A program made the translations under genes and the position numbers. The notes under the pieces are model-generated. The model was not told the origin of the DNA, did not search any database, and saw only the letters and a list, made by a program, of their open reading frames with translations. From Aporhodopirellula aestuarii (GTDB taxonomy: Bacteria > Planctomycetota > Planctomycetia > Pirellulales > Pirellulaceae), in the NCBI RefSeq assembly GCF_023701485.1, contig NZ_JAMQBK010000012.1, positions 1 through 64,000 of the forward strand: a DNA stretch of 64,000 bases. The letters run 5' to 3'. This document shows positions 1-64,000 of the stretch, one piece after another. Numbering within the stretch: position 1 is the first letter of the stretch; each line of letters starts with the position of its first letter.

Positions 1-98
1 GCGTGGGGGTCAGACTCGCGTTTCGGGGTTGAACATCGTTCAGCGGACAGACACAATGATGGCGTGTGATCGTGTGTGCCTTTGTCGTGAGAACTCCT

Positions 99-1088
99 AT
101 GCCTCGTTTACCCCGTTTGCAATACCCAAACGCCATTTACCACATCACGACTCGTGGTGACGGAAGACGCAAACTGTTTCATGACGAGGGCCATTACGAA
201 CGGCTTACCACGGGTTTGGCAGATGAAGTGAATCGCAGTGGATGGATCGTGATCGCTTACTGCTGGATGCCCAACCACATTCACGCCTTGATCAAGACTC
301 CGCAGCCCAATCTATGCCAAGGCATGCAACACTGGTTGTCAGGCTACGCCAACTGGTACGCCAAACGAAATCGACGAATTGGGCATCTATTCCAGGGACG
401 CTACAAGGCTTTTCTTGTGGAGGATGAAGGATATTACTGGAATTTGAGTCGATACATCCATCTGAATCCATGCAACGGCAGCAAACCGCTGGCCGCTTCG
501 CCGGAAGAATATCCGTATAGCAGCTACCCTGGATATGCTCGCAAAAGCAAACGTATCCCCTGGATCGCCTACGAAGACCATCATCGATACTGGAGCGGGC
601 TCAACGGGGGTAAAGATCCAGCGTCCGCTTATCGAAAGTACGTCAAAGAAGGTTTGTCGAATCCTTTGGATCCAAGCGTCGAGCGACTCAAAGGCTGGGT
701 TTACGGAAGTGAAGACTTTCTTCGAAACGTATTGGAAATGGCATCGGGAGACAGCGACCGGAAGCTCGAACGCAATCTTCGACGATCGGAAGTGATCACC
801 GTGGAGAAAGTCATCGATTTAACAGCCAAGGAATACAAAGTCTCGCCTGACGAATACGTCGGATTTCGAAGCGGTGCGGGTGGGCGTGACGTGGCCGCCT
901 ATCTTTGCCGTCGCTTTACCTCTGCAACCCTTGCGGAGCTATCCCAACGTTTTGGTCTTGGGCATCCAGACAGCTCATCGGACATGGTGAAGCGAGCGAA
1001 GAGATTGATTGATTCCAATGCTGATATCCGCAAACGGGCGGAACGAATCGAAAGGCGTCTGATCGCGAAGCCCGAAACCCGAGGCTGA
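99..1088 (+). CDS. REP-associated tyrosine transposase (RAYT), Y1/HUH family
   Basis: Single-strand DNA transposase of the IS200/RAYT type, a family known to cut and rejoin REP-like hairpins. From the ATG at 99 the protein has 329 residues. It shows the family start (PNAIYHITTRG), the metal-binding HUH motif in PNHIHALIKTP (His60, His62), and the conserved block GHLFQGRYKA followed by YIHLNP, whose Tyr is the likely nucleophile. The C-terminal ~110 residues, including LAELSQRFGLGHPDSSSDMV, resemble the DnaA-like HTH tail of long RAYTs. An upstream in-frame start at 66 is possible, but homology begins at 99. GC-rich hairpins and a 189-bp tandem duplication of the 3' end follow directly. The family is clear; activity is unknown. 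Confidence 0.93.
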   Translation: MPRLPRLQYPNAIYHITTRGDGRRKLFHDEGHYERLTTGLADEVNRSGWIVIAYCWMPNHIHALIKTPQPNLCQGMQHWLSGYANWYAKRNRRIGHLFQGRYKAFLVEDEGYYWNLSRYIHLNPCNGSKPLAASPEEYPYSSYPGYARKSKRIPWIAYEDHHRYWSGLNGGKDPASAYRKYVKEGLSNPLDPSVERLKGWVYGSEDFLRNVLEMASGDSDRKLERNLRRSEVITVEKVIDLTAKEYKVSPDEYVGFRSGAGGRDVAAYLCRRFTSATLAELSQRFGLGHPDSSSDMVKRAKRLIDSNADIRKRAERIERRLIAKPETRG

Positions 1089-1298
1089 CCCCGCCGCGAA
1101 GCGGCGCCATCTGCAACCCTTGCGGAGCTATCCCAACGTTTTGGTCTTGGGCATCCAGACAGCTCATCGGACATGGTGAAGCGAGCGAAGAGATTGATTG
1201 ATTCCAATGCTGATATCCGCAAACGGGCGGAACGAATCGAAAGGCGTCTGATCGCGAAGCCCGAAACCCGAGGCTGACCCCGCCGCGAAGCGGCGCCA
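921..1298 (+). repeat. Perfect 189-bp tandem duplication of the RAYT 3' end
   Basis: Bases 921-1109 recur at 1110-1298 without a difference that I can find. The unit contains the last ~55 codons of the RAYT gene, its stop codon and the adjoining hairpin. The second copy has no start and is not expected to be translated separately. This looks like a recent slippage or transposition event at the hairpin. Confidence 0.9.
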
Positions 1299-1372
1299 TC
1301 CGGAAGACGTCTGATCGCGAACCCCGAAGTTGACCCCGAAGCGAAGCGGCGCCATCTAAATCGACGTCCCAA
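1090..1372. repeat. REP-like hairpins downstream of the RAYT gene
   Basis: CGCCGC-GAA-GCGGCG is a perfect hairpin at 1092-1106. It recurs at 1281-1295, and a degraded third copy lies near 1335-1352. Each is preceded by a TGACCCCG-like box. The block ends with AAATCGACGTCCCAAG at about 1357-1372, which closely matches one end of the ~120-bp palindromic elements found at 42-44 kb and 62 kb. The pairing of hairpins with a RAYT gene is typical of REPtrons. Confidence 0.6.
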
Positions 1373-1440
1373 GTGGCGACCTTATGCATTCACCGTGGAC
1401 AGCAGCGTTCACAAGCCAATAAACCAGAACGAGATTTGTC

Positions 1441-1869
1441 ATGGAAAAAGTTGAAAAAGCTGCCATCAGCTTCTTCGAAAAGAACCTTACGTACTGGGTT
1501 GCGATTTGCATGGTAATCGGGGTGCTGATCGGAAAATTCGCGCCAGCGGTCCCCACGTTTCTTGCGAAGTTCGAGTATGCCAACGTCTCGATACCCATCG
1601 CGATCCTGATCTGGCTGATGATTTACCCGATGATGATGAAGGTTGACTTCGCCAGCATCAAAAACGTGGGAAAGAATCCGAAAGGTCTCTTCGTGACCTG
1701 GGGCGTGAACTGGCTGATCAAGCCCTTCACGATGTTCGGAATCGCCGCGTTCTTCTTCTATGTCGTGTTCAAGCCGTGGATATTGGTTCTCCTGATCGGT
1801 GCCACCCACCCGATGCATTTCTCGTGGCGCAGTTCCGAGTGTCATCCTGACGCCTTGCCGGAAAGATAG
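1441..1869 (+). pseudogene. Truncated ACR3-family arsenite efflux permease
   Basis: The first ~118 residues match the N-terminal third of ACR3 (Arr3) arsenite/H+ antiporters: a short N-tail, TM1 (YWVAICMVIGVLIGKFAP), TM2 (SIPIAILIWLMIYPMMMKVDF), the family phrase NPKGLFVTWGVNWLIKPF and TM3-4. Full-length ACR3 has about 350-400 residues and ten helices; this frame stops after 142. Similarity ends near base 1798, where an unrelated tail begins. I see no remaining ACR3 sequence before the next gene. It is probably non-functional, broken by a deletion or insertion. Confidence 0.75.
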
Positions 1870-2054
1870 GTGCTTTGCGGGCTCTGGGTGGCTGGGGTTG
1901 GGTGTGGGTCTGTCAGGGTGTCCCTCATTTCCGAATGATTGACGCATTTTAGTATTCCAGGCCCCCTAGATTCACTTGCTTTTGGCTAAACTGATTCTGC
2001 ATACTCCGTTTGCCGTATGGATGGACTATTCGGCAACCAATCCAGGAGGATGGC

Positions 2055-2303
2055 ATGAAGACAAAGCACACGGAACAGCAGATCTCTCGCGACGCAGCGA
2101 TGCTGGCGGTAGAGTGGAAAGCTAGATTCGCCCGCGAGTTGCAAGACGCCGCATGTCGGGTAGCCCAGGACGCGGCGATCGTAACCTCGGAGCACTACCA
2201 TCAGGCTCTCCCGCATGCCATTGCCGCACTCGTCCAGCAGACCGAACTTGAAACGACACCATTGAATGCCCGAGAAGAAACAGCCAGTCAAAGAGCAGCG
2301 TGA
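2055..2303 (+). CDS. Small hypothetical protein, first gene of an HNH cassette
   Basis: An 82-residue protein. The ATG at 2055 is preceded by a strong Shine-Dalgarno (CAGGAGGATGGC, 2043-2054), which decides against the upstream in-frame ATG at 2010. The sequence is mostly helical, with no signal peptide or recognised domain. Its 3' end overlaps the next gene by 38 bases, so the two are probably co-translated. I do not recognise the family. Confidence 0.6.
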   Translation: MKTKHTEQQISRDAAMLAVEWKARFARELQDAACRVAQDAAIVTSEHYHQALPHAIAALVQQTELETTPLNAREETASQRAA

Positions 2304-2766
2304 AACGAGTCCGTCTGTAAGAGCGACGGTGAGTTCTGAGCTTGCTGAACTCGCGAGCAAGTTCGCGGTGGGGATGGAAATGAACTTCATCAGTTCGGTG
2401 TCTGCTTCGACTAGCGAGGACGTGATGGATGCCTTTCGCGAGTCGATGATGTCCAGTTTTATTCTGACAATGCGAGATACCGGGGCAAGCTCAGCGGAGG
2501 TTGCGTTTTTGATTAAGCGAGCACTCGACAGCATTCTAGTGCCTGACGAAGAACCATGGGACGACGCCAATAATGATCGAAGAGTTGAGCTTATTGACTT
2601 GTCGATCCAGCAGGGTTTGACCGCCGACGAGTCTTTTGAATTGGCTCAGCTCACGCAGCGAATGCGCAAGCATGTTGATACGGAGTCGGCCATCCCTATG
2701 GCGGGTGCTCGAAAGCTACATGAGCATCTCCTGAGACTTGAGAAAACGCGGCGAGAGCAAGATTGA
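2266..2766 (+). CDS. Hypothetical helical protein, middle gene of an HNH cassette
   Basis: A 166-residue soluble protein. Residues ~105-160 (RRVELIDLSIQQGLTADESF and what follows) have the form of a short helical segment that I recall from many small planctomycete and cyanobacterial proteins encoded beside HNH genes; this recollection is unverified. The N-terminal half has no recognised fold. The gene overlaps its upstream neighbour by 38 bases, and its TGA overlaps the TTG start of the HNH gene. It may be an accessory or antidote partner of the nuclease, which is only inference. Confidence 0.65.
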   Translation: MPEKKQPVKEQRETSPSVRATVSSELAELASKFAVGMEMNFISSVSASTSEDVMDAFRESMMSSFILTMRDTGASSAEVAFLIKRALDSILVPDEEPWDDANNDRRVELIDLSIQQGLTADESFELAQLTQRMRKHVDTESAIPMAGARKLHEHLLRLEKTRREQD

Positions 2767-3359
2767 TATTCGACTATCCAGAACCGCGAACCGCGCGACG
2801 TCATGGCCCCTATGGGTACTCGCGGTATGAATCTTACCGGCCTTGGTTGAGAGATGAGTTCACGTTTCGTTGTATCTATTGTTTGAAACGCGAACGGTGG
2901 GGACAGGTCACGGCGGAGTATGAGCTAGATCATTTTCAGCCTCAAACACTACACCCTGACTTGGAGCTTTCCTATGACAATCTTGTCTACGCCTGCCGTC
3001 GATGTAACAACGTCAAGCGAGCTCAAGCGGTTGATGATCCTTTTGCAGTTGCGACCTCTGGTCACTTGAAAGTGTTGGGTTCTGGAGAATTGCTTGCGAT
3101 TTCCGGCGACGCAATCCGGTTGGTTCGAGTCCTTGATCTCAATGCTGAAATTATGATTCAGTGGCGAGAGATGTGGCTTCGGATCGCAGAACTGGCCGAG
3201 GAAAATGATCCCGTGCTTTACCGGAACCTTTTTCGATTCCCAGAAGATATCCCGCGTCTTGATCGGCTGATACCGACCGGTGGAAATGCTCGGCCAGATG
3301 GCGTTGTACAGAGTTGGTTCGCTCGCCAAGAGAGAGACGAACTACCGGAATCCTACTGA
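2763..3359 (+). CDS. HNH endonuclease
   Basis: A 198-residue protein with a zinc-finger HNH nuclease domain at residues ~37-82: CIYC (Cys37, Cys40), the catalytic ELDHFQPQ (Asp56-His57), then DNLVYACRRCNN with Cys78 and Cys81. This is the layout of the CxxC...DH...N...CxxC subgroup. The start is a TTG overlapping the stop of the previous gene. The remaining ~115 residues carry no domain I know. It lies outside attL, so it belongs to the chromosome or an older island rather than the prophage. The substrate is unknown. Confidence 0.85.
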   Translation: MIFDYPEPRTARRHGPYGYSRYESYRPWLRDEFTFRCIYCLKRERWGQVTAEYELDHFQPQTLHPDLELSYDNLVYACRRCNNVKRAQAVDDPFAVATSGHLKVLGSGELLAISGDAIRLVRVLDLNAEIMIQWREMWLRIAELAEENDPVLYRNLFRFPEDIPRLDRLIPTGGNARPDGVVQSWFARQERDELPESY

Positions 3360-3879
3360 TGCTTGGTAGCTACCTGTGTGCTTACCGCGTGATCTAAGCT
3401 CGCGTAGGGCCGAGTGTCGCTACCCACACTGATAAAGCTAGCAGATACCGTCGAGTTGCGTTCAGGCTTGAGCGTGGGTTCTTTGCGCGTGCAAAGTGCT
3501 GGCACTTGCGTCTTGGCCTTGTTTATTGGACCAGCTTCGTATCGCGATCCAACCGGTCTTATGGAAATCCGAGCGAATGTGCGGGCCGGTCCATTTTGGC
3601 ACGGGCTTTGCATAGGATGAGGCCGAACCGCTTTCTATCGTATCGGTAGGCGACCGGCCGATATGCCACGCGACACATCACTGAACGTGATGTTGGCTCC
3701 GCTGACCCCAGATGGGCAGCGATTCGGGGCCCGATACTAGTAGAGCTACGTTGAATGCGGCGGAGCTCAGGTGAATTCAGCGGCAGGGCAGAGAGAGCCG
3801 GTCAGAAAACGCTCTAAATCACTGCCTTTTGTTCCAGTTTCATTTCTGGAAAGTCGTCATAAACACCGTGATTTCCAAG
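3360..3879. other. Gap without a recognisable gene before attL
   Basis: About 520 bases between the HNH gene and the prophage boundary. The short open frames here have no domains, good start sites or codon pattern that I can support. I see no tRNA or obvious terminator. Confidence 0.5.
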
Positions 3880-3921
3880 TCGGGGCGACAAGATTTGAAC
3901 TTGCGGCCTCTACGTCCCGAA
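3880..3921. repeat. attL (42-bp duplicate of the tRNA-Pro 3' part)
   Basis: Identical over 42 bases to 33864-33905. It contains only the anticodon-loop-to-3'-end portion of the tRNA, with no 5' half, so it is an attachment-site copy and not a gene. Confidence 0.95.
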
Positions 3922-4147
3922 TGGCAAAAACTGACCAAAGCAAAGCGGGCTCATTTGCTGAAAAATCCCCTCACTCGTTGATAATAAGGCTACCAAGACT
4001 GCAAACGAGTTTGCAACTAGGGGCGTTTAATGCGGTATTGCGATGCTGAAATAGCGTGATGAGAGGGGGTTTTTGGGTATTTCCAGGTATTGTTCGGTAG
4101 CCTGCACGGAAACGCACAAGCTACCAAAGCAACCACCGACAACCCGA

Positions 4148-4474
4148 TTACTCGCCTGACAATCTCGATAACAGCAGCTTCACATCGGATCGAATCTCTT
4201 CGACTTGCTTGCACAGATTATCGAACTTGCGATCTCGTTCTTCTAACACCTGCTTTAGTTCAGAATTCACTTTGCTAAATTCTGCAAAACGCTTCGCTTC
4301 GTCGTGTGGAAGTTGGCTGTAAAGCGTTTCCTCGCAAGCGTTCTCTAGTGGTATTCCCTGTTTGGCCTTTGCCGCCTCCTCGTGGAGTCTTTCTCTATCG
4401 AATCTTCGGGAGATTTCGTCATCACTGTGTTCGCCATCAATGAATGGAAAATCTTTCATTGTCTTACCTAGCAT
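4148..4474 (-). CDS. Small hypothetical protein with C-terminal coiled coil
   Basis: A 108-residue, charged, soluble protein just inside attL. Residues ~65-105 (FSKVNSELKQVLEERDRKFD and onwards) have heptad spacing of hydrophobics typical of a coiled coil. A second in-frame ATG at 4459, preceded by GGTAAG, is an alternative start. The family is not recognised. Position at the attL end suggests cargo rather than a virion gene. Confidence 0.5.
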   Translation of the reverse strand: MLGKTMKDFPFIDGEHSDDEISRRFDRERLHEEAAKAKQGIPLENACEETLYSQLPHDEAKRFAEFSKVNSELKQVLEERDRKFDNLCKQVEEIRSDVKLLLSRLSGE

Positions 4475-5052
4475 ATTGAAGTGAATGGTCTTTGTACTGA
4501 GGCGTTAACTCTCGCCGCTTATTAGCTAGGTCGCAAAAACTCGCAGGGAGTGTCGGTCAAACTGGAAACTTCTCAAAAAAAAGTCACTGATCGGCGTCTC
4601 CGTCAGACGCAGGAAAGCGTGTCGACGAGGAGACATAAAGACGCCTAGAGACCTCTGCGATCGACGAAAAGGAACAAGATCGAGGAGGACCAAATCGTCG
4701 TCGCGAGCGTCTGCGATTCCCCGCTGAAACTCTTTTTCGGACGAGTACGATTTACTCCGAAGGTATCTTTTGAGGGTGTTGTGTCGTTTGCTGCTGTATC
4801 GGTAGAATCCCAACTCGGTGGATAAGGCACGTATCTGCCAAGCTACATTTAGGTCACATTTCGACGCAGTATTTACATTCGAAATTCGCTGCCGTGGTAA
4901 AGGCATGGTCATTCGAATGGGGGTTTGCTAGTGCTACTCCACACCGAGACACAATCCATCGGTGCCATGCGACGAAGCATCTCGCACGGCAAACTCATTT
5001 CACTATTCGGCAGATAGCTTTCGTTTCCCGTTTATGGGCAATTGGCATATTC
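4475..5052. other. Prophage segment without a confident gene
   Basis: About 580 bases. A minus-strand open frame of 128 codons (4526-4912) exists but has no recognisable domain, a weak start context and an arginine-rich composition like a shadow frame. I would not annotate it as a gene. Confidence 0.35.
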
Positions 5053-5391
5053 ATGAATAAATCCACGAACGTTGCGATCACCTACGAGAGCAACTCCGCC
5101 TCCACACCAGACAAGTCCGGTGCTGTCTGGATTCAAGAGGGATTTAACGAACTCCATTTTTCAATTAAGGACCTGAAACAAATCGTCCATTTATTGAGTG
5201 CTGTGGATGGGGTGGAGAACATAGATCTGGCACACTACGCAAAAATTAGCATTTCGCAAGATTCTGTTTGGTTTTCAAATAACGGCTATTCCGTCTGCCC
5301 AATGATTAGCAAGCGTGACTTACTAAGCAGGCTTGAAGTCCTCCTTCAGGATTCGGAGAAAAACAGGATAAGAGAAGGTGGGCAATACTGA
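5053..5391 (+). CDS. Hypothetical cargo protein near attL
   Basis: A 112-residue protein from the ATG at 5053; the open frame extends upstream to 4894, but the protein-like composition starts here. It is a soluble alpha/beta-looking sequence, with a stretch around DLKQIVHLLSAVDGVENIDL, and has no signal peptide or known domain. It is transcribed opposite to the virion genes, as is common for lysogenically expressed extra genes. Function is unknown. Confidence 0.5.
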   Translation: MNKSTNVAITYESNSASTPDKSGAVWIQEGFNELHFSIKDLKQIVHLLSAVDGVENIDLAHYAKISISQDSVWFSNNGYSVCPMISKRDLLSRLEVLLQDSEKNRIREGGQY

Positions 5392-5502
5392 CCTTACTAG
5401 ACCCGGAACGATATATGGCGTGCGGTCAAGCAACCTAGTAGAGTTCGATTCGTTCGTGGGACTGGCTGACGCAACGAACTTCTTTTTGCCCCCAACAACG
5501 CA

Positions 5503-6129
5503 ATGGATGACAACGAAGGATGCCTAGCTTGGATCACAGCGCTCAGCGGCTCAGTGTGCGCGATAATGACTGCTGTTGCTGCAATCGCTTCTTGCGTAGC
5601 TGCCGGGTTATCGTACCAATCAATTTCCGACGAACGTGAGCGCTATTCTGAACAACGACGCATAGAGACGACACCGTTCGTTCGCGTTGCAAATGAGTAC
5701 ACAGGAATTCCCATTGTCTCGACTGGCGAGGAACCTTTTGGAACGTGGGCATTTTCAGTAAAAAGGGGCAACGGACTGCGTTTACACAATTTTGGTAAAG
5801 GAAACGCACACGGTTGCGAGTTGCATTGGAAGATATTTGATCGGCAAACACTGAGACTGATCGGTAGTGAAGTAACATTTCCCACAGAAAAAAACAGCCT
5901 CGCTTTTGGAGAGGAGGTAATTGTCAGTTCTCTTCCTGCAACGTTACTTTCCGAATCATCGACGGAAGGCTCGCTCGAAATTCACTGCACCAACGACGCT
6001 GGCGAAATCATTAAGCAATATCTTGGTTTCCACACTTGGATGGAAACGTCCACTGATTCATCAGAGCTTAGGATGCATTGCTTCCCGAAATCGGCATGCG
6101 ATTTCACAACATTTAGCCTGTATGAGTAG
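5503..6129 (+). CDS. Membrane-anchored hypothetical cargo protein
   Basis: A 208-residue protein with one hydrophobic segment at residues ~9-38 (ITALSGSVCAIMTAVAAIAS), then a polar linker and a beta-rich domain to the C-terminus. It is probably an inner-membrane protein with one helix. It is plus-strand, beside another plus-strand gene at attL, and opposite in direction to the virion operon. Superinfection exclusion or another host-altering role would fit this position, but nothing in the sequence proves it. Confidence 0.6.
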   Translation: MDDNEGCLAWITALSGSVCAIMTAVAAIASCVAAGLSYQSISDERERYSEQRRIETTPFVRVANEYTGIPIVSTGEEPFGTWAFSVKRGNGLRLHNFGKGNAHGCELHWKIFDRQTLRLIGSEVTFPTEKNSLAFGEEVIVSSLPATLLSESSTEGSLEIHCTNDAGEIIKQYLGFHTWMETSTDSSELRMHCFPKSACDFTTFSLYE

Positions 6130-6481
6130 TCTCAGTGCGCCAAACAGTAGCAGGACTGAAGCCTCGTAACGAGCATCTTAGAGATCGTGCGTAACCCAGA
6201 GCGATTAAGAAGCGATCGTCAACCTCGCTGTACTCCGGCGCAACACGGTCGTCAGTTTCCTTGTCCAGGACGAAAGAACGTCCTCCCACATAAGTAAAGG
6301 GCGCCGAGACGCCCTGAATACAACATGCACGCTGGGACTTTCTCAAAACAATTGCGCACCGGCCCCATGAACTAAGAACAGGCGACTACACCCACGAGGA
6401 CGCCCGTGGAGAGCCGAGCAAGATGCCAGCGAAGAAGTGGCGGCATGCAGCCGCTGGGGCTCTGTGAGGCTCAGGGCGGCG
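6130..6481. terminator. Intergenic gap with weak terminator-like hairpin
   Basis: About 350 bases after the last virion gene (minus strand) and after the plus-strand cargo gene. The only structure seen is GGGCG-CCGAGA-CGCCC at 6299-6314, followed on the minus strand by TTTACTTA. It could be a weak terminator of the late operon. No gene seen. Confidence 0.3.
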
Positions 6482-7339
6482 TCAGTCGCGTTCCTCGTGG
6501 TCACCCATCGACTGCCGTAGATCGAGCGTCCCGCGTACTAGCGTGCTCACGTCATCGTCAGCGTATACGGCCTCGATGTCCCAGCCGTATCGACCGGGCG
6601 TCTTGTCGAGTTCGTCGTGCTCGATCTCGATATACAGATCGTACTGGTTGGGCTCACCTGACACCGCCTCAGCGTAGGCCGTGCCGATAAAGTGGGTGTT
6701 CCCGTATCCTTCCCCAAACGTCAGTGTCGCGCCGAATCGTAGCGATGGTGGATCAGTCTCTCTCAGCAGTTGCTGTGAAGTGCTGATCCTGATAGGTCCG
6801 ATCGGTTCGATGTCACTATCGTTCTCGTAGTCGTCACGCTGCGTCAGGATGATACGGCCCGCCTCGTCCGCGCTTGGAGCATCGACGCTCACTACCGACG
6901 ATGGCGCCGCTGATACCTTTCCGGTTTCCGACTCGATCGACAGATCAGCGAAGTTGTCTGGGAGCGCTGCCTCAAACTCAGACGTCGTCAAAAGCGCCGA
7001 GACGTCGGTACCACCTGTCGCGGTCATCGTGCCGTACTGTGGATCGTTAGCGGCATAGACGACGCGGATGTGTGTCGTGTCGCCAGCACTCACCGAAGCC
7101 GAAGGCAGGCAAACCTGATAGAGCCCATCGCCGATTTCCGCGAACGAATTGGCTAGGTAGGTTCCGACCGTTCCTGATACGAGAGTGACAGTCGACCACG
7201 ATGACGCTGACGGGCGCAGTTCCGATACAGCAAGGTCCACGTCGTCATAGGTGATCCCGGTGATTGGATCACGGCTACCAGTGCTGCTCAGGATCTGAAT
7301 GACTAGGCGCGGTTGCGTCTCGTTGCGATCAATGATCAT
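6482..7339 (-). CDS. Putative distal tail/virion protein
   Basis: A 285-residue acidic, beta-rich protein without signal peptide or transmembrane segments, and the last gene of the late operon. Composition (many Ser, Thr, Asp; short beta repeats) and place after the LamG protein suit a tail-tip or fibre component. I do not recognise a family, so the function is inferred from position only. Confidence 0.6.
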   Translation of the reverse strand: MIIDRNETQPRLVIQILSSTGSRDPITGITYDDVDLAVSELRPSASSWSTVTLVSGTVGTYLANSFAEIGDGLYQVCLPSASVSAGDTTHIRVVYAANDPQYGTMTATGGTDVSALLTTSEFEAALPDNFADLSIESETGKVSAAPSSVVSVDAPSADEAGRIILTQRDDYENDSDIEPIGPIRISTSQQLLRETDPPSLRFGATLTFGEGYGNTHFIGTAYAEAVSGEPNQYDLYIEIEHDELDKTPGRYGWDIEAVYADDDVSTLVRGTLDLRQSMGDHEERD

Positions 7340-7360
7340 GGTGATGTACTCCCGCAGGGA

Positions 7361-7804
7361 CTAGGCGTTGATGGTGATCTCGTAAAGACCGCTTGCACTG
7401 AGCGAGATGTCAAAGTCACTGGACGTGCTCGATACGTTGCCGCCGCCCGTGTTGAGGTCCGTGATGAACAGGAGATTGCTCGTCCCCGGCGTGCCTGTGT
7501 CTTTGTAGATAACGAGGTACCGCGCTGCGATGGAAACGCTGTTGCCGAAGTCCAAGTCATCAAAGTCGAACCGAATCTTTCCGCTGGCGATGGTTTGCGT
7601 TTTGCTTGCCAGCGTGACCTGTGAATAGTCGCCATCACCGCACTCGTCACCGCTCACGTCGTCAAAGAATTCATCGTTGACGAGATCGACCGCATGAGCC
7701 GTGTCGAGTAGAGCTGCTTTGATCGTGTCGCTAACGAAGTCGACGTCGCCGGTCGTGATCGCTAGCATTCCCTTTTCGTATGCCTTGGGTGTCCCTACAG
7801 CCAT
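7361..7804 (-). CDS. Phage virion protein of unknown function
   Basis: A 147-residue protein starting MAVGTPKAYEKGMLAI and continuing as a beta-rich sequence. Small proteins that begin with a target-like strand and carry a phrase like LDTAHAVDLVNDEFFDDV occur next to tail-fibre genes in many phages (general recollection). It sits between the LamG protein and the terminal virion gene with 3-21 bp spacing. Likely structural; exact role unknown. Confidence 0.65.
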   Translation of the reverse strand: MAVGTPKAYEKGMLAITTGDVDFVSDTIKAALLDTAHAVDLVNDEFFDDVSGDECGDGDYSQVTLASKTQTIASGKIRFDFDDLDFGNSVSIAARYLVIYKDTGTPGTSNLLFITDLNTGGGNVSSTSSDFDISLSASGLYEITINA

Positions 7805-7807
7805 GTC

Positions 7808-9670
7808 CTAGTGTCCTATGAGGAGGTTTCGTGAGTGTGATGGGGATAAGTCCCCGAAGTCTGTGAGTGATCGACTGGATAACGCCGCTACAGTCAGGCT
7901 CGATGTTGTGGGCGAGACGCCTGCTCCCGATCCAGCGCCAACGCTGGCGAGTGAGACTTCAACGCCAGATGCAACTGAAAGAGTCGTGCCTGTCCCATTG
8001 GCTGCCCCGACTCCCAAAGCGACCTCGTAAGAGCTTGCGACGCTTGGCGTGACGTAGTGCCCAGTTCCTACGCCACTGCCAGTTACTAGTGATTCAGCGA
8101 AGCCAGTAGCTATAGAAGGGGCGTTACCAGACGCCTCACCCGTTCCACTGTCAGGGGAATGGCTTGAACCAGCCGATATGCCGAAAGAGACACCGCTGCC
8201 CTCTCCTTCTCCCGTGTCGACTGATAGTGATAGGGGCGATGGGATATCCACGATTGGCGTGTTGCCGCTGCCACTCGCCGTGCCAACCGACAGTGTTAGG
8301 TCAACGGGTATTGACGACACCACGGACAGCGAGTTTGCTACGCCAGCCTCTACTGCCCTCCCTAACTGAGGCGAGTAAGGCAGGTAGTTTCGAGACGACG
8401 AAATCGACGACAACGTCGCACCATCAATAGCCGTGTCGTAGATGCGAACGTCATCGATCAGACCATCAAAATAGCCTTCGAATCCAGAAAACTCCCTGCT
8501 TCCGATCCTCGTCGCGGTCTCTGTTTCGTTTGGTCTTGACCACGAAGAACTCCCTACCAAAGAACCGTTGACATACAGTTCCCATCCATCCGCGTCGGAC
8601 CCGATAGCACATATATGAGCCCATTCATCGAGCTGCAGCCCGCTCACTGACGAAACAGCAATCGTCACGCTGCCGTTAATCTGGAGAACCGCTTCCTGCG
8701 AATCGTCATCAAGCCCTAACGCGAAAGAGCGTCCAGATGATGTGTCTCTTGACACAACCCACTGAACACCCCACGACGCTGGCTTGATCCACGCTGCATA
8801 TGTCACCCCGCTCAACGGGTCTCGCGGGTTGAGCACACCCGATGTTCCGCAAACGATGTAGTCGCCCGCCCCATCGAAATCGTAAGCGTGCGTTCCGTCA
8901 TCGCTCACGTCCGAGACAACGGAAGCATCACCGGTTAGCGTTCCGTCATTGCTTCCTGCCGAGTCGGTGGCGTCTTGTGTCTTAGTTGCACTGTACTGAG
9001 CAACCAATCCGTAGGTAGCTCCTTCATCGTAGCCGCGACGCGAAGATAGCTTAGCGATCCCGGTTGAATCGATCGCTTCGTCCAGAATACGAACGTCGTC
9101 AATCTCACCGTTGAAGTACCCTTCCGACCCTGAGTAGGTACGTCTTCCAATTTCTGTCGAAGTGGCCGTGCTGTTCGGCTGAGACCAGGAGGCCGATGCG
9201 ACTTGCACGCCGTCCAGGTAGATTTTCCAACCGCTGGCAGACGATCCAACAGCGCACAAGTGAGCCCATTTATCTAGCTCAAAACTCGTGATCGCTGACG
9301 AAGACGCTGTGGCTGCCCCGTTGATCTGCAGTGCGACAGCTTTGCTGACGCTATGGACACCGAGAGCGAATGACCTCCCTGAAGCCTCATCCCTCCCGAT
9401 CACCCACTGAGTCCCCCACGAAGACGGCTTGATCCAAGCGGAGTAGGTCACTCCGTCTGTTGGGTCTCTCGGGTTGAGCGTTGCGGACGTGCCAAGCGAA
9501 ATATACCCGTCGCCACCAAAGCTATACGCTTCCGAGCCGCCTGTCCTGTCGTCGCCAACTAGCGTGACATTCGTTGATGACCCATCGAGAGACCCGATCC
9601 AGTCAGTGTCGTCACCAGTGAATGATGCGCAGTAGCCTGCGACCTCTGAACCGATCCCGGTTGGCATCAC
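7808..9670 (-). CDS. Tail protein with two LamG/ConA-like domains and C-terminal repeats
   Basis: A 620-residue protein. Two laminin-G/concanavalin-like domains lie at about residues 10-215 and 225-435; each has the phrases VTYxAWIKP, GRSFALG, LDxWAHxCA and EGYFxGxIDDVRI. They are followed by about six degenerate 22-25-residue repeats rich in SVxxGxGxG (~445-600). LamG folds bind glycans, so this is the best candidate for the host-surface receptor-binding or fibre protein. The stop overlaps the next upstream gene by 4 bases. Domain calls are firm; receptor role is inference. Confidence 0.85.
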   Translation of the reverse strand: MMPTGIGSEVAGYCASFTGDDTDWIGSLDGSSTNVTLVGDDRTGGSEAYSFGGDGYISLGTSATLNPRDPTDGVTYSAWIKPSSWGTQWVIGRDEASGRSFALGVHSVSKAVALQINGAATASSSAITSFELDKWAHLCAVGSSASGWKIYLDGVQVASASWSQPNSTATSTEIGRRTYSGSEGYFNGEIDDVRILDEAIDSTGIAKLSSRRGYDEGATYGLVAQYSATKTQDATDSAGSNDGTLTGDASVVSDVSDDGTHAYDFDGAGDYIVCGTSGVLNPRDPLSGVTYAAWIKPASWGVQWVVSRDTSSGRSFALGLDDDSQEAVLQINGSVTIAVSSVSGLQLDEWAHICAIGSDADGWELYVNGSLVGSSSWSRPNETETATRIGSREFSGFEGYFDGLIDDVRIYDTAIDGATLSSISSSRNYLPYSPQLGRAVEAGVANSLSVVSSIPVDLTLSVGTASGSGNTPIVDIPSPLSLSVDTGEGEGSGVSFGISAGSSHSPDSGTGEASGNAPSIATGFAESLVTGSGVGTGHYVTPSVASSYEVALGVGAANGTGTTLSVASGVEVSLASVGAGSGAGVSPTTSSLTVAALSSRSLTDFGDLSPSHSRNLLIGH

Positions 9671-9927
9671 TCACCTCCGCGAAGCGAATGAACTAACTCA
9701 ATCGCTAGCGACAACTTCTCTCGACCGCCAACCAAGTCGTCTTCTTCAAGACGATACAACGCCTCCCCTAGGGCAGCCTCCACGTCATCCAAACGCTCTA
9801 CGTCCGGCGCGACGCTTGTGGTCACCTCCGTTCTAGCAAACCAAGCGAACGAAAACGGGGCGAATGTTACCTGTGAGGCACCGGGCGCGACGTGACTAGA
9901 CAGCATTGATTCGGGAGCTTTGAACAT
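9667..9927 (-). CDS. Small virion-operon protein
   Basis: An 86-residue acidic protein whose start precedes, and whose stop overlaps, the LamG gene. The C-terminal half (VERLDDVEAALGEALYRLEE) is helical. No domain recognised. It could be a chaperone or connector for the fibre; this is based on position alone. Confidence 0.5.
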   Translation of the reverse strand: MFKAPESMLSSHVAPGASQVTFAPFSFAWFARTEVTTSVAPDVERLDDVEAALGEALYRLEEDDLVGGREKLSLAIELVHSLRGGE

Positions 9928-10006
9928 GACAGAATCATGCAGCTAGCCAGCGTCATCTTCAAACTCAAACCCCCTTGTGATGCCAATTACCATTCACGGG
10001 TTGCGG

Positions 10007-10381
10007 CTAATCACACGCCTGCACAGTCGCGACCAAGAGCCCTGATGGCAGATACATGCACCACATCTCGGTCCCCTCTGGGATGCTCTCCTTAGCTGGA
10101 TTCAGCATGATCCCTTTTTCCGTTGTCAGGACTGGGGAATAGGTGCCATCACCGTTCGCTACGAGCCCGTAGACCTCCACCTCGCACGATTGGTAGATCG
10201 AGTCCGCTGTGTCGCTATTACTGATGGTCGATGCTGCCACGTCCTCGCTGAGCCGACATAGCACCATCCGCCATGCACTGGGGATACCGGGACCGACCAT
10301 CTCACCCGGCAAGCGATCGACTACCCGATTCCACTTGTTAGCCGATACCGGCTGGCCTGCTTTTGCCTTTAGGTCGCTCAC
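10007..10381 (-). CDS. Putative virion protein in the tail module
   Basis: A 124-residue protein, mainly beta-sheet by composition, which begins with the charged helix MSDLKAKAGQPVSANKWNRV. The beginning overlaps the end of the 293-residue upstream gene by 4 bases, implying translational coupling. No known family. Position between the tape measure and the LamG gene suggests tail tip or baseplate. Confidence 0.6.
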   Translation of the reverse strand: MSDLKAKAGQPVSANKWNRVVDRLPGEMVGPGIPSAWRMVLCRLSEDVAASTISNSDTADSIYQSCEVEVYGLVANGDGTYSPVLTTEKGIMLNPAKESIPEGTEMWCMYLPSGLLVATVQACD

Positions 10382-11259
10382 GTTGCGGCTACTCCAATCT
10401 TGAGTAGTGAGTGATCTGCCTCACCATAGACCTGATCCACATAGGCGGCTCGTGGCTTGCTGATCAGCAGGCCGGTGGTTGGATCTTTCGCGTAATCGAA
10501 AAGCATCCACAGATAGGCGTGCCCCGCTTTGCTGATGCCGGTAATGTCCCCAATGGTTAGTCCCGTCACATTCGGGCTAGCCAAGAAAGTGAATGTCAGT
10601 TGCGGATTCTCTGCGACGATATCGCCAGACGCACCCGCAAACAAAAGCGTGCCTGGAGCAAATTCACCGTCAAACATCGCTGATTGGTTGGTTGTTCCCG
10701 TCAAGGAAGCGACCTGCTTTGCGTATCCCATCACTGACGGGATGTACTCTGTTGCGATCTTCGCGCGAGCATTCAGTTTTAGCGCGGGAATGATGCGTTG
10801 CACGCCTTGGGGCTTGCCATCCTGGACGTCGATCGAACCGTAATAGTCAGGCGCGGTTGTTCCCGACGCGGCGAACTTGGTTTGACCGTAGCTGGTGGTC
10901 TGCAGGATCTGACCGCCTGTTGTATCAATCGAAACAGTGTAACCACCAACATCAGGGACAGCCGCGTTATAAGACGCTGTGAAATCCCATGTGTCATACG
11001 ATGGGCCTTGCTCGTAGGACAGCGATTCGATGAATAAGCCATCGTACTCATCGATAAGCACAGGGCCGTCTGTGAGGGCCGCTCGCGCGTTCTGCGGGCT
11101 AGCGGACCCAGTTACCCTCCACGTGCGTTGAGCCGTGTCAGAGCCCGTTGTGGTGTCTGTACCGGAACGTCCGGCGATCTCTTGGATGCGGTATCCCTGA
11201 TAGTACGATACGCCGCTGTAGTTGCCGTCCGGCAGCGGCGAGTTTAGGTCTGATGCCAT
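10378..11259 (-). CDS. Putative distal tail protein
   Basis: A 293-residue beta-rich protein immediately downstream of the tape measure gene (1-bp gap). In siphoviruses this position is normally held by the distal tail (Dit)-type protein that joins tube and tip. Sequence similarity to a Dit family is not evident by eye, so the call rests on gene order. No signal peptide or membrane segments. Confidence 0.55.
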   Translation of the reverse strand: MASDLNSPLPDGNYSGVSYYQGYRIQEIAGRSGTDTTTGSDTAQRTWRVTGSASPQNARAALTDGPVLIDEYDGLFIESLSYEQGPSYDTWDFTASYNAAVPDVGGYTVSIDTTGGQILQTTSYGQTKFAASGTTAPDYYGSIDVQDGKPQGVQRIIPALKLNARAKIATEYIPSVMGYAKQVASLTGTTNQSAMFDGEFAPGTLLFAGASGDIVAENPQLTFTFLASPNVTGLTIGDITGISKAGHAYLWMLFDYAKDPTTGLLISKPRAAYVDQVYGEADHSLLKIGVAAT

Positions 11260-11260
11260 C

Positions 11261-13429
11261 CTATGTGAACCTCGCTACGCTGCTTTTTCCATACAGTTTG
11301 ACCATCTTGGCTGTGTTCGCGTCGATCGATTCCAAGATCACCGCTAGCCGGTCAGCATCATTGCCGACACCGCCGACCTTACCGCCGCCAGCGTCCATGT
11401 TCTTCTGTGCCTCAACCATTGCTTGATTGACACCCTCCACTCTTGCCTCGTTCTCGATCGCCTGCATGGCAAACTGGGCTTCTAGTGGATTCGCATCTGG
11501 CATCGCACCCGCTACTGCATCCCCAGCACCATCCAAGCCTTGAACCGCCTTCGCTGTTTGTTCGCTGGCTTTCGCGATTCGATCAGTGAGACTCAGCATT
11601 CTTTGGTTCGGTGACTGACCACGACCGATGATGGAGGCAGCGAACGCGCTAAACGTAGCGGTCGGTCCACTCGATTGCGGTTGCTGTTCCTCTTTAGGAC
11701 CTGACTCCATTTCCGTTTGCTCTGGAATCACTTGAGCTTGTTTCTGTAGGTCAGCAAACATGCCAGAGAAATCAGGTGCCTCTGGTTCGGCAGGCGTTGC
11801 TTCTTCTGTACTCGCTGGAGCGTTTGCCCTGGTAGCTGCAGCCTCCTCATTAGCTTTGGCGAGTGATGCCTGTAGCTCCGCGATACGTGCCTCTCTTGCT
11901 TCACGTGCTGTGCCTGCGTTGCTCGAACGTTCGGCGATGTCGTTATTGGCCTCATCCTCCAGGGACTCGCCAAAGTATCGAATGCTCTCGATACCGTTTC
12001 TGACCGATGCCTCAAAGTCGCCATATTGCCGCTCAAACGCTGATCCTCTTGGCTCTGACCTACCGCCGATCGTCTCAACGCCCGTGAGGCTATTTGCAGC
12101 CCCACTAAGCGTCTCCTCGGTGAAGTTGTAGATCGTGTCATAGACACTCTTGTACTTGTCTAGAAGCGACGTCAGGAGCCCTGAGAGGGACTGGAACATC
12201 TTTCCAATTTGACCGGTTGCTGTGGAGCTTGCGTCCAATAGCCAGTTCATAGTGTCGGCCCAGGCGTCTCGTATGCCGCCCGTCAGATCCAACCAAACCA
12301 ACTCCATTAGCGAAACAGTCAACTCCCATGCCTTGTCCATGTCACCGGCTCTCACCGCGTCACTGATCGCGCCGATAGACCCCTGAACCATCTCGACCAA
12401 TCCACCGAACCGATCACTTAGCCAATCGATCGAGTCAGAACCCAACGAAGTGTATTTCACTAGCGCGAAACCAAGCCCCGCTGCCGCCGCCGTTGCGATC
12501 CCCAAAGGCGAAACCAGGAACGCCGCCGTAGCCGCCACACCGCCAATCGCAACGCTCGTGGCAGCAAGAACCCCACCTAGCGTGACCAACGCAGCACCAC
12601 CAGCACCAACGGCAGCGGCTGCCGCTGTGATGCCGACAATCATGCCACGGTTTTCACTGAGGAAAACGCTAATGCCCGATGTGTTCGCCAGCACCAACTC
12701 AGCCAAACGAGTGAACGCAGGGGCAACAGCGGCACCGATCTGATTCTTCACACCAGTCATGACGCTCTTTAGCCGGTTCATTGAGTCAGTGAACGCAGCG
12801 GCAGCCGTCGCGTCCTCAGTGGACATCGTACGACCTAACGCATCGGCCTCCGCTCTCAGGTTTGCGATTCCCTTCGCGTTCTCTCCGAACAGCGGTAACA
12901 GGTCGCTACCTGATCTCCCAAACAACTTCATTGCGAGAGCCGCCCGCTTGCTCGGGTCTTCAATCGTCGCAATCTTGTCAGCAAGGATCGTGAATTGATC
13001 CTCTGGCAACATGCCTGATAAGTCTGATGCAGTGAGTCCCAACTGCGCCAAGGCGTCAATTGCTTCAGTTGATCCCTGCCCTGCGTCGTACAGGGAACGC
13101 TGCATCCCGCGAACTCCCTTTTCAACCACGCCTAGGTCAGAACCAGATTGCTCAGCAGCAAAGCCTAGCTGACTCAACGCCTCAACACTGATGCCGGTAC
13201 GCTTAGACATCTTGTCTAATTGATCGCCTGAACTGGCAAAGCTAAACGCGGCTGCGGTGATGGGCGCCAGCGTGGCCGATGCGGCAGCTACTAACTTCAA
13301 TCCGTTTGCTGTGGTGCTCTTGGCTAGCTTGTTTAGATCGGCCTGAACTTCTTTAGCGCCCTTGGCCAATCTGTTGCGAATGCCGATTTCAACATAGGCT
13401 GACCCCGCTTTGATATTGTTTTTTGACAT
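11261..13429 (-). CDS. Tail tape measure protein
   Basis: A 722-residue protein with the typical tape-measure layout: an N-terminal helical region containing QLDKMSKRTGISVEALSQLG and AALAMKLFGRSGSDLLPLFG, both strong family signatures; hydrophobic segments at ~250-325 (TAAAAAVGAGGAALVTLGGV); and a long Ala/Glu/Gln-rich helical C-terminal half. Tape measure length sets tail length; at about 1.5 angstrom per residue this would give a tail near 110 nm. It follows the chaperone genes as expected. Confidence 0.93.
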   Translation of the reverse strand: MSKNNIKAGSAYVEIGIRNRLAKGAKEVQADLNKLAKSTTANGLKLVAAASATLAPITAAAFSFASSGDQLDKMSKRTGISVEALSQLGFAAEQSGSDLGVVEKGVRGMQRSLYDAGQGSTEAIDALAQLGLTASDLSGMLPEDQFTILADKIATIEDPSKRAALAMKLFGRSGSDLLPLFGENAKGIANLRAEADALGRTMSTEDATAAAAFTDSMNRLKSVMTGVKNQIGAAVAPAFTRLAELVLANTSGISVFLSENRGMIVGITAAAAAVGAGGAALVTLGGVLAATSVAIGGVAATAAFLVSPLGIATAAAAGLGFALVKYTSLGSDSIDWLSDRFGGLVEMVQGSIGAISDAVRAGDMDKAWELTVSLMELVWLDLTGGIRDAWADTMNWLLDASSTATGQIGKMFQSLSGLLTSLLDKYKSVYDTIYNFTEETLSGAANSLTGVETIGGRSEPRGSAFERQYGDFEASVRNGIESIRYFGESLEDEANNDIAERSSNAGTAREAREARIAELQASLAKANEEAAATRANAPASTEEATPAEPEAPDFSGMFADLQKQAQVIPEQTEMESGPKEEQQPQSSGPTATFSAFAASIIGRGQSPNQRMLSLTDRIAKASEQTAKAVQGLDGAGDAVAGAMPDANPLEAQFAMQAIENEARVEGVNQAMVEAQKNMDAGGGKVGGVGNDADRLAVILESIDANTAKMVKLYGKSSVARFT

Positions 13430-13432
13430 TCC

Positions 13433-13969
13433 TTATCCGGTTACAACGTTAGCCCAAGGGGATGCGAGATTGCCCTTCTCTGACTCTTTCTCTAATGTTG
13501 GAAGCATAAAAGGACGCGGGTCCACGCTCACGCGCCGTGTGCGTTTCTTCTTCTTCGCGTAAGCAGGATTCCGCCTGCGACGCCGCGTCTGAGTCCACGT
13601 TTTGCCGTCCCATGACTCCTCGGGGATCTGAATCGTGCCCCCCGATTCCAGCACTCCCGGCACAGGCTTGTTCGATCGAATGACCGACTTAGTACCATTC
13701 AAAAGCACCGGACCAACCACGCCGCTCTTTGTCTTTTGGTCGTAAGCAAACAGAATCTTTTTGAGCGATACGTTCGGGTCTGTTGACCGCACACTAGGTG
13801 CCTGACCGGGACGACTAACACGTTTGCGTTTCCGTAATCCTGACCTAGCTGTTCGCCGGACATACGAGAGAGACCGAGACATCGCGATTCGGGTCTGACG
13901 ATCAACCGCCCGATTGATCTTTTCTCGATCAAAGAAGCCTTGCTTCATCTCATAGGTAACGAACGTCAT
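13433..13969 (-). CDS. Putative tail completion/minor tail protein, very basic
   Basis: A 178-residue protein, exceptionally rich in Arg and Lys (YVRRTARSGLRKRKRVSRPG, KKKKRTRRV), ending with RPFMLPTLEKE, a phrase reminiscent of HK97 gp10-like neck/tail-completion proteins (xRPFMxPAxxx). It overlaps the chaperone frame by 4 bases and precedes the tape measure. Its place between the chaperones and the tape measure is unusual for a gp10-like protein, which normally precedes the tail tube, so the assignment is tentative. Confidence 0.5.
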   Translation of the reverse strand: MTFVTYEMKQGFFDREKINRAVDRQTRIAMSRSLSYVRRTARSGLRKRKRVSRPGQAPSVRSTDPNVSLKKILFAYDQKTKSGVVGPVLLNGTKSVIRSNKPVPGVLESGGTIQIPEESWDGKTWTQTRRRRRNPAYAKKKKRTRRVSVDPRPFMLPTLEKESEKGNLASPWANVVTG

Positions 13970-14394
13970 CGCCGTTGCTCCTTCATTAGACGCTCGTACT
14001 CTGCCTCGGGATTGTCGAGCATGAAGTCGTGAACAACACGTTCTCTCATCGGGTGGAAGTCTTCCCGGCAGAACGGTTTTGAGAAGTTTGCCGTAGCAAT
14101 CAACGCCATCAAATCAGACGTGTGGTCCCATTCGTGCATGCGTTTCTTTTCCGCAGCACTAGCCAACTCTCTGAGCGTCAGCGGCCATGGGTCTACGCTC
14201 GCGATAGCAGCTAGCTCTGCGACCCAGCACCATCGCTTGGCTGCAATAGCTTCTGGATCGCTTCCTCTGCCTCGGTGAATAGAGAATCGAGTTGCCCAGT
14301 CTTCTGCATCTCGCTCAAGTTCTGGCGACTTGCAATCATCGACTCCAGACTCTTCCGCGTTAGCTCCGCTTGAGTCGTTTGTCCCAGGCGGCAA
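13966..14394 (-). CDS. GpT-like C-terminal extension of the tail assembly chaperone (made by -1 frameshift)
   Basis: An open frame with no convincing start of its own. It continues the upstream chaperone after a -1 slip at a run of eight T residues on the minus strand (14393-14400). The fused product would have ~237 residues: 95 from the G-like frame and 142 from this one. It contains VDPWPLTLRELASAAEKKRM and an ATANFSK segment like those of gpT-type tails, which bind the tape measure. A GTG start at 14409 is formally possible but lacks a ribosome-binding site. Confidence 0.7.
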   Translation of the reverse strand: MPPGTNDSSGANAEESGVDDCKSPELERDAEDWATRFSIHRGRGSDPEAIAAKRWCWVAELAAIASVDPWPLTLRELASAAEKKRMHEWDHTSDLMALIATANFSKPFCREDFHPMRERVVHDFMLDNPEAEYERLMKEQRR

Positions 14395-14678
14395 AAAAAA
14401 TGCTCGCACTCAGACAAGAACGCATCACCTGCCCCCTGTGAAATGCCTTCGCCATAGAGGCGTTCCTCGAACTCGTCAACGGACAACTTGAGGTCTTTGG
14501 CTTGTTCCTCGCAAAGAAGGAAACAGAACGTCAGACGATCAGTGAGGCTGTGTAAGACCTGCATATAATGCTGGGGGTTGAGCAAGTCCAAACCCAGCTT
14601 TGTGCGGCACTGCCTAACCTTCGCTAGCGTTAGGCTCAGCGTCCAACTCTGACCCTGGTTGTCTTTGAACGACTTCAT
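14211..14678 (-). CDS. Tail assembly chaperone, gpG-like
   Basis: A 155-residue helical protein between the tail tube and tape measure, the position of gpG in lambda-like phages. Such chaperones coat the tape measure during assembly and are made both alone and as a frameshifted G-T fusion. Codons His93-Phe94-Phe95 are CAT TTT TTT and the next is TGC, giving an 8-T slippery run. The overlap with the T-like frame is long (~180 bases beyond the slip site). The start overlaps the upstream small gene by 65 bases. Confidence 0.7.
   Translation of the reverse strand: MKSFKDNQGQSWTLSLTLAKVRQCRTKLGLDLLNPQHYMQVLHSLTDRLTFCFLLCEEQAKDLKLSVDEFEERLYGEGISQGAGDAFLSECEHFFCRLGQTTQAELTRKSLESMIASRQNLSEMQKTGQLDSLFTEAEEAIQKLLQPSDGAGSQS
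14393..14400 (-). promoter_or_regulatory. Candidate programmed -1 ribosomal frameshift site
   Basis: Eight consecutive A on the plus strand, read as T8 in the mRNA sense. Slipping back one base after the second TTT changes CAT TTT TTT TGC to CAT TTT TTT TTG, which enters the T-like frame exactly at its usable start. This matches the slippery heptamer pattern X XXY YYZ. Confidence 0.7.
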
Positions 14679-14877
14679 CGTGTGCCTTGGTTTTCGACTT
14701 GGATTTATTAGCTTTGCTTGCTTCTAATGCCTTCTGGCATCGAGCTAACATTTCGGCGTGCGCGTAGACCGTCGTGCCGGGAGAACCAGCACTCGACTGT
14801 TCACACCATTGCCTCATCTCACCGCGAAGGTGAGGGATCATGGCGGCTAGTTCGCCACGCTTGATGGCGGTAACCAT
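14614..14877 (-). CDS. Small protein between tail tube and chaperone
   Basis: An 87-residue protein with a charged C-terminus (Lys/Ser-rich, then acidic). Its start overlaps the stop of the tail tube gene and its end overlaps the chaperone start by 65 bases. Coding seems likely because of the tight packing, but no family is recognised. Confidence 0.5.
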   Translation of the reverse strand: MVTAIKRGELAAMIPHLRGEMRQWCEQSSAGSPGTTVYAHAEMLARCQKALEASKANKSKSKTKAHDEVVQRQPGSELDAEPNASEG

Positions 14878-15359
14878 TAGCTGGACGATCCACTTAGGGC
14901 TGCGTAGTTCACCGGGTCACCGCTGGCGTCAAAAGCGTCCGCTTTGGCGAATGGGATAGTCACTACGACGCCGTCGTTTCCATTGGCCGGTTCACTGAAC
15001 TCACCCAGCAGCACAGGACATTCCCAGCCCTTGCTAGCGTCCTCGTCGATAGGTCCGTTGAGATGGGCCAGCTCAAGAATGCTGCCAGCGTCACGGGCAG
15101 CAACCAATGCATCCCAAACAGTGTCTGCGCCCAGCTTTCGGACGTATTCAAAACTACCGGCAAACTTGAGATAGCCGGGGATGTTCCCGGTCTCTGCCGC
15201 GCCGTGGAACTCAACCTCGGTCAACGCTGGGCCGCGATTGGTTTGAATGTTTCGCGCCCGTGAAATTTCAACCCATGTCTGGCTGGCGTGGGACGCGCTG
15301 TTGTAATAGAGGAAAGTCTCTTTTCCACTAAAGCTACCTCTCGTCAAATCTGATGCCAT
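14877..15359 (-). CDS. Putative major tail tube protein
   Basis: A 160-residue beta-rich protein (MASDLTRGSFSGKETFLYYN...) in the place of the major tail protein: after the tail terminator and before the chaperones. The phrase WVEISRARNIQTNRGPALTE, with a central GTxxx-like strand, resembles tube proteins that start by defining a target type. Size fits the 140-200-residue tube family. Preceded by a purine-rich Shine-Dalgarno (GAAAGGATTAAC). No sequence-level certainty without a profile search. Confidence 0.7.
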   Translation of the reverse strand: MASDLTRGSFSGKETFLYYNSASHASQTWVEISRARNIQTNRGPALTEVEFHGAAETGNIPGYLKFAGSFEYVRKLGADTVWDALVAARDAGSILELAHLNGPIDEDASKGWECPVLLGEFSEPANGNDGVVVTIPFAKADAFDASGDPVNYAALSGSSS

Positions 15360-15417
15360 GTTAATCCTTTCTAGGTCTGGCTATTTAGTTGTGAATTTTC
15401 CTGGCTAACAACTACGA

Positions 15418-15888
15418 TCAGTCGTCAACCGTGTCCTGGTAAGTGAGTGCGACCATCGATAACCAGATGCCATGGTTGTAAAGCTGGCCTGGGTCAAACT
15501 GAATCGCTTGCGTGATTCCAGTGAATCGATGCTCTGCCATGCCGCAACGCGAGAGCACACCGTTTGGTGTCCAGAGTGCGATGACTTGTTCCATGAGCCC
15601 GTCAAAGCCATCACAAGCGGCTACCTGTGCTGCGCGATAAGCCTCGTCTGATGATTGCTCATTGGGTGGTGTGACACCAACAACACCGATCTCAATCGTG
15701 ATGTCTCGTTCATCCGGTCCCTGGTCAACGGTTAGCTCACGGTTGCCGTAACGAACCGCGATACGTGGACCATCGGCTAGCTCCTCACGGGTGTAAGACG
15801 GAACGATAAACGCCTCGACCGTCTCATCCGGTAGATGTTCAGTGAGAGCGGTGATAACCGCATCGCGTACGTCACTTGCTCTCGACAT
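15418..15888 (-). CDS. Putative tail terminator / minor tail protein
   Basis: A 156-residue protein from the ATG at 15888 (AAGGTAACG immediately upstream); the open frame extends further but overlaps the previous gene. It has a mixed alpha/beta sequence (SDVRDAVITALTEHL at the N-terminus) as seen in tail terminator (gpU-like) proteins that cap the tube. Position between head-tail joining protein and tail tube agrees. Confidence 0.6.
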   Translation of the reverse strand: MSRASDVRDAVITALTEHLPDETVEAFIVPSYTREELADGPRIAVRYGNRELTVDQGPDERDITIEIGVVGVTPPNEQSSDEAYRAAQVAACDGFDGLMEQVIALWTPNGVLSRCGMAEHRFTGITQAIQFDPGQLYNHGIWLSMVALTYQDTVDD

Positions 15889-15890
15889 CG

Positions 15891-16265
15891 TTACCTTTTG
15901 ACCGAGTGAACTCTGATCTGTGTTTCGCGGGCGTCTGCCCATGACCAAACACTGTTTGAAGCCCCTGGGAACGCGTCATACGTGTCCCCGTTGGCTCTAA
16001 TGACTTGGTCACCTTTGGCGGGCATCGTCGACTCAGGAAGCTCGTGGAGCCCGCTGAGGAAGTCAGGGCTGAAAATGAAATCAACCGTCCTGGTTTCAGC
16101 CCTAACTCCCTCTGAGTCGAAGTCGTCAAACACTGACTGACCTGGGATTGCTACAACCTCAGCACTGAAGTCACCGCGCCGGTAGGTGACCGTCTCACCG
16201 GCAACAGAGGCGAGCGTCTTAGCGTGGACGCCAAGAGCCCGCTGTAGCATGCTCTGGATGCACAT
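15891..16265 (-). CDS. Putative head-tail joining protein
   Basis: A 124-residue beta-rich protein whose ATG overlaps the stop of the capsid gene (TAATG). Segments such as VTYRRGDFSAEVVAIPGQSV and PAKGDQVIRANGDTYD look like lambda FII-type or similar connectors (short barrel that plugs the portal). Assigned mainly by order and size. Confidence 0.55.
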   Translation of the reverse strand: MCIQSMLQRALGVHAKTLASVAGETVTYRRGDFSAEVVAIPGQSVFDDFDSEGVRAETRTVDFIFSPDFLSGLHELPESTMPAKGDQVIRANGDTYDAFPGASNSVWSWADARETQIRVHSVKR

Positions 16266-17206
16266 TAGGCGGCAGCCGTCAGTTGCGTTTCGTCGTTTGC
16301 GATCGAGTCGGTAACGATGATCGGAACGTTGAATGCTTCCGTTGGGAATGGTGCAGCCGCGCCCGTGCTGGAGGTAGCAGAACGAGATTGTTGAAGCTGT
16401 TTGAGGCTTCGACGATTCATCACCAACATCGTGGCCGGACGGCTTGACGGGAACAGGGACAACAAGTCGCTCAGTAAGTCGTCATCAAGCATCTTCGTCG
16501 AGTCATTAATGTTCGCCAGTCGTGCAACCGAGTGAATCGAACCCAACTGAAGCCCCATCCAGCCCTGAATCGTTTGGCAGTATGCGGGATACTTTCCGTT
16601 CGTGCCTTCGACCATCTGCTCGTAGCGATCACCAACCTCAAGATTACCGCTCTCGCCAACAATGAGCGCAAGGTCAGAAAACTCATCAACGCTGCGGATC
16701 GCGAACACGCTGGAGCAATTGGATGCACCACCGGCGTTGATCACCTGGGCGTCATCGCTATCGTCCAAGTTGCTTGCATCGGCCAACCCAACAAAGCCAT
16801 CAGACTCGTTATCGGTGCCGTAGAGCAACTGCTTCTCTCCCACGCTGAGCACCGCCCGCAAATGACGTTTGGCCTCGCGTGCCATAAAAGCATCGGGGCC
16901 GCCCTTGGTGTAGGTGTCTGCGATCGCCTTATCGACGTGGAAAGATGCGTCGAGAATCTTCAGGTCGATGGTGACCAGCGTGTCTGAGCTAGCATCGTGG
17001 TCTCGCCCGTCGTTTGCGGATCGGAAGCCAACAACTGGTGCGCTGGACTCCTTGACGTACTTATGAGATGTGCCGTTGCTTGCCGTGTCCGCTACAAGCG
17101 AGCGAATTAGTGGAGCATCCAGCAACAAGTCGCTGATGTCGTTGTCCGCGACATCCATCGAGTTGATTTTGACGAGGTCTGCGATGGTGATTGGCGTGTC
17201 TGCCAT
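16265..17206 (-). CDS. Major capsid protein, Gp7-like HK97 fold
   Basis: A 313-residue protein. The N-terminal region (DLVKINSMDVADNDISDLLL, then GTSHKYVKESSAPVVGFRSA) matches the pattern of the Gp7-like major capsid family, in which a short helix is followed by G-T-x-Y/H-K and VGFRxAN. Length is typical. It lies directly after the protease/scaffold gene and begins with a good Shine-Dalgarno (GAAAGAAAAACC). It would form the icosahedral shell. Confidence 0.82.
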   Translation of the reverse strand: MADTPITIADLVKINSMDVADNDISDLLLDAPLIRSLVADTASNGTSHKYVKESSAPVVGFRSANDGRDHDASSDTLVTIDLKILDASFHVDKAIADTYTKGGPDAFMAREAKRHLRAVLSVGEKQLLYGTDNESDGFVGLADASNLDDSDDAQVINAGGASNCSSVFAIRSVDEFSDLALIVGESGNLEVGDRYEQMVEGTNGKYPAYCQTIQGWMGLQLGSIHSVARLANINDSTKMLDDDLLSDLLSLFPSSRPATMLVMNRRSLKQLQQSRSATSSTGAAAPFPTEAFNVPIIVTDSIANDETQLTAAA

Positions 17207-17271
17207 GGTTTTTCTTTCTGAAAATGTGTTGTTTGTTTTTGGTGTTCGATGCTAGCGAAAGCCGCTGGCGC

Positions 17272-18450
17272 TTAGTTTTTGTTTTGCTTACCGAAGAACT
17301 CAGCGAATCGCTTGGGACCGCCTTTGCCATCGTTGGAAGCACCAGTGGCAACCGGCTCGGTCTCACCAAGCTCAAGCGACGAGAGCTTTTCTTCGGCTTC
17401 TCGCTGGGCGGTTTCAGCGGCCTCGATGCGTGCCTCAAGTGCCTCTGCGTGAAGGCTCAATGCCTCCTCGTAGGTCTTGCCTTCAGCGAACCACTTTGCG
17501 CCGTACTCGCTGCCGAATTTCTCGCAATAGCGATTCAGTTCAGCGGCAAAGTCATCACGGGTTGGGGCGGTTTCTGGAGCCTCGGTAGGCTCGTTCGATG
17601 TAGTAGCCAAGGAAGGCTCCTTCGGGGAAAGTGAAAGCCCGTGGCTATCCAACCACCGGCTAAGAAACTGTGATGCCCGATCGGCATCCACACCAAAGGC
17701 CGATGCCTCTGGCTTGTCTTGGGAAAGGCCCGCTGCGTAGCTCAATAGCTCATCCATCTCGCGCGGTAGCGTTTGACGGTCGAACATGCCGTTATTGGCT
17801 GCGGGCTCGTCAACGATGTCGGCTGCATTGAGCGAGCTAAGGCGAACGTGCGGGTAGTTGTGGACGTTGTCTGGGTCTGGTGACTGAAACGCCTGACGCT
17901 TCACCTCACGGCCCCTGTGGTCCTCATAGGTGACCTCGCCAAGATGCTCATTCATGAACTCATCTTCAGCAGCGAAGTCATGGTGAAAGACGATGGAAAG
18001 CCCGGCTGCGGATGCGTCCTCATCGACCAAGCACATCACATACTCGGCTAGGCTGCCCTCTGGGGTGTCGTGCGCGAGCTTTGCAATGTGCAAATCACCG
18101 ACAACGCGATTGCCATCACGTCGGATGTTGTGAATGCGACCAAGCAAACGACCAAGACCATCGCTAGAGAGACCCGGATGAGTCCATCGACACTTCAACC
18201 CCTTCTCGTTGCTTGAGTTGCCGTATCGCTCCACCTGATCAAGCGTGACCTCATCAATCCAATACTCATGGCCCAGCGCCTCACCGGTCATGATCAGTGA
18301 GACGCCGGGAATTAGCCCGGCACCGAATCGACCACCCTCACGGTCGCACTCGATAACAGCATCGGCTGGCATCTCTGCGCGTCGACCACGGAAGGCAGTC
18401 TCTTTCGGTGCAATGAATGGTTTCGCTGGGCGTGTTGAGGTTGCGGTCAT
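17272..18450 (-). CDS. Prohead protease with C-terminal scaffold
   Basis: A 392-residue protein. Residues ~1-210 look like the phage prohead protease domain (KGLKCRWTHPG, LGRLLGRIHNIRRDG, LHIAKLAHDTP, DASAAGLSIVFHHDF). Residues ~290-380 form an Ala/Glu-rich coiled coil (HAEALEARIEAAETAQREAE), as expected for a fused scaffold that is cleaved during capsid maturation. The start overlaps the portal stop by 4 bases. Catalytic residues were not assigned with confidence; the His in HHDF and the Ser in GLSIVF are candidates. Confidence 0.8.
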   Translation of the reverse strand: MTATSTRPAKPFIAPKETAFRGRRAEMPADAVIECDREGGRFGAGLIPGVSLIMTGEALGHEYWIDEVTLDQVERYGNSSNEKGLKCRWTHPGLSSDGLGRLLGRIHNIRRDGNRVVGDLHIAKLAHDTPEGSLAEYVMCLVDEDASAAGLSIVFHHDFAAEDEFMNEHLGEVTYEDHRGREVKRQAFQSPDPDNVHNYPHVRLSSLNAADIVDEPAANNGMFDRQTLPREMDELLSYAAGLSQDKPEASAFGVDADRASQFLSRWLDSHGLSLSPKEPSLATTSNEPTEAPETAPTRDDFAAELNRYCEKFGSEYGAKWFAEGKTYEEALSLHAEALEARIEAAETAQREAEEKLSSLELGETEPVATGASNDGKGGPKRFAEFFGKQNKN

Positions 18451-19829
18451 TTTGTTACCTGCGGTTGGTTGGTATCGTCTGGCGCGAAGTCGAGCGGCAC
18501 GCCCTTTTCCTTGGCGTAACGGATAGCCTCAGCGGTGGCGTCGATATTGTCCTTCCACACAAAGCCTTTTTCAGCCGCGATTCGCATGGGGTTGTCGAAG
18601 CCACAGCGGACCGCTTCCCTATCGCCACGGGTCTCTCTGGACTTGTCCCACCAGGGAGTTGAGTTCTTGGGAATCCAAGTGAAGTCCACATCGCTGACCC
18701 GCATTCCTTTCGGGAGAAACAAGCGATCGTCACGGACCCACTGGCGAAGTTTCCAAACGGTGTATTCGGAACGAGCGGTGACCTGGTCCTCTCGCTTCTC
18801 CTGGCACGAATGCACGTAGTTGAGCCATTCAGCCCTGCCCCCGTGGAATGTGCTTCGCTCACCATCGAACAGTGACAGAGGTAGGTCGAGAGCCTTGAGC
18901 GATAGCATGATGCATAGACGGGTGAACGACTGAAACTCCGTAGATGGCTGCCTCGACTCAAGCATCTTTGCGTCGTCACCGGGCGATAGCTGCATGAACT
19001 GAGGGCGGTCAAAACTCATCGAGTAGTCTTCCTGGCTGCCCTCCTCGTCATCAGGATCGCCTCTAAATTCGTCAGGCTCCCTCGTGATAGCCATCGCGAA
19101 TATCTGCGCAACTTTCGCCCTCGCTTGCGCTAGCTCAACCGACTCCTTGAGGTCACGGAGAGGTGCAAGCGATGCAGTTAGCGGGCTGACCCCCCGTACC
19201 GCGTCCGCCGCAAATCTTTCGCCAAAGAATCCGTAGTGAATGACATTGCGGGCATCGATCTGCCTCTCATTCACCCGCTCCATGTACCCACTGCGGGAGT
19301 GAACGCAGTACCGAAGTGGGCGTCCTGTCTCCGACACCAGAACGCCGTTGATCCATTCTTCACCCTTCGCAGGTCGCGATGGATCTCGAATTAAGTCAGC
19401 CTGTATCCCCTGCAATTGCCCCGAATCGGTCTTTACCAGTAGGCAATCACCATCCAGCACACGGCGTGCTTCCGCGATTCTCCATAGCTTTTCGCGGTTA
19501 AATTTTCCTGCAACGTCGGCTTGCGATCGCAACGAATCCTCTTTCATGAGAGTCTCAATGCGGTCGTTCAGACTATTGCTGTCGGTCTGGCAATTAAACG
19601 TGAATGCAGAAGTGTACGAGAGGTGCTGACGGACAGCCCACGCCAGAACAGACATGTTTCTCTGCAAGTCAGACGCGTTCGCCTGCAGCGAGCGATGCTT
19701 CGCACCCCGATGGTGATAGTCCTCTCGGTAGACCTGGCTAGAGACGCTTTTACGTCGCCCCTGTGGGGTCAGCGCGTCGTACGTGAAGGCGTCCTTCACC
19801 CATTTAACAGGATTGCGAATGAAACTCAC
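18447..19829 (-). CDS. Portal protein, lambda gpB type
   Basis: A 460-residue protein of the lambda-type portal family. Recognisable blocks are the N-terminal MSFIRNPVKWVKDAFTYDAL, RNMSVLAWAVRQHLSYTSAF, the central DARNVIHYGFFGERFAADAV followed by RGVSPLTASLAPLRDLKE, and the C-terminal EWLNYVHSCQEKRED. Length is close to the 450-550 usual for the family. It forms the dodecameric DNA gate. Flanked by a connector-like gene (2-bp gap) and the protease (4-bp overlap). Confidence 0.9.
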   Translation of the reverse strand: MSFIRNPVKWVKDAFTYDALTPQGRRKSVSSQVYREDYHHRGAKHRSLQANASDLQRNMSVLAWAVRQHLSYTSAFTFNCQTDSNSLNDRIETLMKEDSLRSQADVAGKFNREKLWRIAEARRVLDGDCLLVKTDSGQLQGIQADLIRDPSRPAKGEEWINGVLVSETGRPLRYCVHSRSGYMERVNERQIDARNVIHYGFFGERFAADAVRGVSPLTASLAPLRDLKESVELAQARAKVAQIFAMAITREPDEFRGDPDDEEGSQEDYSMSFDRPQFMQLSPGDDAKMLESRQPSTEFQSFTRLCIMLSLKALDLPLSLFDGERSTFHGGRAEWLNYVHSCQEKREDQVTARSEYTVWKLRQWVRDDRLFLPKGMRVSDVDFTWIPKNSTPWWDKSRETRGDREAVRCGFDNPMRIAAEKGFVWKDNIDATAEAIRYAKEKGVPLDFAPDDTNQPQVTK

Positions 19830-19831
19830 CG

Positions 19832-20056
19832 CTACTGCCCCGTCACGTTCACGCTAACAAACAACGGGTTACGTCCCTTGCCTCCCGGCAAACGGGCGTA
19901 GAGGTTGCGCCGTTCCTTCCTCAGCGAATCGTGATCGACTCGCGTGGTGGTGCCGTCAACCGTCACCGACGTAACTCCAGACGCTAGTATCTCATCGATT
20001 TCAGAGATGCGCTTACGCGTGACGCTATCTTCGTAGACGTTTCTTTCTTCTGCCAT
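19832..20056 (-). CDS. GpW-like head-tail connector
   Basis: A 74-residue protein from the ATG at 20056 (upstream in-frame ATG at 20086 also possible). A helical N-terminus (SVTRKRISEIDEILASG) is followed by a beta hairpin (VTSVTVDGTTTRVDHDSL) and another helix: the layout of gpW. In lambda the gpW gene lies between the terminase and portal genes, as here. The small size limits certainty. Confidence 0.65.
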   Translation of the reverse strand: MAEERNVYEDSVTRKRISEIDEILASGVTSVTVDGTTTRVDHDSLRKERRNLYARLPGGKGRNPLFVSVNVTGQ

Positions 20057-20105
20057 GCCTAAAAACGTATGGCTGGCATGGTCCACAAAAAACGCTCTGG
20101 CGTGA

Positions 20106-20387
20106 CTACTGCGGAACGTCGACCAATGAATGCTCGATGTCTACCCTGCACTGACCACACGACCGGCAGCGAGTCCGCCGCCATGTGATGCGGTTGTACG
20201 GTTGGCCGTCGCGTGTCGTGCCTGATATCTCGCGTGTCTTCACCCTGTGGTAACGGTCACGCTTCACGGACAAGCATTTCGGGCAACGCGACTTTGCCTC
20301 TTTGGGTTTTTCAACTTGCGGCTGCGTCTGCGGTTCAGTCCGTGGTGTAGCTGGCTCTGCATCGAAGCTGGTAAGAAGGTCTGACAT
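20106..20387 (-). CDS. Small zinc-ribbon protein
   Basis: A 93-residue protein with two CxxC pairs, CPKC (Cys35, Cys38) and CRSC (Cys74, Cys77), the signature of a zinc ribbon. A proline/glutamine-rich leader precedes it. It lies between terminase and connector genes with an 11-bp gap to the terminase stop. It may bind DNA or assist packaging; not proven. Confidence 0.65.
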   Translation of the reverse strand: MSDLLTSFDAEPATPRTEPQTQPQVEKPKEAKSRCPKCLSVKRDRYHRVKTREISGTTRDGQPYNRITWRRTRCRSCGQCRVDIEHSLVDVPQ

Positions 20388-20398
20388 GTTTTCGCTTT

Positions 20399-22636
20399 CT
20401 AAATTTTAAGTTCCGTGATTCCGTACTTCCGACGCTTACGTTTGGTGGTGTCGGACTGTCCAACACCGCTGGATGCTCTTTGCTTAGCGAACACGCCCAG
20501 AGTGGATGCCAGAGCGCAACACCCAACCATGCAGTCCCAGTAGTCGTTGTCGATGATTCCGCTCTGAGTGTTTTTCCAGATGACCATTTCGGTTCCATCC
20601 TTGCCTCGCGCCAGCATGGGGTACTCTGCCTCGCAGTGCTCACCGATCATTAGGTGATTCTCCGGGGTATCGTTGAACAACAAAATTGACTTCTGGCTTG
20701 TTTCGGGGATCGTCAACGCTTCGGCTACATGGTTCTTCCAGGCATTGGTATCTACCTGCAACGTCGGAACGCCTCTCTGTCCCTTTGGTGGTGGCTTCAG
20801 GGCAACGTTGATTCCTCGGGTGCGTTTCATCTTGCCGCCACCCATTCGTTGCCAGTGTCGCGTGTCAGGCCCCACATAGCGGCCCTGCATAGGCACCAAC
20901 ATTGCCCGGTGTGGTGACTGCAACGCGAAGTCGCGTAGCTCGTTCGCCACGAGCTTGAATCCGATATCGAAACCGACCTTGTCGATGGAATGAACCGCAT
21001 CGCCTTGGATGTATTCTCTTGAAAACAGATCAGCGGTTAGTTCATCCATCGCTTGGGTAACCTGGTCGCCCAGCGTGGTGTGCTCTCCATACAAGTCGTC
21101 GAAGGTCTGGTGTAGCGAGTCCTTCGTGAAGTAGTTGGTCTTCTGATCGGGGAACGCTCCACGGTCGATGACATAGCCCCGCCCGTTAAGCGTGAAGCCC
21201 ATGATCATCCACGGAAGAAACTTAGTTTGCACGTCAACGAATGCCGTGATGACCTCGATACCGTTTGGCAACTCGCCGCGATCAAACGGGCTGACTCGAT
21301 TGGCTATCTCTTCAGCGTTGAGGTCCCATAGGTCGGATGATGCCACCGGCTTATCGCTGAGAGGCTTGAGCATTTGTTCCGCAGCAAAGGCTGCCTCGCT
21401 TTTGCTTTTCAGAATCATCGCTCTGTGTAAAGCTGACTCCTCGTTGGATTTATCAAATCGCTCTTTCCACAGCATTTCATGGGAGTCATGAAGCTGGTCG
21501 AAATGGTCTCTGACGAATTTTCGGCTCTGGGTGTGCTTGCTGTCGTCTGCCTCTAATTCGATTAAGTAGAGTTCAGACCACTCATTCCAAAGCTCCATGG
21601 CCTCATCAGTGGGCCATTTGAGGACCAAAGGCAGGCACTCTCCTCTCCAGTTGGGAGAAACCTTTCGATCAACGAGTGAGTCTGCTGTATCGCCACTTCT
21701 GATGATCGTGACGGCTGCCAGAGCAGCTATCGTCTTGTCCCCGCCCACCATATTCAGAGCATCACCATTGATGGTCTCTAATCGCTTCCGGCTTGCTGGC
21801 TTGGAACTCGCTGAAGCGCGCGTCTGTGGATCGTCGACCATGAGCGCATCGACTCGCAGAGTTTCACCCGTGTGGGTTAGGTGGGTCTGGCCACGCATAG
21901 ACCCAGCAATGGAAACCGTGGTGAACACGAAGTCGTTTGTCTCGACGCCCTCGATGAAACCTGAAGCAATCTTCTTGGCGTTCCACACCACGCCGGTACG
22001 TGTTCCATTGGAGTGCTGTCCTTCGCAAAGTGAAGAACGTCCGCCAGTGGAATACAAGCAAAAAAGCTCCCTAGCGAAATCGGCTTGGATGAGCCTGTTA
22101 AATAGGATTATTAGCTTGACATTTCGAAGTTGGTGCTTTGCCTCGTCATTGCTGCATGAAATCAAGCAAACGTATCTTCTCCGGCCAGTCAGAACTGCCC
22201 AGAGGCAAGCTCTAATCATGATTGAAGATTTGCCGATTCCGCGAGGAAGGGCTATAGCGGCTTGTCCGCCGCCCTCAAGCGTGTCCTGGATCTTCCGAAT
22301 GAGCCGCTTTAACTCAGGCGGGAACTCAAGCGGGAAAGTGTCTGGGTAGTAAGCACGCAGGTGATACTCCAGGTCAGCGTCTGAACGCTTTCGCCGCTCG
22401 GCATCCCCAAGTCCAACCGGTGGCGATCCGATGTCTTGACTCGACCGGGTTGCTGCCTTCTGGGCCTTGGCGGACGCTGCCCGCATCTTATCGGCGCGAG
22501 TCATCCCCGGCTGACCACCGGCTAGCTCTGCCTCGATGTCAGCAACCGCCTGCTCTATTAGCGAGAGGTCGTCTGCATCGGTTGCCAACTCAAGTAGCTT
22601 ACTTAGCTCAGCGGGATCAATCGCTGGCGCTGTCAC
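20399..22636 (-). CDS. Terminase large subunit, GpA type
   Basis: A 745-residue packaging motor and nuclease. The ATPase has Walker A PRGIGKSS (131-138, Lys136) and Walker B VDALMVDDP (262-270). The nuclease half begins near residue 460 with VITAFVDVQTKFLPWMIMGF, a strand carrying the first metal-binding Asp. Length agrees with GpA-type subunits (600-700) with an extra N-terminal helical extension of about 100 residues. The start overlaps the candidate small subunit by 20 bases. GpA-type enzymes usually cut at cos sites. Confidence 0.92.
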   Translation of the reverse strand: MTAPAIDPAELSKLLELATDADDLSLIEQAVADIEAELAGGQPGMTRADKMRAASAKAQKAATRSSQDIGSPPVGLGDAERRKRSDADLEYHLRAYYPDTFPLEFPPELKRLIRKIQDTLEGGGQAAIALPRGIGKSSIMIRACLWAVLTGRRRYVCLISCSNDEAKHQLRNVKLIILFNRLIQADFARELFCLYSTGGRSSLCEGQHSNGTRTGVVWNAKKIASGFIEGVETNDFVFTTVSIAGSMRGQTHLTHTGETLRVDALMVDDPQTRASASSKPASRKRLETINGDALNMVGGDKTIAALAAVTIIRSGDTADSLVDRKVSPNWRGECLPLVLKWPTDEAMELWNEWSELYLIELEADDSKHTQSRKFVRDHFDQLHDSHEMLWKERFDKSNEESALHRAMILKSKSEAAFAAEQMLKPLSDKPVASSDLWDLNAEEIANRVSPFDRGELPNGIEVITAFVDVQTKFLPWMIMGFTLNGRGYVIDRGAFPDQKTNYFTKDSLHQTFDDLYGEHTTLGDQVTQAMDELTADLFSREYIQGDAVHSIDKVGFDIGFKLVANELRDFALQSPHRAMLVPMQGRYVGPDTRHWQRMGGGKMKRTRGINVALKPPPKGQRGVPTLQVDTNAWKNHVAEALTIPETSQKSILLFNDTPENHLMIGEHCEAEYPMLARGKDGTEMVIWKNTQSGIIDNDYWDCMVGCCALASTLGVFAKQRASSGVGQSDTTKRKRRKYGITELKI

Positions 22637-22934
22637 TCAGGCTGCCCTTTAGCGATTCGATCCTTTTCGCAAGCTCGCTCTTTCGGTCGCCGACGTTCAA
22701 ATTCAGGTTCAGCGAATGCGTTTGCCGGGGCTGTTCGTCCAGGTTGAGCTTGTCCATGGCAGCGAGGGCCTTCGTGGCAGATACCACCAAACGCCCGTTG
22801 CTTTTAGGGTCGCTGATAATCTGAAGCAAACGGTCAACGGCTGCGTTCCGCTGGTCCATCGTCATCGGCCAACGGTTGTTTGCTGCGGTCTGAATTTGCA
22901 CGCAATCGGCTCTCGTGTGGATTTCCATGGACAA
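22617..22934 (-). CDS. Candidate terminase small subunit
   Basis: A 105-residue protein directly before and overlapping terL by 20 bases. It has a helical N-terminal half (MDQRNAAVDRLLQIISDPKS) and a C-terminal helical segment (DRKSELAKRIESLKGSLSDS). I see no certain HTH. Position is the only strong argument; the HTH protein at 23576-24385 is the alternative small subunit. Confidence 0.5.
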   Translation of the reverse strand: MSMEIHTRADCVQIQTAANNRWPMTMDQRNAAVDRLLQIISDPKSNGRLVVSATKALAAMDKLNLDEQPRQTHSLNLNLNVGDRKSELAKRIESLKGSLSDSASD

Positions 22935-23210
22935 TGCCCCTACCCCCTGGCGAGTAGCGTTTCGTGAGATTTTCTTCTTGCCTGTTCCCTGTGACGGTCA
23001 GCCTTTGCGAACCCCAAGAAGGACCCGCAACGTTTTTCAAAACGAAAACACGCAGAATCCAGGGAAATGCAGGGGATAGAAGTGCTCTCAAGAGCCATCG
23101 CGAACGCCTTTGTGTTGGTGGCAACGGTGCGTCTCATTGCCAACCATCGTTAGTGCGGACCCGTCCAAGATCAATAAATGCGGACCCTGGGGAGCGCGGA
23201 ACGGGTGCGG
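22935..23210. other. Non-coding gap beside terminase; possible cos region
   Basis: 276 bases with no convincing gene, next to the packaging genes. It contains a 9-base direct repeat (TGCGGACCC) at about 23155 and 23180. GpA-type terminases normally have cos beside the small subunit gene, so this is the first place to look. I cannot identify the nicking sites by eye. Confidence 0.3.
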
Positions 23211-23579
23211 CTACTCACTAAGCCAAACGAGGTCGTCACCCTCTGGCTGGTGCGTGAATGTGTACATGTAGGTATCACGGCCATCGTGTGCTGACACGTA
23301 GCTACCGATAACAGGCGAGAGGTAGGACGGGATAACGCGGTCCTGAAGCGTGTCGAGTCGCCTGATTGCTCTCACGATCAGCGTGTGCGGTCCGTTCTTT
23401 TCTTGGTCGAACGCTGACTCTGCGACGAAAGACGGGACGCAAAACATGAACGAGAGGACTCGCTTGTCTGATTTAGCCATCGTGGCGTGGACTACTACGG
23501 TGTAGGGGATCTCTGATAGAGCCTCACGGCAGGCGCTGACCTCCGGTCCTTCCATTTCCTCTGTCGTCGCTAGCCTCAT
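23211..23579 (-). CDS. Hypothetical protein in packaging module
   Basis: A 122-residue soluble protein; its start overlaps the stop of the upstream HTH gene (ATGAG, 4 bases). Segments such as IPYTVVVHATMAKSDKRVLS and GPHTLIVRAIRRLDTLQD suggest a beta-alpha-beta fold. No family recognised. Confidence 0.6.
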   Translation of the reverse strand: MRLATTEEMEGPEVSACREALSEIPYTVVVHATMAKSDKRVLSFMFCVPSFVAESAFDQEKNGPHTLIVRAIRRLDTLQDRVIPSYLSPVIGSYVSAHDGRDTYMYTFTHQPEGDDLVWLSE

Positions 23580-24385
23580 TGGTTCGCTCCTGTAGCTGGG
23601 GGCTGGGCTGAATCAGTGTCGTCGTCGATGTCTGTCTCCATGTCGTAGTCGGACAGGTCGGGGCGAACTCCCATCGCTTTCACGTCGCGGGCACAGACGC
23701 CATAGTCCGCCGCCACCTGTCGATAATGGATACCAGCAAGTAGCAACTCGACCACCTCCTTCATCTCGTCCGGTGAGATGGGAAGTATCCTGTCCCCGTA
23801 CTCGTCGAACCGCATCAGCCTGGGCAATGCCATATTGCGATTACTGTCGATCGCCTTGACGTAGGCGGACTGCTTTTTTTTGCTTTTGTCGCTTCGTCGC
23901 CCCAATATGCGTTTGACAGTCGTCCGTGGCACTCCCAATTGACGCTCGATGTCATGCGGGGATAGCCCTCTATCACTGGCGTCGCGTACCGCCTGCCGCG
24001 TAGCTGGGTCTGTATGCTGTTTGTTTCTGTCGGTGTCCGCTTTCGGTGCCTCGGATCTCTCTTCTCCCTCTGATCGCGCCCAGTATGCCTCTACACTCAT
24101 TTGGTAAATCTCTGGCAGCGGCTCCCCGCCGATACGCTCCAGCGAAGAGAACCAATCCCACCTCAGCAGACGGTTGCCGGGAAGCATCGCATCAATCTCA
24201 GTCTCGATCGTCATCGTCAAGGCGATCGACTCAAGCGACTCATAGAATCTCGTCATTTCGACCAAACCGGGGGCGAAGCCCTGGAATGCGTACATATTGA
24301 GGGACGGCGTATCCCAGCGGATGCGGTCTACTATCTCCTCAGTCGGGCGCGTGAATACCTGAGTCACTACGGTCGGCATGGGCAA
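23576..24385 (-). CDS. HTH DNA-binding protein of the packaging module
   Basis: A 269-residue protein with a Hin-recombinase-like helix-turn-helix at ~127-160 (ATRQAVRDASDRGLSPHDIE, then RQLGVPRTTVKRILGRR), and a second HTH-like segment at ~205-235 (VELLLAGIHYRQVAADYGVC). The C-terminal tail is acidic. Its 5' end overlaps the gene for the triple-HNH protein by 47 bases. It could be the terminase small subunit, which often binds DNA through HTH motifs, or a late regulator. Both remain open. Confidence 0.7.
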   Translation of the reverse strand: MPMPTVVTQVFTRPTEEIVDRIRWDTPSLNMYAFQGFAPGLVEMTRFYESLESIALTMTIETEIDAMLPGNRLLRWDWFSSLERIGGEPLPEIYQMSVEAYWARSEGEERSEAPKADTDRNKQHTDPATRQAVRDASDRGLSPHDIERQLGVPRTTVKRILGRRSDKSKKKQSAYVKAIDSNRNMALPRLMRFDEYGDRILPISPDEMKEVVELLLAGIHYRQVAADYGVCARDVKAMGVRPDLSDYDMETDIDDDTDSAQPPATGANQ

Positions 24386-26855
24386 GCAATGCTGTGGCTG
24401 CGGGGATCGGCAGGCTAAAGATGCGTGCCACGTCGTCAGGCGATTTGCCGGATGAAACTAGGCTGGATAGTACAGCGTCCATACGCAAGACCCGCTCGAC
24501 TCTCGCCAACTCGTCAACGCCAATACCTGCCTCACGCGCAGACCCTGGTAAACTCTCTCCCCACGAAAGGAGGTCCAACGCTAGCCGGTATTGGTCAACG
24601 GTCGCCTCTGTGGTGTCCTCGATCAGGCGAGGTCGTTTGTCTTGCGGTTGCTGCCTAGGCGGCATGTCTACGAAATCGACAAACGATCTACTCGGGCGAA
24701 TGATCACGCCATCATCGATCAGGTGATCGAGAACCACCCGGTACTGACTCTCGCTGAATGTCGCTTCCAGAATATCGCCGGGGCGAAACCTACCGCTCGC
24801 GTCGACGTTGGCCGCAATGCGCTCGTCGATGTCGGCTGGCAGGTCGTCATAGCACGAAAGAGAACAACGGACACGCAGGGCAAGCACCTTTCGCTGATAC
24901 GGGCTAGCCTGGAGCGAATCCAGGTAGTCCTGCCACTGCCACGGCGCCAAGTGGACCCGTGCGTGGTAACGCTGCCAACCTGCTCTTGTGATGATGCCAT
25001 GTTTGATCGCGCGACCGACCCTGGACTGGTATGGGGCATCGGTGAAGCCTATTTCACGACACACCTCGCTGCGGCTGACTGTGACGTATCCGTCGCGGTT
25101 CATATCCCGAACGAATCGCTCGCTAAGTCTGCGCTCAATCCCAACGTCGACCATCATCGACACTACTCGCTCTCGCTGCTCTGCGGTGGCTGGCGCAACA
25201 GTCACAGTCTCAACGTCGCGATATGTCAAACCGGCACGTGCTAACCAGACACACCTAGCACTGACGCCAAGGCGACGCGCGAACTCTGGGGTCGATACCT
25301 CGGGATGCGAACGTATATCGAGAACCTGCGAAGTAGTAAGCACATGCCCCGATGACCGTGAACCATCGGCAGGCTTGCGTTTCTCCCGAAGGAACAGGCT
25401 ATCTAACGCACCAGTACGGCGGTCGCCATCGCAGTCGACCGAGTATCCACGTGGCACCTCACCACGGAACGTACACCAAACCACGGTGTAGGCGTCGTAG
25501 TTCGCCAGCTTTCCATTTCGCGGAAAACTACAACGGCTGGAACCATCGCCATACGAGCGACGCGCGTACCGGATGGCGCTATGGCGAGCATCGTAGTAGG
25601 CGATGCTACCGCTAGCGGAGGCGTATAGCGCCTCCTCGTCTGGAGTGCGACGGAACTCATCGCCGTCGAATATAATCACGTCATCGCCGTCCCAATCGCT
25701 CACCGGCATCATGCGCTGCTGCGAAAGGTATCGGATCTCCAGATTCTCCAGCCGAGCGTTTTCGCTGTTGCCGTCAATGGGTGCCGGGTACATGGATTGC
25801 GGGATCTTGCCGCGAAACGCTCTCCACACGAGTGCCGCAACGGATCGCCTAACCTGCCTATCGCCATCAATCAGCCTCGCGGCGACGACCGGTCTGCCTC
25901 GCTTGTCGTGCCCTCGTTTTTTCTCGCCGATCTTCCTGCCGCACACCGGCCCAATCACGCGCCCTGACCTACTGACCCAGATGCGATCCAGACCTGGAAC
26001 GAGACGAAACTCCTCGCCATCGTGCTCAACCACATCGCTATCGAATCGCTCCACCCTGTCCCCAAGCTCACGGAACTGGTACAGCCCACAGGAAATGCGA
26101 CTCAGCACACCCGACCTAACGAACGAGACCAACGCGAGCGTCTGCTGGCGAGTGGTCAGCGATGTCGATGCCACACGGTCAGCATGGTCAAGCCGAGCTA
26201 GACCACCGACCAACATGCGAGACACAAGCCATCTGAGAACCTCCCTGTGGTGCTCTCTAGTCGCCAATGGCAACGCTTGATTCAACACTCGCTCACGGTC
26301 ATCAGACGAGGCGAGAAACCGCTCTGGTGGCTTGCGTCGGATGCCAAGGATGCGTGGCTCCATGCATCGCAACTGCCGGGCTATTTTTTTCGTTGATAGC
26401 GGTGACGTGAGGATGTGCTCAATCTCGCTGTCGGTGAATCGCTCCTCGATCGGCACTGGGGCCATGTGCTCACATCTACCATCGGCCATGATATCAGCAG
26501 TAACGCTACTTGGAGTGTCGCATCGTAGGTTTGCGAGTGCAGCATTCGAGACGTCGCCATCGTGATGCCAGATGGACATGCCTGACGGTCGATCGCCGTG
26601 GAACGCCTCCCAGACCAGATGCCGAACCTCACGGGTGACGTTTTTGCCACGCCGCCCAAGGCTAAGCGTTACGGCCTGTGATCCAGCACGCCTACCGGTG
26701 TGCCGCGTCCTACCGCGCATCCGAAGCGGTTTACGGCGCGGTGGCCAGTGAGATGGACCGCCTTTGCGCATCGTCCAAACTGAACCATCGATCCCGGCGT
26801 AGTAGCCGGTGTGACCTGGAATCGGTCGCAAACAGAAGTGCCATGCCGGTGCCAT
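24339..26855 (-). CDS. Triple NUMOD4/HNH-like module protein
   Basis: An 838-residue protein at the head of the late operon. Three modules share a NUMOD4-like segment (YxxGIDGSVW / IWVSRSGRVIG / LYASASGSIAY), a HNH_3-like segment (xxLVWxAFxG...DGDxxN), and linkers. Module A (7-113) keeps the active-site His79, His97-His98, Asn104 and Asn109. Module B (283-375) has Ala340 and Pro-Ala in place of the histidines but keeps Asn366 and Asn371. Module C (400-490) lacks both histidines and the final Asn (Asp485). HTH-like segments follow A (141-175) and C (507-545). The C-terminal 290 residues are helical, with winged-helix-like stretches. The ATG at 26855 follows GAGGCGAAAGC. HNH proteins beside terminases can be needed for packaging (as HK97 gp74). 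Function here is unproven. Confidence 0.8.
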   Translation of the reverse strand: MAPAWHFCLRPIPGHTGYYAGIDGSVWTMRKGGPSHWPPRRKPLRMRGRTRHTGRRAGSQAVTLSLGRRGKNVTREVRHLVWEAFHGDRPSGMSIWHHDGDVSNAALANLRCDTPSSVTADIMADGRCEHMAPVPIEERFTDSEIEHILTSPLSTKKIARQLRCMEPRILGIRRKPPERFLASSDDRERVLNQALPLATREHHREVLRWLVSRMLVGGLARLDHADRVASTSLTTRQQTLALVSFVRSGVLSRISCGLYQFRELGDRVERFDSDVVEHDGEEFRLVPGLDRIWVSRSGRVIGPVCGRKIGEKKRGHDKRGRPVVAARLIDGDRQVRRSVAALVWRAFRGKIPQSMYPAPIDGNSENARLENLEIRYLSQQRMMPVSDWDGDDVIIFDGDEFRRTPDEEALYASASGSIAYYDARHSAIRYARRSYGDGSSRCSFPRNGKLANYDAYTVVWCTFRGEVPRGYSVDCDGDRRTGALDSLFLREKRKPADGSRSSGHVLTTSQVLDIRSHPEVSTPEFARRLGVSARCVWLARAGLTYRDVETVTVAPATAEQRERVVSMMVDVGIERRLSERFVRDMNRDGYVTVSRSEVCREIGFTDAPYQSRVGRAIKHGIITRAGWQRYHARVHLAPWQWQDYLDSLQASPYQRKVLALRVRCSLSCYDDLPADIDERIAANVDASGRFRPGDILEATFSESQYRVVLDHLIDDGVIIRPSRSFVDFVDMPPRQQPQDKRPRLIEDTTEATVDQYRLALDLLSWGESLPGSAREAGIGVDELARVERVLRMDAVLSSLVSSGKSPDDVARIFSLPIPAATALLAHADRSDSGIHAPD

Positions 26856-26933
26856 GCTTTCGCCTCGCTAGTGTCTCGGATATCACGAGAACTAGCTAAC
26901 GACGACTGACGGTCACGTCATAACGCGATGGCG

Positions 26934-26999
26934 ACGGCGCACGGTCTGCCAGCGCGGCAGACCGAGAAAACGTTGGGTTTTTCGCGTTTTTTGAGAAAT
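26934..26999. promoter_or_regulatory. Palindrome copy 1 upstream of the late operon
   Basis: GGTCTGCC-AGCGC-GGCAGACC, a perfect 8-bp inverted repeat within an identical 23-base block at 26942-26964 and 30961-30983. Flanks of about 20 bases on each side also match the second copy, but in inverted orientation. It lies ~90 bases upstream of the 838-residue gene. Operator, origin or recombination site are all possible. Confidence 0.6.
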
Positions 27000-27020
27000 G
27001 CCGGTTGGCGACAATGAATG

Positions 27021-27048
27021 AAAAACACCCCCCTGTGTCGCCGGGGGG
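27021..27048 (-). terminator. Rho-independent terminator of the 27.1-27.8 kb genes
   Basis: On the minus strand, CCCCCC-GGCGACACA-GGGGGG is followed by TGTTTTT. It sits 77 bases after the stop of the 99-residue gene and before the late operon. Confidence 0.65.
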
Positions 27049-27124
27049 ATCGGATGCCGGGTTGTTGCGCCTCCCCGCACCCCGCGCGGCAATCTCCCGT
27101 TTTTGATTGCCGATTTGCCAAACG

Positions 27125-27424
27125 CTACCGAAGCGATGCCGATAGCGAGTCTACGATCGTGTGAGTGGTCGACTCGATGTCACAGAAACGCCACTGACCG
27201 TCTAACTCGCTGGCTAGACCGATGGACTCTAGGTATTCCAAGATTGCCGAGACGGGGATTCCCGCTTCGGAACCTCTGATCGTCTCAACGTCGTCGGTGA
27301 TCTCGTCGGCGGTTAGGTCTCGGCGTGACTGTTTGAGCAATTCGGCAACCAACAGAACGCGGTCGATCTGACCTAGTGACGGGTGCGCGTCGATCAGACG
27401 CTGACGTGATGACTCGATGGTCAT
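27125..27424 (-). CDS. Small winged-helix-like protein
   Basis: A 99-residue protein from the ATG at 27424; the frame extends upstream but the long arginine-rich leader overlaps the previous gene and is unlikely to be translated. The order helix-helix-helix-beta (LTADEITDDVETIRGSEAGI, ISAILEYLESIGLASE, GQWRF) resembles a winged helix. A regulatory role would fit. No family identified. Confidence 0.55.
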   Translation of the reverse strand: MTIESSRQRLIDAHPSLGQIDRVLLVAELLKQSRRDLTADEITDDVETIRGSEAGIPVSAILEYLESIGLASELDGQWRFCDIESTTHTIVDSLSASLR

Positions 27425-27546
27425 GATGTGCCTCGCAACAATAGAAGGTGAACGGTAGTAAGTAACGTTCCCTGGATCGCGACTCGCCCGGTTGCGGCGG
27501 GCGTTTGCTAGTCGTGCAATCAATATTGCGAGTTGCCGAAACGGCG

Positions 27547-27846
27547 TCAAGCGGTTTTTTCGTCGATTCCGGTTGGCCTCACACGGCAACACCAATAGAG
27601 GATGTCAGTTGCCAGATCCGACTCCTCATGTTCCCGTTCCAGCTCCCCCATGACACGCTCAGGATCGAGAACGTCACAGATACGCCTGCGAAGGCTTTCG
27701 ACCTCGTCTATCATCGACTCGTCAGCGGTCAACGGCGTCAATCTGACTAGGTACGAAAGGCAATACCGCAGGCGGTCACTTCGTGGCGCGTCAGCGCACA
27801 TTGAGTCAATGCACTGAAAAGCAATCTGGTGAACGTACTCGCTCAT
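27547..27846 (-). CDS. Small hypothetical prophage protein
   Basis: A 99-residue helical, acidic protein (YVHQIAFQCIDSMCADAPRS, DEVESLRRRICDVLDPERVM). No signal peptide or known domain. It is the first gene of a short minus-strand unit followed by the winged-helix-like gene and a terminator. Confidence 0.55.
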   Translation of the reverse strand: MSEYVHQIAFQCIDSMCADAPRSDRLRYCLSYLVRLTPLTADESMIDEVESLRRRICDVLDPERVMGELEREHEESDLATDILYWCCRVRPTGIDEKTA

Positions 27847-27935
27847 GGTGGCTCACTGTGTAGGACGGAATCATGCCGGAAATAGAGCACGCCGGACGGC
27901 AACACGCTAGCTAGGCGGTCCATGCTGCCAATCCA

Positions 27936-28032
27936 TTGAACCAACCCTCCCGTGCCGTACACTGCTATCTATCAGTACGGACATGCTGATAACCTTTGGC
28001 CGCGCCCGGATCACTCCGGGTGCGGTTTTTTT
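27936..28032 (+). ncRNA. Candidate small RNA cassette 1 (plus strand)
   Basis: Sigma70-like boxes TTGAAC (27936-27941) and TACACT (27958-27963), 16 bases apart. They are followed within ~40 bases by the hairpin CCGCGCCCGGA-TCAC-TCCGGGTGCGG and seven T (terminator 28000-28032). No open frame of note. It lies opposite to and between two minus-strand genes. Confidence 0.4.
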
Positions 28033-28177
28033 GCGCGATCATTTTGCCTTGACCAACGGCGTGAATCCCAAACGCTCTCGGCCTGCTATGCGGGAGAATC
28101 GCAGTGATCGGCGATACGTCTCCGAAAGAGAACACCCACAGGAAAACTCCAGCGAAACAGAGTCTCCCGTTCTTGTT

Positions 28178-29038
28178 TCATTGAAATGTTGGGCCGTCCC
28201 CGGTTCCGCCTGTCTTCCACCAGTCCGCAGGGTCGTCGTCCATTCCTAACATTTTTCGCATTCGCTCCATGACCTCCGCGTCTATCTCAATCGCCTTCGC
28301 ATCTCGCAAGTCGTATTCAGGTTTGCCGAACATTCCATAGAGAACCTCTAGGAACTCAAGCAGCGTTACACCATGCGTCTCCGCCTTCCCTGTGCTTTTG
28401 CCGCCCCACCCACTGAGTGACGCGATCGCTTCTACACGGATCGACAGCCCGCAGATATCGCCGAAAAACTCGCTCGCTTTACGGCCAAGCGTAGTACCAC
28501 AATCCAGGCAATCAAAATTTGACACCATAGAGTCCAGGCGACTCCAAAAACGCAATTCTCCCGACTCTTCGTCGTTGTAGACCGAAACTTCTCGCCAAAT
28601 GCGAAGCACGTTTGCCGGGATCTCGTCAAGAACCTGAATCTCTTCACCAACGGTTTCGTATCCTGGACTCACTCCTAACTTTCCGGTTGGCGAGCGGTCT
28701 CGTACATGCAACTCCCGCACATCGCACCCGGTGAACTGCGTCAAAAACTCAACCATGTCGTCGCTCTCGCTCACCGCGTCGAAAACGTGTGCCACCGTCA
28801 CAGATGGATGAACCTCCACGTTCTGCTTCAACCATTTCATCGAAATCGGAGTTGCAACCTCCCATCGCTGGGTTGCGCGGCTGTGGTGAAGCAGGATAGC
28901 TCCTTTGTTTGTGAATTTAACCGTCACTGCTTTGACTCCATGGATGTTTATTCTTGTGTCTTCCCGACATCGACAACGACTCCCAACAAGTCCCATCGCC
29001 GATGCTTCAATCTGCGGCGAACCGACCGCCGCCGTCAA
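28178..29038 (-). CDS. Hypothetical prophage protein
   Basis: A 286-codon frame; the true start may be downstream (ATG at 28996 or a later alternative codon), since the first ~30 codons are arginine/cysteine-rich. The body is soluble and mixed alpha/beta, with blocks like HPSVTVAHVFDAVSESDDMV and LEFLEVLYGMFGKPEYDLRD. A CxxC pair (CLDCG, ~residue 176-180) may be part of a metal site. It lies downstream of the primase gene. Family not recognised. Confidence 0.6.
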   Translation of the reverse strand: MTAAVGSPQIEASAMGLVGSRCRCREDTRINIHGVKAVTVKFTNKGAILLHHSRATQRWEVATPISMKWLKQNVEVHPSVTVAHVFDAVSESDDMVEFLTQFTGCDVRELHVRDRSPTGKLGVSPGYETVGEEIQVLDEIPANVLRIWREVSVYNDEESGELRFWSRLDSMVSNFDCLDCGTTLGRKASEFFGDICGLSIRVEAIASLSGWGGKSTGKAETHGVTLLEFLEVLYGMFGKPEYDLRDAKAIEIDAEVMERMRKMLGMDDDPADWWKTGGTGDGPTFQ

Positions 29039-29134
29039 GCCCCAGTGCAGTGGCGACTGGGATAGCGCTCTTCAAAGTATGAGCAACGACTAGATTCGGT
29101 GACTACCGAACCAACGGAAGAAGTGCCAAAACTC

Positions 29135-29250
29135 TTTAACCGCAACCATCCCGATGCTATTTTGAACGCACTGGAAACGGATCGCGGAATTCGGACACCG
29201 CGATGTGGTTCGCGCCGTGTCTCAGCTAACACTGGGGCACGGCTTTTTTT
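29135..29250 (+). ncRNA. Candidate small RNA cassette 2 (plus strand)
   Basis: TTTAAC (29135-29140) and TATTTT (29158-29163) with 17-base spacing. Then a hairpin ATCGCGG...CCGCGAT (~29181-29204) and a 12-bp terminator stem GCCGTGTCTCAG / CTGGGGCACGGC with a 6-base loop (29214-29243) and seven T. No coding frame of note; the flanking genes run on the other strand. Confidence 0.4.
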
Positions 29251-29298
29251 CGCCACCGCGCATTTCCTTTGTCGGTCTTCTGGTTTCGTCCCTCGATG

Positions 29299-30684
29299 CT
29301 ACGCCGCCGTAGACAATATCGGGACTCTCTCCCGTGTCAGAAGCTCAATCGGGCAGTATCTCGGACGCCTATTCCTCAGCACAAACCCTCCCCTCCCCTC
29401 TCCTCGATCACAGGTTGTAGAAAGTCTTCTTCTTAGTTGTTTTTCTTGCGGGCTGTTGCTGGCTGTTGGGATCAAGGGAGAGGAAAGGGAGTCTTCCAGG
29501 GAGACAAGGATATCAACCTGCACAGAATCAAGAGCCCATCGCATCGCGAACCCATCGACCTTTTTCCCGTTGACCGTTTTCGGGTGGAAGCTGTAGCGGT
29601 TGTCTTTCATGTTGATCAATTCAGCATCCACGAAAGCGTTGCGAATCGCAGCGAAGCGAGAGGCATTGAACCCTCGGTCGGTCACGCCGTGTTGACGGCA
29701 GAGGTTCCATGTCTTGCGAAAACGCTCAGTCGGCATTGATCCGTCGTCGTTTGCTGATTCTGAAAACGCATGAAGCATCGCCAGAAACAAAGAAACGTCC
29801 TCGCATTTGACAGAAAGCGACTTCTTGCCATTCACGCTGAAAGTCATGTGTCGCATGATCGCCATCGCTTCGTCGTGCCGGTCAATCACGTCCTGTCGTG
29901 AAAGCATGAGAGAATCGTTGCCCGTGCTAGCATTCAGTTCGATCCTGCCTGACGGGTTCGCTGCCACCCGCTCGCGACGTACTGAATCTTGCTGGCGTGA
30001 TTCATCCTGATTATCGTCGACCAGCGTCATTACGTCGCTGAGGTGGACGCGAGAGGTTGTTTCGATCGCTTCCAGGTTGCGGGGTAGTTTGCACGCTTGC
30101 CCGAAGTCAACGTCAGGAAGTCCCTTTGCCGTCCAAGTGTCGAAAGACGGCGTGCCTTTGATTTCGATCACGTCGAATTCATACCCGCGATTCTTCGCGT
30201 AGTCGGTGAGCCATCGACCGAACGCGGCCAATTGCTTGCGAACAGATAGCGTGGTGTCCTTCGCGCTGCCCAGCCAGTCCCACTCCATGACCAAGTAGGC
30301 GTGGGCGCCACTGCCGCTTGTGGATGGTTCGGCATGGAGCCCAGGGAAGAACTCGCGTTTGAGTTCCGAAGCAACTGCCAATGCTTCTGTGATGTCGCCT
30401 AGCTTGTGGCAATCAATGTCGAGACAGATCAGACCGCGATGCGCCTGCGACGTGTAGAAATACGTTTCATCGCGATCGCGATGCTCAACGAACTTTTTGT
30501 TCGTCCAGGTATCGAGCCAGACATTTTCGCGACCGGACTGGTTTATGTGGGCGCGAGTGTTTACACGTTTGATATTCTTGTGCCCCGACGGTTTGCCCTC
30601 TTCGGTGGGAAGCAGATGCAGGATGTCCTTCGGGTGGATGAAAGATCGAAGTGACCGAATCGCATCTTTGGTGCTTTGTTCCAT
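29299..30684 (-). CDS. Archaeo-eukaryotic-type primase (AEP)
   Basis: A 461-residue protein from the ATG at 30684 (Shine-Dalgarno AGGAGCGAAA just upstream; the ATG at 30756 lacks one). The AEP catalytic pattern is visible: LICLDIDCHK (Asp89, Asp91), STSGSGAHAYLV (His128) and EFDVIEIKG (Asp171), followed by KLPRNLE. These bind metal and nucleotide in primase-polymerases. Residues ~290-420 form a helical domain. No helicase motif is present in this protein or elsewhere in the prophage, so it probably primes replication with host helicase help. Confidence 0.8.
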   Translation of the reverse strand: MEQSTKDAIRSLRSFIHPKDILHLLPTEEGKPSGHKNIKRVNTRAHINQSGRENVWLDTWTNKKFVEHRDRDETYFYTSQAHRGLICLDIDCHKLGDITEALAVASELKREFFPGLHAEPSTSGSGAHAYLVMEWDWLGSAKDTTLSVRKQLAAFGRWLTDYAKNRGYEFDVIEIKGTPSFDTWTAKGLPDVDFGQACKLPRNLEAIETTSRVHLSDVMTLVDDNQDESRQQDSVRRERVAANPSGRIELNASTGNDSLMLSRQDVIDRHDEAMAIMRHMTFSVNGKKSLSVKCEDVSLFLAMLHAFSESANDDGSMPTERFRKTWNLCRQHGVTDRGFNASRFAAIRNAFVDAELINMKDNRYSFHPKTVNGKKVDGFAMRWALDSVQVDILVSLEDSLSSPLIPTASNSPQEKQLRRRLSTTCDRGEGRGGFVLRNRRPRYCPIELLTRERVPILSTAA

Positions 30685-30740
30685 TTTCGCTCCTGGTGGT
30701 TGGTGACCGCCAAGAGGTAGAAAGTGAAAACCAAGCCCGG

Positions 30741-30831
30741 TATAATTCGGTTTCAACCTTGGTTTGCTGGTTTCTTACCTCTCAGCAAATATCGGGCGTC
30801 CGCGATTCACCGTCGCGTGACGCCTTTTTTT
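30741..30831 (+). ncRNA. Candidate small RNA cassette 3 (plus strand)
   Basis: A consensus -10 box TATAAT (30741-30746) without a good -35, then ~50 bases, then the terminator hairpin GGCGTC-CGCGA...TCGCG-TGACGCC (30795-30824) and seven T (30825-30831). It lies in the leader of the primase gene, on the opposite strand. No coding frame of note. Confidence 0.4.
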
Positions 30832-30925
30832 ATGGGACTATGCGATAGGGTCATTTGCTAGGCTTCGCCGACAGCACAAAAACGCCGCTGATTCACTCGC
30901 GTCCATGGCATGACGCAGAAAGACG

Positions 30926-30990
30926 ACAACGCGAAAATCGCAAAAAACGCCGTGTTTTATCGGTCTGCCAGCGCGGCAGACCGTGCGCCG
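30926..30990. promoter_or_regulatory. Palindrome copy 2 upstream of the primase gene
   Basis: The identical 23-base palindrome block (30961-30983), with flanks that match copy 1 (26934-26999) in reverse orientation: the box ACGGCGCACGG lies to the right here and to the left there. It sits ~280 bases upstream of the primase start. Confidence 0.6.
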
Positions 30991-31096
30991 TTCAGAAAAG
31001 TCACGGTCGCGGGAAGTAAGAGGGCACGATAATCGTGCCGCATATCTGAGAGTGTACGGGGACATGGTCGCTCGATGACGGGAGGTCAGACGCGAC

Positions 31097-31188
31097 TTGA
31101 ATCCAGGTTCTGGTGCCCTATCATCGACGCGTCTCTTTGACGAGCCTCGGTGGTCACTGTATTGCGACACAGATCACCGGGGCTTTTT
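31097..31188 (+). ncRNA. Candidate small RNA cassette 4 (plus strand)
   Basis: TTGAAT (31097-31102) and TATCAT (31119-31124), 16 bases apart: the best promoter match of the four. Then a terminator with a 12-bp stem GCCTCGGTGGTC / GATCACCGGGGC (31144-31155, 31172-31183), an inner TGT/ACA pairing, and five T. No coding frame of note. Confidence 0.45.
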
Positions 31189-31246
31189 CGTGCGCTCCTT
31201 GTGAGCGCGGGACAATCACCGTCTTGGCGAGCCTCTATCTTCGGAG

Positions 31247-31766
31247 TGAATCCCGATCGACGCAAGACACGCATTCGTCATTTCTCGGCGATACAACGCA
31301 GAAAAGGCCGACAAGAAAGAGTCGCTGAAACGCGGTGATTTCCCGATGCCCCAAGCTGGGGCAACGGGAGGAGCAACCGCTGAAAAGGCAGACAAGAAAG
31401 AGTCGCTGAAACGCGGTGATTCCCCGTTCCCTCAAGGTGAGGGAACGGGAGTACAACGCGGCTAAGAAGTCGGAGAGCGAGCGGGCGTCCAGTGGCGGCA
31501 AAGCGAAGGCAAAAACTGGTGAGAGACCAACCGTTTCTGCTAAGGGACAAAATGTCCCAAAGCAGGATGGAGGCGAGAGGTCGTCTGTCAAGATCGCAGA
31601 AAAGCACGGCGTCAACGAGAAGACGATTCGTCGTGACGCAGTCCGCGCGGAGCTTCACGACACAGTGAAATCGGCACGAGTCATCGTCGGCTCAATCGCC
31701 AAGGCAGGCTATCGGTTGTTTCTTGACGCTGCCTGTCCCAGACGCATATCAGACGCCCATCTGTGA
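31247..31766 (+). pseudogene. Degraded ParB/HTH-like gene with a duplicated segment
   Basis: A plus-strand frame is open from ~31247 to a TAA at ~31462 without a good start. It contains two in-frame copies of AEKADKKESLKRGD. A second frame (from ~31450) then reads EYNAAKKSESERASSGG and VKIAEKHGVNEKTIRRDA, the HTH pattern of phage/plasmid ParB-like proteins, before losing similarity where it overlaps the serine recombinase gene. The two frames together look like one frameshifted, 5'- and 3'-truncated gene. Confidence in the family is moderate. Confidence 0.45.
31298..31451 (+). repeat. Two 73-bp direct repeats, 81 bp apart, each ending in a hairpin
   Basis: Copies at 31298-31370 and 31379-31451. 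The first ~45 bases are nearly identical. The 3' ends differ but both fold: CCCG-A-TGCCCC / GGGGCA-A-CGGG (31342-31368) and CCCGTTCCCTC / GAGGGAACGGG (about 31423-31449). Two base pairs differ by paired changes that keep the stem. Confidence 0.7.
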
Positions 31767-32079
31767 TCAGATCCCAATAGGGGCAATCTACGGGCATCTC
31801 TCGCGAGAAGCGATCGGATAGCGTGCAGACTATGAACGCGCCACGCTTGTTCGCCATCGTCACCGCTTGGTGCCTTGCTGGTAGCCGCTTTGCGCTGCGA
31901 GCGTCACCAGTACCGATTTCACTGAACGCCCCCGCGACGATTAGACCAGCCCGTTGGCAGTAGTCCAGGCAATCCTCCAGTTGATACGAGAGGCTTGAGC
32001 CAGATGTTGCCTGCGGTGACGTGCTCACACGGCAGTAGATCACTGCTTCTGTAATGGTGGCTTGCTGGTGTTCACTCAT
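31681..32079 (-). CDS. Orphan serine-recombinase catalytic domain
   Basis: A 132-residue protein with the resolvase/invertase catalytic core: YCRVSTS (Arg17, nucleophile Ser19), then LSDRFSRE (Asp89, Arg90, Arg93). There is no C-terminal DNA-binding HTH or large-serine-recombinase extension, so it is either truncated or a stand-alone domain. Its ATG overlaps the stop of the excisionase-like gene (ATGA), implying coupled expression. Role is unknown; integration is served by the separate tyrosine recombinase. Confidence 0.75.
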   Translation of the reverse strand: MSEHQQATITEAVIYCRVSTSPQATSGSSLSYQLEDCLDYCQRAGLIVAGAFSEIGTGDARSAKRLPARHQAVTMANKRGAFIVCTLSDRFSREMPVDCPYWDLITDGRLICVWDRQRQETTDSLPWRLSRR

Positions 32080-32312
32080 TGCCTAGCGTCCTTTTTATTC
32101 GTCGCCTGAATGAATCGCGTGATCGCTTGCCGACTCGTCAGCGTTGCATGGCCGATCTTGATCGTTTCTAGTTTTGCGCCCCGCACCGGTCTCTGAGTCC
32201 ATCTCCATACCGTGCTGATATGCGGTTGCGTCGGTATCTCTTTCGCCGCCTCCGATATGGAGATCAGGTCTTCGGTCAGCAGGTCTAGCGTCGGTTTAGT
32301 CTTGGTCTGCAT
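32076..32312 (-). CDS. Excisionase-like HTH protein (DUF1580-like)
   Basis: A 78-residue protein from the ATG at 32312 (GGAGC 8 bases upstream); an upstream start at 32384 is less likely. LISISEAAKEIPTQPHISTV followed by WRW and a short wing (LETIKIGHATLTSRQAITRF) fits small MerR/Xis-type winged helix proteins, and resembles DUF1580, which I recall as common in planctomycetes. Placed directly after the integrase gene, it is the best candidate for the recombination directionality factor. Confidence 0.65.
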   Translation of the reverse strand: MQTKTKPTLDLLTEDLISISEAAKEIPTQPHISTVWRWTQRPVRGAKLETIKIGHATLTSRQAITRFIQATNKKDARQ

Positions 32313-32436
32313 GAGTGTTTGCTCCGTGGCTGATGTGTTCCTCTTAGTGCTAGCGGCTGCGAATCGAATTGCAACCTTTCGCATTGGTCTTCATTTACAA
32401 AGACGCAAAGCCAATCCAACTGGGACGCTAAAAATA

Positions 32437-32466
32437 GAAAACCCCGCATCAATTTTGACGCGGGGT
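32437..32466 (-). terminator. Rho-independent terminator after the integrase gene
   Basis: On the minus strand, AACCCCGC...GCGGGGTT forms an 8-bp stem with a 12-base loop, followed by TTCTATTTTT. It begins ~35 bases after the integrase stop. Confidence 0.75.
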
Positions 32467-32500
32467 TGAGGGCGTTTTGGTGTCGCTCGATTGAGACCGG

Positions 32501-33718
32501 CTAGAGTGTTTCCATGATTTCGGTGCCTAGTTTTGGCCCTGCCTTCGCAGCCTCTATTGCTCGCAGTTCAGACCTTCCGGCGTAGTGGCTTGTCATCGCC
32601 GCCTTGGTGTGGCCTAGCATGGCTTGTGCCGCCTCCAAGCCGAGTGCCTCGCTTATCGTCGCCGCCGCAGTGTATCTCAGACTGTAGGGCGTCCAGTGGG
32701 CTACCTTAGCCTTCTTGGCTGCTTGCGTGATAGCTTTCCGGTATGAGTCTTTCGTGTAGTGTTTCCCTGGGCTCCGTTTGGGATTCGACTTCACGTTAAT
32801 CCCTTTCCTGTTTCCGTGGTTCGGCGGCGTCTTTCTAGCGAGCCATCTCTGCTCTCGGTACCATTCCGCTGACTCTGCTGGCGAGAAGAGGTACTGATCC
32901 GGGGCGCGGTTTATGAACGCCTTCAGAGCCATCCTCGCATCTCCGACGATTGGTACCGCCTTCACCACGCCGTGATGTGCCGTCTTGTGATGCTCGGGCC
33001 GATAGATCCACTCCGTTCCCGTCTTGTCGATGTCCATCGGTCGCATCATGCATACCTCACTGGGACGCATCCCTGTGGCTACCTGCACGATCACCATCGC
33101 CCGCACTGTCGGAGACAGATGCTTCGCGGTCTCACGCACAGCATCGATGTCAGCAGGGCCACGTGGCTTGCTCTCTTTCGCAGACGTTTGGCCACGCTTC
33201 AGGGGCTCTAGCGTTTTTAGCCGCGCCAGTGAATCAACGCCAATGAGTTCGCGCGACACCGCGTGGCGGAAGATTGCACAGACGCTGCGGGTCTGCTCGT
33301 TCGCGTAGTTCCGACAGTTGCCTGATGCCACGAATAATTCCCTGACAGCAGCGAGCTTTCGCGGGCCAAAGTCACTTGCTGGCTCGTCTCCGTACTCTTC
33401 TTCCAGTATCCCGCATAGCGACTGATAGCGTTTCTTGTGCCCCGGTGACTTCGCGTACTTCACCTCGATGTGCTGCCGAAACTCTGCCGTGACACATCGG
33501 ACGGTGACCGGCATGTCAGTCAGCCGCTGGTCATCGCCATCGTCGTCGGGCATGGTGAGCCCATTCTCGTTGTACTTCTGTATCAGTGCGTAGTACTTCG
33601 CCATGCTCTCTGGCGTGTTGTACGGCCCCAGGTAGTACGTCTTGCCGCACAGCGACACAATTCCTTGTCCTGAGATGTGGTAGCGGTAGCTCGGCGCAGA
33701 TTTCTTTGGGCGTCCCAT
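32501..33718 (-). CDS. int: Tyrosine-recombinase integrase
   Basis: A 405-residue phage integrase from the ATG at 33718 (MGRPKKSAPSY; AAGG upstream). The frame is open into the tRNA but that part is not coding. It has an N-terminal arm-binding domain, a core-binding SAM-like domain, and a catalytic domain with TGMRPSEVCMMR (Arg), HHKTAHHGVVKAVPI (Lys), YSLRYTAAATIS (Arg, with Tyr in place of the usual first His) and LGHTKAAMTSHYA (His/Tyr nucleophile). It sits beside attR in tRNA-Pro and would catalyse integration and excision there. Confidence 0.93.
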   Translation of the reverse strand: MGRPKKSAPSYRYHISGQGIVSLCGKTYYLGPYNTPESMAKYYALIQKYNENGLTMPDDDGDDQRLTDMPVTVRCVTAEFRQHIEVKYAKSPGHKKRYQSLCGILEEEYGDEPASDFGPRKLAAVRELFVASGNCRNYANEQTRSVCAIFRHAVSRELIGVDSLARLKTLEPLKRGQTSAKESKPRGPADIDAVRETAKHLSPTVRAMVIVQVATGMRPSEVCMMRPMDIDKTGTEWIYRPEHHKTAHHGVVKAVPIVGDARMALKAFINRAPDQYLFSPAESAEWYREQRWLARKTPPNHGNRKGINVKSNPKRSPGKHYTKDSYRKAITQAAKKAKVAHWTPYSLRYTAAATISEALGLEAAQAMLGHTKAAMTSHYAGRSELRAIEAAKAGPKLGTEIMETL

Positions 33719-33863
33719 GGCAGTCATCCTTCTTTTGAGATGAGTTTTTGGGTATTGAATACCCAGAAACTCCGCTGAGAGAGGACCGCACGGCGTACTC
33801 GCCGGAATCGCTTTATGCGATAATGGCCCGCAAATAACGGACATTCTTTGCCATGTGTGATAA

Positions 33864-33905
33864 TCGGGGCGACAAGATTTGAACTTGCGGCCTCTACGTC
33901 CCGAA
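33864..33905. repeat. attR (42-bp core within tRNA-Pro)
   Basis: The right copy of the attachment core runs from the start of the anticodon loop to the discriminator base of the tRNA. Integration keeps the complete tRNA on this side, the usual outcome for tRNA-targeting tyrosine integrases. Confidence 0.95.
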
Positions 33906-33937
33906 CGTAGCACTCTACCAGGCTGAGCTACGCCCCG
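33864..33937 (-). tRNA. tRNA-Pro (anticodon CGG)
   Basis: A 74-nt cloverleaf on the minus strand. The acceptor arms CGGGGCG and CGCCCCG pair perfectly, with discriminator A. The anticodon stem-loop is CTACG-TTCGGGA-CGTAG, giving anticodon CGG (33901-33903). The T-loop is TTCAAAT. CCA is not encoded. It reads codon CCG. Its 3' 42 bases are the prophage attachment core. Confidence 0.95.
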
Positions 33938-34025
33938 AATTTCTGCCGTATATCGTGCTTCATTCCGATCGGGCCGTCAAGAGATTTTGCGGATCGAAAT
34001 GGACGGCGCATCTTGAGGTTGTCCG

Positions 34026-35543
34026 CTAAAAGGCGCGGCCTACGATTTCTCCGATTTGGGATTGTTGTTCGGGGGAAATCCATCGCAGGTCAATGATGAT
34101 TTCATTGCCTTGGACACGGCACAACAGGCCGATCGAGGATTCCGCGAGTCGCCGCGCGACTGCGTCGGCATCTTTGGATGCATCCAGGGTCAGCACGACT
34201 TGGCGCGACGGCAGAACGTCTGCCGCGTCGGATGTGGTTGTTGTGGTCAGCTGTGTGGTGACGAGCCCGATCGACGCGGAGTCTTGGGTGACCCGGGTTG
34301 ATTGGACGGCGTCGAATCCGCCGAGCTGGGTTGCCAACCGCATCGCGCGGTCTTGCAAGTTTTCCTCCGAAACGCTGGCGAGTTGTCCGACCGGTGATCG
34401 GCCGCTTGCTTGAATCGCGACCGTGGACGCGGCAATCGCGGTCAGTGCGGTTGGTGCCATGACGAGCGAGTGCCGTGGCGTTTGACGCAGTTGATCGATC
34501 ACGGCTTCGTTGCCGACGACCAGGCTGAGTTCAGGTGTACCGGCGAGCACACCGCCGCCCAACACAACCACGTCGGCACCGCCCCGCAGTTGATCGACGA
34601 GGCTATCGACGGAGACTTCATCGCCGGTTGAAAAGATCGCGCCGATCGGCAAGACGACGACGTCGATCCAGTTGGCTCGTTCGGCCGTTGGGATGCGATT
34701 GCCTTCACCTGATGCCGCTAATCGGACGAGTACATTTTGTCTTCCGCGAACGGGTTTGTCGTCGTGTTGTCCGTCACGTTGTCCGCCTTGGTGACGACCG
34801 TTCGAAGGGGCATCGCGATGTTGGCCGCGGCGGCGCGTGAAGTGATTTTCGTCCCAGCGGTCGCTTCCGTCGACGCGTCCGAATTCTCGCACCGCGCCGG
34901 TGCCGTAACGACGCAGACGATCGACGAGCAATTCATCGCCGACTGCTTGAGTCGATGTGGATGCGGGCCCTTGTGTGCTCGTGACCAGTGGTACGGCGCA
35001 GCAACGCGGCACACTGACGCACCCGCCTCGTCCGCCGAGCTTCATGATCAATGCGAGCGACGCGTCGATCGAGTTGGTGACGATCGCGGACAGTTTGTTA
35101 TTTTCCGCCGAGCCTTCACCACATCGGCGTGAGATGGCCGCAGCGATTTCATCACAGAGCCTCGCGTCGGCATTTTCGATATGGGATGCGTCGCCGGAGA
35201 GATGCGGGATCGCGGCGGCGAGTGCTTCGGCGGGCAGCCCCACGCCGCTGCCACGCGGGTCGAGTAACCGTCCGGTCCCGTTGATCAGGCGAGCGGGCGT
35301 CAGGGAAATGGTTCCGCCCCGCCAGAGCACGCCACTTTGCCAAACGTCTTTGATCGGACGTGTGGATTCCTCGGCTTGACGCAAGATCGTGTCAACCTTT
35401 TCCCGGGCGGTCTTGGGCAACTCTTCGACCAGCTTGCTGGCTTGTTCCTTCAGCGAAGCTGCCGTGTCGTTGTCGGTCACCTGACGGGCGAGGTCGGCTA
35501 CGCCGCGGCGGAGGAGTTCAACGGTCCAGGGGGGGAGAGCCAT
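34026..35543 (-). CDS. SelA-like protein lacking the PLP lysine
   Basis: From the ATG at 35543 it has 505 residues (a GTG start at 35615 would add 24). Blocks resemble L-seryl-tRNA(Sec) selenium transferase: N-terminal LPPWTVELLRRG, PARLINGTGRLLDPRGSG (compare VINATGVVLHTNLG), VVVLGGGVLAGTPELSLVVG (compare SGDKLLGGPQAGIIVG), and the C-terminal RVQGNEIIIDLRWISPE. The PLP-binding Lys of the SGDKLLGG motif is replaced by Val. A polar, His/Arg-rich insert (~residues 235-290) interrupts the middle. Family membership is my alignment by eye; if right, it is a pseudoenzyme or has a new role. Confidence 0.6.
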   Translation of the reverse strand: MALPPWTVELLRRGVADLARQVTDNDTAASLKEQASKLVEELPKTAREKVDTILRQAEESTRPIKDVWQSGVLWRGGTISLTPARLINGTGRLLDPRGSGVGLPAEALAAAIPHLSGDASHIENADARLCDEIAAAISRRCGEGSAENNKLSAIVTNSIDASLALIMKLGGRGGCVSVPRCCAVPLVTSTQGPASTSTQAVGDELLVDRLRRYGTGAVREFGRVDGSDRWDENHFTRRRGQHRDAPSNGRHQGGQRDGQHDDKPVRGRQNVLVRLAASGEGNRIPTAERANWIDVVVLPIGAIFSTGDEVSVDSLVDQLRGGADVVVLGGGVLAGTPELSLVVGNEAVIDQLRQTPRHSLVMAPTALTAIAASTVAIQASGRSPVGQLASVSEENLQDRAMRLATQLGGFDAVQSTRVTQDSASIGLVTTQLTTTTTSDAADVLPSRQVVLTLDASKDADAVARRLAESSIGLLCRVQGNEIIIDLRWISPEQQSQIGEIVGRAF

Positions 35544-35662
35544 GTTCGTGCCTGCGTGTGCGTCAACGGAGATGAATCGAATCACCTCATCATCGTCGCG
35601 GTGCCCCGGAATCACAATCCCTTATCAGAGGAGACTGTCACTGCGTCAACTGAGGCTCGCGG

Positions 35663-38605
35663 TTAGAGCCCGTCGCTGTACATGGCGCTGTTGTAGATCG
35701 CCTCGGTGGGTTGAGTTTTGAGTTGCAAACCACATTTGGCGGGCGTGCAGGGATTTTCGCCGTCGATGAAATGACCGCAATCGATCAGTCCCCCTTCGCT
35801 CGTTCCAACGAGGCCGAGCAAGTTATCAGGGTCCAGCGGACCGGGATCGATCCACATGCCGTCAGGCGTCAGTTCCATCGTTCCCAAGTCAAGGTCGAGG
35901 CCGCGGCGGACGACTTCGAAGTTGACATAGAGATTGAGCAGACCGTTTTGCGAGTTCAACAAATCGCTCAACGCCGAGATCGTATCGCGTGCCGCAGTCG
36001 GTCCGCTGTTGAGTCCGCGGGCATCACGGAAGGACCGGATGTCTTCGTTGAGTTCCAACTGAGTCGCGGCGATGCGAACGGATTGACGTCCGAGTTCGAA
36101 GTTGATGCGGTTGGCTTGAAGCTGTCTGATCGTGGCTCGCAAGAGTTGCCAGATGCCGTCTTCGTATCCGTAGTACGACCGCTTGGCTTGTTCGTATTCG
36201 ATCAACGCTTGGCGATACGTGTTGCGTTCTTGCAGACGGGTGATCGGCGCGTCCCATTGCAACCCGACTCGCAGGGAACTGTTGCTTTGCCGGAGTGCGA
36301 ACGGGTTGTTGCCGTTGTTCTGAATGTCGCCGGAGAACGTCAAGTCGAGCGAGCTTTCGAGGTTGTCGGCGATGAATTCGATCGAACGATAGCGGTCCAC
36401 CAAACTGGCCCGGGCGTTGGCCCAGTCGCGACGGTTGACGCGTGCGATTTGCAGTGCTTGTGCCGGGTCGATCTCCACCTCAGGCAACACAAGACTTTCG
36501 ACACGAGCACGGGCTTGGACGAGCTGCAGGGCCAGGACATCGTCGCCGAGTTCCGACAGCAGTTTTTGGCTGGACAAGATCACGTCTTGGCGGATTTTGT
36601 CAGCGATCTCGCTGGGGACGGTGGTTCCCGGGCCGGCGGTGACAAATTTCTCGATGCTGTCGGTCAGTCGATCGATTTCGCTTTGGTAGCCCGCTAAACG
36701 TTGCGAGAGTTCTTCGAATTGCTGTTCGAGTTCTTCGCCGAGTTCCAAGATCGGTTGGATGTCGAAGATCGATTCGTCGAGCGTTTCGATGCCGAGCAAG
36801 GAACAGATCGTGTCTTGTTCTTCGCGGTAGAGCGCGAGCAGCGATTGGGTTTGTTGACGTCGTTCGGGAATTTGGGCACGCAGAATCTCGAGGTCCTTTT
36901 GAACCCGCGGGAGATCTTCGGTGATCAGACTGCGCGAGAAACGCGAGAGCGGTTTGATCGCCAGTCGCAGTTTTTCGATCACGGTGATCGTGTCGTTGTC
37001 CCAAGCCAGTTCGGCGCGGGGCAGGCCCGTGTCGGGATCGATTTCCATGTTGGCGAGATCGAGCAACCTGACGTTCAGTTCGCCGACTTCGGCGCGTGCG
37101 GCGATCAATTGTTCGCGGCGTGATCGCAGGTCGCGGTCGATCAACTCGAATCGGTTGAGTGCGGGATCGTTGATCTCGACACAGAGATACGGTGGCAAGC
37201 CGAGATCGCTAAGGAAACTATCGATGGAGTTTTGGAAAGCAACGCGGCGGGTGACCAATGCGCTTTGGGCACCGAGCAGCGACGAACGTGACTGAGCGAT
37301 CTGCAACCGTTGGCGAATGATCGCTTCGGGATCGTCTGGGATCGTGGTCAGGAGTTCGACGAGTGTGTTTTCGAGGATCACGAGGTTCTCGCCGAGTCGC
37401 GCGATGTTCTCTTCGAGGTTGCGGATTTGCAGCTGGTCTTGGAGCAGTCCGATGAAGCCGCCGGCATCGGGAACGCCGCCGCCCCCGGTCAGCCCGAATC
37501 CGCCGCCACCGCCAAGGCCGCCGAAGCCGCCCCCGAGTCCGGTGAAGCCGCCGAGTCCGACGCCGAACACGCCGCCACTGCGTTGCACGCGGGTGCTGAT
37601 GCTGCGGCCGGTGGTGATGTTCAGGTAAAATTCGCGCCGAAACCGTTCGAAGGCACGGACGTTGGCGAGCAATCGGCGTTCAGCCAGCGTCAACCGTTCC
37701 AAGACCCGATCGCGGCCGGCACCGCGGAGCAGTGGTTGGAGCAGCGTGAAGTCGAGAACGGTGAAAGCGGATTGCGAATTCGGGCCGCTGAGTTCCCAAA
37801 CAATATTGTTGGCCACGCCGACGATCAGGTTTCCGCCGGTGGCGAAGGCCCGCTGCAACGCGAGGTCGCGGGGACCATTGCTGTCGGCGCCGAAGGCAAT
37901 TTGACTTTGGCTCTCGCCGGTTCGGCGGCGACCCACCGCGGTGTACGAGGTGTCAAAGCCGCCATAGAACTGGGTGTCGAACTGAAATCGCTCGCTGCTG
38001 ACGTCGAGGGCCGAGAGGAACAACGTTTCGAGTTGTTCCTGGTATTCGGGCGAATGCAAAAGTGCGATCCGAACGGCGTTGTCGGCGTTGAGTTCCAAAA
38101 TGCCGTTTTCATTGAGCGGCAGATACTGCCACCAGAGCGGATTTTCGGCGGTGTTGGTCAAACCCGCGGCTTCCCACATGGGGTATCCCCGCCGTCCGTC
38201 GACGCACTGCATGTATCGATTCGACGCCGGGTCGTCCAACGGCATCGGCTGGAAATCGGGATCGAACGGGTTGTACATCCGGCTACGCGGGTCAACGTCG
38301 ATTGTGAGGGACGTGTTGACCGGGCGGGCGACGTGGGTGGCTTTTTCGGCGATCAACGCGTTGGCTTCCCCGTCGGCTTGGACGCGGTAGTGGGTGCGAG
38401 AGCAACCGGCTGCGGCGACCAGAAGAACCATCGCAACGAGGCCAAAACGCGTGCTCCGTACCGGCGAAGTCGCATGGGCATCACGTGTCGGGGCCGGCCG
38501 ATAGGAACGACCGTAGCCAGACGAAACCGGTGTTTCCGCGGTTGAGATGTTCACTAACGAGCGATCGAGCACGTTTATCATCCGTGGGGGGTATGTACGG
38601 GTCAT
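35663..38605 (-). CDS. TolC-like outer-membrane efflux lipoprotein
   Basis: A 980-residue protein of the TolC/OEP type, which forms a trimeric outer-membrane channel. A hydrophobic segment with lipobox AAAGC is found at ~58-68, after an unusually long N-terminal leader of ~55 residues. Two repeats of helical coiled coils (e.g. RNLEENIARLGENLVILENT; LEQQFEELSQRLAGYQSEID) alternate with beta segments (FTVLDFTLLQPLLRGAGRDR; LRVGLQWDAPITRLQERNTY). A glycine-rich linker at ~345-390 is unusual. It is about twice the usual TolC length because of enlarged helical parts. No partner pump in the window. Confidence 0.8.
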   Translation of the reverse strand: MTRTYPPRMINVLDRSLVNISTAETPVSSGYGRSYRPAPTRDAHATSPVRSTRFGLVAMVLLVAAAGCSRTHYRVQADGEANALIAEKATHVARPVNTSLTIDVDPRSRMYNPFDPDFQPMPLDDPASNRYMQCVDGRRGYPMWEAAGLTNTAENPLWWQYLPLNENGILELNADNAVRIALLHSPEYQEQLETLFLSALDVSSERFQFDTQFYGGFDTSYTAVGRRRTGESQSQIAFGADSNGPRDLALQRAFATGGNLIVGVANNIVWELSGPNSQSAFTVLDFTLLQPLLRGAGRDRVLERLTLAERRLLANVRAFERFRREFYLNITTGRSISTRVQRSGGVFGVGLGGFTGLGGGFGGLGGGGGFGLTGGGGVPDAGGFIGLLQDQLQIRNLEENIARLGENLVILENTLVELLTTIPDDPEAIIRQRLQIAQSRSSLLGAQSALVTRRVAFQNSIDSFLSDLGLPPYLCVEINDPALNRFELIDRDLRSRREQLIAARAEVGELNVRLLDLANMEIDPDTGLPRAELAWDNDTITVIEKLRLAIKPLSRFSRSLITEDLPRVQKDLEILRAQIPERRQQTQSLLALYREEQDTICSLLGIETLDESIFDIQPILELGEELEQQFEELSQRLAGYQSEIDRLTDSIEKFVTAGPGTTVPSEIADKIRQDVILSSQKLLSELGDDVLALQLVQARARVESLVLPEVEIDPAQALQIARVNRRDWANARASLVDRYRSIEFIADNLESSLDLTFSGDIQNNGNNPFALRQSNSSLRVGLQWDAPITRLQERNTYRQALIEYEQAKRSYYGYEDGIWQLLRATIRQLQANRINFELGRQSVRIAATQLELNEDIRSFRDARGLNSGPTAARDTISALSDLLNSQNGLLNLYVNFEVVRRGLDLDLGTMELTPDGMWIDPGPLDPDNLLGLVGTSEGGLIDCGHFIDGENPCTPAKCGLQLKTQPTEAIYNSAMYSDGL

Positions 38606-38880
38606 ACAGAACAGCCTGCCGATTAGGATTCGGACGATCCGAGCAACCGGCTTGACCGGTTCGCAGTGAAAAGCCGCTACATCCCCACCATTGGTGTGTG
38701 ACCGGTGACTGATGTCCGGAATGTGACGATTGAGGTGCTTTGAATGTCCATTCCGAGGGTTGGCGTCAGAAAACTTGGTGAAAAACTAGCGGTTAGGCCG
38801 ACTCGTCGATTAAACTTCTGTTTCGGGCAACCTGAACGCCTGCGTTTGAATTCGCAATTACTCCACTTTTCTCCTATTCG
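38606..38880. promoter_or_regulatory. Divergent promoter region
   Basis: 275 bases between two divergently transcribed genes, so promoters of both should lie here. I see no clear sigma70 pair or operator. Confidence 0.4.
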
Positions 38881-40353
38881 ATGCAGTACGCCCTCCTCGG
38901 ATTTTTGGTCATCTTGGTGCTCGTCCAGGCGTTTTTGCTGTGGAAAGCACGCACAGATTGGCGTTGGTATGAGATCACCGCGATCATCATGACGACGATT
39001 CTCGCGGTCGTTTTCGTCTTTCCGGTCGCCGGTGCGCTGAAGAGCCGTTCGGCGTGGCACAAGGTCAAAGAGGACCTGGACGCCCGACTAGCGAAAGCGA
39101 AGGCGGAACAGAAAGATCTGCGAGACGGCGACCGAAACAATCCGTTGTCCGATCAAGGGGCCCTTCCGCTGGCGCAAAAACTGGCTGTCATCGGGATCGA
39201 GGCCGGACGCCGATGGCGGGGGCTGCGGTTCACCAACGCAAATTTCAATGGCCAGCCGAGCATCGTTTTGTCCCGGCCGGCGGAGGAACCTGATCCGAAC
39301 GACCCGATCGATGCAGCAGGGGACGCCGGCGACGACGCGGCCGACCAAGATCCCTTGCCGCTGATTCCCGAATCGATGGTCGTGTACGGATTCGGTGAAG
39401 GACGCGGGCCGAACATCGAAGTGCCGTTACCGATCAAGTTTCTTGGCGAGTACCGCGTCACCGCCAGTACACCGAACCAAGTCACGTTGACACCGACGGG
39501 GCCACTATTGCCCGAGCAGCAAAGATTGATCGAACAGGGCAACGCGAGAAGTTGGTCGATCTACGAATTGTTACCGCTCGATGGCCATGAGCCGTTTATC
39601 GCCGAAGGCAGCGTTGCGGATGATGACAACATTTTTGGCCGCGTCGATGATCAGTTGATCAATGCGATCCTACAGGGGGCGTCTGACGAAACTCGCAGGA
39701 ATTATCTCCGCGATGGGTCTCGGTCGCAGCCCGATGATGAACCGTTGTCGCGATGGGTCAAAATCGAATTTACCAAGAACCACACGATCATCGTCGATAG
39801 TCCCGACAAATACAGTGCGCTCGAAGGCGGCTTTTTTGACGGTAGCGGACGTGCCGTCGATAGCCGTTTGCAGGTCGGTGACACCGGGCAAGTGAAATTC
39901 GCCAAAGGCGATCTATTGGTGGTCAAGGAAGAAGCCGCCGACGCACTTCAGGCCGAAGGTGTGGCCCGGTTAGTCGATGAGTACTACCTTCGCCCTCTCA
40001 ACGATTACCGTTTCGTTTTGCGTCGGATCCGGTTGCGGATCGCTGAACTCCAAAACCGCACCGTTCAGTTGAACTTTGAAAAAGACGTTTTGCAGCGAGC
40101 GATCGACGCGACCGTCAAAATGCTCGCGTCTTACCAAACCGACAAACTGTTGCTCGAACAAGATTTCGAACAGTTTGAAAAGGAACGCAAAGCCCTCGAA
40201 GCGTATAACCAAGATCTGCGTGCCGGTTCAAAAGCGACTCGCGAGAAGTTGATCCGTCTGTATCGCAGCAATCAGGCACTCGAGATTGAGCTTGAGCAGA
40301 TTCATCGATCAATCCAGGAAAGCGTCAATTCGTTGACCTCGGAAGTTCGATAA
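38881..40353 (+). CDS. Membrane-anchored coiled-coil hypothetical protein
   Basis: A 490-residue protein with two N-terminal transmembrane helices (residues ~3-20 LLGFLVILVLVQAFLL and ~34-54 ITAIIMTTILAVVFVFPV), a large soluble middle domain (~90-350) rich in Asp, Pro and Glu, and a C-terminal coiled coil (~380-490: RIRLRIAELQNRTVQLNFEK). I recognise no enzymatic motif. The pattern suggests a planctomycete-specific envelope protein. Confidence 0.75.
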   Translation: MQYALLGFLVILVLVQAFLLWKARTDWRWYEITAIIMTTILAVVFVFPVAGALKSRSAWHKVKEDLDARLAKAKAEQKDLRDGDRNNPLSDQGALPLAQKLAVIGIEAGRRWRGLRFTNANFNGQPSIVLSRPAEEPDPNDPIDAAGDAGDDAADQDPLPLIPESMVVYGFGEGRGPNIEVPLPIKFLGEYRVTASTPNQVTLTPTGPLLPEQQRLIEQGNARSWSIYELLPLDGHEPFIAEGSVADDDNIFGRVDDQLINAILQGASDETRRNYLRDGSRSQPDDEPLSRWVKIEFTKNHTIIVDSPDKYSALEGGFFDGSGRAVDSRLQVGDTGQVKFAKGDLLVVKEEAADALQAEGVARLVDEYYLRPLNDYRFVLRRIRLRIAELQNRTVQLNFEKDVLQRAIDATVKMLASYQTDKLLLEQDFEQFEKERKALEAYNQDLRAGSKATREKLIRLYRSNQALEIELEQIHRSIQESVNSLTSEVR

Positions 40354-40607
40354 CGCTGCGTAAGAAGATCGCGTGTCGGTTTGCGATCGCGGGTCTCTTT
40401 GCCCACGCATCTTGAATCGGCCCAGCTTTTGCCTTCCTGACGAACGTAGACGTTTGCATTGTCGAATCGGAGGTGACATTTGCTTTTCTATGGCCGCATT
40501 CTCCTGGGTAACGTTGGTGGTCCCGGATTGCCGATCGGGATGAGTCGATCGGGTTACCTGGCTATCGTGCGAGCCGCAAACCTGTCGCCGGGTCGTGTGC
40601 AGCCGTG

Positions 40608-41333
40608 ATGGAACCACCCAACGACCTTCGCGAATTGCCGATGCGGCCCAACACGTTGGTGCTGTCTTACCTGGGCATTCGGCGGGCGATCGGATTGAGC
40701 GGGTTGTTGTTGCCGGTTGTCTTGGGACCGGGCGGGTTGCTGTTCGGGATCGAAATTCAAGATAACCTCAGCAGCTACTATCACACGCCACTTCGAGATG
40801 TGTTCGTGGGCACGTTATGCGCGATCGGCATTTTTCTGTTTTGCTATCGAGGATACGACAAGGTCGAAAATTGGACCGCGAACCTGGGGTGTGCCTCCGC
40901 GCTCGGCGTGGCTTTGTTCCCGCTGGACTTCAACAGTGACCCGTTGGTGCAGAAGTCGATTACCGGTTACCTCCACACGTTCAGCGGCGGCGTGTTCTTT
41001 TCAACGCTCGCGTTCTACTCGCTCTACCACTTCCCACGTGATTCACGTCGTGAGCAAGAGCCCCATTTGCGAGAACGTGACTTCGTTTACCGCATGAGCG
41101 GAGTCGTCATTTTGCTGGCGATGATGGCGATGGGCGGATACCTGTTCTTGTTGCCCAATGACTGGAAGCAAACCTTTAACGATTACAACTTCTTGTTTTG
41201 GATGGAGTGGATCGCGGTGTGGTCATTTGCATCGGCGTGGTTGGCAAAGGGACGCACAATCATCGCCGATATCGCCGTCGACGTGTTGGCCTATTCGAGC
41301 GAATTGGTTCTCGGTCGAGACGAACGCGAGTAG
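40608..41333 (+). CDS. Multi-pass membrane protein, DUF998-like
   Basis: A 241-residue protein from the ATG at 40608 (a GTG directly before it is the other option). About six hydrophobic helices are visible, among them AIGLSGLLLPVVLGPGGLLF, VFVGTLCAIGIFLFCYRGYD and VVILLAMMAMGGYLFLLPND. The phrase LSSYYHTPLRDVFVGTLCAI is typical of small 6-7-helix membrane proteins of unknown function. A composite repeat begins directly after the stop and may serve as its terminator. Confidence 0.75.
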   Translation: MEPPNDLRELPMRPNTLVLSYLGIRRAIGLSGLLLPVVLGPGGLLFGIEIQDNLSSYYHTPLRDVFVGTLCAIGIFLFCYRGYDKVENWTANLGCASALGVALFPLDFNSDPLVQKSITGYLHTFSGGVFFSTLAFYSLYHFPRDSRREQEPHLRERDFVYRMSGVVILLAMMAMGGYLFLLPNDWKQTFNDYNFLFWMEWIAVWSFASAWLAKGRTIIADIAVDVLAYSSELVLGRDERE

Positions 41334-41337
41334 TGCT

Positions 41338-41526
41338 TCATCAGCATTGAAAATGGGGGTGAGACCGGGCGGTTCACGCCGCTCCGCTAAGCCTTTTAGC
41401 GGTAGGACGCGAGCCCAATGCCATTCACTTTGGTAGCGGTGCGGCGCATGCCGCTCGGTAAGTACAAAAGTAGATCGTGTAGGACGCAAGCCTTCGGTTC
41501 GAACAACCCAAGATCCCGGCTTAGCA
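41338..41526 (-). repeat. Composite palindromic repeat B, inverted copy
   Basis: Read on the minus strand it begins CTAAGCCGGGATCTTGGG and ends with CACCCCCATTTTCAATGC. The same end sequences and inner GCGGAACGGCG-type palindromes occur at 45936-46055 and 58115-58320, and partly at 57004-57100. Confidence 0.7.
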
Positions 41527-41665
41527 AACGCAGTCATGGCTCATTGCGCGTGCTCGCTAGATCAGGAAGGCAGCGAATGCGATTGCTGTACAAGCGGAGA
41601 TCGGATGCTGTGATTTTTCTTTTTAGGACGCAATCGCATGGGGGATCTTGGTGGCGAGTTTTGCG
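41527..41665. other. Short gap, no gene seen
   Basis: Bases between the composite repeat and the receiver gene. No gene or clear structure. Confidence 0.4.
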
Positions 41666-42079
41666 TCAGACTGGACTAAAATAACGCAGCGCCGCGAACG
41701 ATAACGCACGCACATCGACCGGTTTGGGAACGACGGCGTGGACATGGAGTTGGTTTAGTTCCACCAACGTTTCGACATCGAGTTTGGAACTACACACGAT
41801 GATCGGGATCTCGCGGCAATATTCGATCTCGCTGTTGCGGAGATCTTCAATCATGGTCTCTCCATCCATTCCCGGCATTTCGAGATCCGTGACGATCGCA
41901 TCGGGGTGGAAGTCACGAATGACTGAGAGCGCGGACCGTCCGTCATCCGCTTTTAACGTGTTAAAACCGAGTCGTTCGAGTGTTGCGGCGACGAGGTGGC
42001 GAGAGGAGGCTGCATCATCAACGACCAACACGGTGGCTGCAGTTGGCAGGGTTGCGTTCGGATCAGGAATTTTGAGCAT
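41666..42079 (-). CDS. CheY-like single-domain response regulator
   Basis: A 137-residue protein from the ATG at 42079 (GAGGCGAAGC upstream). It is a stand-alone receiver domain: VLVVDDAASSRH (acidic pair), AIVTDLEMPGMDG (phosphorylated Asp in VTDLEM), IIVCSSK (conserved Thr/Ser position) and VVPKPVD (Lys). There is no output domain, so it probably acts by protein contact or phosphotransfer. No kinase is adjacent; the hybrid kinases at 46-55 kb are the nearest. Confidence 0.88.
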   Translation of the reverse strand: MLKIPDPNATLPTAATVLVVDDAASSRHLVAATLERLGFNTLKADDGRSALSVIRDFHPDAIVTDLEMPGMDGETMIEDLRNSEIEYCREIPIIVCSSKLDVETLVELNQLHVHAVVPKPVDVRALSFAALRYFSPV

Positions 42080-42629
42080 GCTTCGCCTCGGATGAATCAA
42101 TCTAAATTACATGTCACCGTATCACCTTACGAATCAGTTGGTCTCGAGAGGGTAGATGGGAGCACTGGATGAATAGGATCAATCAATCGAATGATTTCGA
42201 CGGTTCCCAGAGACGCAAACGATGTTCCAACGGGAACTGTTTGGCACGGGAATCGCGTTGGTCATCTTATCGGCATCGGCCTTTAAAAATGCTGCGTGAG
42301 TAGCGTTTGATCACCACTCGGGAAAAGCTAGCTGTTAGCCAGTTTGGTTTGGTCCGGTTTGTGGGCGATGATCCGTTGCAATGCATGATTGATGGATCGA
42401 AATGCCGATGTATTCGAGATAGCTGAATAAAAGAAAGTGCCTGGAGGATGCACCGGAGAGTTGTTTTGCTGCAATCCAGAATGTCATTTTAATTCCACAA
42501 CCGGGGCTTACTCTCATACAGGTGGTCGAATGCACTCTCGTACTTTTGCTGAGTCGCACAGTGAAGCGTGACTTGCCACCTGTTTGCCGATGTTGCCGCA
42601 TCCTGACTGCGGTGTGTTTCCTACCACGA

Positions 42630-42751
42630 GGGACATTGATTTAATTACTGCGGGATTTCAAATGTAGCGGAACGGCGCGAGCCGTCCGGTGACTCGGGAC
42701 CGGACGGCTTGCGCCGTTCCGCTAAAAAAAAACTAAAACAATCAACGTCCC
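42630..42751 (+). repeat. Nested palindromic element A, copy 1
   Basis: ~122 bp. Core 42665-42724 has 26-base arms starting TAGCGGAACGGCGCGAGCC, with one mismatch and a spacer of 8. Outer ends resemble GGGACGTCGATT and AATCGACGTCCC, with a shared inner box ACTGCGG on the left and ACTAAAACAATC on the right. Confidence 0.85.
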
Positions 42752-42861
42752 AAGTGTTCTAACTAACGCGATAATGCATGCCGGCTAGTACGACGCTCGT
42801 TTGTTTCATGACATTTGACGCGTTTCTACAATGATTCTCGACAGACGTATCGCATTGATTG

Positions 42862-42981
42862 GACGTCGAATTAAATACTGCGGAAATTCAATTGTAGAGG
42901 AATGACGCAAACCGCCCGGTAACGCGGGACCAGACGGCTTGCTCCCTTCCGCTAAAAATAGCTCTTAAACACTCGACCTCC
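42862..42981 (+). repeat. Nested palindromic element A, copy 2 (diverged)
   Basis: ~120 bp. Core 42896-42955 begins TAGAGGAATGACGCAAACCG. More mismatches than other copies (for example TGCTCCCTTCCGCTA on the right arm), so probably older. Confidence 0.8.
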
Positions 42982-43090
42982 CTTCAATGTGTGCTGGCGT
43001 TGACTTGTGATTCAGACGCCGGCGGTTTTAATCTCGAAAGTTTTCATTTCAAGATATTTGACATATTCCCCACTTACACCGGAAAAGATG

Positions 43091-44116
43091 ATGGCAACCA
43101 ATACCGCGCGAGCCGTGGATAACAAACGGATCGAACTCGCGTCACGTCCCGATGGGATGCCGACATTAAGCAATTTTAAACTTAATACGGTGGCTCTCGC
43201 GCCGATCGAAGACGGTGAATTTCTCGTTCGAAATCAATGGATGTCGGTCGATCCGTACATGCGAGGCCGGATGAAGGAAGTGGACAGTTATGTGCCGCCG
43301 TTTCAGATCGGAAAGGCTTTGGAGGGCGGTTGCATCGGCGTGATTGTCGAGTCGAAAAACGACCGGTTTGCGGAGGGGGACCTCGTGCTCGGCAATCAAG
43401 GTTGGCGAGAATACTGGAAGTCGACCGGCCAGGGTGTTCAAAAAATTGATCCCGAGTTGGCGCCCGCTCAAGCGTACCTTGGTGCGTTGGGAATGACCGG
43501 CATGACTGCGTGGGTCGGCCTCAAACGAATTGCGAACATTCAATCGGGTGAAACGGTATTTGTGTCGGCCGCCTCGGGAGCAGTCGGTTCGATGGTCGCT
43601 CAGATCGCAAAGGCGAATGGCTGCAACGTGATCGGTAGTGCGGGGAAACAATCCAAGATTGATTGGCTGCGAGATCGTGCCGGAATTGAACAGGTGATGA
43701 ACTACAAAGCGACGGACAATCTCACCGAGGAACTCGGTAAGTTGGCCCCCGATGGAATCGACGTCTATTTCGACAATGTGGGTGGTGAGCATCTCGAAGC
43801 CGCACTGCAGCACATGAATGACTTTGGGCGGATCGCCGCGTGTGGAATGATTTCCACTTACAACGCGACCAAACCACCTGCGGCTCCTCGCAATCTGTTT
43901 CAGGTGATCGGGAAGCGAATCCGCATGCAGGGATTCATCGTTCGCGATCACATGGAAGATTATCAAGAATTCATGCGTGACGTCTCGACGCTGATTCGTA
44001 GCGAACGTGTTGTCTGGGAAGAAACCATCACGGACGGTTTGGAGAACGCCCCGAACGCATTCATTGGACTTTTTGAGGGCGAGAATCTAGGCAAATCGCT
44101 GGTGCGGATCAGCTAA
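43091..44116 (+). CDS. NADP-dependent MDR-family oxidoreductase, CurA type
   Basis: A 341-residue zinc-free medium-chain reductase, close in pattern to curcumin/dihydrocurcumin reductase CurA and prostaglandin reductases, which reduce alkenals and enones with NADPH. Visible are NQWMSVDPYMRGRM at the N-terminus, the dinucleotide motif VSAASGAVGSMVAQIAK, and DGIDVYFDNVGGEHLEAAL. Start chosen at 43091 (GGAAAAG seven bases upstream). Length fits the family (340-345). It stands alone between repeat-rich gaps. Specific substrate not deducible. Confidence 0.88.
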   Translation: MATNTARAVDNKRIELASRPDGMPTLSNFKLNTVALAPIEDGEFLVRNQWMSVDPYMRGRMKEVDSYVPPFQIGKALEGGCIGVIVESKNDRFAEGDLVLGNQGWREYWKSTGQGVQKIDPELAPAQAYLGALGMTGMTAWVGLKRIANIQSGETVFVSAASGAVGSMVAQIAKANGCNVIGSAGKQSKIDWLRDRAGIEQVMNYKATDNLTEELGKLAPDGIDVYFDNVGGEHLEAALQHMNDFGRIAACGMISTYNATKPPAAPRNLFQVIGKRIRMQGFIVRDHMEDYQEFMRDVSTLIRSERVVWEETITDGLENAPNAFIGLFEGENLGKSLVRIS

Positions 44117-44539
44117 CGTTTCTTCTTGTTGCGGCGGCGGAACTCGCCAATGTTTTCGGCGAACGAATAGTCATGGCGATGGAGTTGCTTCCATCGCTTT
44201 CGAATTTCATGCCTTGGGACGTCGAGTGAATCACTGCGGAACTTCAGATGTAGCGGAACGGCGCAAGCCGTTCGGTAACGCGGGACCGGACGGCTTACTC
44301 CGTTCCGCTAGAAAGAGCACTAAAACAATCGACGTCCTTCCGCATTTGTAGAGACGGCATGAAATTCATCGACGTGTGCTCTGCTCATATTCTTCTTGGG
44401 CGGAGTTTGATTGGGAACAGGACGTTCTCAGATCTTAGTTCGGTACGTGAATCGCTGCGTTCCTAAGTGAACAAATCGCGGATGTCAGAATTTGGTGTTC
44501 CGACGACGCGGCAATCTACACTCACAACGGAGAGATGCA
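44117..44539. other. Gap with one palindromic element
   Basis: About 420 bases holding element A copy 3 (44217-44336). Nothing else seen besides the Shine-Dalgarno of the next gene (GGAGAG, 44529-44534). Confidence 0.5.
44217..44336 (+). repeat. Nested palindromic element A, copy 3
   Basis: ~120 bp. Core 44251-44310 begins TAGCGGAACGGCGCAAGCCG. Outer boxes GGACGTCGAGTGAATCACTG and ACTAAAACAATCGACGTCC are well preserved. Confidence 0.85.
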
Positions 44540-45919
44540 ATGACGATCATGAGCGTCAACCCTGCAACCAACGAAACAATCGAAACATACACGCCGCTGA
44601 CCAAAGACGAAACAATCGCGGCGATTGAAAAAGCCGACAACGCCTATCGCGAGTGGAAACGCACGTCCTTTGAGGAACGACGCAAGGTGGTGTCCGCGTA
44701 TGCGGAACAGTTGCGAGAGCGGACCGACGAATTTGCCCGCATGATTACGCTCGACATGGGCAAACGGATTTCCGAGAGCGTGGAGGAAATCGAGTTCTGT
44801 GCCGAAATCGCTGAGTTCTACGCGACCAATGCGGAGCGGTTTCTGGCTGACCAGCCGATGGAGAATGTTGATGCCGACGCGCGGATTCATTTCGAACCTC
44901 TCGGCGTTCTGATGGGAGTCATGCCATGGAATTTCCCTTTTTACCAAGTGACCCGCTTTGCGGCACCGAACATCATGGCGGGGAACACGGTCATGGTGAA
45001 GCATGCCAGCAACGTACCGCGGTGTGCTGAGGCGATCGCGGAATTGTTTTCCGATGTGGGGCTGCCTGATGGTGTCTACACGAACTTGTTTATCCCGTCG
45101 GAATTTGTCGAGGTCATCGTATCCGATTCTCGCGTGCAAGGAGTGTCGTTGACCGGTAGCGAACGAGCCGGGGCTGCCGTAGCGGCGTTGGCGGGGAAGA
45201 ACTTGAAACGGTCGGTCTTGGAGCTTGGCGGGAACGACCCGTTCATCGTTCTGGAAGACGCCGATATGGAACGGACCGTCGAACTGGCGGTGCAAGGGCG
45301 AATGGTGAATGCCGGCCAGTCGTGTGTTGCGGCAAAACGGTTCATCGTCGTTGAGGCGGTCGCAGATGAGTTTTTGGAACGGTTCAAAGAGGCGATGTCT
45401 GCGCTCGAGATGGGCGATCCGATGGATGAATCGACGACCCTATCGCCGCTGTCGACCGAGGACGCAGCAGTCAAGTTGCAGGAACAGGTTCAAGCGTCGA
45501 TTGATGCGGGCGCAACCGTGTTGCTCGGTGGCGATCGACCGGATCGTGACGGAGCGTATTTCAATCCGACCATCTTGACCGATGTGACGCCAGACATGCC
45601 AACTTTCGATCAAGAGTTGTTCGGGCCGGTAGCGACGGTTTATGTGGTGAAAGACGAGCAGGCCGCGGTCGAGCTTGCCAACCAGTCGTCCTATGGACTC
45701 GGTGGAAGTGTTTACACACGTGACAAGGAACGCGGGCGCCGGGTGGCTGAGCAGATTGAGACCGGCATGGTCTTCTTGAACCAGCCGACGAACTCGCAAG
45801 CCGAGTTGCCGTTCGGAGGGATCAAGAATTCGGGATACGGTCGAGAACTGTCCCATCTTGGGATTCTCGAGTTCGTCAACAAAAAACTGATTCATCTGGG
45901 CCCGGCAGAATCAGAGTAG
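44540..45919 (+). CDS. Aldehyde dehydrogenase, succinate-semialdehyde dehydrogenase type
   Basis: A 459-residue NAD(P)-dependent dehydrogenase most like the Sad/YneI and GabD group, which oxidises succinate semialdehyde to succinate. Motifs: PWNFPFYQVTRFAAPNIMAG, TGSERAGAAVAALAG, catalytic Glu in LELGGNDPF, catalytic Cys in GQSCVAAKRF, and the C-terminal ELPFGGIKNSGYGRELS. Length fits (455-460). The ATG at 44540 follows GGAGAG. No GABA transaminase is adjacent, so the physiological substrate is open. Confidence 0.9.
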   Translation: MTIMSVNPATNETIETYTPLTKDETIAAIEKADNAYREWKRTSFEERRKVVSAYAEQLRERTDEFARMITLDMGKRISESVEEIEFCAEIAEFYATNAERFLADQPMENVDADARIHFEPLGVLMGVMPWNFPFYQVTRFAAPNIMAGNTVMVKHASNVPRCAEAIAELFSDVGLPDGVYTNLFIPSEFVEVIVSDSRVQGVSLTGSERAGAAVAALAGKNLKRSVLELGGNDPFIVLEDADMERTVELAVQGRMVNAGQSCVAAKRFIVVEAVADEFLERFKEAMSALEMGDPMDESTTLSPLSTEDAAVKLQEQVQASIDAGATVLLGGDRPDRDGAYFNPTILTDVTPDMPTFDQELFGPVATVYVVKDEQAAVELANQSSYGLGGSVYTRDKERGRRVAEQIETGMVFLNQPTNSQAELPFGGIKNSGYGRELSHLGILEFVNKKLIHLGPAESE

Positions 45920-45935
45920 ATTTCCGTCGGGTAAT

Positions 45936-46055
45936 CTAAGCTGGAATCTTGGGTTGCTCGAACCGGAGGGCATTGAGTTGGCGCCGTACCGCTAAAAAGC
46001 GTAGCGGAACGGCGCGAGCCGTCCGGTCTCACCCCCAATTTCCAATGCTGATAAG
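45936..46055 (+). repeat. Composite palindromic repeat B
   Basis: Begins CTAAGCTGGAATCTTGGG, includes TTGCTCGAACCGGAGGGC and GTAGCGGAACGGCGCGAGCC, and ends with CACCCCCAATTTCCAATGCT. It lies between the convergent aldehyde dehydrogenase and giant kinase genes and may act as a shared terminator. Confidence 0.75.
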
Positions 46056-46078
46056 GGACTCGCTTCTTGGTGTCTCGC

Positions 46079-49000
46079 TCAACAGTCGCGGAACGTCATG
46101 TCCGCGACCATCTGGATAAGGCGTCCGCTGTCGATGGGTTTGGACAGGTAATCATTGCATCCTGCTTCAAGGCACTCGTTCATGTCGCCCTGCATCGCGT
46201 CCGCGGTCAGTGCGATGATGGGACCTTTGTAGCCGAGCATCCGCAAGATCTTTGCGGTTTGATAGCCATCGAGATTGGGCATCTGCATGTCGAGCAGGAT
46301 TAGATCGGGACAGGTTTCTTTGCCGAGGTGCGCTTTCATGTGGTCGACGGCGACCTGTCCGTCTTCGCATTCGTCAACCGTCGCACCCGCCTTATTAAGC
46401 AGCCGTTTGCTCAAGAAGCGAATGTCGCGGCGATCATCGACGATGAGAACGTGGCACCGAAGTACCACCGAGGCCGAGGCACTTGGATGTTTGGCATCAA
46501 GGGTTGATGTCGAGGAGTAGTTGATCAGTTCGATGTCGTCTTGATCTCCGGCATCGACGGTCAGCGTGAATGTGCTGCCGACTCCTTCCGTACTGACGAG
46601 CGAAATCTCGCCTCCGAGCATCTCTGCCAAACGCTTGCTGATCGCGAGGCCCAAACCGGTGCCGCCAAATTGTCGGCTGACCGTTGAGTCTCCCTGCGAG
46701 AACGGTTTGAAGAGTCGGTCCTGTTGTTCCTGACTCATTCCGATGCCGGTATCCGCGATATCGAAATGCATGTAGCCGTGATTCGTTGTCGGCGATCCGT
46801 CGGGTGAAGAACATTCCGAGACGGATTGCTTCGGTACAGCGGTTTCGTACCGCACGCGAATTTTGACGTGACCTTTGCGGGTGAACTTGATCGCGTTGCC
46901 GACTAAGTTGATGAGAATCTGCTTAAGCCGTTTCGCATCAGATTCGATCAGTTTGGGCAATTTGCCTTCATACTCGACTTCGAGAGCGAGCCCTCCTTCA
47001 TTCGCTCGAACCGCCATCACGCTGCGAACGTCTTCGATAAGTCTCGCCGGTTGGAAGCGTTCACATTCGACGTCCAATTTGCCGGCTTCGATTTTTGACA
47101 GGTCAAGGATGTCGTTGATGATGTCGAGTAGGTAGTCGCCGTTTCGGCGGATCGTTTGGAGATGCCGGATCGCTTCGGGGTCATCGATCATGTCGCTGAT
47201 CAAATCGGCGTATCCGAGGATGGCGGTCATCGGCGTGCGGATCTCATGCGACATGTTTGCGACGAAGGCACTCTTGGATTGATTGGCGGCGACAGCGGCC
47301 CGTTCGCTTTCACGCAAACGCTCGGCGGTTAGATGCTCATCGGTGGAATCCCAGTTGAGCCCATACAAACTGACGACTTCGCCTTGTTTGTTCCTGACGA
47401 CTTCGCCGACACCGACCATCCAACGAATCTCTCCGTCAGGGCGTATGATTCGGAATTCGTGTTCGTAGACTGCTTCGCCGAGCGTCGCTTTTTGCCACAC
47501 GAGTTTCAGTTCTTCGACATCTTCGGGATGCACGTTCTGGAAGAAGAGTTCAGACGATGCCGGCTGATCACTCGGAAGGCCGAGCATCTCGTAAACTTCT
47601 TCGGTCCAAATGCTGCCGGTGGGTGACCACTCCCATGCAGCCATGTTGCCTGACTTCAACGCCAGACGCAGACGTTCTTCGCCCTGCCTCAGTCTTTCAG
47701 CGGTGAGTTTTTGGTCGGTGATGTCCCAGTTCACCCCGACCAGCCGCGTTGGTTGTCCGTCGCGGCCCGGGAACAGAGTTCCACATGCGGCGAGCCACCG
47801 CAGTTCACCATCAGGACGAATGATGCGAAATTCGACTTTGTAGTCGGTGTTTTCGGTCGCGTCTTTCGGCCTCGCGGCTTTGAATACGTGGAGGTCGTCC
47901 GGGTGGATCAGGTCAAAGAGCGTCTTGCCTGTCCGTGGTGCGTTCTTGTCGATGCCGATGACCTCGCACCATTGATCATCCCAGTGTGCGACGTCTGTAT
48001 CGGGTTGCCATTCGAATGCACCCATCTGGGCGGCTTCCATCGCCAGCGATAATCGTTGGCGGCTTTCATCAAGTTCGGTTTGGAACTGCACTTCTTGCGT
48101 GACGTCCCGAGCGACCAAGGTTCCTCGGACGGGAACGGGAGGTGACACGGAGTAATCAAAGAAGACTCGCTTGCGGATGTCGAGCCAGCGAATGTCGCCG
48201 TTGGGCAATACGATCCGATGGCGATCGGAGATTTCTCCATCGTTGATCGAGTCGAGGTTCTGTTGGATCGATGAAACGACCTTTTCCCGGTCTTCGGGAT
48301 GGAACCGGGCATGAAGTTCATCACGAGTTACGGTGAGCGGTTCGTCTCCAAACCCGTAGAGACGGGCGGCTTCGCGAGAAAGTTCGACTCGTTTGGTCGC
48401 GTAATCGACTTCGGCGAGTCCCAACGCAGCCACGTCAATTCCGAGTTGTAGTTTCCGCTGTGATTCCACTACCGCGGCTTCGGCTTCTTTGCGATCAAGG
48501 ATGTCAACGGCAGAGGGAATCAGGTGGGTGACGTTTCCACTTTCGTCGATGACGGGATTGAGCATGAAGTCGAGTACTCGTCGTTGGTCGCCGGAGACGC
48601 GGTATCTCATGTCGCAGCGAATCGATTCACCGCCCGCGGCGCGTTCGATCAGGTGTTTCAGTTCGGACTGGAGGGCCGGATCAAAATTCCACCAGTACGT
48701 ATCCCAGAACTTTTGTCCGATCAGTTCTTCGCGTTCGAGACTGGCTGAACGCAACGCGGGGGCGTTGGCTTCGAGCAGGGTTCCGTCCGGCGAGAGCACG
48801 CCGATGAATCCGACGGTGTTGTCAATCACTCGTCGGAGTTGTGCTTCGCGATCCGCCAATTCCAATTGGATCTGTTTGCGATCGGTGATATCGGAAACCA
48901 CACCGAAAAAATCTTCGACATCCCCAGTCCTGCTGAGTGCGGTTTGGCCGCGTCCGTGCAACCAACGACGTTCGCCGTTGGGCAAGTTGATGATGTACTC

Positions 49001-52000
49001 TTCGTCAAAAATACCTTTGTTGGCGATCGCATCTTCTATGGCTTTGGCAACGCGGTCGCGATGTGACTCATCGATACGGTTCATGATCGATTCGAGGTCG
49101 GCCGCTTCGTCACTACCGAATCCAAGCAGATTTTTAAGCCCCTCTTCGACAATCACCTCGTTGGTGTGCATGTTCCAACTCCACGGCGCCACCTTGCTGA
49201 ACGTCATCGAGAGCTCAAGCCTCGCTTTTGCCAACGCAAGTTGTCTTTCGGCGGCATGGCGGGCTCCGATATCGACACCGGAGGGAATCAGATATTCGAC
49301 TTCTCCGTTGTCGTCAAATACGGGAGCGATCATGAAATCGATGTAAACGCCGTCGTCATCTTCAGCAAAGAGGGACACGTCGAATCGAACCGTTTCGCCG
49401 GCAAAGGCACGATCCATGGCGTCACGGATTGTCCGTTCGACTTCCGAAGAATAGGTCCACCAAGGTGTTTTTGCGAAGTGTTTGCCAACGACCTGTTCAC
49501 GCGAGGTGTTAGCAATCTCGAGAGATCGGTCGTCGATTTCGACGAGAAGACCGCTGCGGTCGATCAGGCCCACCAGGCCGAGTTGGTGGTTGATGACTCG
49601 TCGCAGATGGGATTCACGAGTGGAGAGATCCAATTCATGACGTTTGCGTTCCGTGATGTCGGTACACATGCCGACCCAGCGTTTGACGGATCCGTTTGCG
49701 TCTCTTTGCGGCAATGCACGCGAGTGAGCCCAACGATAAGCATCGCTGTTTTGGTGCCAAATTCGGTATTCACACGAAAAGGGGGTTTGCTGTTTTACGG
49801 TTGATAACCAAGTCTGGATCGTCCGTTCGCGGTCGTCTTCATGGATGGCGTTGAGCCAACCTTCACCCAGCCACTCGTCAATCGATTGGCCTGTAAAGGC
49901 TCGCCAAGATGGTGAGTCTTCGGTGACCTTGCCTTCGGCGTCGGTGACCCACACGATTTGTGACGACGCGTCGACGAGGAGTTGGAAGAGTTCTTTGCTT
50001 TCGCGAAGTTGGGTGACGTCGGTGAAGGTGACCACAACACCTTCTTCGGACCCGGTGTGCGATCGATACGGCAGCACGCGTCGGATATAAGACCTGCCTG
50101 AATGAGCGTCGACGGTGTCTTCGGTCGCTTCGCCTTTGCGAATCTGTGACGGATCCGGTAGCGGCGGCATGTTAGCGGCGTTCGGGACGAACATCTCGAG
50201 AGGCCGACCGATGTCCGTCGCAATGAGGTCGTATAGGTCTGCGATAGCCGGTGTGAAATTGCGGATTCTCAACTCATCGTCGAGAAAGACAGTCGCAATT
50301 TGCGTGCTCCGCAGCAGGTTCTCAAGGTCGTCGTGGGCGCGAGCAATCGCGTCGCTGCTCGCTCGGATTTCCTCTTTGGAGGTTTCGAGTTCTTCGTTGG
50401 CCGATTGCAGTTCCTCGTTGATCGAGAGCAATTCTTGATTGGAAGATTTCAGCTCTTCGTTGGCCGCTTCGATATCTTGCAGCGTCTTGTCGAGGTCTTC
50501 TCGCGTCGTTTCGAGTTCCCACTCGAGTTGCGTGACGAGCGATTCTTGGTCGTGTGTTGCCTGGTTCGCGTCAGTCGATTCCGCGGAGTTTTCCCGTTGG
50601 AAGGGGTTTCCAACATCTTGAAAGACAACCAGGTACAGAGCTTCGTCTTCGCCGAGTCGCGGCATTGGTTGAACGGTGATCATTACCCGCTGGGTCAATT
50701 CTCCGACCCGGATCGACATGTTTTCGTGTTCGACACGACGTCGAGTCCTTTTGGCTTCTGCGATAGCCGCCCGCAGTCCGATCCTCAATCCTCGAGCGGT
50801 CATTTTGACGATGTTGTTTTGATAGTCGCCGCCGCTGACAGTCAGGTAACGTTCCATGTTCGCCGACGCATTGAGAATCTGGCCTGACTCGTTAATCACG
50901 ACACTCTTGGGAGCGAATTCATCGAGTGTGATGCGTTGTCGGATTTCGGTAAGATCGGTATCGCGATCGTGGGAAACATCTTGTGCGTTGTCTTTGCTGG
51001 TGGAGTGACGCGGGATTCGGTGTTGATTCGAGCCGCGAGACGCGATCGCGGTACCTTTGCGTTGAGAAATGCGATGTCGAACATCGAGGGAGCGGAACAG
51101 GTCACCGTGAGAAAGGATCTTTTCGCTGGGACCGAGGAAAAGATATCCCGCAGGGCGCAGTGCGTAGTGGAAGAGTGGAATCAGTTTGTTCTGAAGGTGA
51201 GCCCCGAGGTAGATCATCAGGTTGCGGCATGAAATCAGGTCCAGTCTGGAGAACGGCGGATCGCTGATCAGGTTGTGCACTGAAAAGAGAACCGATTCGC
51301 GAACCATTTTTTTGATCTGATAATGCTTGCCGCGGTTGGTGAAGAAACGTTTGAGCCGCTCGCGGCTGACCTGTTCTTCGATACCGATCGGGTAGGTACC
51401 CGCGCGGGCGATTTGTAAGGCATGCTCGTCGATGTCGGTCGCAAAGATTTGTAACTGACACGTTGACTCCAACTCCGCCATCACTTCGTGGCAGAGGATT
51501 GCCAGCGAGTATGCTTCTTGGCCGGTTGCACATCCGGCGACCCAAATTCGAACGCAGTCCTCCGACGAGCGATTTTCGAACAATTTGGGTAGCACGAGTT
51601 CTCGCAATGAGTCGAACGCCGATTCATCGCGAAAGAACGCGGTCACACCGATCAAAAGTTCACGAAACAGCTGACGGACTTCGTCTTCCTGTCGCTGAAG
51701 AAGTGCCACGTAGTCGTCAACGTTCGGAACTTTGAGGACCTGCATCCGACGTTGAATGCGGCGGATGAGAGAATTGGGCTTGTAGTGTTGGAAATTGTGT
51801 TGTGTGACTTGGGAGAGTCGTTCGGCGATGGCGGGAATGGCTTCTTTGATTTCGCCACGCCGTTGTTTATCGGTTTGCAGAGCTTCGATCGACCGCAGGT
51901 GTTGCACGTAGTTCTGCAATTCCACCGCGATCTCACGTGGTGGCAACACGTGATCGGCAACGCCCGTGGTGGCGGCGCTTCGCGGCATCGAATCGAACCG

Positions 52001-52486
52001 GGCGGATGCGGGATCTTGGGCAAAGGTGATTCCGCCGTGGTCGCTGATTGACTTCAGACCGAGCGTTCCGTCGCTTCCGGATCCTGAGAGGATGACTCCG
52101 ATGCCGTATTCGTCTTGATCCTCGGCGACCGAGTGGAAGAAATGATCGATCGGAGTGCGATTGCGTTGTGCCTCATCTTGTTGCGTGACGCTGACAAATC
52201 CGTTCTTGAGTGCCAATAGTGCTTGGGGTGGGCAAACATAGACGGTTGCGGGCTTGAGCTTGCGGCGACCGTTGACTTCAACCACTTCCATGTCAGTCGA
52301 TCGGTTCAACGATTCAGGTAGCAACGACTGGCTGCTCGAATCGAGGTGTTGCACAAACACGATTGCCATGTCGGGAGCGTCGCCAAGTCCGCTGAGCAGA
52401 TCCTGAAAAGAATCGAGTCCACCTGCGGATGCGCCTACCGCGACGACGAAGAGTGTTTGTGATTTCGAGGTTGCAGAATGGGGCAT
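46079..52486 (-). CDS. Giant CheB-CheR-multi-PAS hybrid histidine kinase
   Basis: A 2135-residue cytoplasmic sensor. Domain order: CheB methylesterase (Ser20 in GASAGG, His47 in VQHLDS, Asp139 in GSGSDGTLGL); CheR methyltransferase (~215-480, with VAGCATGQEAYSLA); a PAS-like domain; a long coiled coil (~640-710: ELKSSNQELLSINEELQSAN); about eight PAS domains; HisKA (NMSHEIRTPMTAILGY), HATPase (GTGLGLAISKRL); and a receiver (VLIVDDRRD, LLDMQMPNLDG, LSKPID). CheB and CheR fused to PAS-kinases are known, but this many PAS modules is large. No separate MCP is adjacent. No transmembrane segment seen. Confidence 0.93.
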   Translation of the reverse strand: MPHSATSKSQTLFVVAVGASAGGLDSFQDLLSGLGDAPDMAIVFVQHLDSSSQSLLPESLNRSTDMEVVEVNGRRKLKPATVYVCPPQALLALKNGFVSVTQQDEAQRNRTPIDHFFHSVAEDQDEYGIGVILSGSGSDGTLGLKSISDHGGITFAQDPASARFDSMPRSAATTGVADHVLPPREIAVELQNYVQHLRSIEALQTDKQRRGEIKEAIPAIAERLSQVTQHNFQHYKPNSLIRRIQRRMQVLKVPNVDDYVALLQRQEDEVRQLFRELLIGVTAFFRDESAFDSLRELVLPKLFENRSSEDCVRIWVAGCATGQEAYSLAILCHEVMAELESTCQLQIFATDIDEHALQIARAGTYPIGIEEQVSRERLKRFFTNRGKHYQIKKMVRESVLFSVHNLISDPPFSRLDLISCRNLMIYLGAHLQNKLIPLFHYALRPAGYLFLGPSEKILSHGDLFRSLDVRHRISQRKGTAIASRGSNQHRIPRHSTSKDNAQDVSHDRDTDLTEIRQRITLDEFAPKSVVINESGQILNASANMERYLTVSGGDYQNNIVKMTARGLRIGLRAAIAEAKRTRRRVEHENMSIRVGELTQRVMITVQPMPRLGEDEALYLVVFQDVGNPFQRENSAESTDANQATHDQESLVTQLEWELETTREDLDKTLQDIEAANEELKSSNQELLSINEELQSANEELETSKEEIRASSDAIARAHDDLENLLRSTQIATVFLDDELRIRNFTPAIADLYDLIATDIGRPLEMFVPNAANMPPLPDPSQIRKGEATEDTVDAHSGRSYIRRVLPYRSHTGSEEGVVVTFTDVTQLRESKELFQLLVDASSQIVWVTDAEGKVTEDSPSWRAFTGQSIDEWLGEGWLNAIHEDDRERTIQTWLSTVKQQTPFSCEYRIWHQNSDAYRWAHSRALPQRDANGSVKRWVGMCTDITERKRHELDLSTRESHLRRVINHQLGLVGLIDRSGLLVEIDDRSLEIANTSREQVVGKHFAKTPWWTYSSEVERTIRDAMDRAFAGETVRFDVSLFAEDDDGVYIDFMIAPVFDDNGEVEYLIPSGVDIGARHAAERQLALAKARLELSMTFSKVAPWSWNMHTNEVIVEEGLKNLLGFGSDEAADLESIMNRIDESHRDRVAKAIEDAIANKGIFDEEYIINLPNGERRWLHGRGQTALSRTGDVEDFFGVVSDITDRKQIQLELADREAQLRRVIDNTVGFIGVLSPDGTLLEANAPALRSASLEREELIGQKFWDTYWWNFDPALQSELKHLIERAAGGESIRCDMRYRVSGDQRRVLDFMLNPVIDESGNVTHLIPSAVDILDRKEAEAAVVESQRKLQLGIDVAALGLAEVDYATKRVELSREAARLYGFGDEPLTVTRDELHARFHPEDREKVVSSIQQNLDSINDGEISDRHRIVLPNGDIRWLDIRKRVFFDYSVSPPVPVRGTLVARDVTQEVQFQTELDESRQRLSLAMEAAQMGAFEWQPDTDVAHWDDQWCEVIGIDKNAPRTGKTLFDLIHPDDLHVFKAARPKDATENTDYKVEFRIIRPDGELRWLAACGTLFPGRDGQPTRLVGVNWDITDQKLTAERLRQGEERLRLALKSGNMAAWEWSPTGSIWTEEVYEMLGLPSDQPASSELFFQNVHPEDVEELKLVWQKATLGEAVYEHEFRIIRPDGEIRWMVGVGEVVRNKQGEVVSLYGLNWDSTDEHLTAERLRESERAAVAANQSKSAFVANMSHEIRTPMTAILGYADLISDMIDDPEAIRHLQTIRRNGDYLLDIINDILDLSKIEAGKLDVECERFQPARLIEDVRSVMAVRANEGGLALEVEYEGKLPKLIESDAKRLKQILINLVGNAIKFTRKGHVKIRVRYETAVPKQSVSECSSPDGSPTTNHGYMHFDIADTGIGMSQEQQDRLFKPFSQGDSTVSRQFGGTGLGLAISKRLAEMLGGEISLVSTEGVGSTFTLTVDAGDQDDIELINYSSTSTLDAKHPSASASVVLRCHVLIVDDRRDIRFLSKRLLNKAGATVDECEDGQVAVDHMKAHLGKETCPDLILLDMQMPNLDGYQTAKILRMLGYKGPIIALTADAMQGDMNECLEAGCNDYLSKPIDSGRLIQMVADMTFRDC

Positions 52487-52662
52487 GTTCTACTTCGGAT
52501 GGACTTTTCCAACAGCGTGACGATGCTGCGATCGGGGCGTTACTGGATCGATGTGAGTGTGTTCACGCTGTCATATTTGTATCGGGGCTTTCCGAAACAG
52601 CGAGTTTGAGACACGACAGAGTCGAATTCGGTGAATGGCATGTCGTGTCAGGTCACGTGGAC
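52487..52662. other. Gap between the two hybrid kinases
   Basis: 176 bases; it must contain the promoter of the giant kinase. No structure recognised. Confidence 0.4.
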
Positions 52663-55155
52663 TCAGCTCTCCCTCGTTTCATCTTCGATTGTCTCTCGCA
52701 GTGTTCGGATGCGTTGCTTACGAAGTTCGATCAGATCTTCCAAAGGAATCTGTTGTGTGTAATTGGCGACCATGCCGACAAGTTGCATGTGGTCGATCGG
52801 TTTCGAAAGGTAGTCATCACAACCGCCATTAAGGCATCGATCGCGGTCGCCTTTCATCGCGTCCGCAGTCAGGGCAATGATCGGCGATTGAATACCCGCC
52901 GATCGTAATTGTGCCGTCGCGTCGAGTCCGTCGACGTTCGGCATTTGCATGTCCATTACGATCAGATCGAATGGTTGCCCGGATTCGCGAGCGGCGAGAG
53001 TCGCGTCGATGCCCTGTTGACCGTCTTCGGCGGTCGCCACGATAGCACCCGCCTTTTCCAGGAAATGCTGGCTGATGTGACGAACATCACGGCGGTCGTC
53101 GACGATCAACACGCGGCACGATAACTTCGGCGTAGTCATCGGAGGTGCGTCGGGCTCACCTTGTCGGACCACGAGGCTTGGTTTGACCAATTGGATATCG
53201 TCGAACGAGGCGAGCGGCAGTCGCACAAAGAAGGTGGACCCTTTCGCCGGTTCGCTCTTAAGGTCCATTTCGCCGTCCATCATCTGCACGAGACGTTGGC
53301 TGATCGCGAGGCCGAGACCGCTGCCACCGTATTGACGCGTCACAGACGAGTCGCCTTGTGAAAACGGTTTAAACAACCGTTCCTGCTGCTCGCGCGTCAT
53401 GCCGATGCCGGTGTCTTCGATAGCGAACTCGATGACTGGAGGTTTGACGCCTTCGAGGAATTTGACTTTCAGTCGAACCTCGCCTTCATCGGTGAACTTG
53501 ATCGCGTTGCCGATCAGGTTGATGAGCACTTGACGCAAACGTGTCGGGTCGGTCTCAATCGTTTCCGGGACGAGGCCTTCGAAGACAACGTCGAATTTGA
53601 CTTTCTTTTCCTCCGCCCGGACCGCCATCAAGGACTGAATGTCAGCGACGAGCTGAGGTAGCGGCGTGGATTCGACGTTCACATCGAGTTTGCCGGCTTC
53701 GATGCGTGACAGGTCGAGGATGTCGTTGATCAGTTCGAGCAGGTGTTCGCCGTTGCGCTTCATGATCAAGACGCAGTTGCGGTTGTCAGGATCTTGCAAA
53801 TGGCCCAACAGCACGTCGGCGTATCCAAGGATCGCCGCCATGGGGGTGCGAATTTCATGACTCATGTTGGCGAGGAATTCGCTCTTGGACTGACTCGCCG
53901 CGAGTGCCAACTGTTCCGATTCACGCAGGCGTGTCTCCTGTTCTTTGCGGGAGGTGATGTCTTGCACGATCGCGCTCACGGCGGTGACCGCGGTGCCCTG
54001 GTCTCCTTCGGTGGCCAACGGATAGTAGCTCGCCAACCAGGTGCGTTGACTCGGACTGTTTGGCGTGCCGTCGACGATCTCCACGTTTGTCACCGGTTTG
54101 GCGGTCCGGAATACCTGATCGTAGTACGGTTTGATCTGGTCTTGAAAACCGTTGAGGAATTCATCGGCGCGGCGACCGATGTGGTCTTCCCGTGGCACCC
54201 CGTTGATCCGCGCGAGGGTGTCGTTGATGCGAAGAAATCGGTACTCACGATCGATCAGCGACATCCCGACGGGTGCGGACTGGTAGATCAGTTCGAGTTC
54301 GCGTTTCTGTTTGACCAATTCGGTGCGGGCAATTCCTAAATTGACTTCGGCTTGGTGTTGCTCCTCGATGTCACTGATCGTCCCAACCCATTCGAGCACA
54401 CTGCCATCGGTGTCGAAGACCGGCACCGCTTCGGCAACGAACTGCCGGAATGCTTTGTCGACGTGACTCCAAATCCGTCCGGTCGATTGATATTTGGTCA
54501 ACGTCGTCGATGCTTGATTCCACTTTCGAAGCAATTCGTCGCGGTCCTCTTCGTGAATCACGTTGACCCAACCGAAGTCTCTGAGTTCATTCCACGTTTG
54601 TCCGGTGTAGCGTTCCCACGACGCTTGGGGAGTAATGAATCGCCCCTCAGGATTTGCCGTCCAAACGATGCTTCTGGTGCCCTCAATCAATGCCTTGTGA
54701 CGCGCGTTGGCCGCCAGCAATTGCCGCTCAGTCGTGATCCGTTGCTCGACTTCCGTTTCCAAACGCGCGATTGTCGCTGTCAACGAGGGAAGGTTCATAG
54801 CGGCAGGAAGGTTCTTGATGATGACGCCGAGGGTCACCCACGATACCGCCGCCGTCAAAAATTTGGCGAGCCCACCGACGCGGTAGATCGGATGCCAAAA
54901 GATCACCGCATCGATCATGTGCGTGCACCCGCACGCGACAATGAAGGTGGCGAACAGGTAGATGATTCGTGGCAGAATGATGTCTTTTCGCTTGCGAGCG
55001 AAATAGATCAGCGAGAGCGGAATCCCGAAATACGCGGCGCCGATCGCGAAGTCCGAGAGGATGTGGAGCCAACCGAGGAAGTCTGACCAGTTCCCGCAGT
55101 ACCAGCGAGGAGGGAAGTCCGACGTGTCAAAAAACTTAATGATGAAATCATGCAT
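52663..55155 (-). CDS. Hybrid histidine kinase with ethylene-receptor-like sensor domain
   Basis: An 830-residue protein. Residues ~24-118 hold three transmembrane helices that match the plant ETR1/cyanobacterial Etr1 ethylene-binding domain: HILSDFAIGAAYFGIPLSLI (Asp35) and FIVACGCTHMIDAVIFWHPI with Cys75 and His79 in the copper-ligand CxxxH spacing. Then two PAS domains (~145-270 and ~285-400), HisKA (NMSHEIRTPMAAILGY), HATPase (GSGLGLAISQRL) and a receiver (VLIVDDRRDVRH, IVMDMQMPNVDG, LSKPID). The start codon overlaps the MerR-like stop (TGATG). Ethylene binding is predicted, not shown. Confidence 0.92.
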   Translation of the reverse strand: MHDFIIKFFDTSDFPPRWYCGNWSDFLGWLHILSDFAIGAAYFGIPLSLIYFARKRKDIILPRIIYLFATFIVACGCTHMIDAVIFWHPIYRVGGLAKFLTAAVSWVTLGVIIKNLPAAMNLPSLTATIARLETEVEQRITTERQLLAANARHKALIEGTRSIVWTANPEGRFITPQASWERYTGQTWNELRDFGWVNVIHEEDRDELLRKWNQASTTLTKYQSTGRIWSHVDKAFRQFVAEAVPVFDTDGSVLEWVGTISDIEEQHQAEVNLGIARTELVKQKRELELIYQSAPVGMSLIDREYRFLRINDTLARINGVPREDHIGRRADEFLNGFQDQIKPYYDQVFRTAKPVTNVEIVDGTPNSPSQRTWLASYYPLATEGDQGTAVTAVSAIVQDITSRKEQETRLRESEQLALAASQSKSEFLANMSHEIRTPMAAILGYADVLLGHLQDPDNRNCVLIMKRNGEHLLELINDILDLSRIEAGKLDVNVESTPLPQLVADIQSLMAVRAEEKKVKFDVVFEGLVPETIETDPTRLRQVLINLIGNAIKFTDEGEVRLKVKFLEGVKPPVIEFAIEDTGIGMTREQQERLFKPFSQGDSSVTRQYGGSGLGLAISQRLVQMMDGEMDLKSEPAKGSTFFVRLPLASFDDIQLVKPSLVVRQGEPDAPPMTTPKLSCRVLIVDDRRDVRHISQHFLEKAGAIVATAEDGQQGIDATLAARESGQPFDLIVMDMQMPNVDGLDATAQLRSAGIQSPIIALTADAMKGDRDRCLNGGCDDYLSKPIDHMQLVGMVANYTQQIPLEDLIELRKQRIRTLRETIEDETRES

Positions 55156-55373
55156 CAGGCTTGCACCTCACGCTCTGCGATCGCGTCGGCGCGGAATCGT
55201 TCGAGCTGCTGTTGTTCGTAATAGCGATAGCCGGTAATGGGATTTCGCTTCGGAACCAAACGACCCGATTTGTCCCAATTGCGGAGCGTTTCCTTCGAGA
55301 CACCGAGGTATTCGGCGGCGATTCCGACGCGAACCAGTCCCTCGAAAGACGCGGCTTTTTTGACGTTCGTCAT
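55155..55373 (-). CDS. MerR-type HTH regulator, small
   Basis: A 72-residue protein from the ATG at 55373. RVGIAAEYLGVSKETLRNWD, then KSGRLVPKRNPITGYRYYEQ is the classic MerR winged-HTH recognition pattern. There is no C-terminal effector or dimer helix, so it is a minimal DNA-binding unit. The TGA shares its A with the ATG of the kinase gene, so the two are translationally coupled and probably belong to one pathway. Confidence 0.85.
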   Translation of the reverse strand: MTNVKKAASFEGLVRVGIAAEYLGVSKETLRNWDKSGRLVPKRNPITGYRYYEQQQLERFRADAIAEREVQA

Positions 55374-55902
55374 CTCATTTTCTCTCAGGGAAACCTTACA
55401 AACTTCCAAGCGACATCCAATTGAACGCCGTGGCATGCCAGGGTCAATAAGATGCCACAGTGTCATGCTCGGTATCGCCGAAATTCCCGTCTTTTTCAGT
55501 CTTGAGACAATGTTTTGATGGAGACGCGGCGGTCTTGCGCGAGCGTCGGAGAGTGGGAGGATGGGCGGCTGGGATCCGGACTGGACGGTGAGTTGGGAGG
55601 TGGGAGTTGGGAGTTGGGAGGTTTCCACATTTGCGGAGTGGCCGATTCTGTTAGTGCCTTCGATCCTGAACCTACGGGCTGCCCGCTTCTGGCTTCTCCG
55701 GCGCTCAATTCTGTTCTCTGCGAAATTTGCACGTTTCCAAGATTGAGTGGCTGTCTGATATATTCAGACGCACTTTGCTCCGGATATTGGCATCCCAATT
55801 GCGTCTTCCCGGTGGCCAAGAGTGATCGCTTTCCTATCCACAAAGCTTGTCGCGAGAACGGATCTCGCGCGGTACCGCCCCTCGTGTACGGAGACAACTT
55901 CG
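55374..55902. other. Gap of about 530 bases
   Basis: No gene I can support on either strand. Short imperfect direct repeats of GGGAGTTGGGAG-like sequence occur around 55585-55620. Confidence 0.4.
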
Positions 55903-56259
55903 ATGGTCATGACAATTCCGGATCACTCGCAGACGCATCGTTTTCCAAATCTCGGGGTTGTGATCCGCGTCGATTGGAAACATGACGGTGTACCGTGTAT
56001 TGATGTCCAAGCTCCACAGGGGCTTTTGGAAAACGGGTTTGATGCCGAGCGATTCCCGTCTGCCGCGGAACCGCAACTGACCGAAAAAGAAAGGTCACGA
56101 CGACGTCACCACATTTGCAATCAAATGCATATCGCATCGATGTCACTTGACCTGCTCCAGCAAACGGTTGATGCGTGCGAGCGTGATGACGTCGAACAAA
56201 CGCTCGAAATCGCCCTCGACTCGATCGGTGAACTCGAGAGTCTCGCGGCACGTGGCTAG
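55903..56259 (+). CDS. Hypothetical protein with helical C-terminus
   Basis: A 118-residue protein from the ATG at 55903 (GGAGA upstream; ATG at 55909 also possible). The C-terminal 60 residues (RRHHICNQMHIASMSLDLLQ and onwards) form helices with a histidine-rich beginning, somewhat like Hpt or phosphatase four-helix proteins, but no defined motif. Family not recognised. Confidence 0.5.
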   Translation: MVMTIPDHSQTHRFPNLGVVIRVDWKHDGVPCIDVQAPQGLLENGFDAERFPSAAEPQLTEKERSRRRHHICNQMHIASMSLDLLQQTVDACERDDVEQTLEIALDSIGELESLAARG

Positions 56260-56490
56260 ATCAAAGCCCCGCCGCATTCCATCGGGGGTTCTCGCCCGGC
56301 TTTATGCGAATCTTCTAACGCATCGCGAACGGTCTAGCCACGACCACGTTGGGCGGTGACCGACCAGGTTCTGCGTTGTCGTATGCTTGCAAGCCGGATT
56401 TCACGTTGCGGCACGCCCTTTGCGTTTCCTTCTTCGCGGTGTGATGACGCTCATCACGCAGAGCAACCAGTACATCAACGGAGAATGAAA

Positions 56491-56961
56491 ATGAGTTTGG
56501 AAACGAAAACGAATCTAAATGAAACGACTGTCAATAAACTTCAGAAACTGATCCGCGCGAACATCGACTCCTACAACGGGTTTCATGAGTCGGCCGAAGA
56601 GTTGAATGATGAGACGTTGGCGTCGCTGTTTCGTAGCATCGGTGACGAACGCTCGGCAATGGCCACCGAGTTGCAGCAGCATGTTGAGTTCAACGGCGAA
56701 GAGGCTGAGGACGATGGCAGCGTCGCTGCGAAGACCCACCGGATCTGGATCAATATCCGCGGCAAGCTGAACGGTGGTGATCCACATGTCATTTTGATTG
56801 AGGCCGAACGAGGCGAAGACCACATCAAGGAAGCCTACGAAGACGTGTTGAAGGACACCGCCGGAAGCGCGATGAACGACGTGTTGTCGGCGCAGTACGC
56901 GAAGGTGAAAGCCGGACACGACAAAATCCGTGATCTCCGTGACGCCTACGCCAAGAAGTAG
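56491..56961 (+). CDS. PA2169/DUF2383-like four-helix protein
   Basis: A 156-residue protein from the ATG at 56491 (GGAG seven bases upstream; ATG at 56485 is the alternative). The pattern NKLQKLIRANIDSYNGFHES, LASLFRSIGDERSAMATELQ, then GEDHIKEAYEDVLKD, corresponds to the PA2169-type (DUF2383) ferritin-like bundle, found widely in stress-induced gene groups. The function of the family is not established. First gene of the small stress-related run. Confidence 0.75.
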   Translation: MSLETKTNLNETTVNKLQKLIRANIDSYNGFHESAEELNDETLASLFRSIGDERSAMATELQQHVEFNGEEAEDDGSVAAKTHRIWINIRGKLNGGDPHVILIEAERGEDHIKEAYEDVLKDTAGSAMNDVLSAQYAKVKAGHDKIRDLRDAYAKK

Positions 56962-57003
56962 GCGAGATGGCTTCGCGAGTGCTTCGTCTGGTCTGAACTT
57001 AGA

Positions 57004-57100
57004 GGTTGCCTGAACCGGAGGGCTCGCCCCCTGCCGCTAAGAGGCTTAGCGGAACGGCGCAAGCCGTCCGGTCCCGCACCGAGTTTTCATTCTGAGTAAG
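57004..57100 (+). repeat. Composite palindromic repeat B, shorter copy
   Basis: Carries TGAACCGGAGGGCTCG, CTGCCGCTAAGAGGCTTAGC and GGAACGGCGCAAGCCGTCCG in the same order as the copies at 46 and 58 kb. The left end is diverged. Confidence 0.65.
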
Positions 57101-57296
57101 CATTCGTTCGGTGCCGCGCGTTGCTTAGCGGAACGTTGCGAGTCGTCCGGTATCTCGCTGGTTGTAAACGCCAAATATCGATGGGCTCGCACCCTTCCGC
57201 GAGGACGCCTGCCGGTGCCAATTCAAGCAGCACGATAACGGTGCTGCTTCTCGAACAAGCTTCACCTGAAACCCTCAATACTCGTCTGGACGTCCC

Positions 57297-57449
57297 ATGT
57301 ACACAATCCTTCTGATCATCTTAATCCTCCTTCTGCTCGGAGTCGTCCCGGCATGGCCTCACAGTCGCAGTTGGGGGTACGGTCCGAGCGGTTTATTGAC
57401 AGTAATCGTGGTGATCCTGGTGGTCTTGTTGCTGATGGGACGGCTGTAG
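57297..57449 (+). CDS. DUF3309-like small membrane protein
   Basis: A 50-residue protein: a hydrophobic helix (TILLIILILLLLGVVPAW), a short loop with PHSRSWGYGPSG, and a second helix (LLTVIVVILVVLLLMGRL). This is the layout of the DUF3309 family, small membrane proteins frequent in stress-response gene clusters. Too short for most gene finders. Confidence 0.8.
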   Translation: MYTILLIILILLLLGVVPAWPHSRSWGYGPSGLLTVIVVILVVLLLMGRL

Positions 57450-57483
57450 GCCGACAGTCCCTTCCTCATTTAAGGTTAAAGAG

Positions 57484-57663
57484 ATGATGTCTTTCGTATC
57501 GTTGAACCGTCACGTTCTCGCCGTTTTTATGTTGGCTGTCGGGTTAACCTTCGCGGGTTGTGAGAACAAAGAAACGATCCTCGAAATCGACACTCCCGAT
57601 GGCGGCGTCGAGGTGGAACGGGATCGGGATACTGGTGCCGTATCAGTGGATGTGGACGAATAA
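57484..57663 (+). CDS. Small putative lipoprotein
   Basis: A 59-residue protein with a signal peptide (HVLAVFMLAVGLTFAGC, lipobox FAGC) and a short acidic mature part (ETILEIDTPDGGVEVERDRD). The mature region resembles the 'xTPxGxVEVE' tail of small planctomycete lipoproteins (recollection). Thirty-four bases after the DUF3309-like gene, so possibly co-transcribed. Confidence 0.7.
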   Translation: MMSFVSLNRHVLAVFMLAVGLTFAGCENKETILEIDTPDGGVEVERDRDTGAVSVDVDE

Positions 57664-57903
57664 ACGCCATGTGGGCGTTAGTCGTTCAATCTTGCTCCAG
57701 GCGATGAACCGAGTGTTCGTCGCCTTTTTTGTTGGGCCACCGGAAGCCAAGTCGAAACGACCGCTAAATGGAACGTTTCGTGGAGATCGTGTTCGTTGCA
57801 TCGTTGGTCGTGTTGATTCTGTTTGGCTTGGTCCGAGAGTTGCAACTAGGTGCTACTGCCTCCCGACGTGGGAGCAGTCTTTTCTTACTACAGGGAGATG
57901 ACC

Positions 57904-58107
57904 ATGAATTGGGATCAAATCCAAGGCAAATGGAAGCAAGCCAAAGGGCAAGCGAAACAGAAATGGGGCGATCTGACGAACGATGACTTAGACGTCGTCG
58001 ACGGCAAACGAGACGTGCTCGTCGGCAAGGTCCAAGAGCGTTATGGACTCGCTCGCGAGGAAGCCGAGCGTCAAGTATCGGAGTTTGAAAGCTCCTGCAG
58101 TTGCTAG
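57904..58107 (+). CDS. CsbD-family stress protein
   Basis: A 67-residue protein beginning MNWDQIQGKWKQAKGQAKQK WG with a later DGKRDVLVGKVQERYG: the clear CsbD (UPF0337) signature. Family members are small, charged, stress-induced proteins of unknown action. The ATG at 57904 follows GGGAG. The last residues CSC are unusual. An overlapping hydrophobic frame at 57768 is not convincing. Confidence 0.92.
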   Translation: MNWDQIQGKWKQAKGQAKQKWGDLTNDDLDVVDGKRDVLVGKVQERYGLAREEAERQVSEFESSCSC

Positions 58108-58114
58108 TGCGTTA

Positions 58115-58320
58115 TCTAACCTGAAAACCTGGGTTGCTCGAACCGGAGGGCTCGCGCCCTGCCGCTAAAAAGCTTGGGTTGCTCGAACCGGAGGGCTTGC
58201 GCCCTGCCGCTAAGACGCCTGGGTTGATCGAACTGGAGGGCCTCACCCTACCGCCGAAAAGCGTAGTGGAACGGCGTGATCCATTCGGTCTCACCCCTGT
58301 TTTCAATGCTGATAAAGCAC
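58115..58320 (+). repeat. Composite palindromic repeat B with triplicated left unit
   Basis: Three tandem copies of a ~43-base unit starting TGGGTTGCTCGAACCGGAGG (58129, 58173 and a diverged one at 58218), then GTAGTGGAACGGCGTGATCC and the shared end TTTTCAATGCTGATAAAG. Confidence 0.8.
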
Positions 58321-58424
58321 TGGATCCCTTTGGTCATTCGAACACTACCTAAACACCGATAACACCAGGCGGTTGTCACGCCGCCGGGGTCTCTCTTTTC
58401 CCACCTTCCCCACACCGGAGAAAA

Positions 58425-59015
58425 ATGATGAAACGTGCTTTCCACACACTAATTGGTTCTGCTGCACTGGCCTGCTTGTGCATCGGCCCTGTTATTGCTC
58501 AAGAACCGACCACCGACGAGAGATACGAAGCCAACAAGCCTGCGATTCAAAACAACGCGGGTAAATTGGATTCGAAAACTCGAGGAGCAACCATTCGAGT
58601 GAGCCAGTTGATGGGGCTCAATATTCAAAACTCACAAGGCGAGAGTGTCGGTGAAATCAACGACATCGTCTTGGACGCTCGCACCGGCAAGGTCCGATAC
58701 GCGGCCGTCACCTACGGCGGTTTCCTCGGCGTTGGCAACAAGATGTTTGCGGTGCCGTTCGAAGCCTTCAAGGTTCAAGTCGATCCCGATGAAGTCGGTG
58801 ACGACGACATCGATTCGGACGACTACGTGATGGTGCTCGACGTGACTCAGCAACAGCTCGAAGGTCAGCAAGGGTTTGACGAAGAGAATTGGCCGGACAT
58901 GGCCGACCGCCAATGGGCCGCTGACCTCAACAAACGCTACGGTGTCAACCAGGACCGCGATTCCGATAGGCAAAGGATGCGTGCTAACCGAGACCGCGTC
59001 AATGACGATCAGTAG
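58425..59015 (+). CDS. Exported PRC-barrel domain protein
   Basis: A 196-residue protein with a cleavable signal peptide (MMKRAFHTLIGSAALACLCI, cut near VIAQ). A PRC-barrel lies at ~55-130: RVSQLMGLNIQNSQGESVGE, INDIVLDARTGKVRYAAVTY and KMFAVPFEAFKV. The C-terminal tail is charged. PRC-barrels of this exported type occur in stress-related clusters with CsbD; the function is not defined. Second ATG (58428) possible. Confidence 0.88.
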   Translation: MMKRAFHTLIGSAALACLCIGPVIAQEPTTDERYEANKPAIQNNAGKLDSKTRGATIRVSQLMGLNIQNSQGESVGEINDIVLDARTGKVRYAAVTYGGFLGVGNKMFAVPFEAFKVQVDPDEVGDDDIDSDDYVMVLDVTQQQLEGQQGFDEENWPDMADRQWAADLNKRYGVNQDRDSDRQRMRANRDRVNDDQ

Positions 59016-59393
59016 TCACCTTGAATCGCGTTAGCTGGAAGTGTCACTTTCACGTAGCTCGGTCTCCCCGAGACCGAGAAGCGGGTAATGCCTGCTTTCG
59101 GAGCCTCAGAGAGGCTCCGCTACGTAAGATGCGAACACTCCAATGCGTGTGCTAGTAAGTTCTGCTGTCCAGTTAGGCGGATCGTGATTTTTGTGAGGCG
59201 AGGAGGGTGGGCTCCGCGAATTTCGTGTGTAGTCCACCTTCTTTCGTCTACCTAGACAGATAGAGGCCCGTCTGAGACCAGTCCAAGTAAGTGGGCAGGC
59301 GCCGCTCAGTATGTCGTCCAATTGGGCGTTCGCGGCGGGTGGTCAACGCGTTTCGCTGGAGAGGCAGGCTTAACGGCCGAGGGAGGAAACAGT
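59016..59393. other. Gap with a double-hairpin element
   Basis: No gene seen. 59052-59125 is bounded by ACGTAGC and GCTACGT and holds two perfect hairpins, CTCGGTCTC-CCC-GAGACCGAG (59058-59078) and GGAGCCTC-AGA-GAGGCTCC (59100-59118). It looks like another repeat family or a bidirectional terminator. GGGAGG at 59381-59386 is the ribosome-binding site of the next gene. Confidence 0.6.
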
Positions 59394-60632
59394 ATGTCGA
59401 ATACCTCAGAGGATCGATCGTGCAGCGAAGACTGCCGTGATGCAGGTGTCTTCTCCACTCGAGTTTGCGCCGTGATGTTGGTGCTCTACGGATTGTATTA
59501 CGCGAGAAGTCTGGCGGTTCCTGTTGTGACCGCCATGGTTGTCTATCTGGTCCTGCGACCGCTCGTGCGTCAAGGGAAACGGATGGGCATTCCCTCAACA
59601 CTGAGCGCCGTCGGCATTATCGCTGGGCTCGTGCTAACGCTCTCTGTGGCGATGTATGTGGTGATCCAGCCCGCTCAGCAAACGATCGCTGACGCGCCTC
59701 ATCATGTCGCCGTCGTGAAAGAAAAGCTGTCATTCCTTACCGAGCGGCTCAACGCGGTGAGCGAAGCGACTGAAGATTTGGCGGAGTCGAGTGATGATGA
59801 AACAGACCCCCGGCAGACAGATGACAAGGAAGCCGATCCGGTTCCGGTAGAAATCAAGCAACCGACCTGGATCAGTAGCGTGAGTTACTTGAGCGGAACC
59901 GGCAATGTTGTATCGTTCATGACGATTTGTGGAGCGTTGTTGTATTTCTTGCTCGCGACGGGAGACAACCTGTTGCGCAGCATCATGCATGCGTTGCCTG
60001 ACTTCACGGCACGGCGACGTTTGGTGGAAGTGATCGAGAACGTGCAAGAAGGTTTAGGAAGCTATCTCGCTAAAATCACGTCGATTAATGCTTGTCTGGG
60101 CGTGGCCGTCGGGATCGCGATGTGGTTGCTCGGAATGCCCACACCGCCGTTGTGGGGCGCGATGGCGTTCGCGTTTAATTTCATCCCCATCCTGGGTGCG
60201 TTGGTGGGCGGCAGCATTCTGTTTCTCGTTGCACTCGTGAGCTTCGAGCCGATTTATTACGCATTCGTGGTATCAGCAGTTTTCTTCACTCTGACTTCGC
60301 TGGAAGGACAGTTCATCACACCTGGGATTCTCGGACGCTCCATGCAGATGAGCCCCGTGCTCGTTTTCCTATCCATCGTACTTTGGGGATGGATGTGGGG
60401 ATTCATGGGAGTGTTTTTGTCCGTCCCCATCTTGATTGCCGCACGCATGGCCTGTGAAGGCTATGACGGTTTGCAGCCCCTCGCATTCATTCTCGGCGCG
60501 GACGTTCCCACGCCTAGCGTGCCTGACGATTCGGAGTTGGATTCTACGGAATCAACAGAGTCCAGTCGGCACGTACCCAAACCTTACCTTGAACAGGAAA
60601 GTGACAGTCAATGCCTCACGTCAATCCCTTAA
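59394..60632 (+). CDS. AI-2E (PerM/TqsA) family permease
   Basis: A 412-residue membrane protein from the ATG at 59394 (GGGAGG upstream). Eight or so hydrophobic segments are visible. Family marks include SLAVPVVTAMVVYLVLRPLV, LVEVIENVQEGLGSYLAKI, PPLWGAMAFAFNFIPILGAL, and TSLEGQFITPGILGRSMQMS followed by VFLSVPILIAARM. An acidic loop (EDLAESSDDETDPRQTDDKE) follows TM2-3. AI-2E proteins export small molecules or ions; substrate unknown. It overlaps the next gene by 22 bases. Confidence 0.9.
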   Translation: MSNTSEDRSCSEDCRDAGVFSTRVCAVMLVLYGLYYARSLAVPVVTAMVVYLVLRPLVRQGKRMGIPSTLSAVGIIAGLVLTLSVAMYVVIQPAQQTIADAPHHVAVVKEKLSFLTERLNAVSEATEDLAESSDDETDPRQTDDKEADPVPVEIKQPTWISSVSYLSGTGNVVSFMTICGALLYFLLATGDNLLRSIMHALPDFTARRRLVEVIENVQEGLGSYLAKITSINACLGVAVGIAMWLLGMPTPPLWGAMAFAFNFIPILGALVGGSILFLVALVSFEPIYYAFVVSAVFFTLTSLEGQFITPGILGRSMQMSPVLVFLSIVLWGWMWGFMGVFLSVPILIAARMACEGYDGLQPLAFILGADVPTPSVPDDSELDSTESTESSRHVPKPYLEQESDSQCLTSIP

Positions 60633-61123
60633 ACGCTAACGAAGCTCCTGAAAAATCAAAGCCGTTGTTGGACGCGATCGAAAAGAAGTTCGGACAGTCG
60701 CTGAACTTGTTCAGTACGCTCGCGCATCAGCCGGATGTCCTCGGCGGGGTGACCCAGCTCAATGACGGTGTGCACGCGGACTTGCCGGCAAAGTACCGAG
60801 AGCTGGCGTACTACAAAGCCTCGCAGCTGAACTCGTGTGATTACTGTTCCCACTATCACCGACAAGCCGCCGAGAACGCGGGTTTGACTCAGGCCCAGTT
60901 GGATTCAATGAACCCAGACGCCGCCGACTTGTTCGACGACCATGAGAAGGCGGTGCTAAAGTACGCCCAGCAGTTGACGCAAGAAGCAGACGTTGACGAT
61001 GAAACAGTGGCCGCGGTGAAAGCGTTCCTGGACGACAGGCAACTGGTCACACTCGCGGCCACGGTTGCGTTGGCGAATTTCACCAACCGCGTGAACCACG
61101 GCCTTGGAATTGAACTGCCATAG
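60611..61123 (+). CDS. AhpD-like alkylhydroperoxidase / carboxymuconolactone decarboxylase family
   Basis: A 170-residue helical protein with the AhpD-type redox motif CDYCSHYH (CxxC plus His) at ~76-83, preceded by YRELAYYKASQLNS and followed by LTQAQLDSM. Such proteins reduce peroxides or act as disulfide reductants. Coupled to the permease gene by a 22-base overlap and followed by a flavin disulfide reductase, a plausible electron donor pathway (inference). Confidence 0.88.
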   Translation: MPHVNPLNANEAPEKSKPLLDAIEKKFGQSLNLFSTLAHQPDVLGGVTQLNDGVHADLPAKYRELAYYKASQLNSCDYCSHYHRQAAENAGLTQAQLDSMNPDAADLFDDHEKAVLKYAQQLTQEADVDDETVAAVKAFLDDRQLVTLAATVALANFTNRVNHGLGIELP

Positions 61124-61207
61124 CGAATCAATCCGAGCTTTTGCAGTGTGGGGGCGTTGTGAGATTTCTTCACGCGGCAACTCGACGCATACAACGGGAG
61201 GACACCA

Positions 61208-62560
61208 ATGAAAGAACAACACTTCGATTTGATCGTGCTGGGAAGTGGGCCCGCTGGTTCAACGGTGGCTACCAAAGCCGTCGAGGACGGCAAGTCCGTT
61301 GCGATAGTTGAGTCCCGCGAATACGGTGGAACTTGCGCGCTCCGCGGTTGCAATCCTAAAAAGGTATACGCGAATGCGGGGACTCTGATCGATCAAGTCC
61401 GGCGGGCGGAAGGCAAATTAGTTGTCGGCTCGGAGAGCATCCGAATTGATTGGGAAAATTTGCTTCGGTTCAAGCAAGAGTTCACGCAACCGGTGAAAGA
61501 AGAACGCGAGTCGTCATTTCAGTCCGACGGAATTGCGACTTTTCATGGGAATGCGACATTTACCGGTCCCAATAGGCTATCCACGGGCAGTGAATTACTG
61601 TCGGCGTCGCGAATTGTGATTGCGACTGGGGCCACGCCTACCAAGATTGATGTCCCTGGTAGTCAGCATATCCGTACAAGCGACGAGTTTCTCGAACTCG
61701 CGAAGCTTCCCAAGCATGTTGTGTTCATCGGCGGTGGCTACATTTCGATGGAGTTCGCGCACGTTGTTGCTCGGTGCGGCAGTGACGTAACGATTGTCGA
61801 ACGTGATGGCTCGGTATTGTCTGGTTTTGATCCAGACTTGGTAGAGCAGTTGACCCAATACTCACGGCGCCGTGGAATCCAATTTCGTTTCGACGCCACC
61901 ATGACTGCGATCGAATCGGATGCAGGGGGATCGTACCGGGTGCAGTTTGAAGAAGGCGAGCCGATCGAATGTGGGCTCATCGTGCACGGCGCCGGACGCG
62001 TCCCGAATATTAATAGTCTCGATCTTCAGACGGGTGGGATCGCGTTCGACAAAGACGGCATCACTGTCGACAAGACGCTTCGTAGTACGACTAACGAGCA
62101 CGTTTTTGCCGCGGGTGATTGTGCGGCGAGCGGTGTTCCCCGTTTGACACCAACGGCGAACGAAGAGGCCCGCATCCTCGTGAAAAATTTGTTTTCCGAC
62201 CAGCCGGAATCAATCCCAGACTATGGGCCGATCCCCAAAGTTGCGTTCACAACACCCGCGATCGCTGCGGTCGGACTTTCGGAGAAAGATGCTGCGAAGT
62301 CATTCGATATCGAAGTGCGTACTGAAGACAGTTCGTCCTGGGGAAGCGTCCGTAAGACCGGAGATGTCGTGGCAGGCTACAAAATTCTTGTCGACAAGCA
62401 GACCGATCAAGTCGTTGGCGCCCATCTGCTTGGCCCGGGGGCCGAGGAGACGATCAATCTCTTTGCGTTAGCAATGAAATTCGAGCTGAGTGCGACGGAC
62501 ATCAAATCGACATTGTTTGCGTTTCCGACCTATTCCTCGGATGTGCGAAGGATGTTGTGA
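61208..62560 (+). CDS. FAD-dependent pyridine nucleotide-disulfide oxidoreductase
   Basis: A 450-residue flavoprotein of the glutathione reductase/dihydrolipoamide dehydrogenase type. Visible are the FAD motif IVLGSGPAGSTVA, the redox-active GGTCALRGCNPKK (Cys-x4-Cys), the NAD(P) motif FIGGGYISMEFAHV, and HVFAAGDCA. The His-Glu dyad normally found near the C-terminus (HPTxxE) is replaced: the end reads FAFPTYSSDVRRML, so classical thiol reduction may be altered. The ATG follows GGGAGGACACC. It lies 84 bases after the AhpD-like gene. Confidence 0.9.
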   Translation: MKEQHFDLIVLGSGPAGSTVATKAVEDGKSVAIVESREYGGTCALRGCNPKKVYANAGTLIDQVRRAEGKLVVGSESIRIDWENLLRFKQEFTQPVKEERESSFQSDGIATFHGNATFTGPNRLSTGSELLSASRIVIATGATPTKIDVPGSQHIRTSDEFLELAKLPKHVVFIGGGYISMEFAHVVARCGSDVTIVERDGSVLSGFDPDLVEQLTQYSRRRGIQFRFDATMTAIESDAGGSYRVQFEEGEPIECGLIVHGAGRVPNINSLDLQTGGIAFDKDGITVDKTLRSTTNEHVFAAGDCAASGVPRLTPTANEEARILVKNLFSDQPESIPDYGPIPKVAFTTPAIAAVGLSEKDAAKSFDIEVRTEDSSSWGSVRKTGDVVAGYKILVDKQTDQVVGAHLLGPGAEETINLFALAMKFELSATDIKSTLFAFPTYSSDVRRML

Positions 62561-62573
62561 TCCATGATGGCGG

Positions 62574-62695
62574 GGGACGTCGATTGTTTTAAGGCAATTT
62601 TAGCGGAACGGCGCAAGTCGTCCGGTCTCGCGTTAACGGACGGCGTACGTCGTTCCGCTACGTTTGCAATCCCGCAGTGATCAAATCGACGTCCC
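62574..62695 (-). repeat. Nested palindromic element A, copy 4 (inverted)
   Basis: ~122 bp in reverse orientation. Left end GGGACGTCGATTGTTTTA, core 62601-62660 beginning TAGCGGAACGGCGCAAGTCG, right end CAGTGATCAAATCGACGTCC. It sits just after the flavoprotein gene. Confidence 0.85.
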
Positions 62696-62791
62696 GTGCG
62701 CTTGATTCGTATTGCTGCGACGCCAGATAGCCTGACGAGCCGATCCGGTGAATGACCTGTGCAGTCGCATTTGTTGAGGAAGAGCGGAAGC

Positions 62792-63028
62792 CTACTGCGC
62801 GACGGGCTCGCTATCGATGCTGTCGTCGACGTCTTCAGCGGCACGATCGATCGTTTGGGCTGCACTATCGACGGCTTCCTTTGATTTCTCGACGATCACG
62901 GATGTGTCTTGTCGGACTTTGTCGGTGTCGACCTGGATCGTCGGATCACCGTTTGGAGAGCTGAAGCGAATCCAACCGACGACGACAAGAACTAGCACGA
63001 TTACGGCGATCACGATGATGGCACGCAT
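62792..63028 (-). CDS. Small single-helix membrane protein
   Basis: A 78-residue protein with an N-terminal transmembrane helix (AIIVIAVIVLVLVVVGWIRF) and an acidic helical tail (DTSVIVEKSKEAVDSAAQTI). Strong ribosome-binding site AGAGGTG six bases before the ATG. The heptad-like tail and anchor suggest a membrane-associated helical protein; family not recognised. Confidence 0.75.
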   Translation of the reverse strand: MRAIIVIAVIVLVLVVVGWIRFSSPNGDPTIQVDTDKVRQDTSVIVEKSKEAVDSAAQTIDRAAEDVDDSIDSEPVAQ

Positions 63029-63239
63029 GTTGTCACCTCTTTCTGTATTTGGCTTTTAAGGACGTTGGGCGACCAAAGTGATCCGCCCCACGGGTGGATG
63101 CTGTCGCAATTCGCATGCCGCCGGAAAAGTTGCGGTACAGCTTTTGCTATCTCGTTACCGGCTCACGAGCGTGTTTGCTCAAACACCAGAATTGTGGCCT
63201 CAAGTGAACTTCCTTCTTTCAACAGCCGGTTTGCGAAAC

Positions 63240-63575
63240 ATGGATATTCCACAAATCATTCCCAAAGCGTCGCCCGACGTTGGAGACATGGGGCAGACGT
63301 ACCTTGCAAAAGGAAAACACGTCGCGATGCGTCGCTGGGAGGAATCGCCCAGCGGATTCGGTGATGAACATACCCGTGATTATGAAACGGTCGGTTACTT
63401 GGTCAGCGGCGTGCTCGAACTCGATATGTGTGGCGAGCGTGCGCAATTGGCAGCGGGTGACTCGTGGTTGATTCCACAAGGCGCCGCTCATCGTTATCGC
63501 GTCGTGGAACCGATTGTGGCGATCGAAGCGACGTCGCCCCCGGCACGATTTGCGGGGCGTGACCAGCCCGTCTGA
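63240..63575 (+). CDS. Single-domain cupin protein
   Basis: A 111-residue protein from the ATG at 63240. A cupin barrel is visible: HTRDYETVGYLVSGVLELDM (with metal ligands His and Glu in the first motif), then AGDSWLIPQGAAHRY (second motif, His). Upstream in-frame codons extend to 63078 but look non-coding. Function of such small cupins varies widely and cannot be deduced. Confidence 0.82.
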   Translation: MDIPQIIPKASPDVGDMGQTYLAKGKHVAMRRWEESPSGFGDEHTRDYETVGYLVSGVLELDMCGERAQLAAGDSWLIPQGAAHRYRVVEPIVAIEATSPPARFAGRDQPV

Positions 63576-63660
63576 GCCGCGTCATTACTTGGTTTTGGCC
63601 GCGAAATACGCGGCCGGTTTAAATTCGTTGGTCGAGCGTCGACCGTTACTTAAGCAATGT

Positions 63661-64000
63661 ATGAAACAAACTAAATCCGATTTGGCGATCATCGCGGCAG
63701 TCGCTCAACTACTCGCTGTGGTTCTCACTGTCGCCGCTCTGTTTTTCGCCCGCGATGTGTTCATTCCACTCGCGTTGGGTTTGTTGTTGTCTTTTTTGCT
63801 CAGCCCGATTGTCAGTCGGGTGCAACGCCTTGGTGTTCCCAACATCGCAGCGGTGATCGCGACCGCGTTGATCGCATTCATCTTTTTGGCCGGTGGAATC
63901 ACGCTACTTGGTCGGGAACTGACCGCTCTGGTTGGTGATCTTCCAAAGCACAAGGGCGAGCTTGTCGAAAAGGCCAGGAGTTTGGCGGGGCTGACGACTG
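63661..64000 (+). CDS. AI-2E family permease, partial (runs off the window)
   Basis: The first 113 residues of a second AI-2E-type membrane protein: VAQLLAVVLTVAALFFARDV, PLALGLLLSFLLSPIVSRVQ and the second helix pair IATALIAFIFLAGGITLLG. Same family as the gene at 59394. The 3' part lies beyond the window. Confidence 0.85.
   Translation, partial: MKQTKSDLAIIAAVAQLLAVVLTVAALFFARDVFIPLALGLLLSFLLSPIVSRVQRLGVPNIAAVIATALIAFIFLAGGITLLGRELTALVGDLPKHKGELVEKARSLAGLTT

Follow-up and report, generated by a model that had tools for sequence, protein, structure and literature searches.

An 838-residue prophage protein with three HNH_3-type modules upstream of the terminase genes: a candidate DNA-binding factor derived from a homing endonuclease

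Introduction

What would a temperate phage do with an 838-residue protein built from three nuclease-like modules and encoded beside its terminase genes? The common view of free-standing homing nucleases is that they are selfish passengers; here one is kept under selection though it is without a catalytic residue that nearly all of its relatives have. Two phages carry it at the same position ahead of their packaging genes, and module duplication appears to have enlarged it in one of them.

Nuclease folds are already known to have been reused for reading DNA in Smad MH1 and WhiA, which derive from other nuclease families. The MH1 domain of Smad is a degraded homing endonuclease by the title of Grishin (2001), as cited in PMC4999995, and WhiA is described as a regulator related to homing endonucleases (PMC3781837). 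Both represent the same reuse of a nuclease fold for DNA binding after the loss of catalysis; they differ from the present case in belonging to other hosts and in not being tandem HNH_3 modules in a phage. A narrow keyword search of the literature found no description of a tandem HNH phage protein.

Results

Genomic setting of the gene

The window, a stretch of 64,000 nucleotides of Aporhodopirellula aestuarii DNA, contains a prophage in which the gene lies on the minus strand upstream of the packaging genes. The features of the region are as follows.

3880..33887, strand not assigned, prophage between 24-bp exact att-like repeats (3880-3903 and 33864-33887, in the 3' part of tRNA-Pro)
32501-33913, integrase
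27021..27048, minus strand, terminator-like hairpin with T-run, read by eye, separating the 838-aa gene from the genes that precede it
24339..26855, minus strand, 838-aa protein with three HNH_3/NUMOD4-type modules, ATG start (Pfam, Smith-Waterman, window-free profile)
23576..24385, minus strand, following gene, encoding a protein of 269 aa that has two HTH segments (HTH_23)
22617..22934, minus strand, gene directly before TerL, TerS-like by position (83% identity in the related phage L042; no Pfam match)
20399..22636, minus strand, large terminase (TerL), GpA type with nuclease domain (PF20454 79.5 bits, phrog_38)

Two genes (269 and 122 aa) separate the 838-aa gene from the TerS-like gene, all on the minus strand. 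The 269-aa protein is matched by the gene at the same position in phage G489 (27% over 82 aa, E 1.3e-6). The preliminary description had the 838-aa gene heading the late operon; this agrees with the window, where the hairpin lies upstream, and does not extend to L042, in which the gene is not the first in its gene run. The GC hairpin (27048-27021) has a 9-nt loop and is unlisted by the terminator scan.

A 23-bp palindrome upstream of the gene was considered as its own operator and rejected, being absent from L042 although the gene is present there (the check spans 20.2 of 36.0 kb, including the protein's gene). The same palindrome occurs twice in genome G010, for which no A-type match is listed by the family search; its occurrence does not follow that of the gene.

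Three modules in one chain

Within the protein, the following parts were delimited.

26496..26855, minus strand, module A (residues 1-120), I-HmuI-type (Pfam HNH_3 39.3 bits; alignment to 1u3e; family columns)
26070..26495, minus strand, unit A tail (residues 121-262), HTH and wHTH-like segment (AF2 helices; 40% identity to L042)
25701..26063, minus strand, module B (residues 265-385), HNH_3-like (Pfam HNH_3 26.4 bits; 25.5 bits in the window-free model)
25356..25703, minus strand, module C (residues 385-500), HNH_3-like (19.7 bits in the window-free model, 13.3 in the broader one; B-C Smith-Waterman 87)
24921..25358, minus strand, unit C tail (residues 500-645), HTH-like, resembling the unit A tail
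24342..24938, minus strand, C-terminal region D (residues 640-838), helical (AF2)

The reading frame and its three modules are real. With bases taken as independent, at their composition, residues 261-838 would be free of stops by chance with a probability of about 1e-9. The whole protein matches Pfam HNH_3 (PF13392) with 66.4 bits in two stretches; in a piecewise search modules A and B both exceed the curated cut-off of 24.8 bits, and module C gives no Pfam HNH_3 match. Pairwise Smith-Waterman scores of 80 (A-B), 74 (A-C) and 87 (B-C) were reached by none of 300 shuffles. A window-free profile, trained without sequences of the window, L042 or the multi-module protein L061, gave module A 46.0 bits and the modules B and C the scores listed above, with shuffle maxima of 5.3, 4.4 and 6.7 (500 shuffles each, any reported score being yielded by 499 for A, 391 for B and 410 for C). 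In a later, broader model the scores were 49.3, 22.2 and 13.3 bits, module C being the weakest (E 0.021). Homology of the modules to HNH_3 endonucleases is supported by these results, and the three-module architecture first read by eye is upheld, with HNH_3 similarity found by profile searches in B and C too, although C lies below Pfam detection. In the tree, B and C are both long branches, unplaced and without support.

The best structure match is I-HmuI (1u3e), in Foldseek searches with the model of the full chain as well as with that of module C. The full-chain AF2 model is of low quality (mean pLDDT 53.9; 24-67 by blocks in B and C) and its match to 1u3e has an rmsd of 17.9 without a stated aligned range. 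The AF2 model of module C, which leans on an 8-row homologue alignment, has a pLDDT of 75.3 and matches 1u3e with E 1.0e-3, TM 0.58 and rmsd 3.0.

HTH-like segments had been proposed to follow two of the modules, and they are found as the tails of units A and C, which are similar to each other (Smith-Waterman 47, reached by 1 of 300 shuffles). In the unit A tail, AF2 places helices at 136-181 and 184-257 (pLDDT 71-85 over 141-210, lower beyond), and a weak AbiEi_4 match at residues 242-261 (E 0.003) is under the cut-off. A fragment of the unit C tail matches phrog_2104 (E 0.0018) and HTH_11 (E 0.062). Region D, with no convincing family match, includes a winged-helix-like segment near 652-720, the AF2 pLDDT being 59-75 over 641-720.

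Catalytic positions and selection

The third residue of the HN(H/N) set is a metal ligand in I-HmuI-type enzymes. The catalytic residues of I-HmuI are described as D74, H75 and N96 (PMC12724721). Alignment to 1u3e and the family columns place H97 of module A at I-HmuI H75 and N109 at I-HmuI N87. Module A carries in H97 the histidine at the H75 position that marks active I-HmuI-type endonucleases; the Asn or His at the N96 position, equally a mark of such enzymes, is missing in A, in B and in L042. MAFFT alignments put V118 of module A and a Leu of L042 in this N96 column (the profile alignment ends short of it in both rows). In the D74 column, the profile alignment has W96 of module A, with W in L042 as well. 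Among relatives having a letter in the third column, 44 of 47 have N or H there, a count that leaves out the window, L042 and L061 rows; in the proteins that group with A and L042 (clade support 96/84) the residue is N in 7 of 7.

The preliminary description of one intact and two decayed modules is only partly retained. Module A is not intact, with V118 at the third HN(H/N) position and Leu in its closest relative, the 53%-identical L042 protein. Of its proposed HNH residues, His97 and Asn109 are kept, whereas His79 is not the family's 'vHR' His: it stands in the family's Arg column, and the conserved His column holds R78 in the window and P in L042. H97, N109 and the 'HHDGD' segment are common to both phages. 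The decay of B and C was read correctly. Module B reads A/P/N/Q at the four catalytic positions (the N96 position by ungapped reading), having lost the catalytic His (P instead) and the third residue (Q instead) and kept an Asn at the N87 position; module C has neither His nor Asn at any of the four.

Module A and its tail are under purifying selection between the window and L042 phages. For module A, pN is 0.238 and pS 0.642 (two sequences only, with pS near saturation), the differences by codon position being 0.29/0.21/0.52; for the unit A tail, also from two sequences, pN is 0.445 and pS 0.730. As this selection acts on a module with the third residue missing, module A looks like a kept, probably non-cleaving protein. 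By parsimony, the loss of the third residue would predate the split of the two phages.

Relatives in other phages and genomes

The position before the terminase genes is shared by three phages. In L042 (TerL 71%) the protein consists of module A and tail only (271 aa, 53% identical over 260 aa). An A-type unit gene precedes the TerS-like gene and TerL both there and in G489 (27% over 261 aa in the latter), where an HNH-HTH-clamp-like fusion stands at the same place. The G489 protein keeps H-N-H; its module has no supported grouping with A, and its HNH-HTH stretch resembles unit C (34%, E 7.6e-6). The 'clamp-like' label rests on PHROG 947 and matches to genomic frames, and no clamp was found when its C-terminal part was searched against PDB sequences. 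Two further related phages, L120 and L122, have no HNH within 10-11 kb upstream of TerL. The three-module order is therefore not conserved beside terminases, L042 having one module, G489 one with a clamp-like part, and L120 and L122 none in that stretch.

Residues 261-838, searched alone, had zero relatives in viral contigs. Searches with the whole protein found no relatives in viral contigs and phage records and, among 60 relative genomes, one match, which was the protein itself. In viral contigs a two-sequence alignment, A1, recovered one distant HNH (L051) besides the L042 contig; it also found 6 of 241 family genomes (itself included) and, in genome contigs, 35 stretches, none of them confirmed. 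A scan with a TerL alignment found L042 alone in viral contigs and, in genome contigs, 173 stretches of which none was confirmed. A match in genome G525 (76 aa, 28%) was considered as a remnant of the gene and rejected as an Arg-rich chance match by eye, the HNH profile finding nothing there.

Discussion

The closest known likeness is to I-HmuI-type HNH homing endonucleases (PF13392, PDB 1u3e; PHROGs 1492, 959 and 59), with which the protein shares the NUMOD4-like N-terminal strand region, HNH_3 and an HTH tail. It differs from them in the missing third HN(H/N) residue of module A, in the two catalytically empty modules and second HTH tail added in one chain, and in length (838 aa, compared with 174 for the I-HmuI chain).

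The explanation that we prefer, and regard as evenly balanced between right and wrong, is a DNA-binding factor that derives from a homing endonuclease and was enlarged as modules were duplicated. Its ancestor would have been a free-standing I-HmuI-type (NUMOD4-HNH_3-HTH) homing endonuclease which became established between the early and the terminase genes of this temperate phage lineage. The third HN(H/N) residue would have been lost before the window and L042 phages split, and since the fold and HTH tail stayed under purifying selection, the resulting protein most likely binds a specific DNA site and does not cut it. The window lineage would then have added B, C with the second HTH tail, and D, giving a chain of DNA-binding units that may recognise a long or composite site. 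Purifying selection after the loss of a catalytic residue, as expected of a binder derived from a homing endonuclease, is found in module A, and the fold and the HTH tails suggest DNA binding by the units. A role in binding rather than cutting is supported as the most economical reading of the sequence. Modules B and C and region D are without relatives, and the evidence for selection is confined to module A and its tail. The low quality of the full-chain model and the upstream palindrome, which does not accompany the gene, also count against this explanation.

A rather less probable explanation is an active free-standing homing endonuclease or nickase, in which unit A would nick with a changed metal site, B and C would serve as targeting domains, and the place before the terminase would be an insertion hotspot. 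The I-HmuI type, with H97 and N109 kept, is consistent with this, as are the differing presence and form of the gene among related phages and the description of the region upstream of the terminase as a hotspot for homing-endonuclease-like genes in PMC10448857. It is opposed by the lack of the third residue in both A-type members, where nearly all relatives have N or H, and by L042, in which the gene has the same position ahead of TerL and the TerS-like gene. Two observations run against the DNA-binding factor from this side: the conserved H97, N109 and 'HHDGD' may reflect catalysis that persists in part or has changed, with a different metal ligand, and the kept H-N-H of the G489 protein, whose module has no supported grouping with A, may mean that the place is simply re-colonised by nucleases.

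That the protein is a dead or dying homing endonuclease without phage function, with B, C and D left over from a second endonuclease gene that was joined to it in frame, we consider improbable. The catalytic residues are incomplete in all three modules, 261-838 has no relatives, and unit C (HNH with HTH tail) has the look of a complete second unit, given the likeness of the tails and of the G489 stretch. The 838 stop-free codons argue the other way, as does the purifying selection seen in unit A when two phages, neither of which has the third residue, are compared.

HK97 gp74 and the GVE2-like packaging HNH proteins have a single module with an intact active site. A packaging helper of this kind, stimulating cos cleavage by analogy with gp74, which promotes it (PMC9410871), is very unlikely here: the gene does adjoin the terminase genes as in those systems, but the catalytic set is incomplete, L120 and L122 show no HNH in the 10-11 kb upstream of TerL, HNH_3 is the only HNH family matched in Pfam (E up to 5), the structure match is I-HmuI, and the terminase, of the GpA and not the HK97 type, carries a nuclease domain itself. 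The packaging proteins form a separate GVE2-like group in the description of PMC12724721, by which the I-HmuI-type protein of the window would fall outside it, and the analogy made in the preliminary description is weak.

For the DNA-binding factor, we favour a putative role in the early-to-late switch, in which it would control the late operon at whose head it stands in the window; another possibility is a function in packaging. More speculatively, and with considerable doubt, the switch protein may string together HTH units and catalytically empty homing-endonuclease folds so as to read a long composite site at the late operon or at the point where packaging starts. The T4 clamp gp45 acts in late transcription. 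As the same genomic slot is filled by the HNH-HTH-sliding-clamp-like fusion in the sister phage, both proteins would be DNA-tracking or DNA-reading late-gene factors. A tandem HNH_3 case in a phage would provide a traceable and directly testable series from cutter to binder, comprising the single unit without the third residue (L042), the triple (window) and the H-N-H nuclease with a clamp-like part (G489).

Several HNH_3-like modules in one chain occur likewise in the 447-aa protein of L061:122-1465 (genome G624), where three modules are detected and H, H and N stand at the catalytic columns in the last one only. It differs in belonging to the C/CVNP-type HNH_3 subclass and in having no A-type unit, and looks like an independent case. 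The L061 protein matches 541 phage records, of which two were examined: the protein of Streptomyces phage Coruscant has a tail and a single HNH module that scores just under the Pfam cut-off, and the two HNH features of Arthrobacter phage Bauer are separate genes. A genome of the same genus as the window (L062:8089) carries a vestige of the first 15 codons of the 838-aa gene, with 13 of 15 residues identical.

Three HNH_3-related modules

The 838-aa protein (24339-26855, minus strand) comprises module A (residues 1-120) with tail A (121-262), module B (265-385), module C (385-500) with tail C (500-645) and a C-terminal region D (640-838). Searched piecewise with Pfam HNH_3 (cut-off 24.8 bits), modules A and B scored 39.3 and 26.4 bits, and module C gave no match. 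An HNH profile trained on relatives alone and excluding the window, L042 (a viral contig of the closest relative phage) and L061 (a locus in genome G624), gave 46.0, 25.5 and 19.7 bits for A, B and C, against best values of 5.3, 4.4 and 6.7 bits among 500 shuffles each. Furthermore, Smith-Waterman scores between the modules were 80 (A-B), 74 (A-C) and 87 (B-C), each reached by none of 300 shuffles, and tail A resembles tail C (score 47, reached by 1 of 300). A later, broader HNH model scored module B at 22.2 bits and module C at 13.3 bits (E 0.021), which makes C the weakest module.

The AF2 model of the full chain was poor overall (mean pLDDT 53.9), with ten-residue blocks ranging from 52 to 90 in module A, from 25 to 67 in B and from 24 to 46 in C; module A and its tail form its sole well-modelled HNH unit. 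The only Foldseek match of this model at E <= 0.001 was the HNH_3-type homing endonuclease I-HmuI (PDB 1u3e; E 1.3e-4, probability 1.00), at an rmsd of 17.9 across 185 columns, their range in the chain not being given. When folded from an alignment of 8 rows, module C reached a pLDDT of 75.3; no Foldseek match fell at E <= 0.001, the best being again 1u3e (E 1.0e-3, TM 0.58, rmsd 3.0). The module C model is supporting rather than independent evidence, because the input alignment includes its homologues.

Catalytic residues

Catalytic positions were read against D74, H75, N87 and N96 of I-HmuI, the last of which binds the metal. PMC12724721 names D74, H75 and N96 as catalytic. The comparison drew on a 53-row alignment of relatives that excludes the window, L042 and L061 and in which some rows are closely similar. 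At H75, H appears in 51 of the 52 rows with a letter there; at N87, all 52 such rows have N (43) or H (9); at N96, 44 of 47 do so (N in 30, H in 14). Module A has H97, N109 and V118 at these columns and L042 has H, N and L, the N96 column being read in both from other alignments since the profile alignment ends before it. Seven proteins grouping with A and L042 (tree support 96/84) all carry N at N96. Column 74 is D, H, C, N or E in at least 41 of 52 relatives and W in both A and L042, and has less weight because those seven proteins carry C or R there. Module B has P, N and Q (the Q from an ungapped reading), and module C has neither His nor Asn at any of the three positions. The complete catalytic set is thus present in none of the modules: the decay of B and C described in the preliminary description is borne out, and the intactness of A is not, given V118. 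His79, there counted as an HNH residue, aligns with the Arg of the family 'vHR'; the His column of that motif is occupied by R78 in module A and by P in L042.

Prophage setting and relatives

The prophage spans about 30 kb, and its integrase gene adjoins the tRNA gene. On the minus strand, the integrase is followed by early genes, a hairpin, the 838-aa gene and a 269-aa HTH gene, and then by a 122-aa gene, a TerS-like small gene, TerL, portal, a 392-aa gene, the major head protein and tail genes.

3880-3903 and 33864-33887: prophage-end 24-bp repeats, exact copies of the 3' part of the tRNA-Pro gene
27048-27021, minus strand: GC hairpin with T-run, seen by eye
24339-26855, minus strand: 838-aa gene, between hairpin and 269-aa HTH gene
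Minus strand: TerL, GpA type (PF20454, 79.5 bits)

L042, an IMG/VR contig, matches the window at 71% in TerL, 78% in portal, 86% in the 392-aa gene and 80% in the head protein. Yet the counterpart of the 838-aa gene there specifies a 271-aa protein made up of module A and its tail (53% identity over 260 residues), and tblastn found no separate B, C or D within 20.2 of its 36.0 kb. Likewise, no relatives of B, C or D were found in 60 relative genomes and phage records (whole protein) or in viral contigs (residues 261-838). The open frame kept across B-C-D (P about 1e-9) is the one sign that these parts are maintained, and the selection that the preliminary description proposed from their persisting fold pattern is conjectural for them.

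In genome G489 (TerL 52%, portal 63%), a 447-aa protein (L119:10086-11429) occupies the same place, ahead of the terminase genes in a related prophage. It matches HNH_3 at 43.4 bits, keeps H-N-H as its catalytic residues, continues with an HTH stretch, and has the 'CLRPI-GH' start in common with module A; the gene after next resembles the 269-aa HTH gene (27% over 82 aa, E 1.3e-6). The G489 gene is likely orthologous to the 838-aa gene by sequence and place, and only likely because the tree gave no support for grouping its module with A. Its C-terminal part appears sliding-clamp-like (DnaN-like), matching PHROG 947 'DNA polymerase processivity factor' (E 5e-8) and 372-560 aa frames of other genomes, most of which look like dnaN judging from their length and location; no clamp was found with it among PDB sequences. 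Two further relatives by head genes, L120 (TerL 35%) and L122 (TerL 29%), have no HNH upstream of TerL across 10-11 kb; in this comparison the L121 sequence stops short of the region and L123 is matched by one gene only.

In G003, of the same genus, the gene's first 15 codons survive at L062:8089-8439 (13 of 15 residues) as a vestige within a prophage remnant, running on into foreign sequence that in another frame resembles, by eye, an integrase end.

Selection on module A

Over the 120 codons of module A, the window and L042 differ at 29% of first, 21% of second and 52% of third positions, against 72-76% at every position in a single codon-shuffle control. The pN and pS values were 0.238 and 0.642 for module A, 0.445 and 0.730 for tail A, and 0.215 and 0.683 for TerL, ratios that are rough with two sequences and pS near saturation. 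The constraint on module A since the split of the two phages has therefore been roughly as strong as that on TerL, although neither has the third catalytic residue.

On the most economical reading, an I-HmuI-type homing endonuclease gave rise to a DNA-binding protein that was kept before the late genes. The protein would have lost the third catalytic residue before the phages of the window and L042 diverged, and would have been enlarged later, in the window lineage; it may act in late-operon regulation, in packaging or through weak residual DNA nicking. A still-active homing nuclease is a less likely alternative, favoured by the position of the gene before the terminase genes, a region that PMC10448857 describes as a hotspot for homing-endonuclease-like genes.

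Tandem modules elsewhere

In a phylum sample of 392 genomes, 34 gave HNH_3 matches at E <= 0.001, and two matches within a single open frame were listed only for the 838-aa gene and for a frame in G624. Among HNH proteins from the collected loci, a non-random sample, 2 of 63 have more than one module. The G624 protein (447 aa, L061:122-1465) has three detected HNH_3-like modules of another subclass; a complete H, H, N set at the catalytic columns occurs in the last of them alone. Tandem arrays in which at most one site is complete thus seem to have two separate origins. A fourth module is visible by eye in the G624 protein.

Other features of the prophage

Second-codon-position G+C is 0.455-0.535 in four pieces of the 838-aa gene versus 0.431-0.439 in six other prophage genes. 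The composition of the gene thus sets it apart from its neighbours, perhaps because it is of foreign origin or because its chain is rich in Arg, Gly and Ser. A 58-nt inverted pair (79% identity; 26934-26991 and 30934-30991) contains the perfect 23-bp palindrome CGGTCTGCCAGCGCGGCAGACCG, one copy preceding the 838-aa gene and the other a 485-aa early gene. With its 5-base middle left free, the exact pattern is confined to these two sites within the genome of 9.07 Mb; among 13 genomes of the genus that were searched, 2 contain it, this one and G010, the latter with two copies 9.9 kb apart. G003 has a 2-mismatch copy at the corresponding place (L062:5890), matched also in 18 of 200 shuffles of that stretch. 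A phage regulator may use the palindrome as its operator.

Two 74-nt direct repeats (88% identity) lie at 31297-31451, with an 85%-identical counterpart in L042 at 1558-1643. A 132-aa ORF (31681-32079) matches the resolvase N-terminal domain PF00239 partially (37.4 bits, profile positions 1-79 of 145 alone), and is perhaps a truncated serine recombinase beside the tyrosine integrase.
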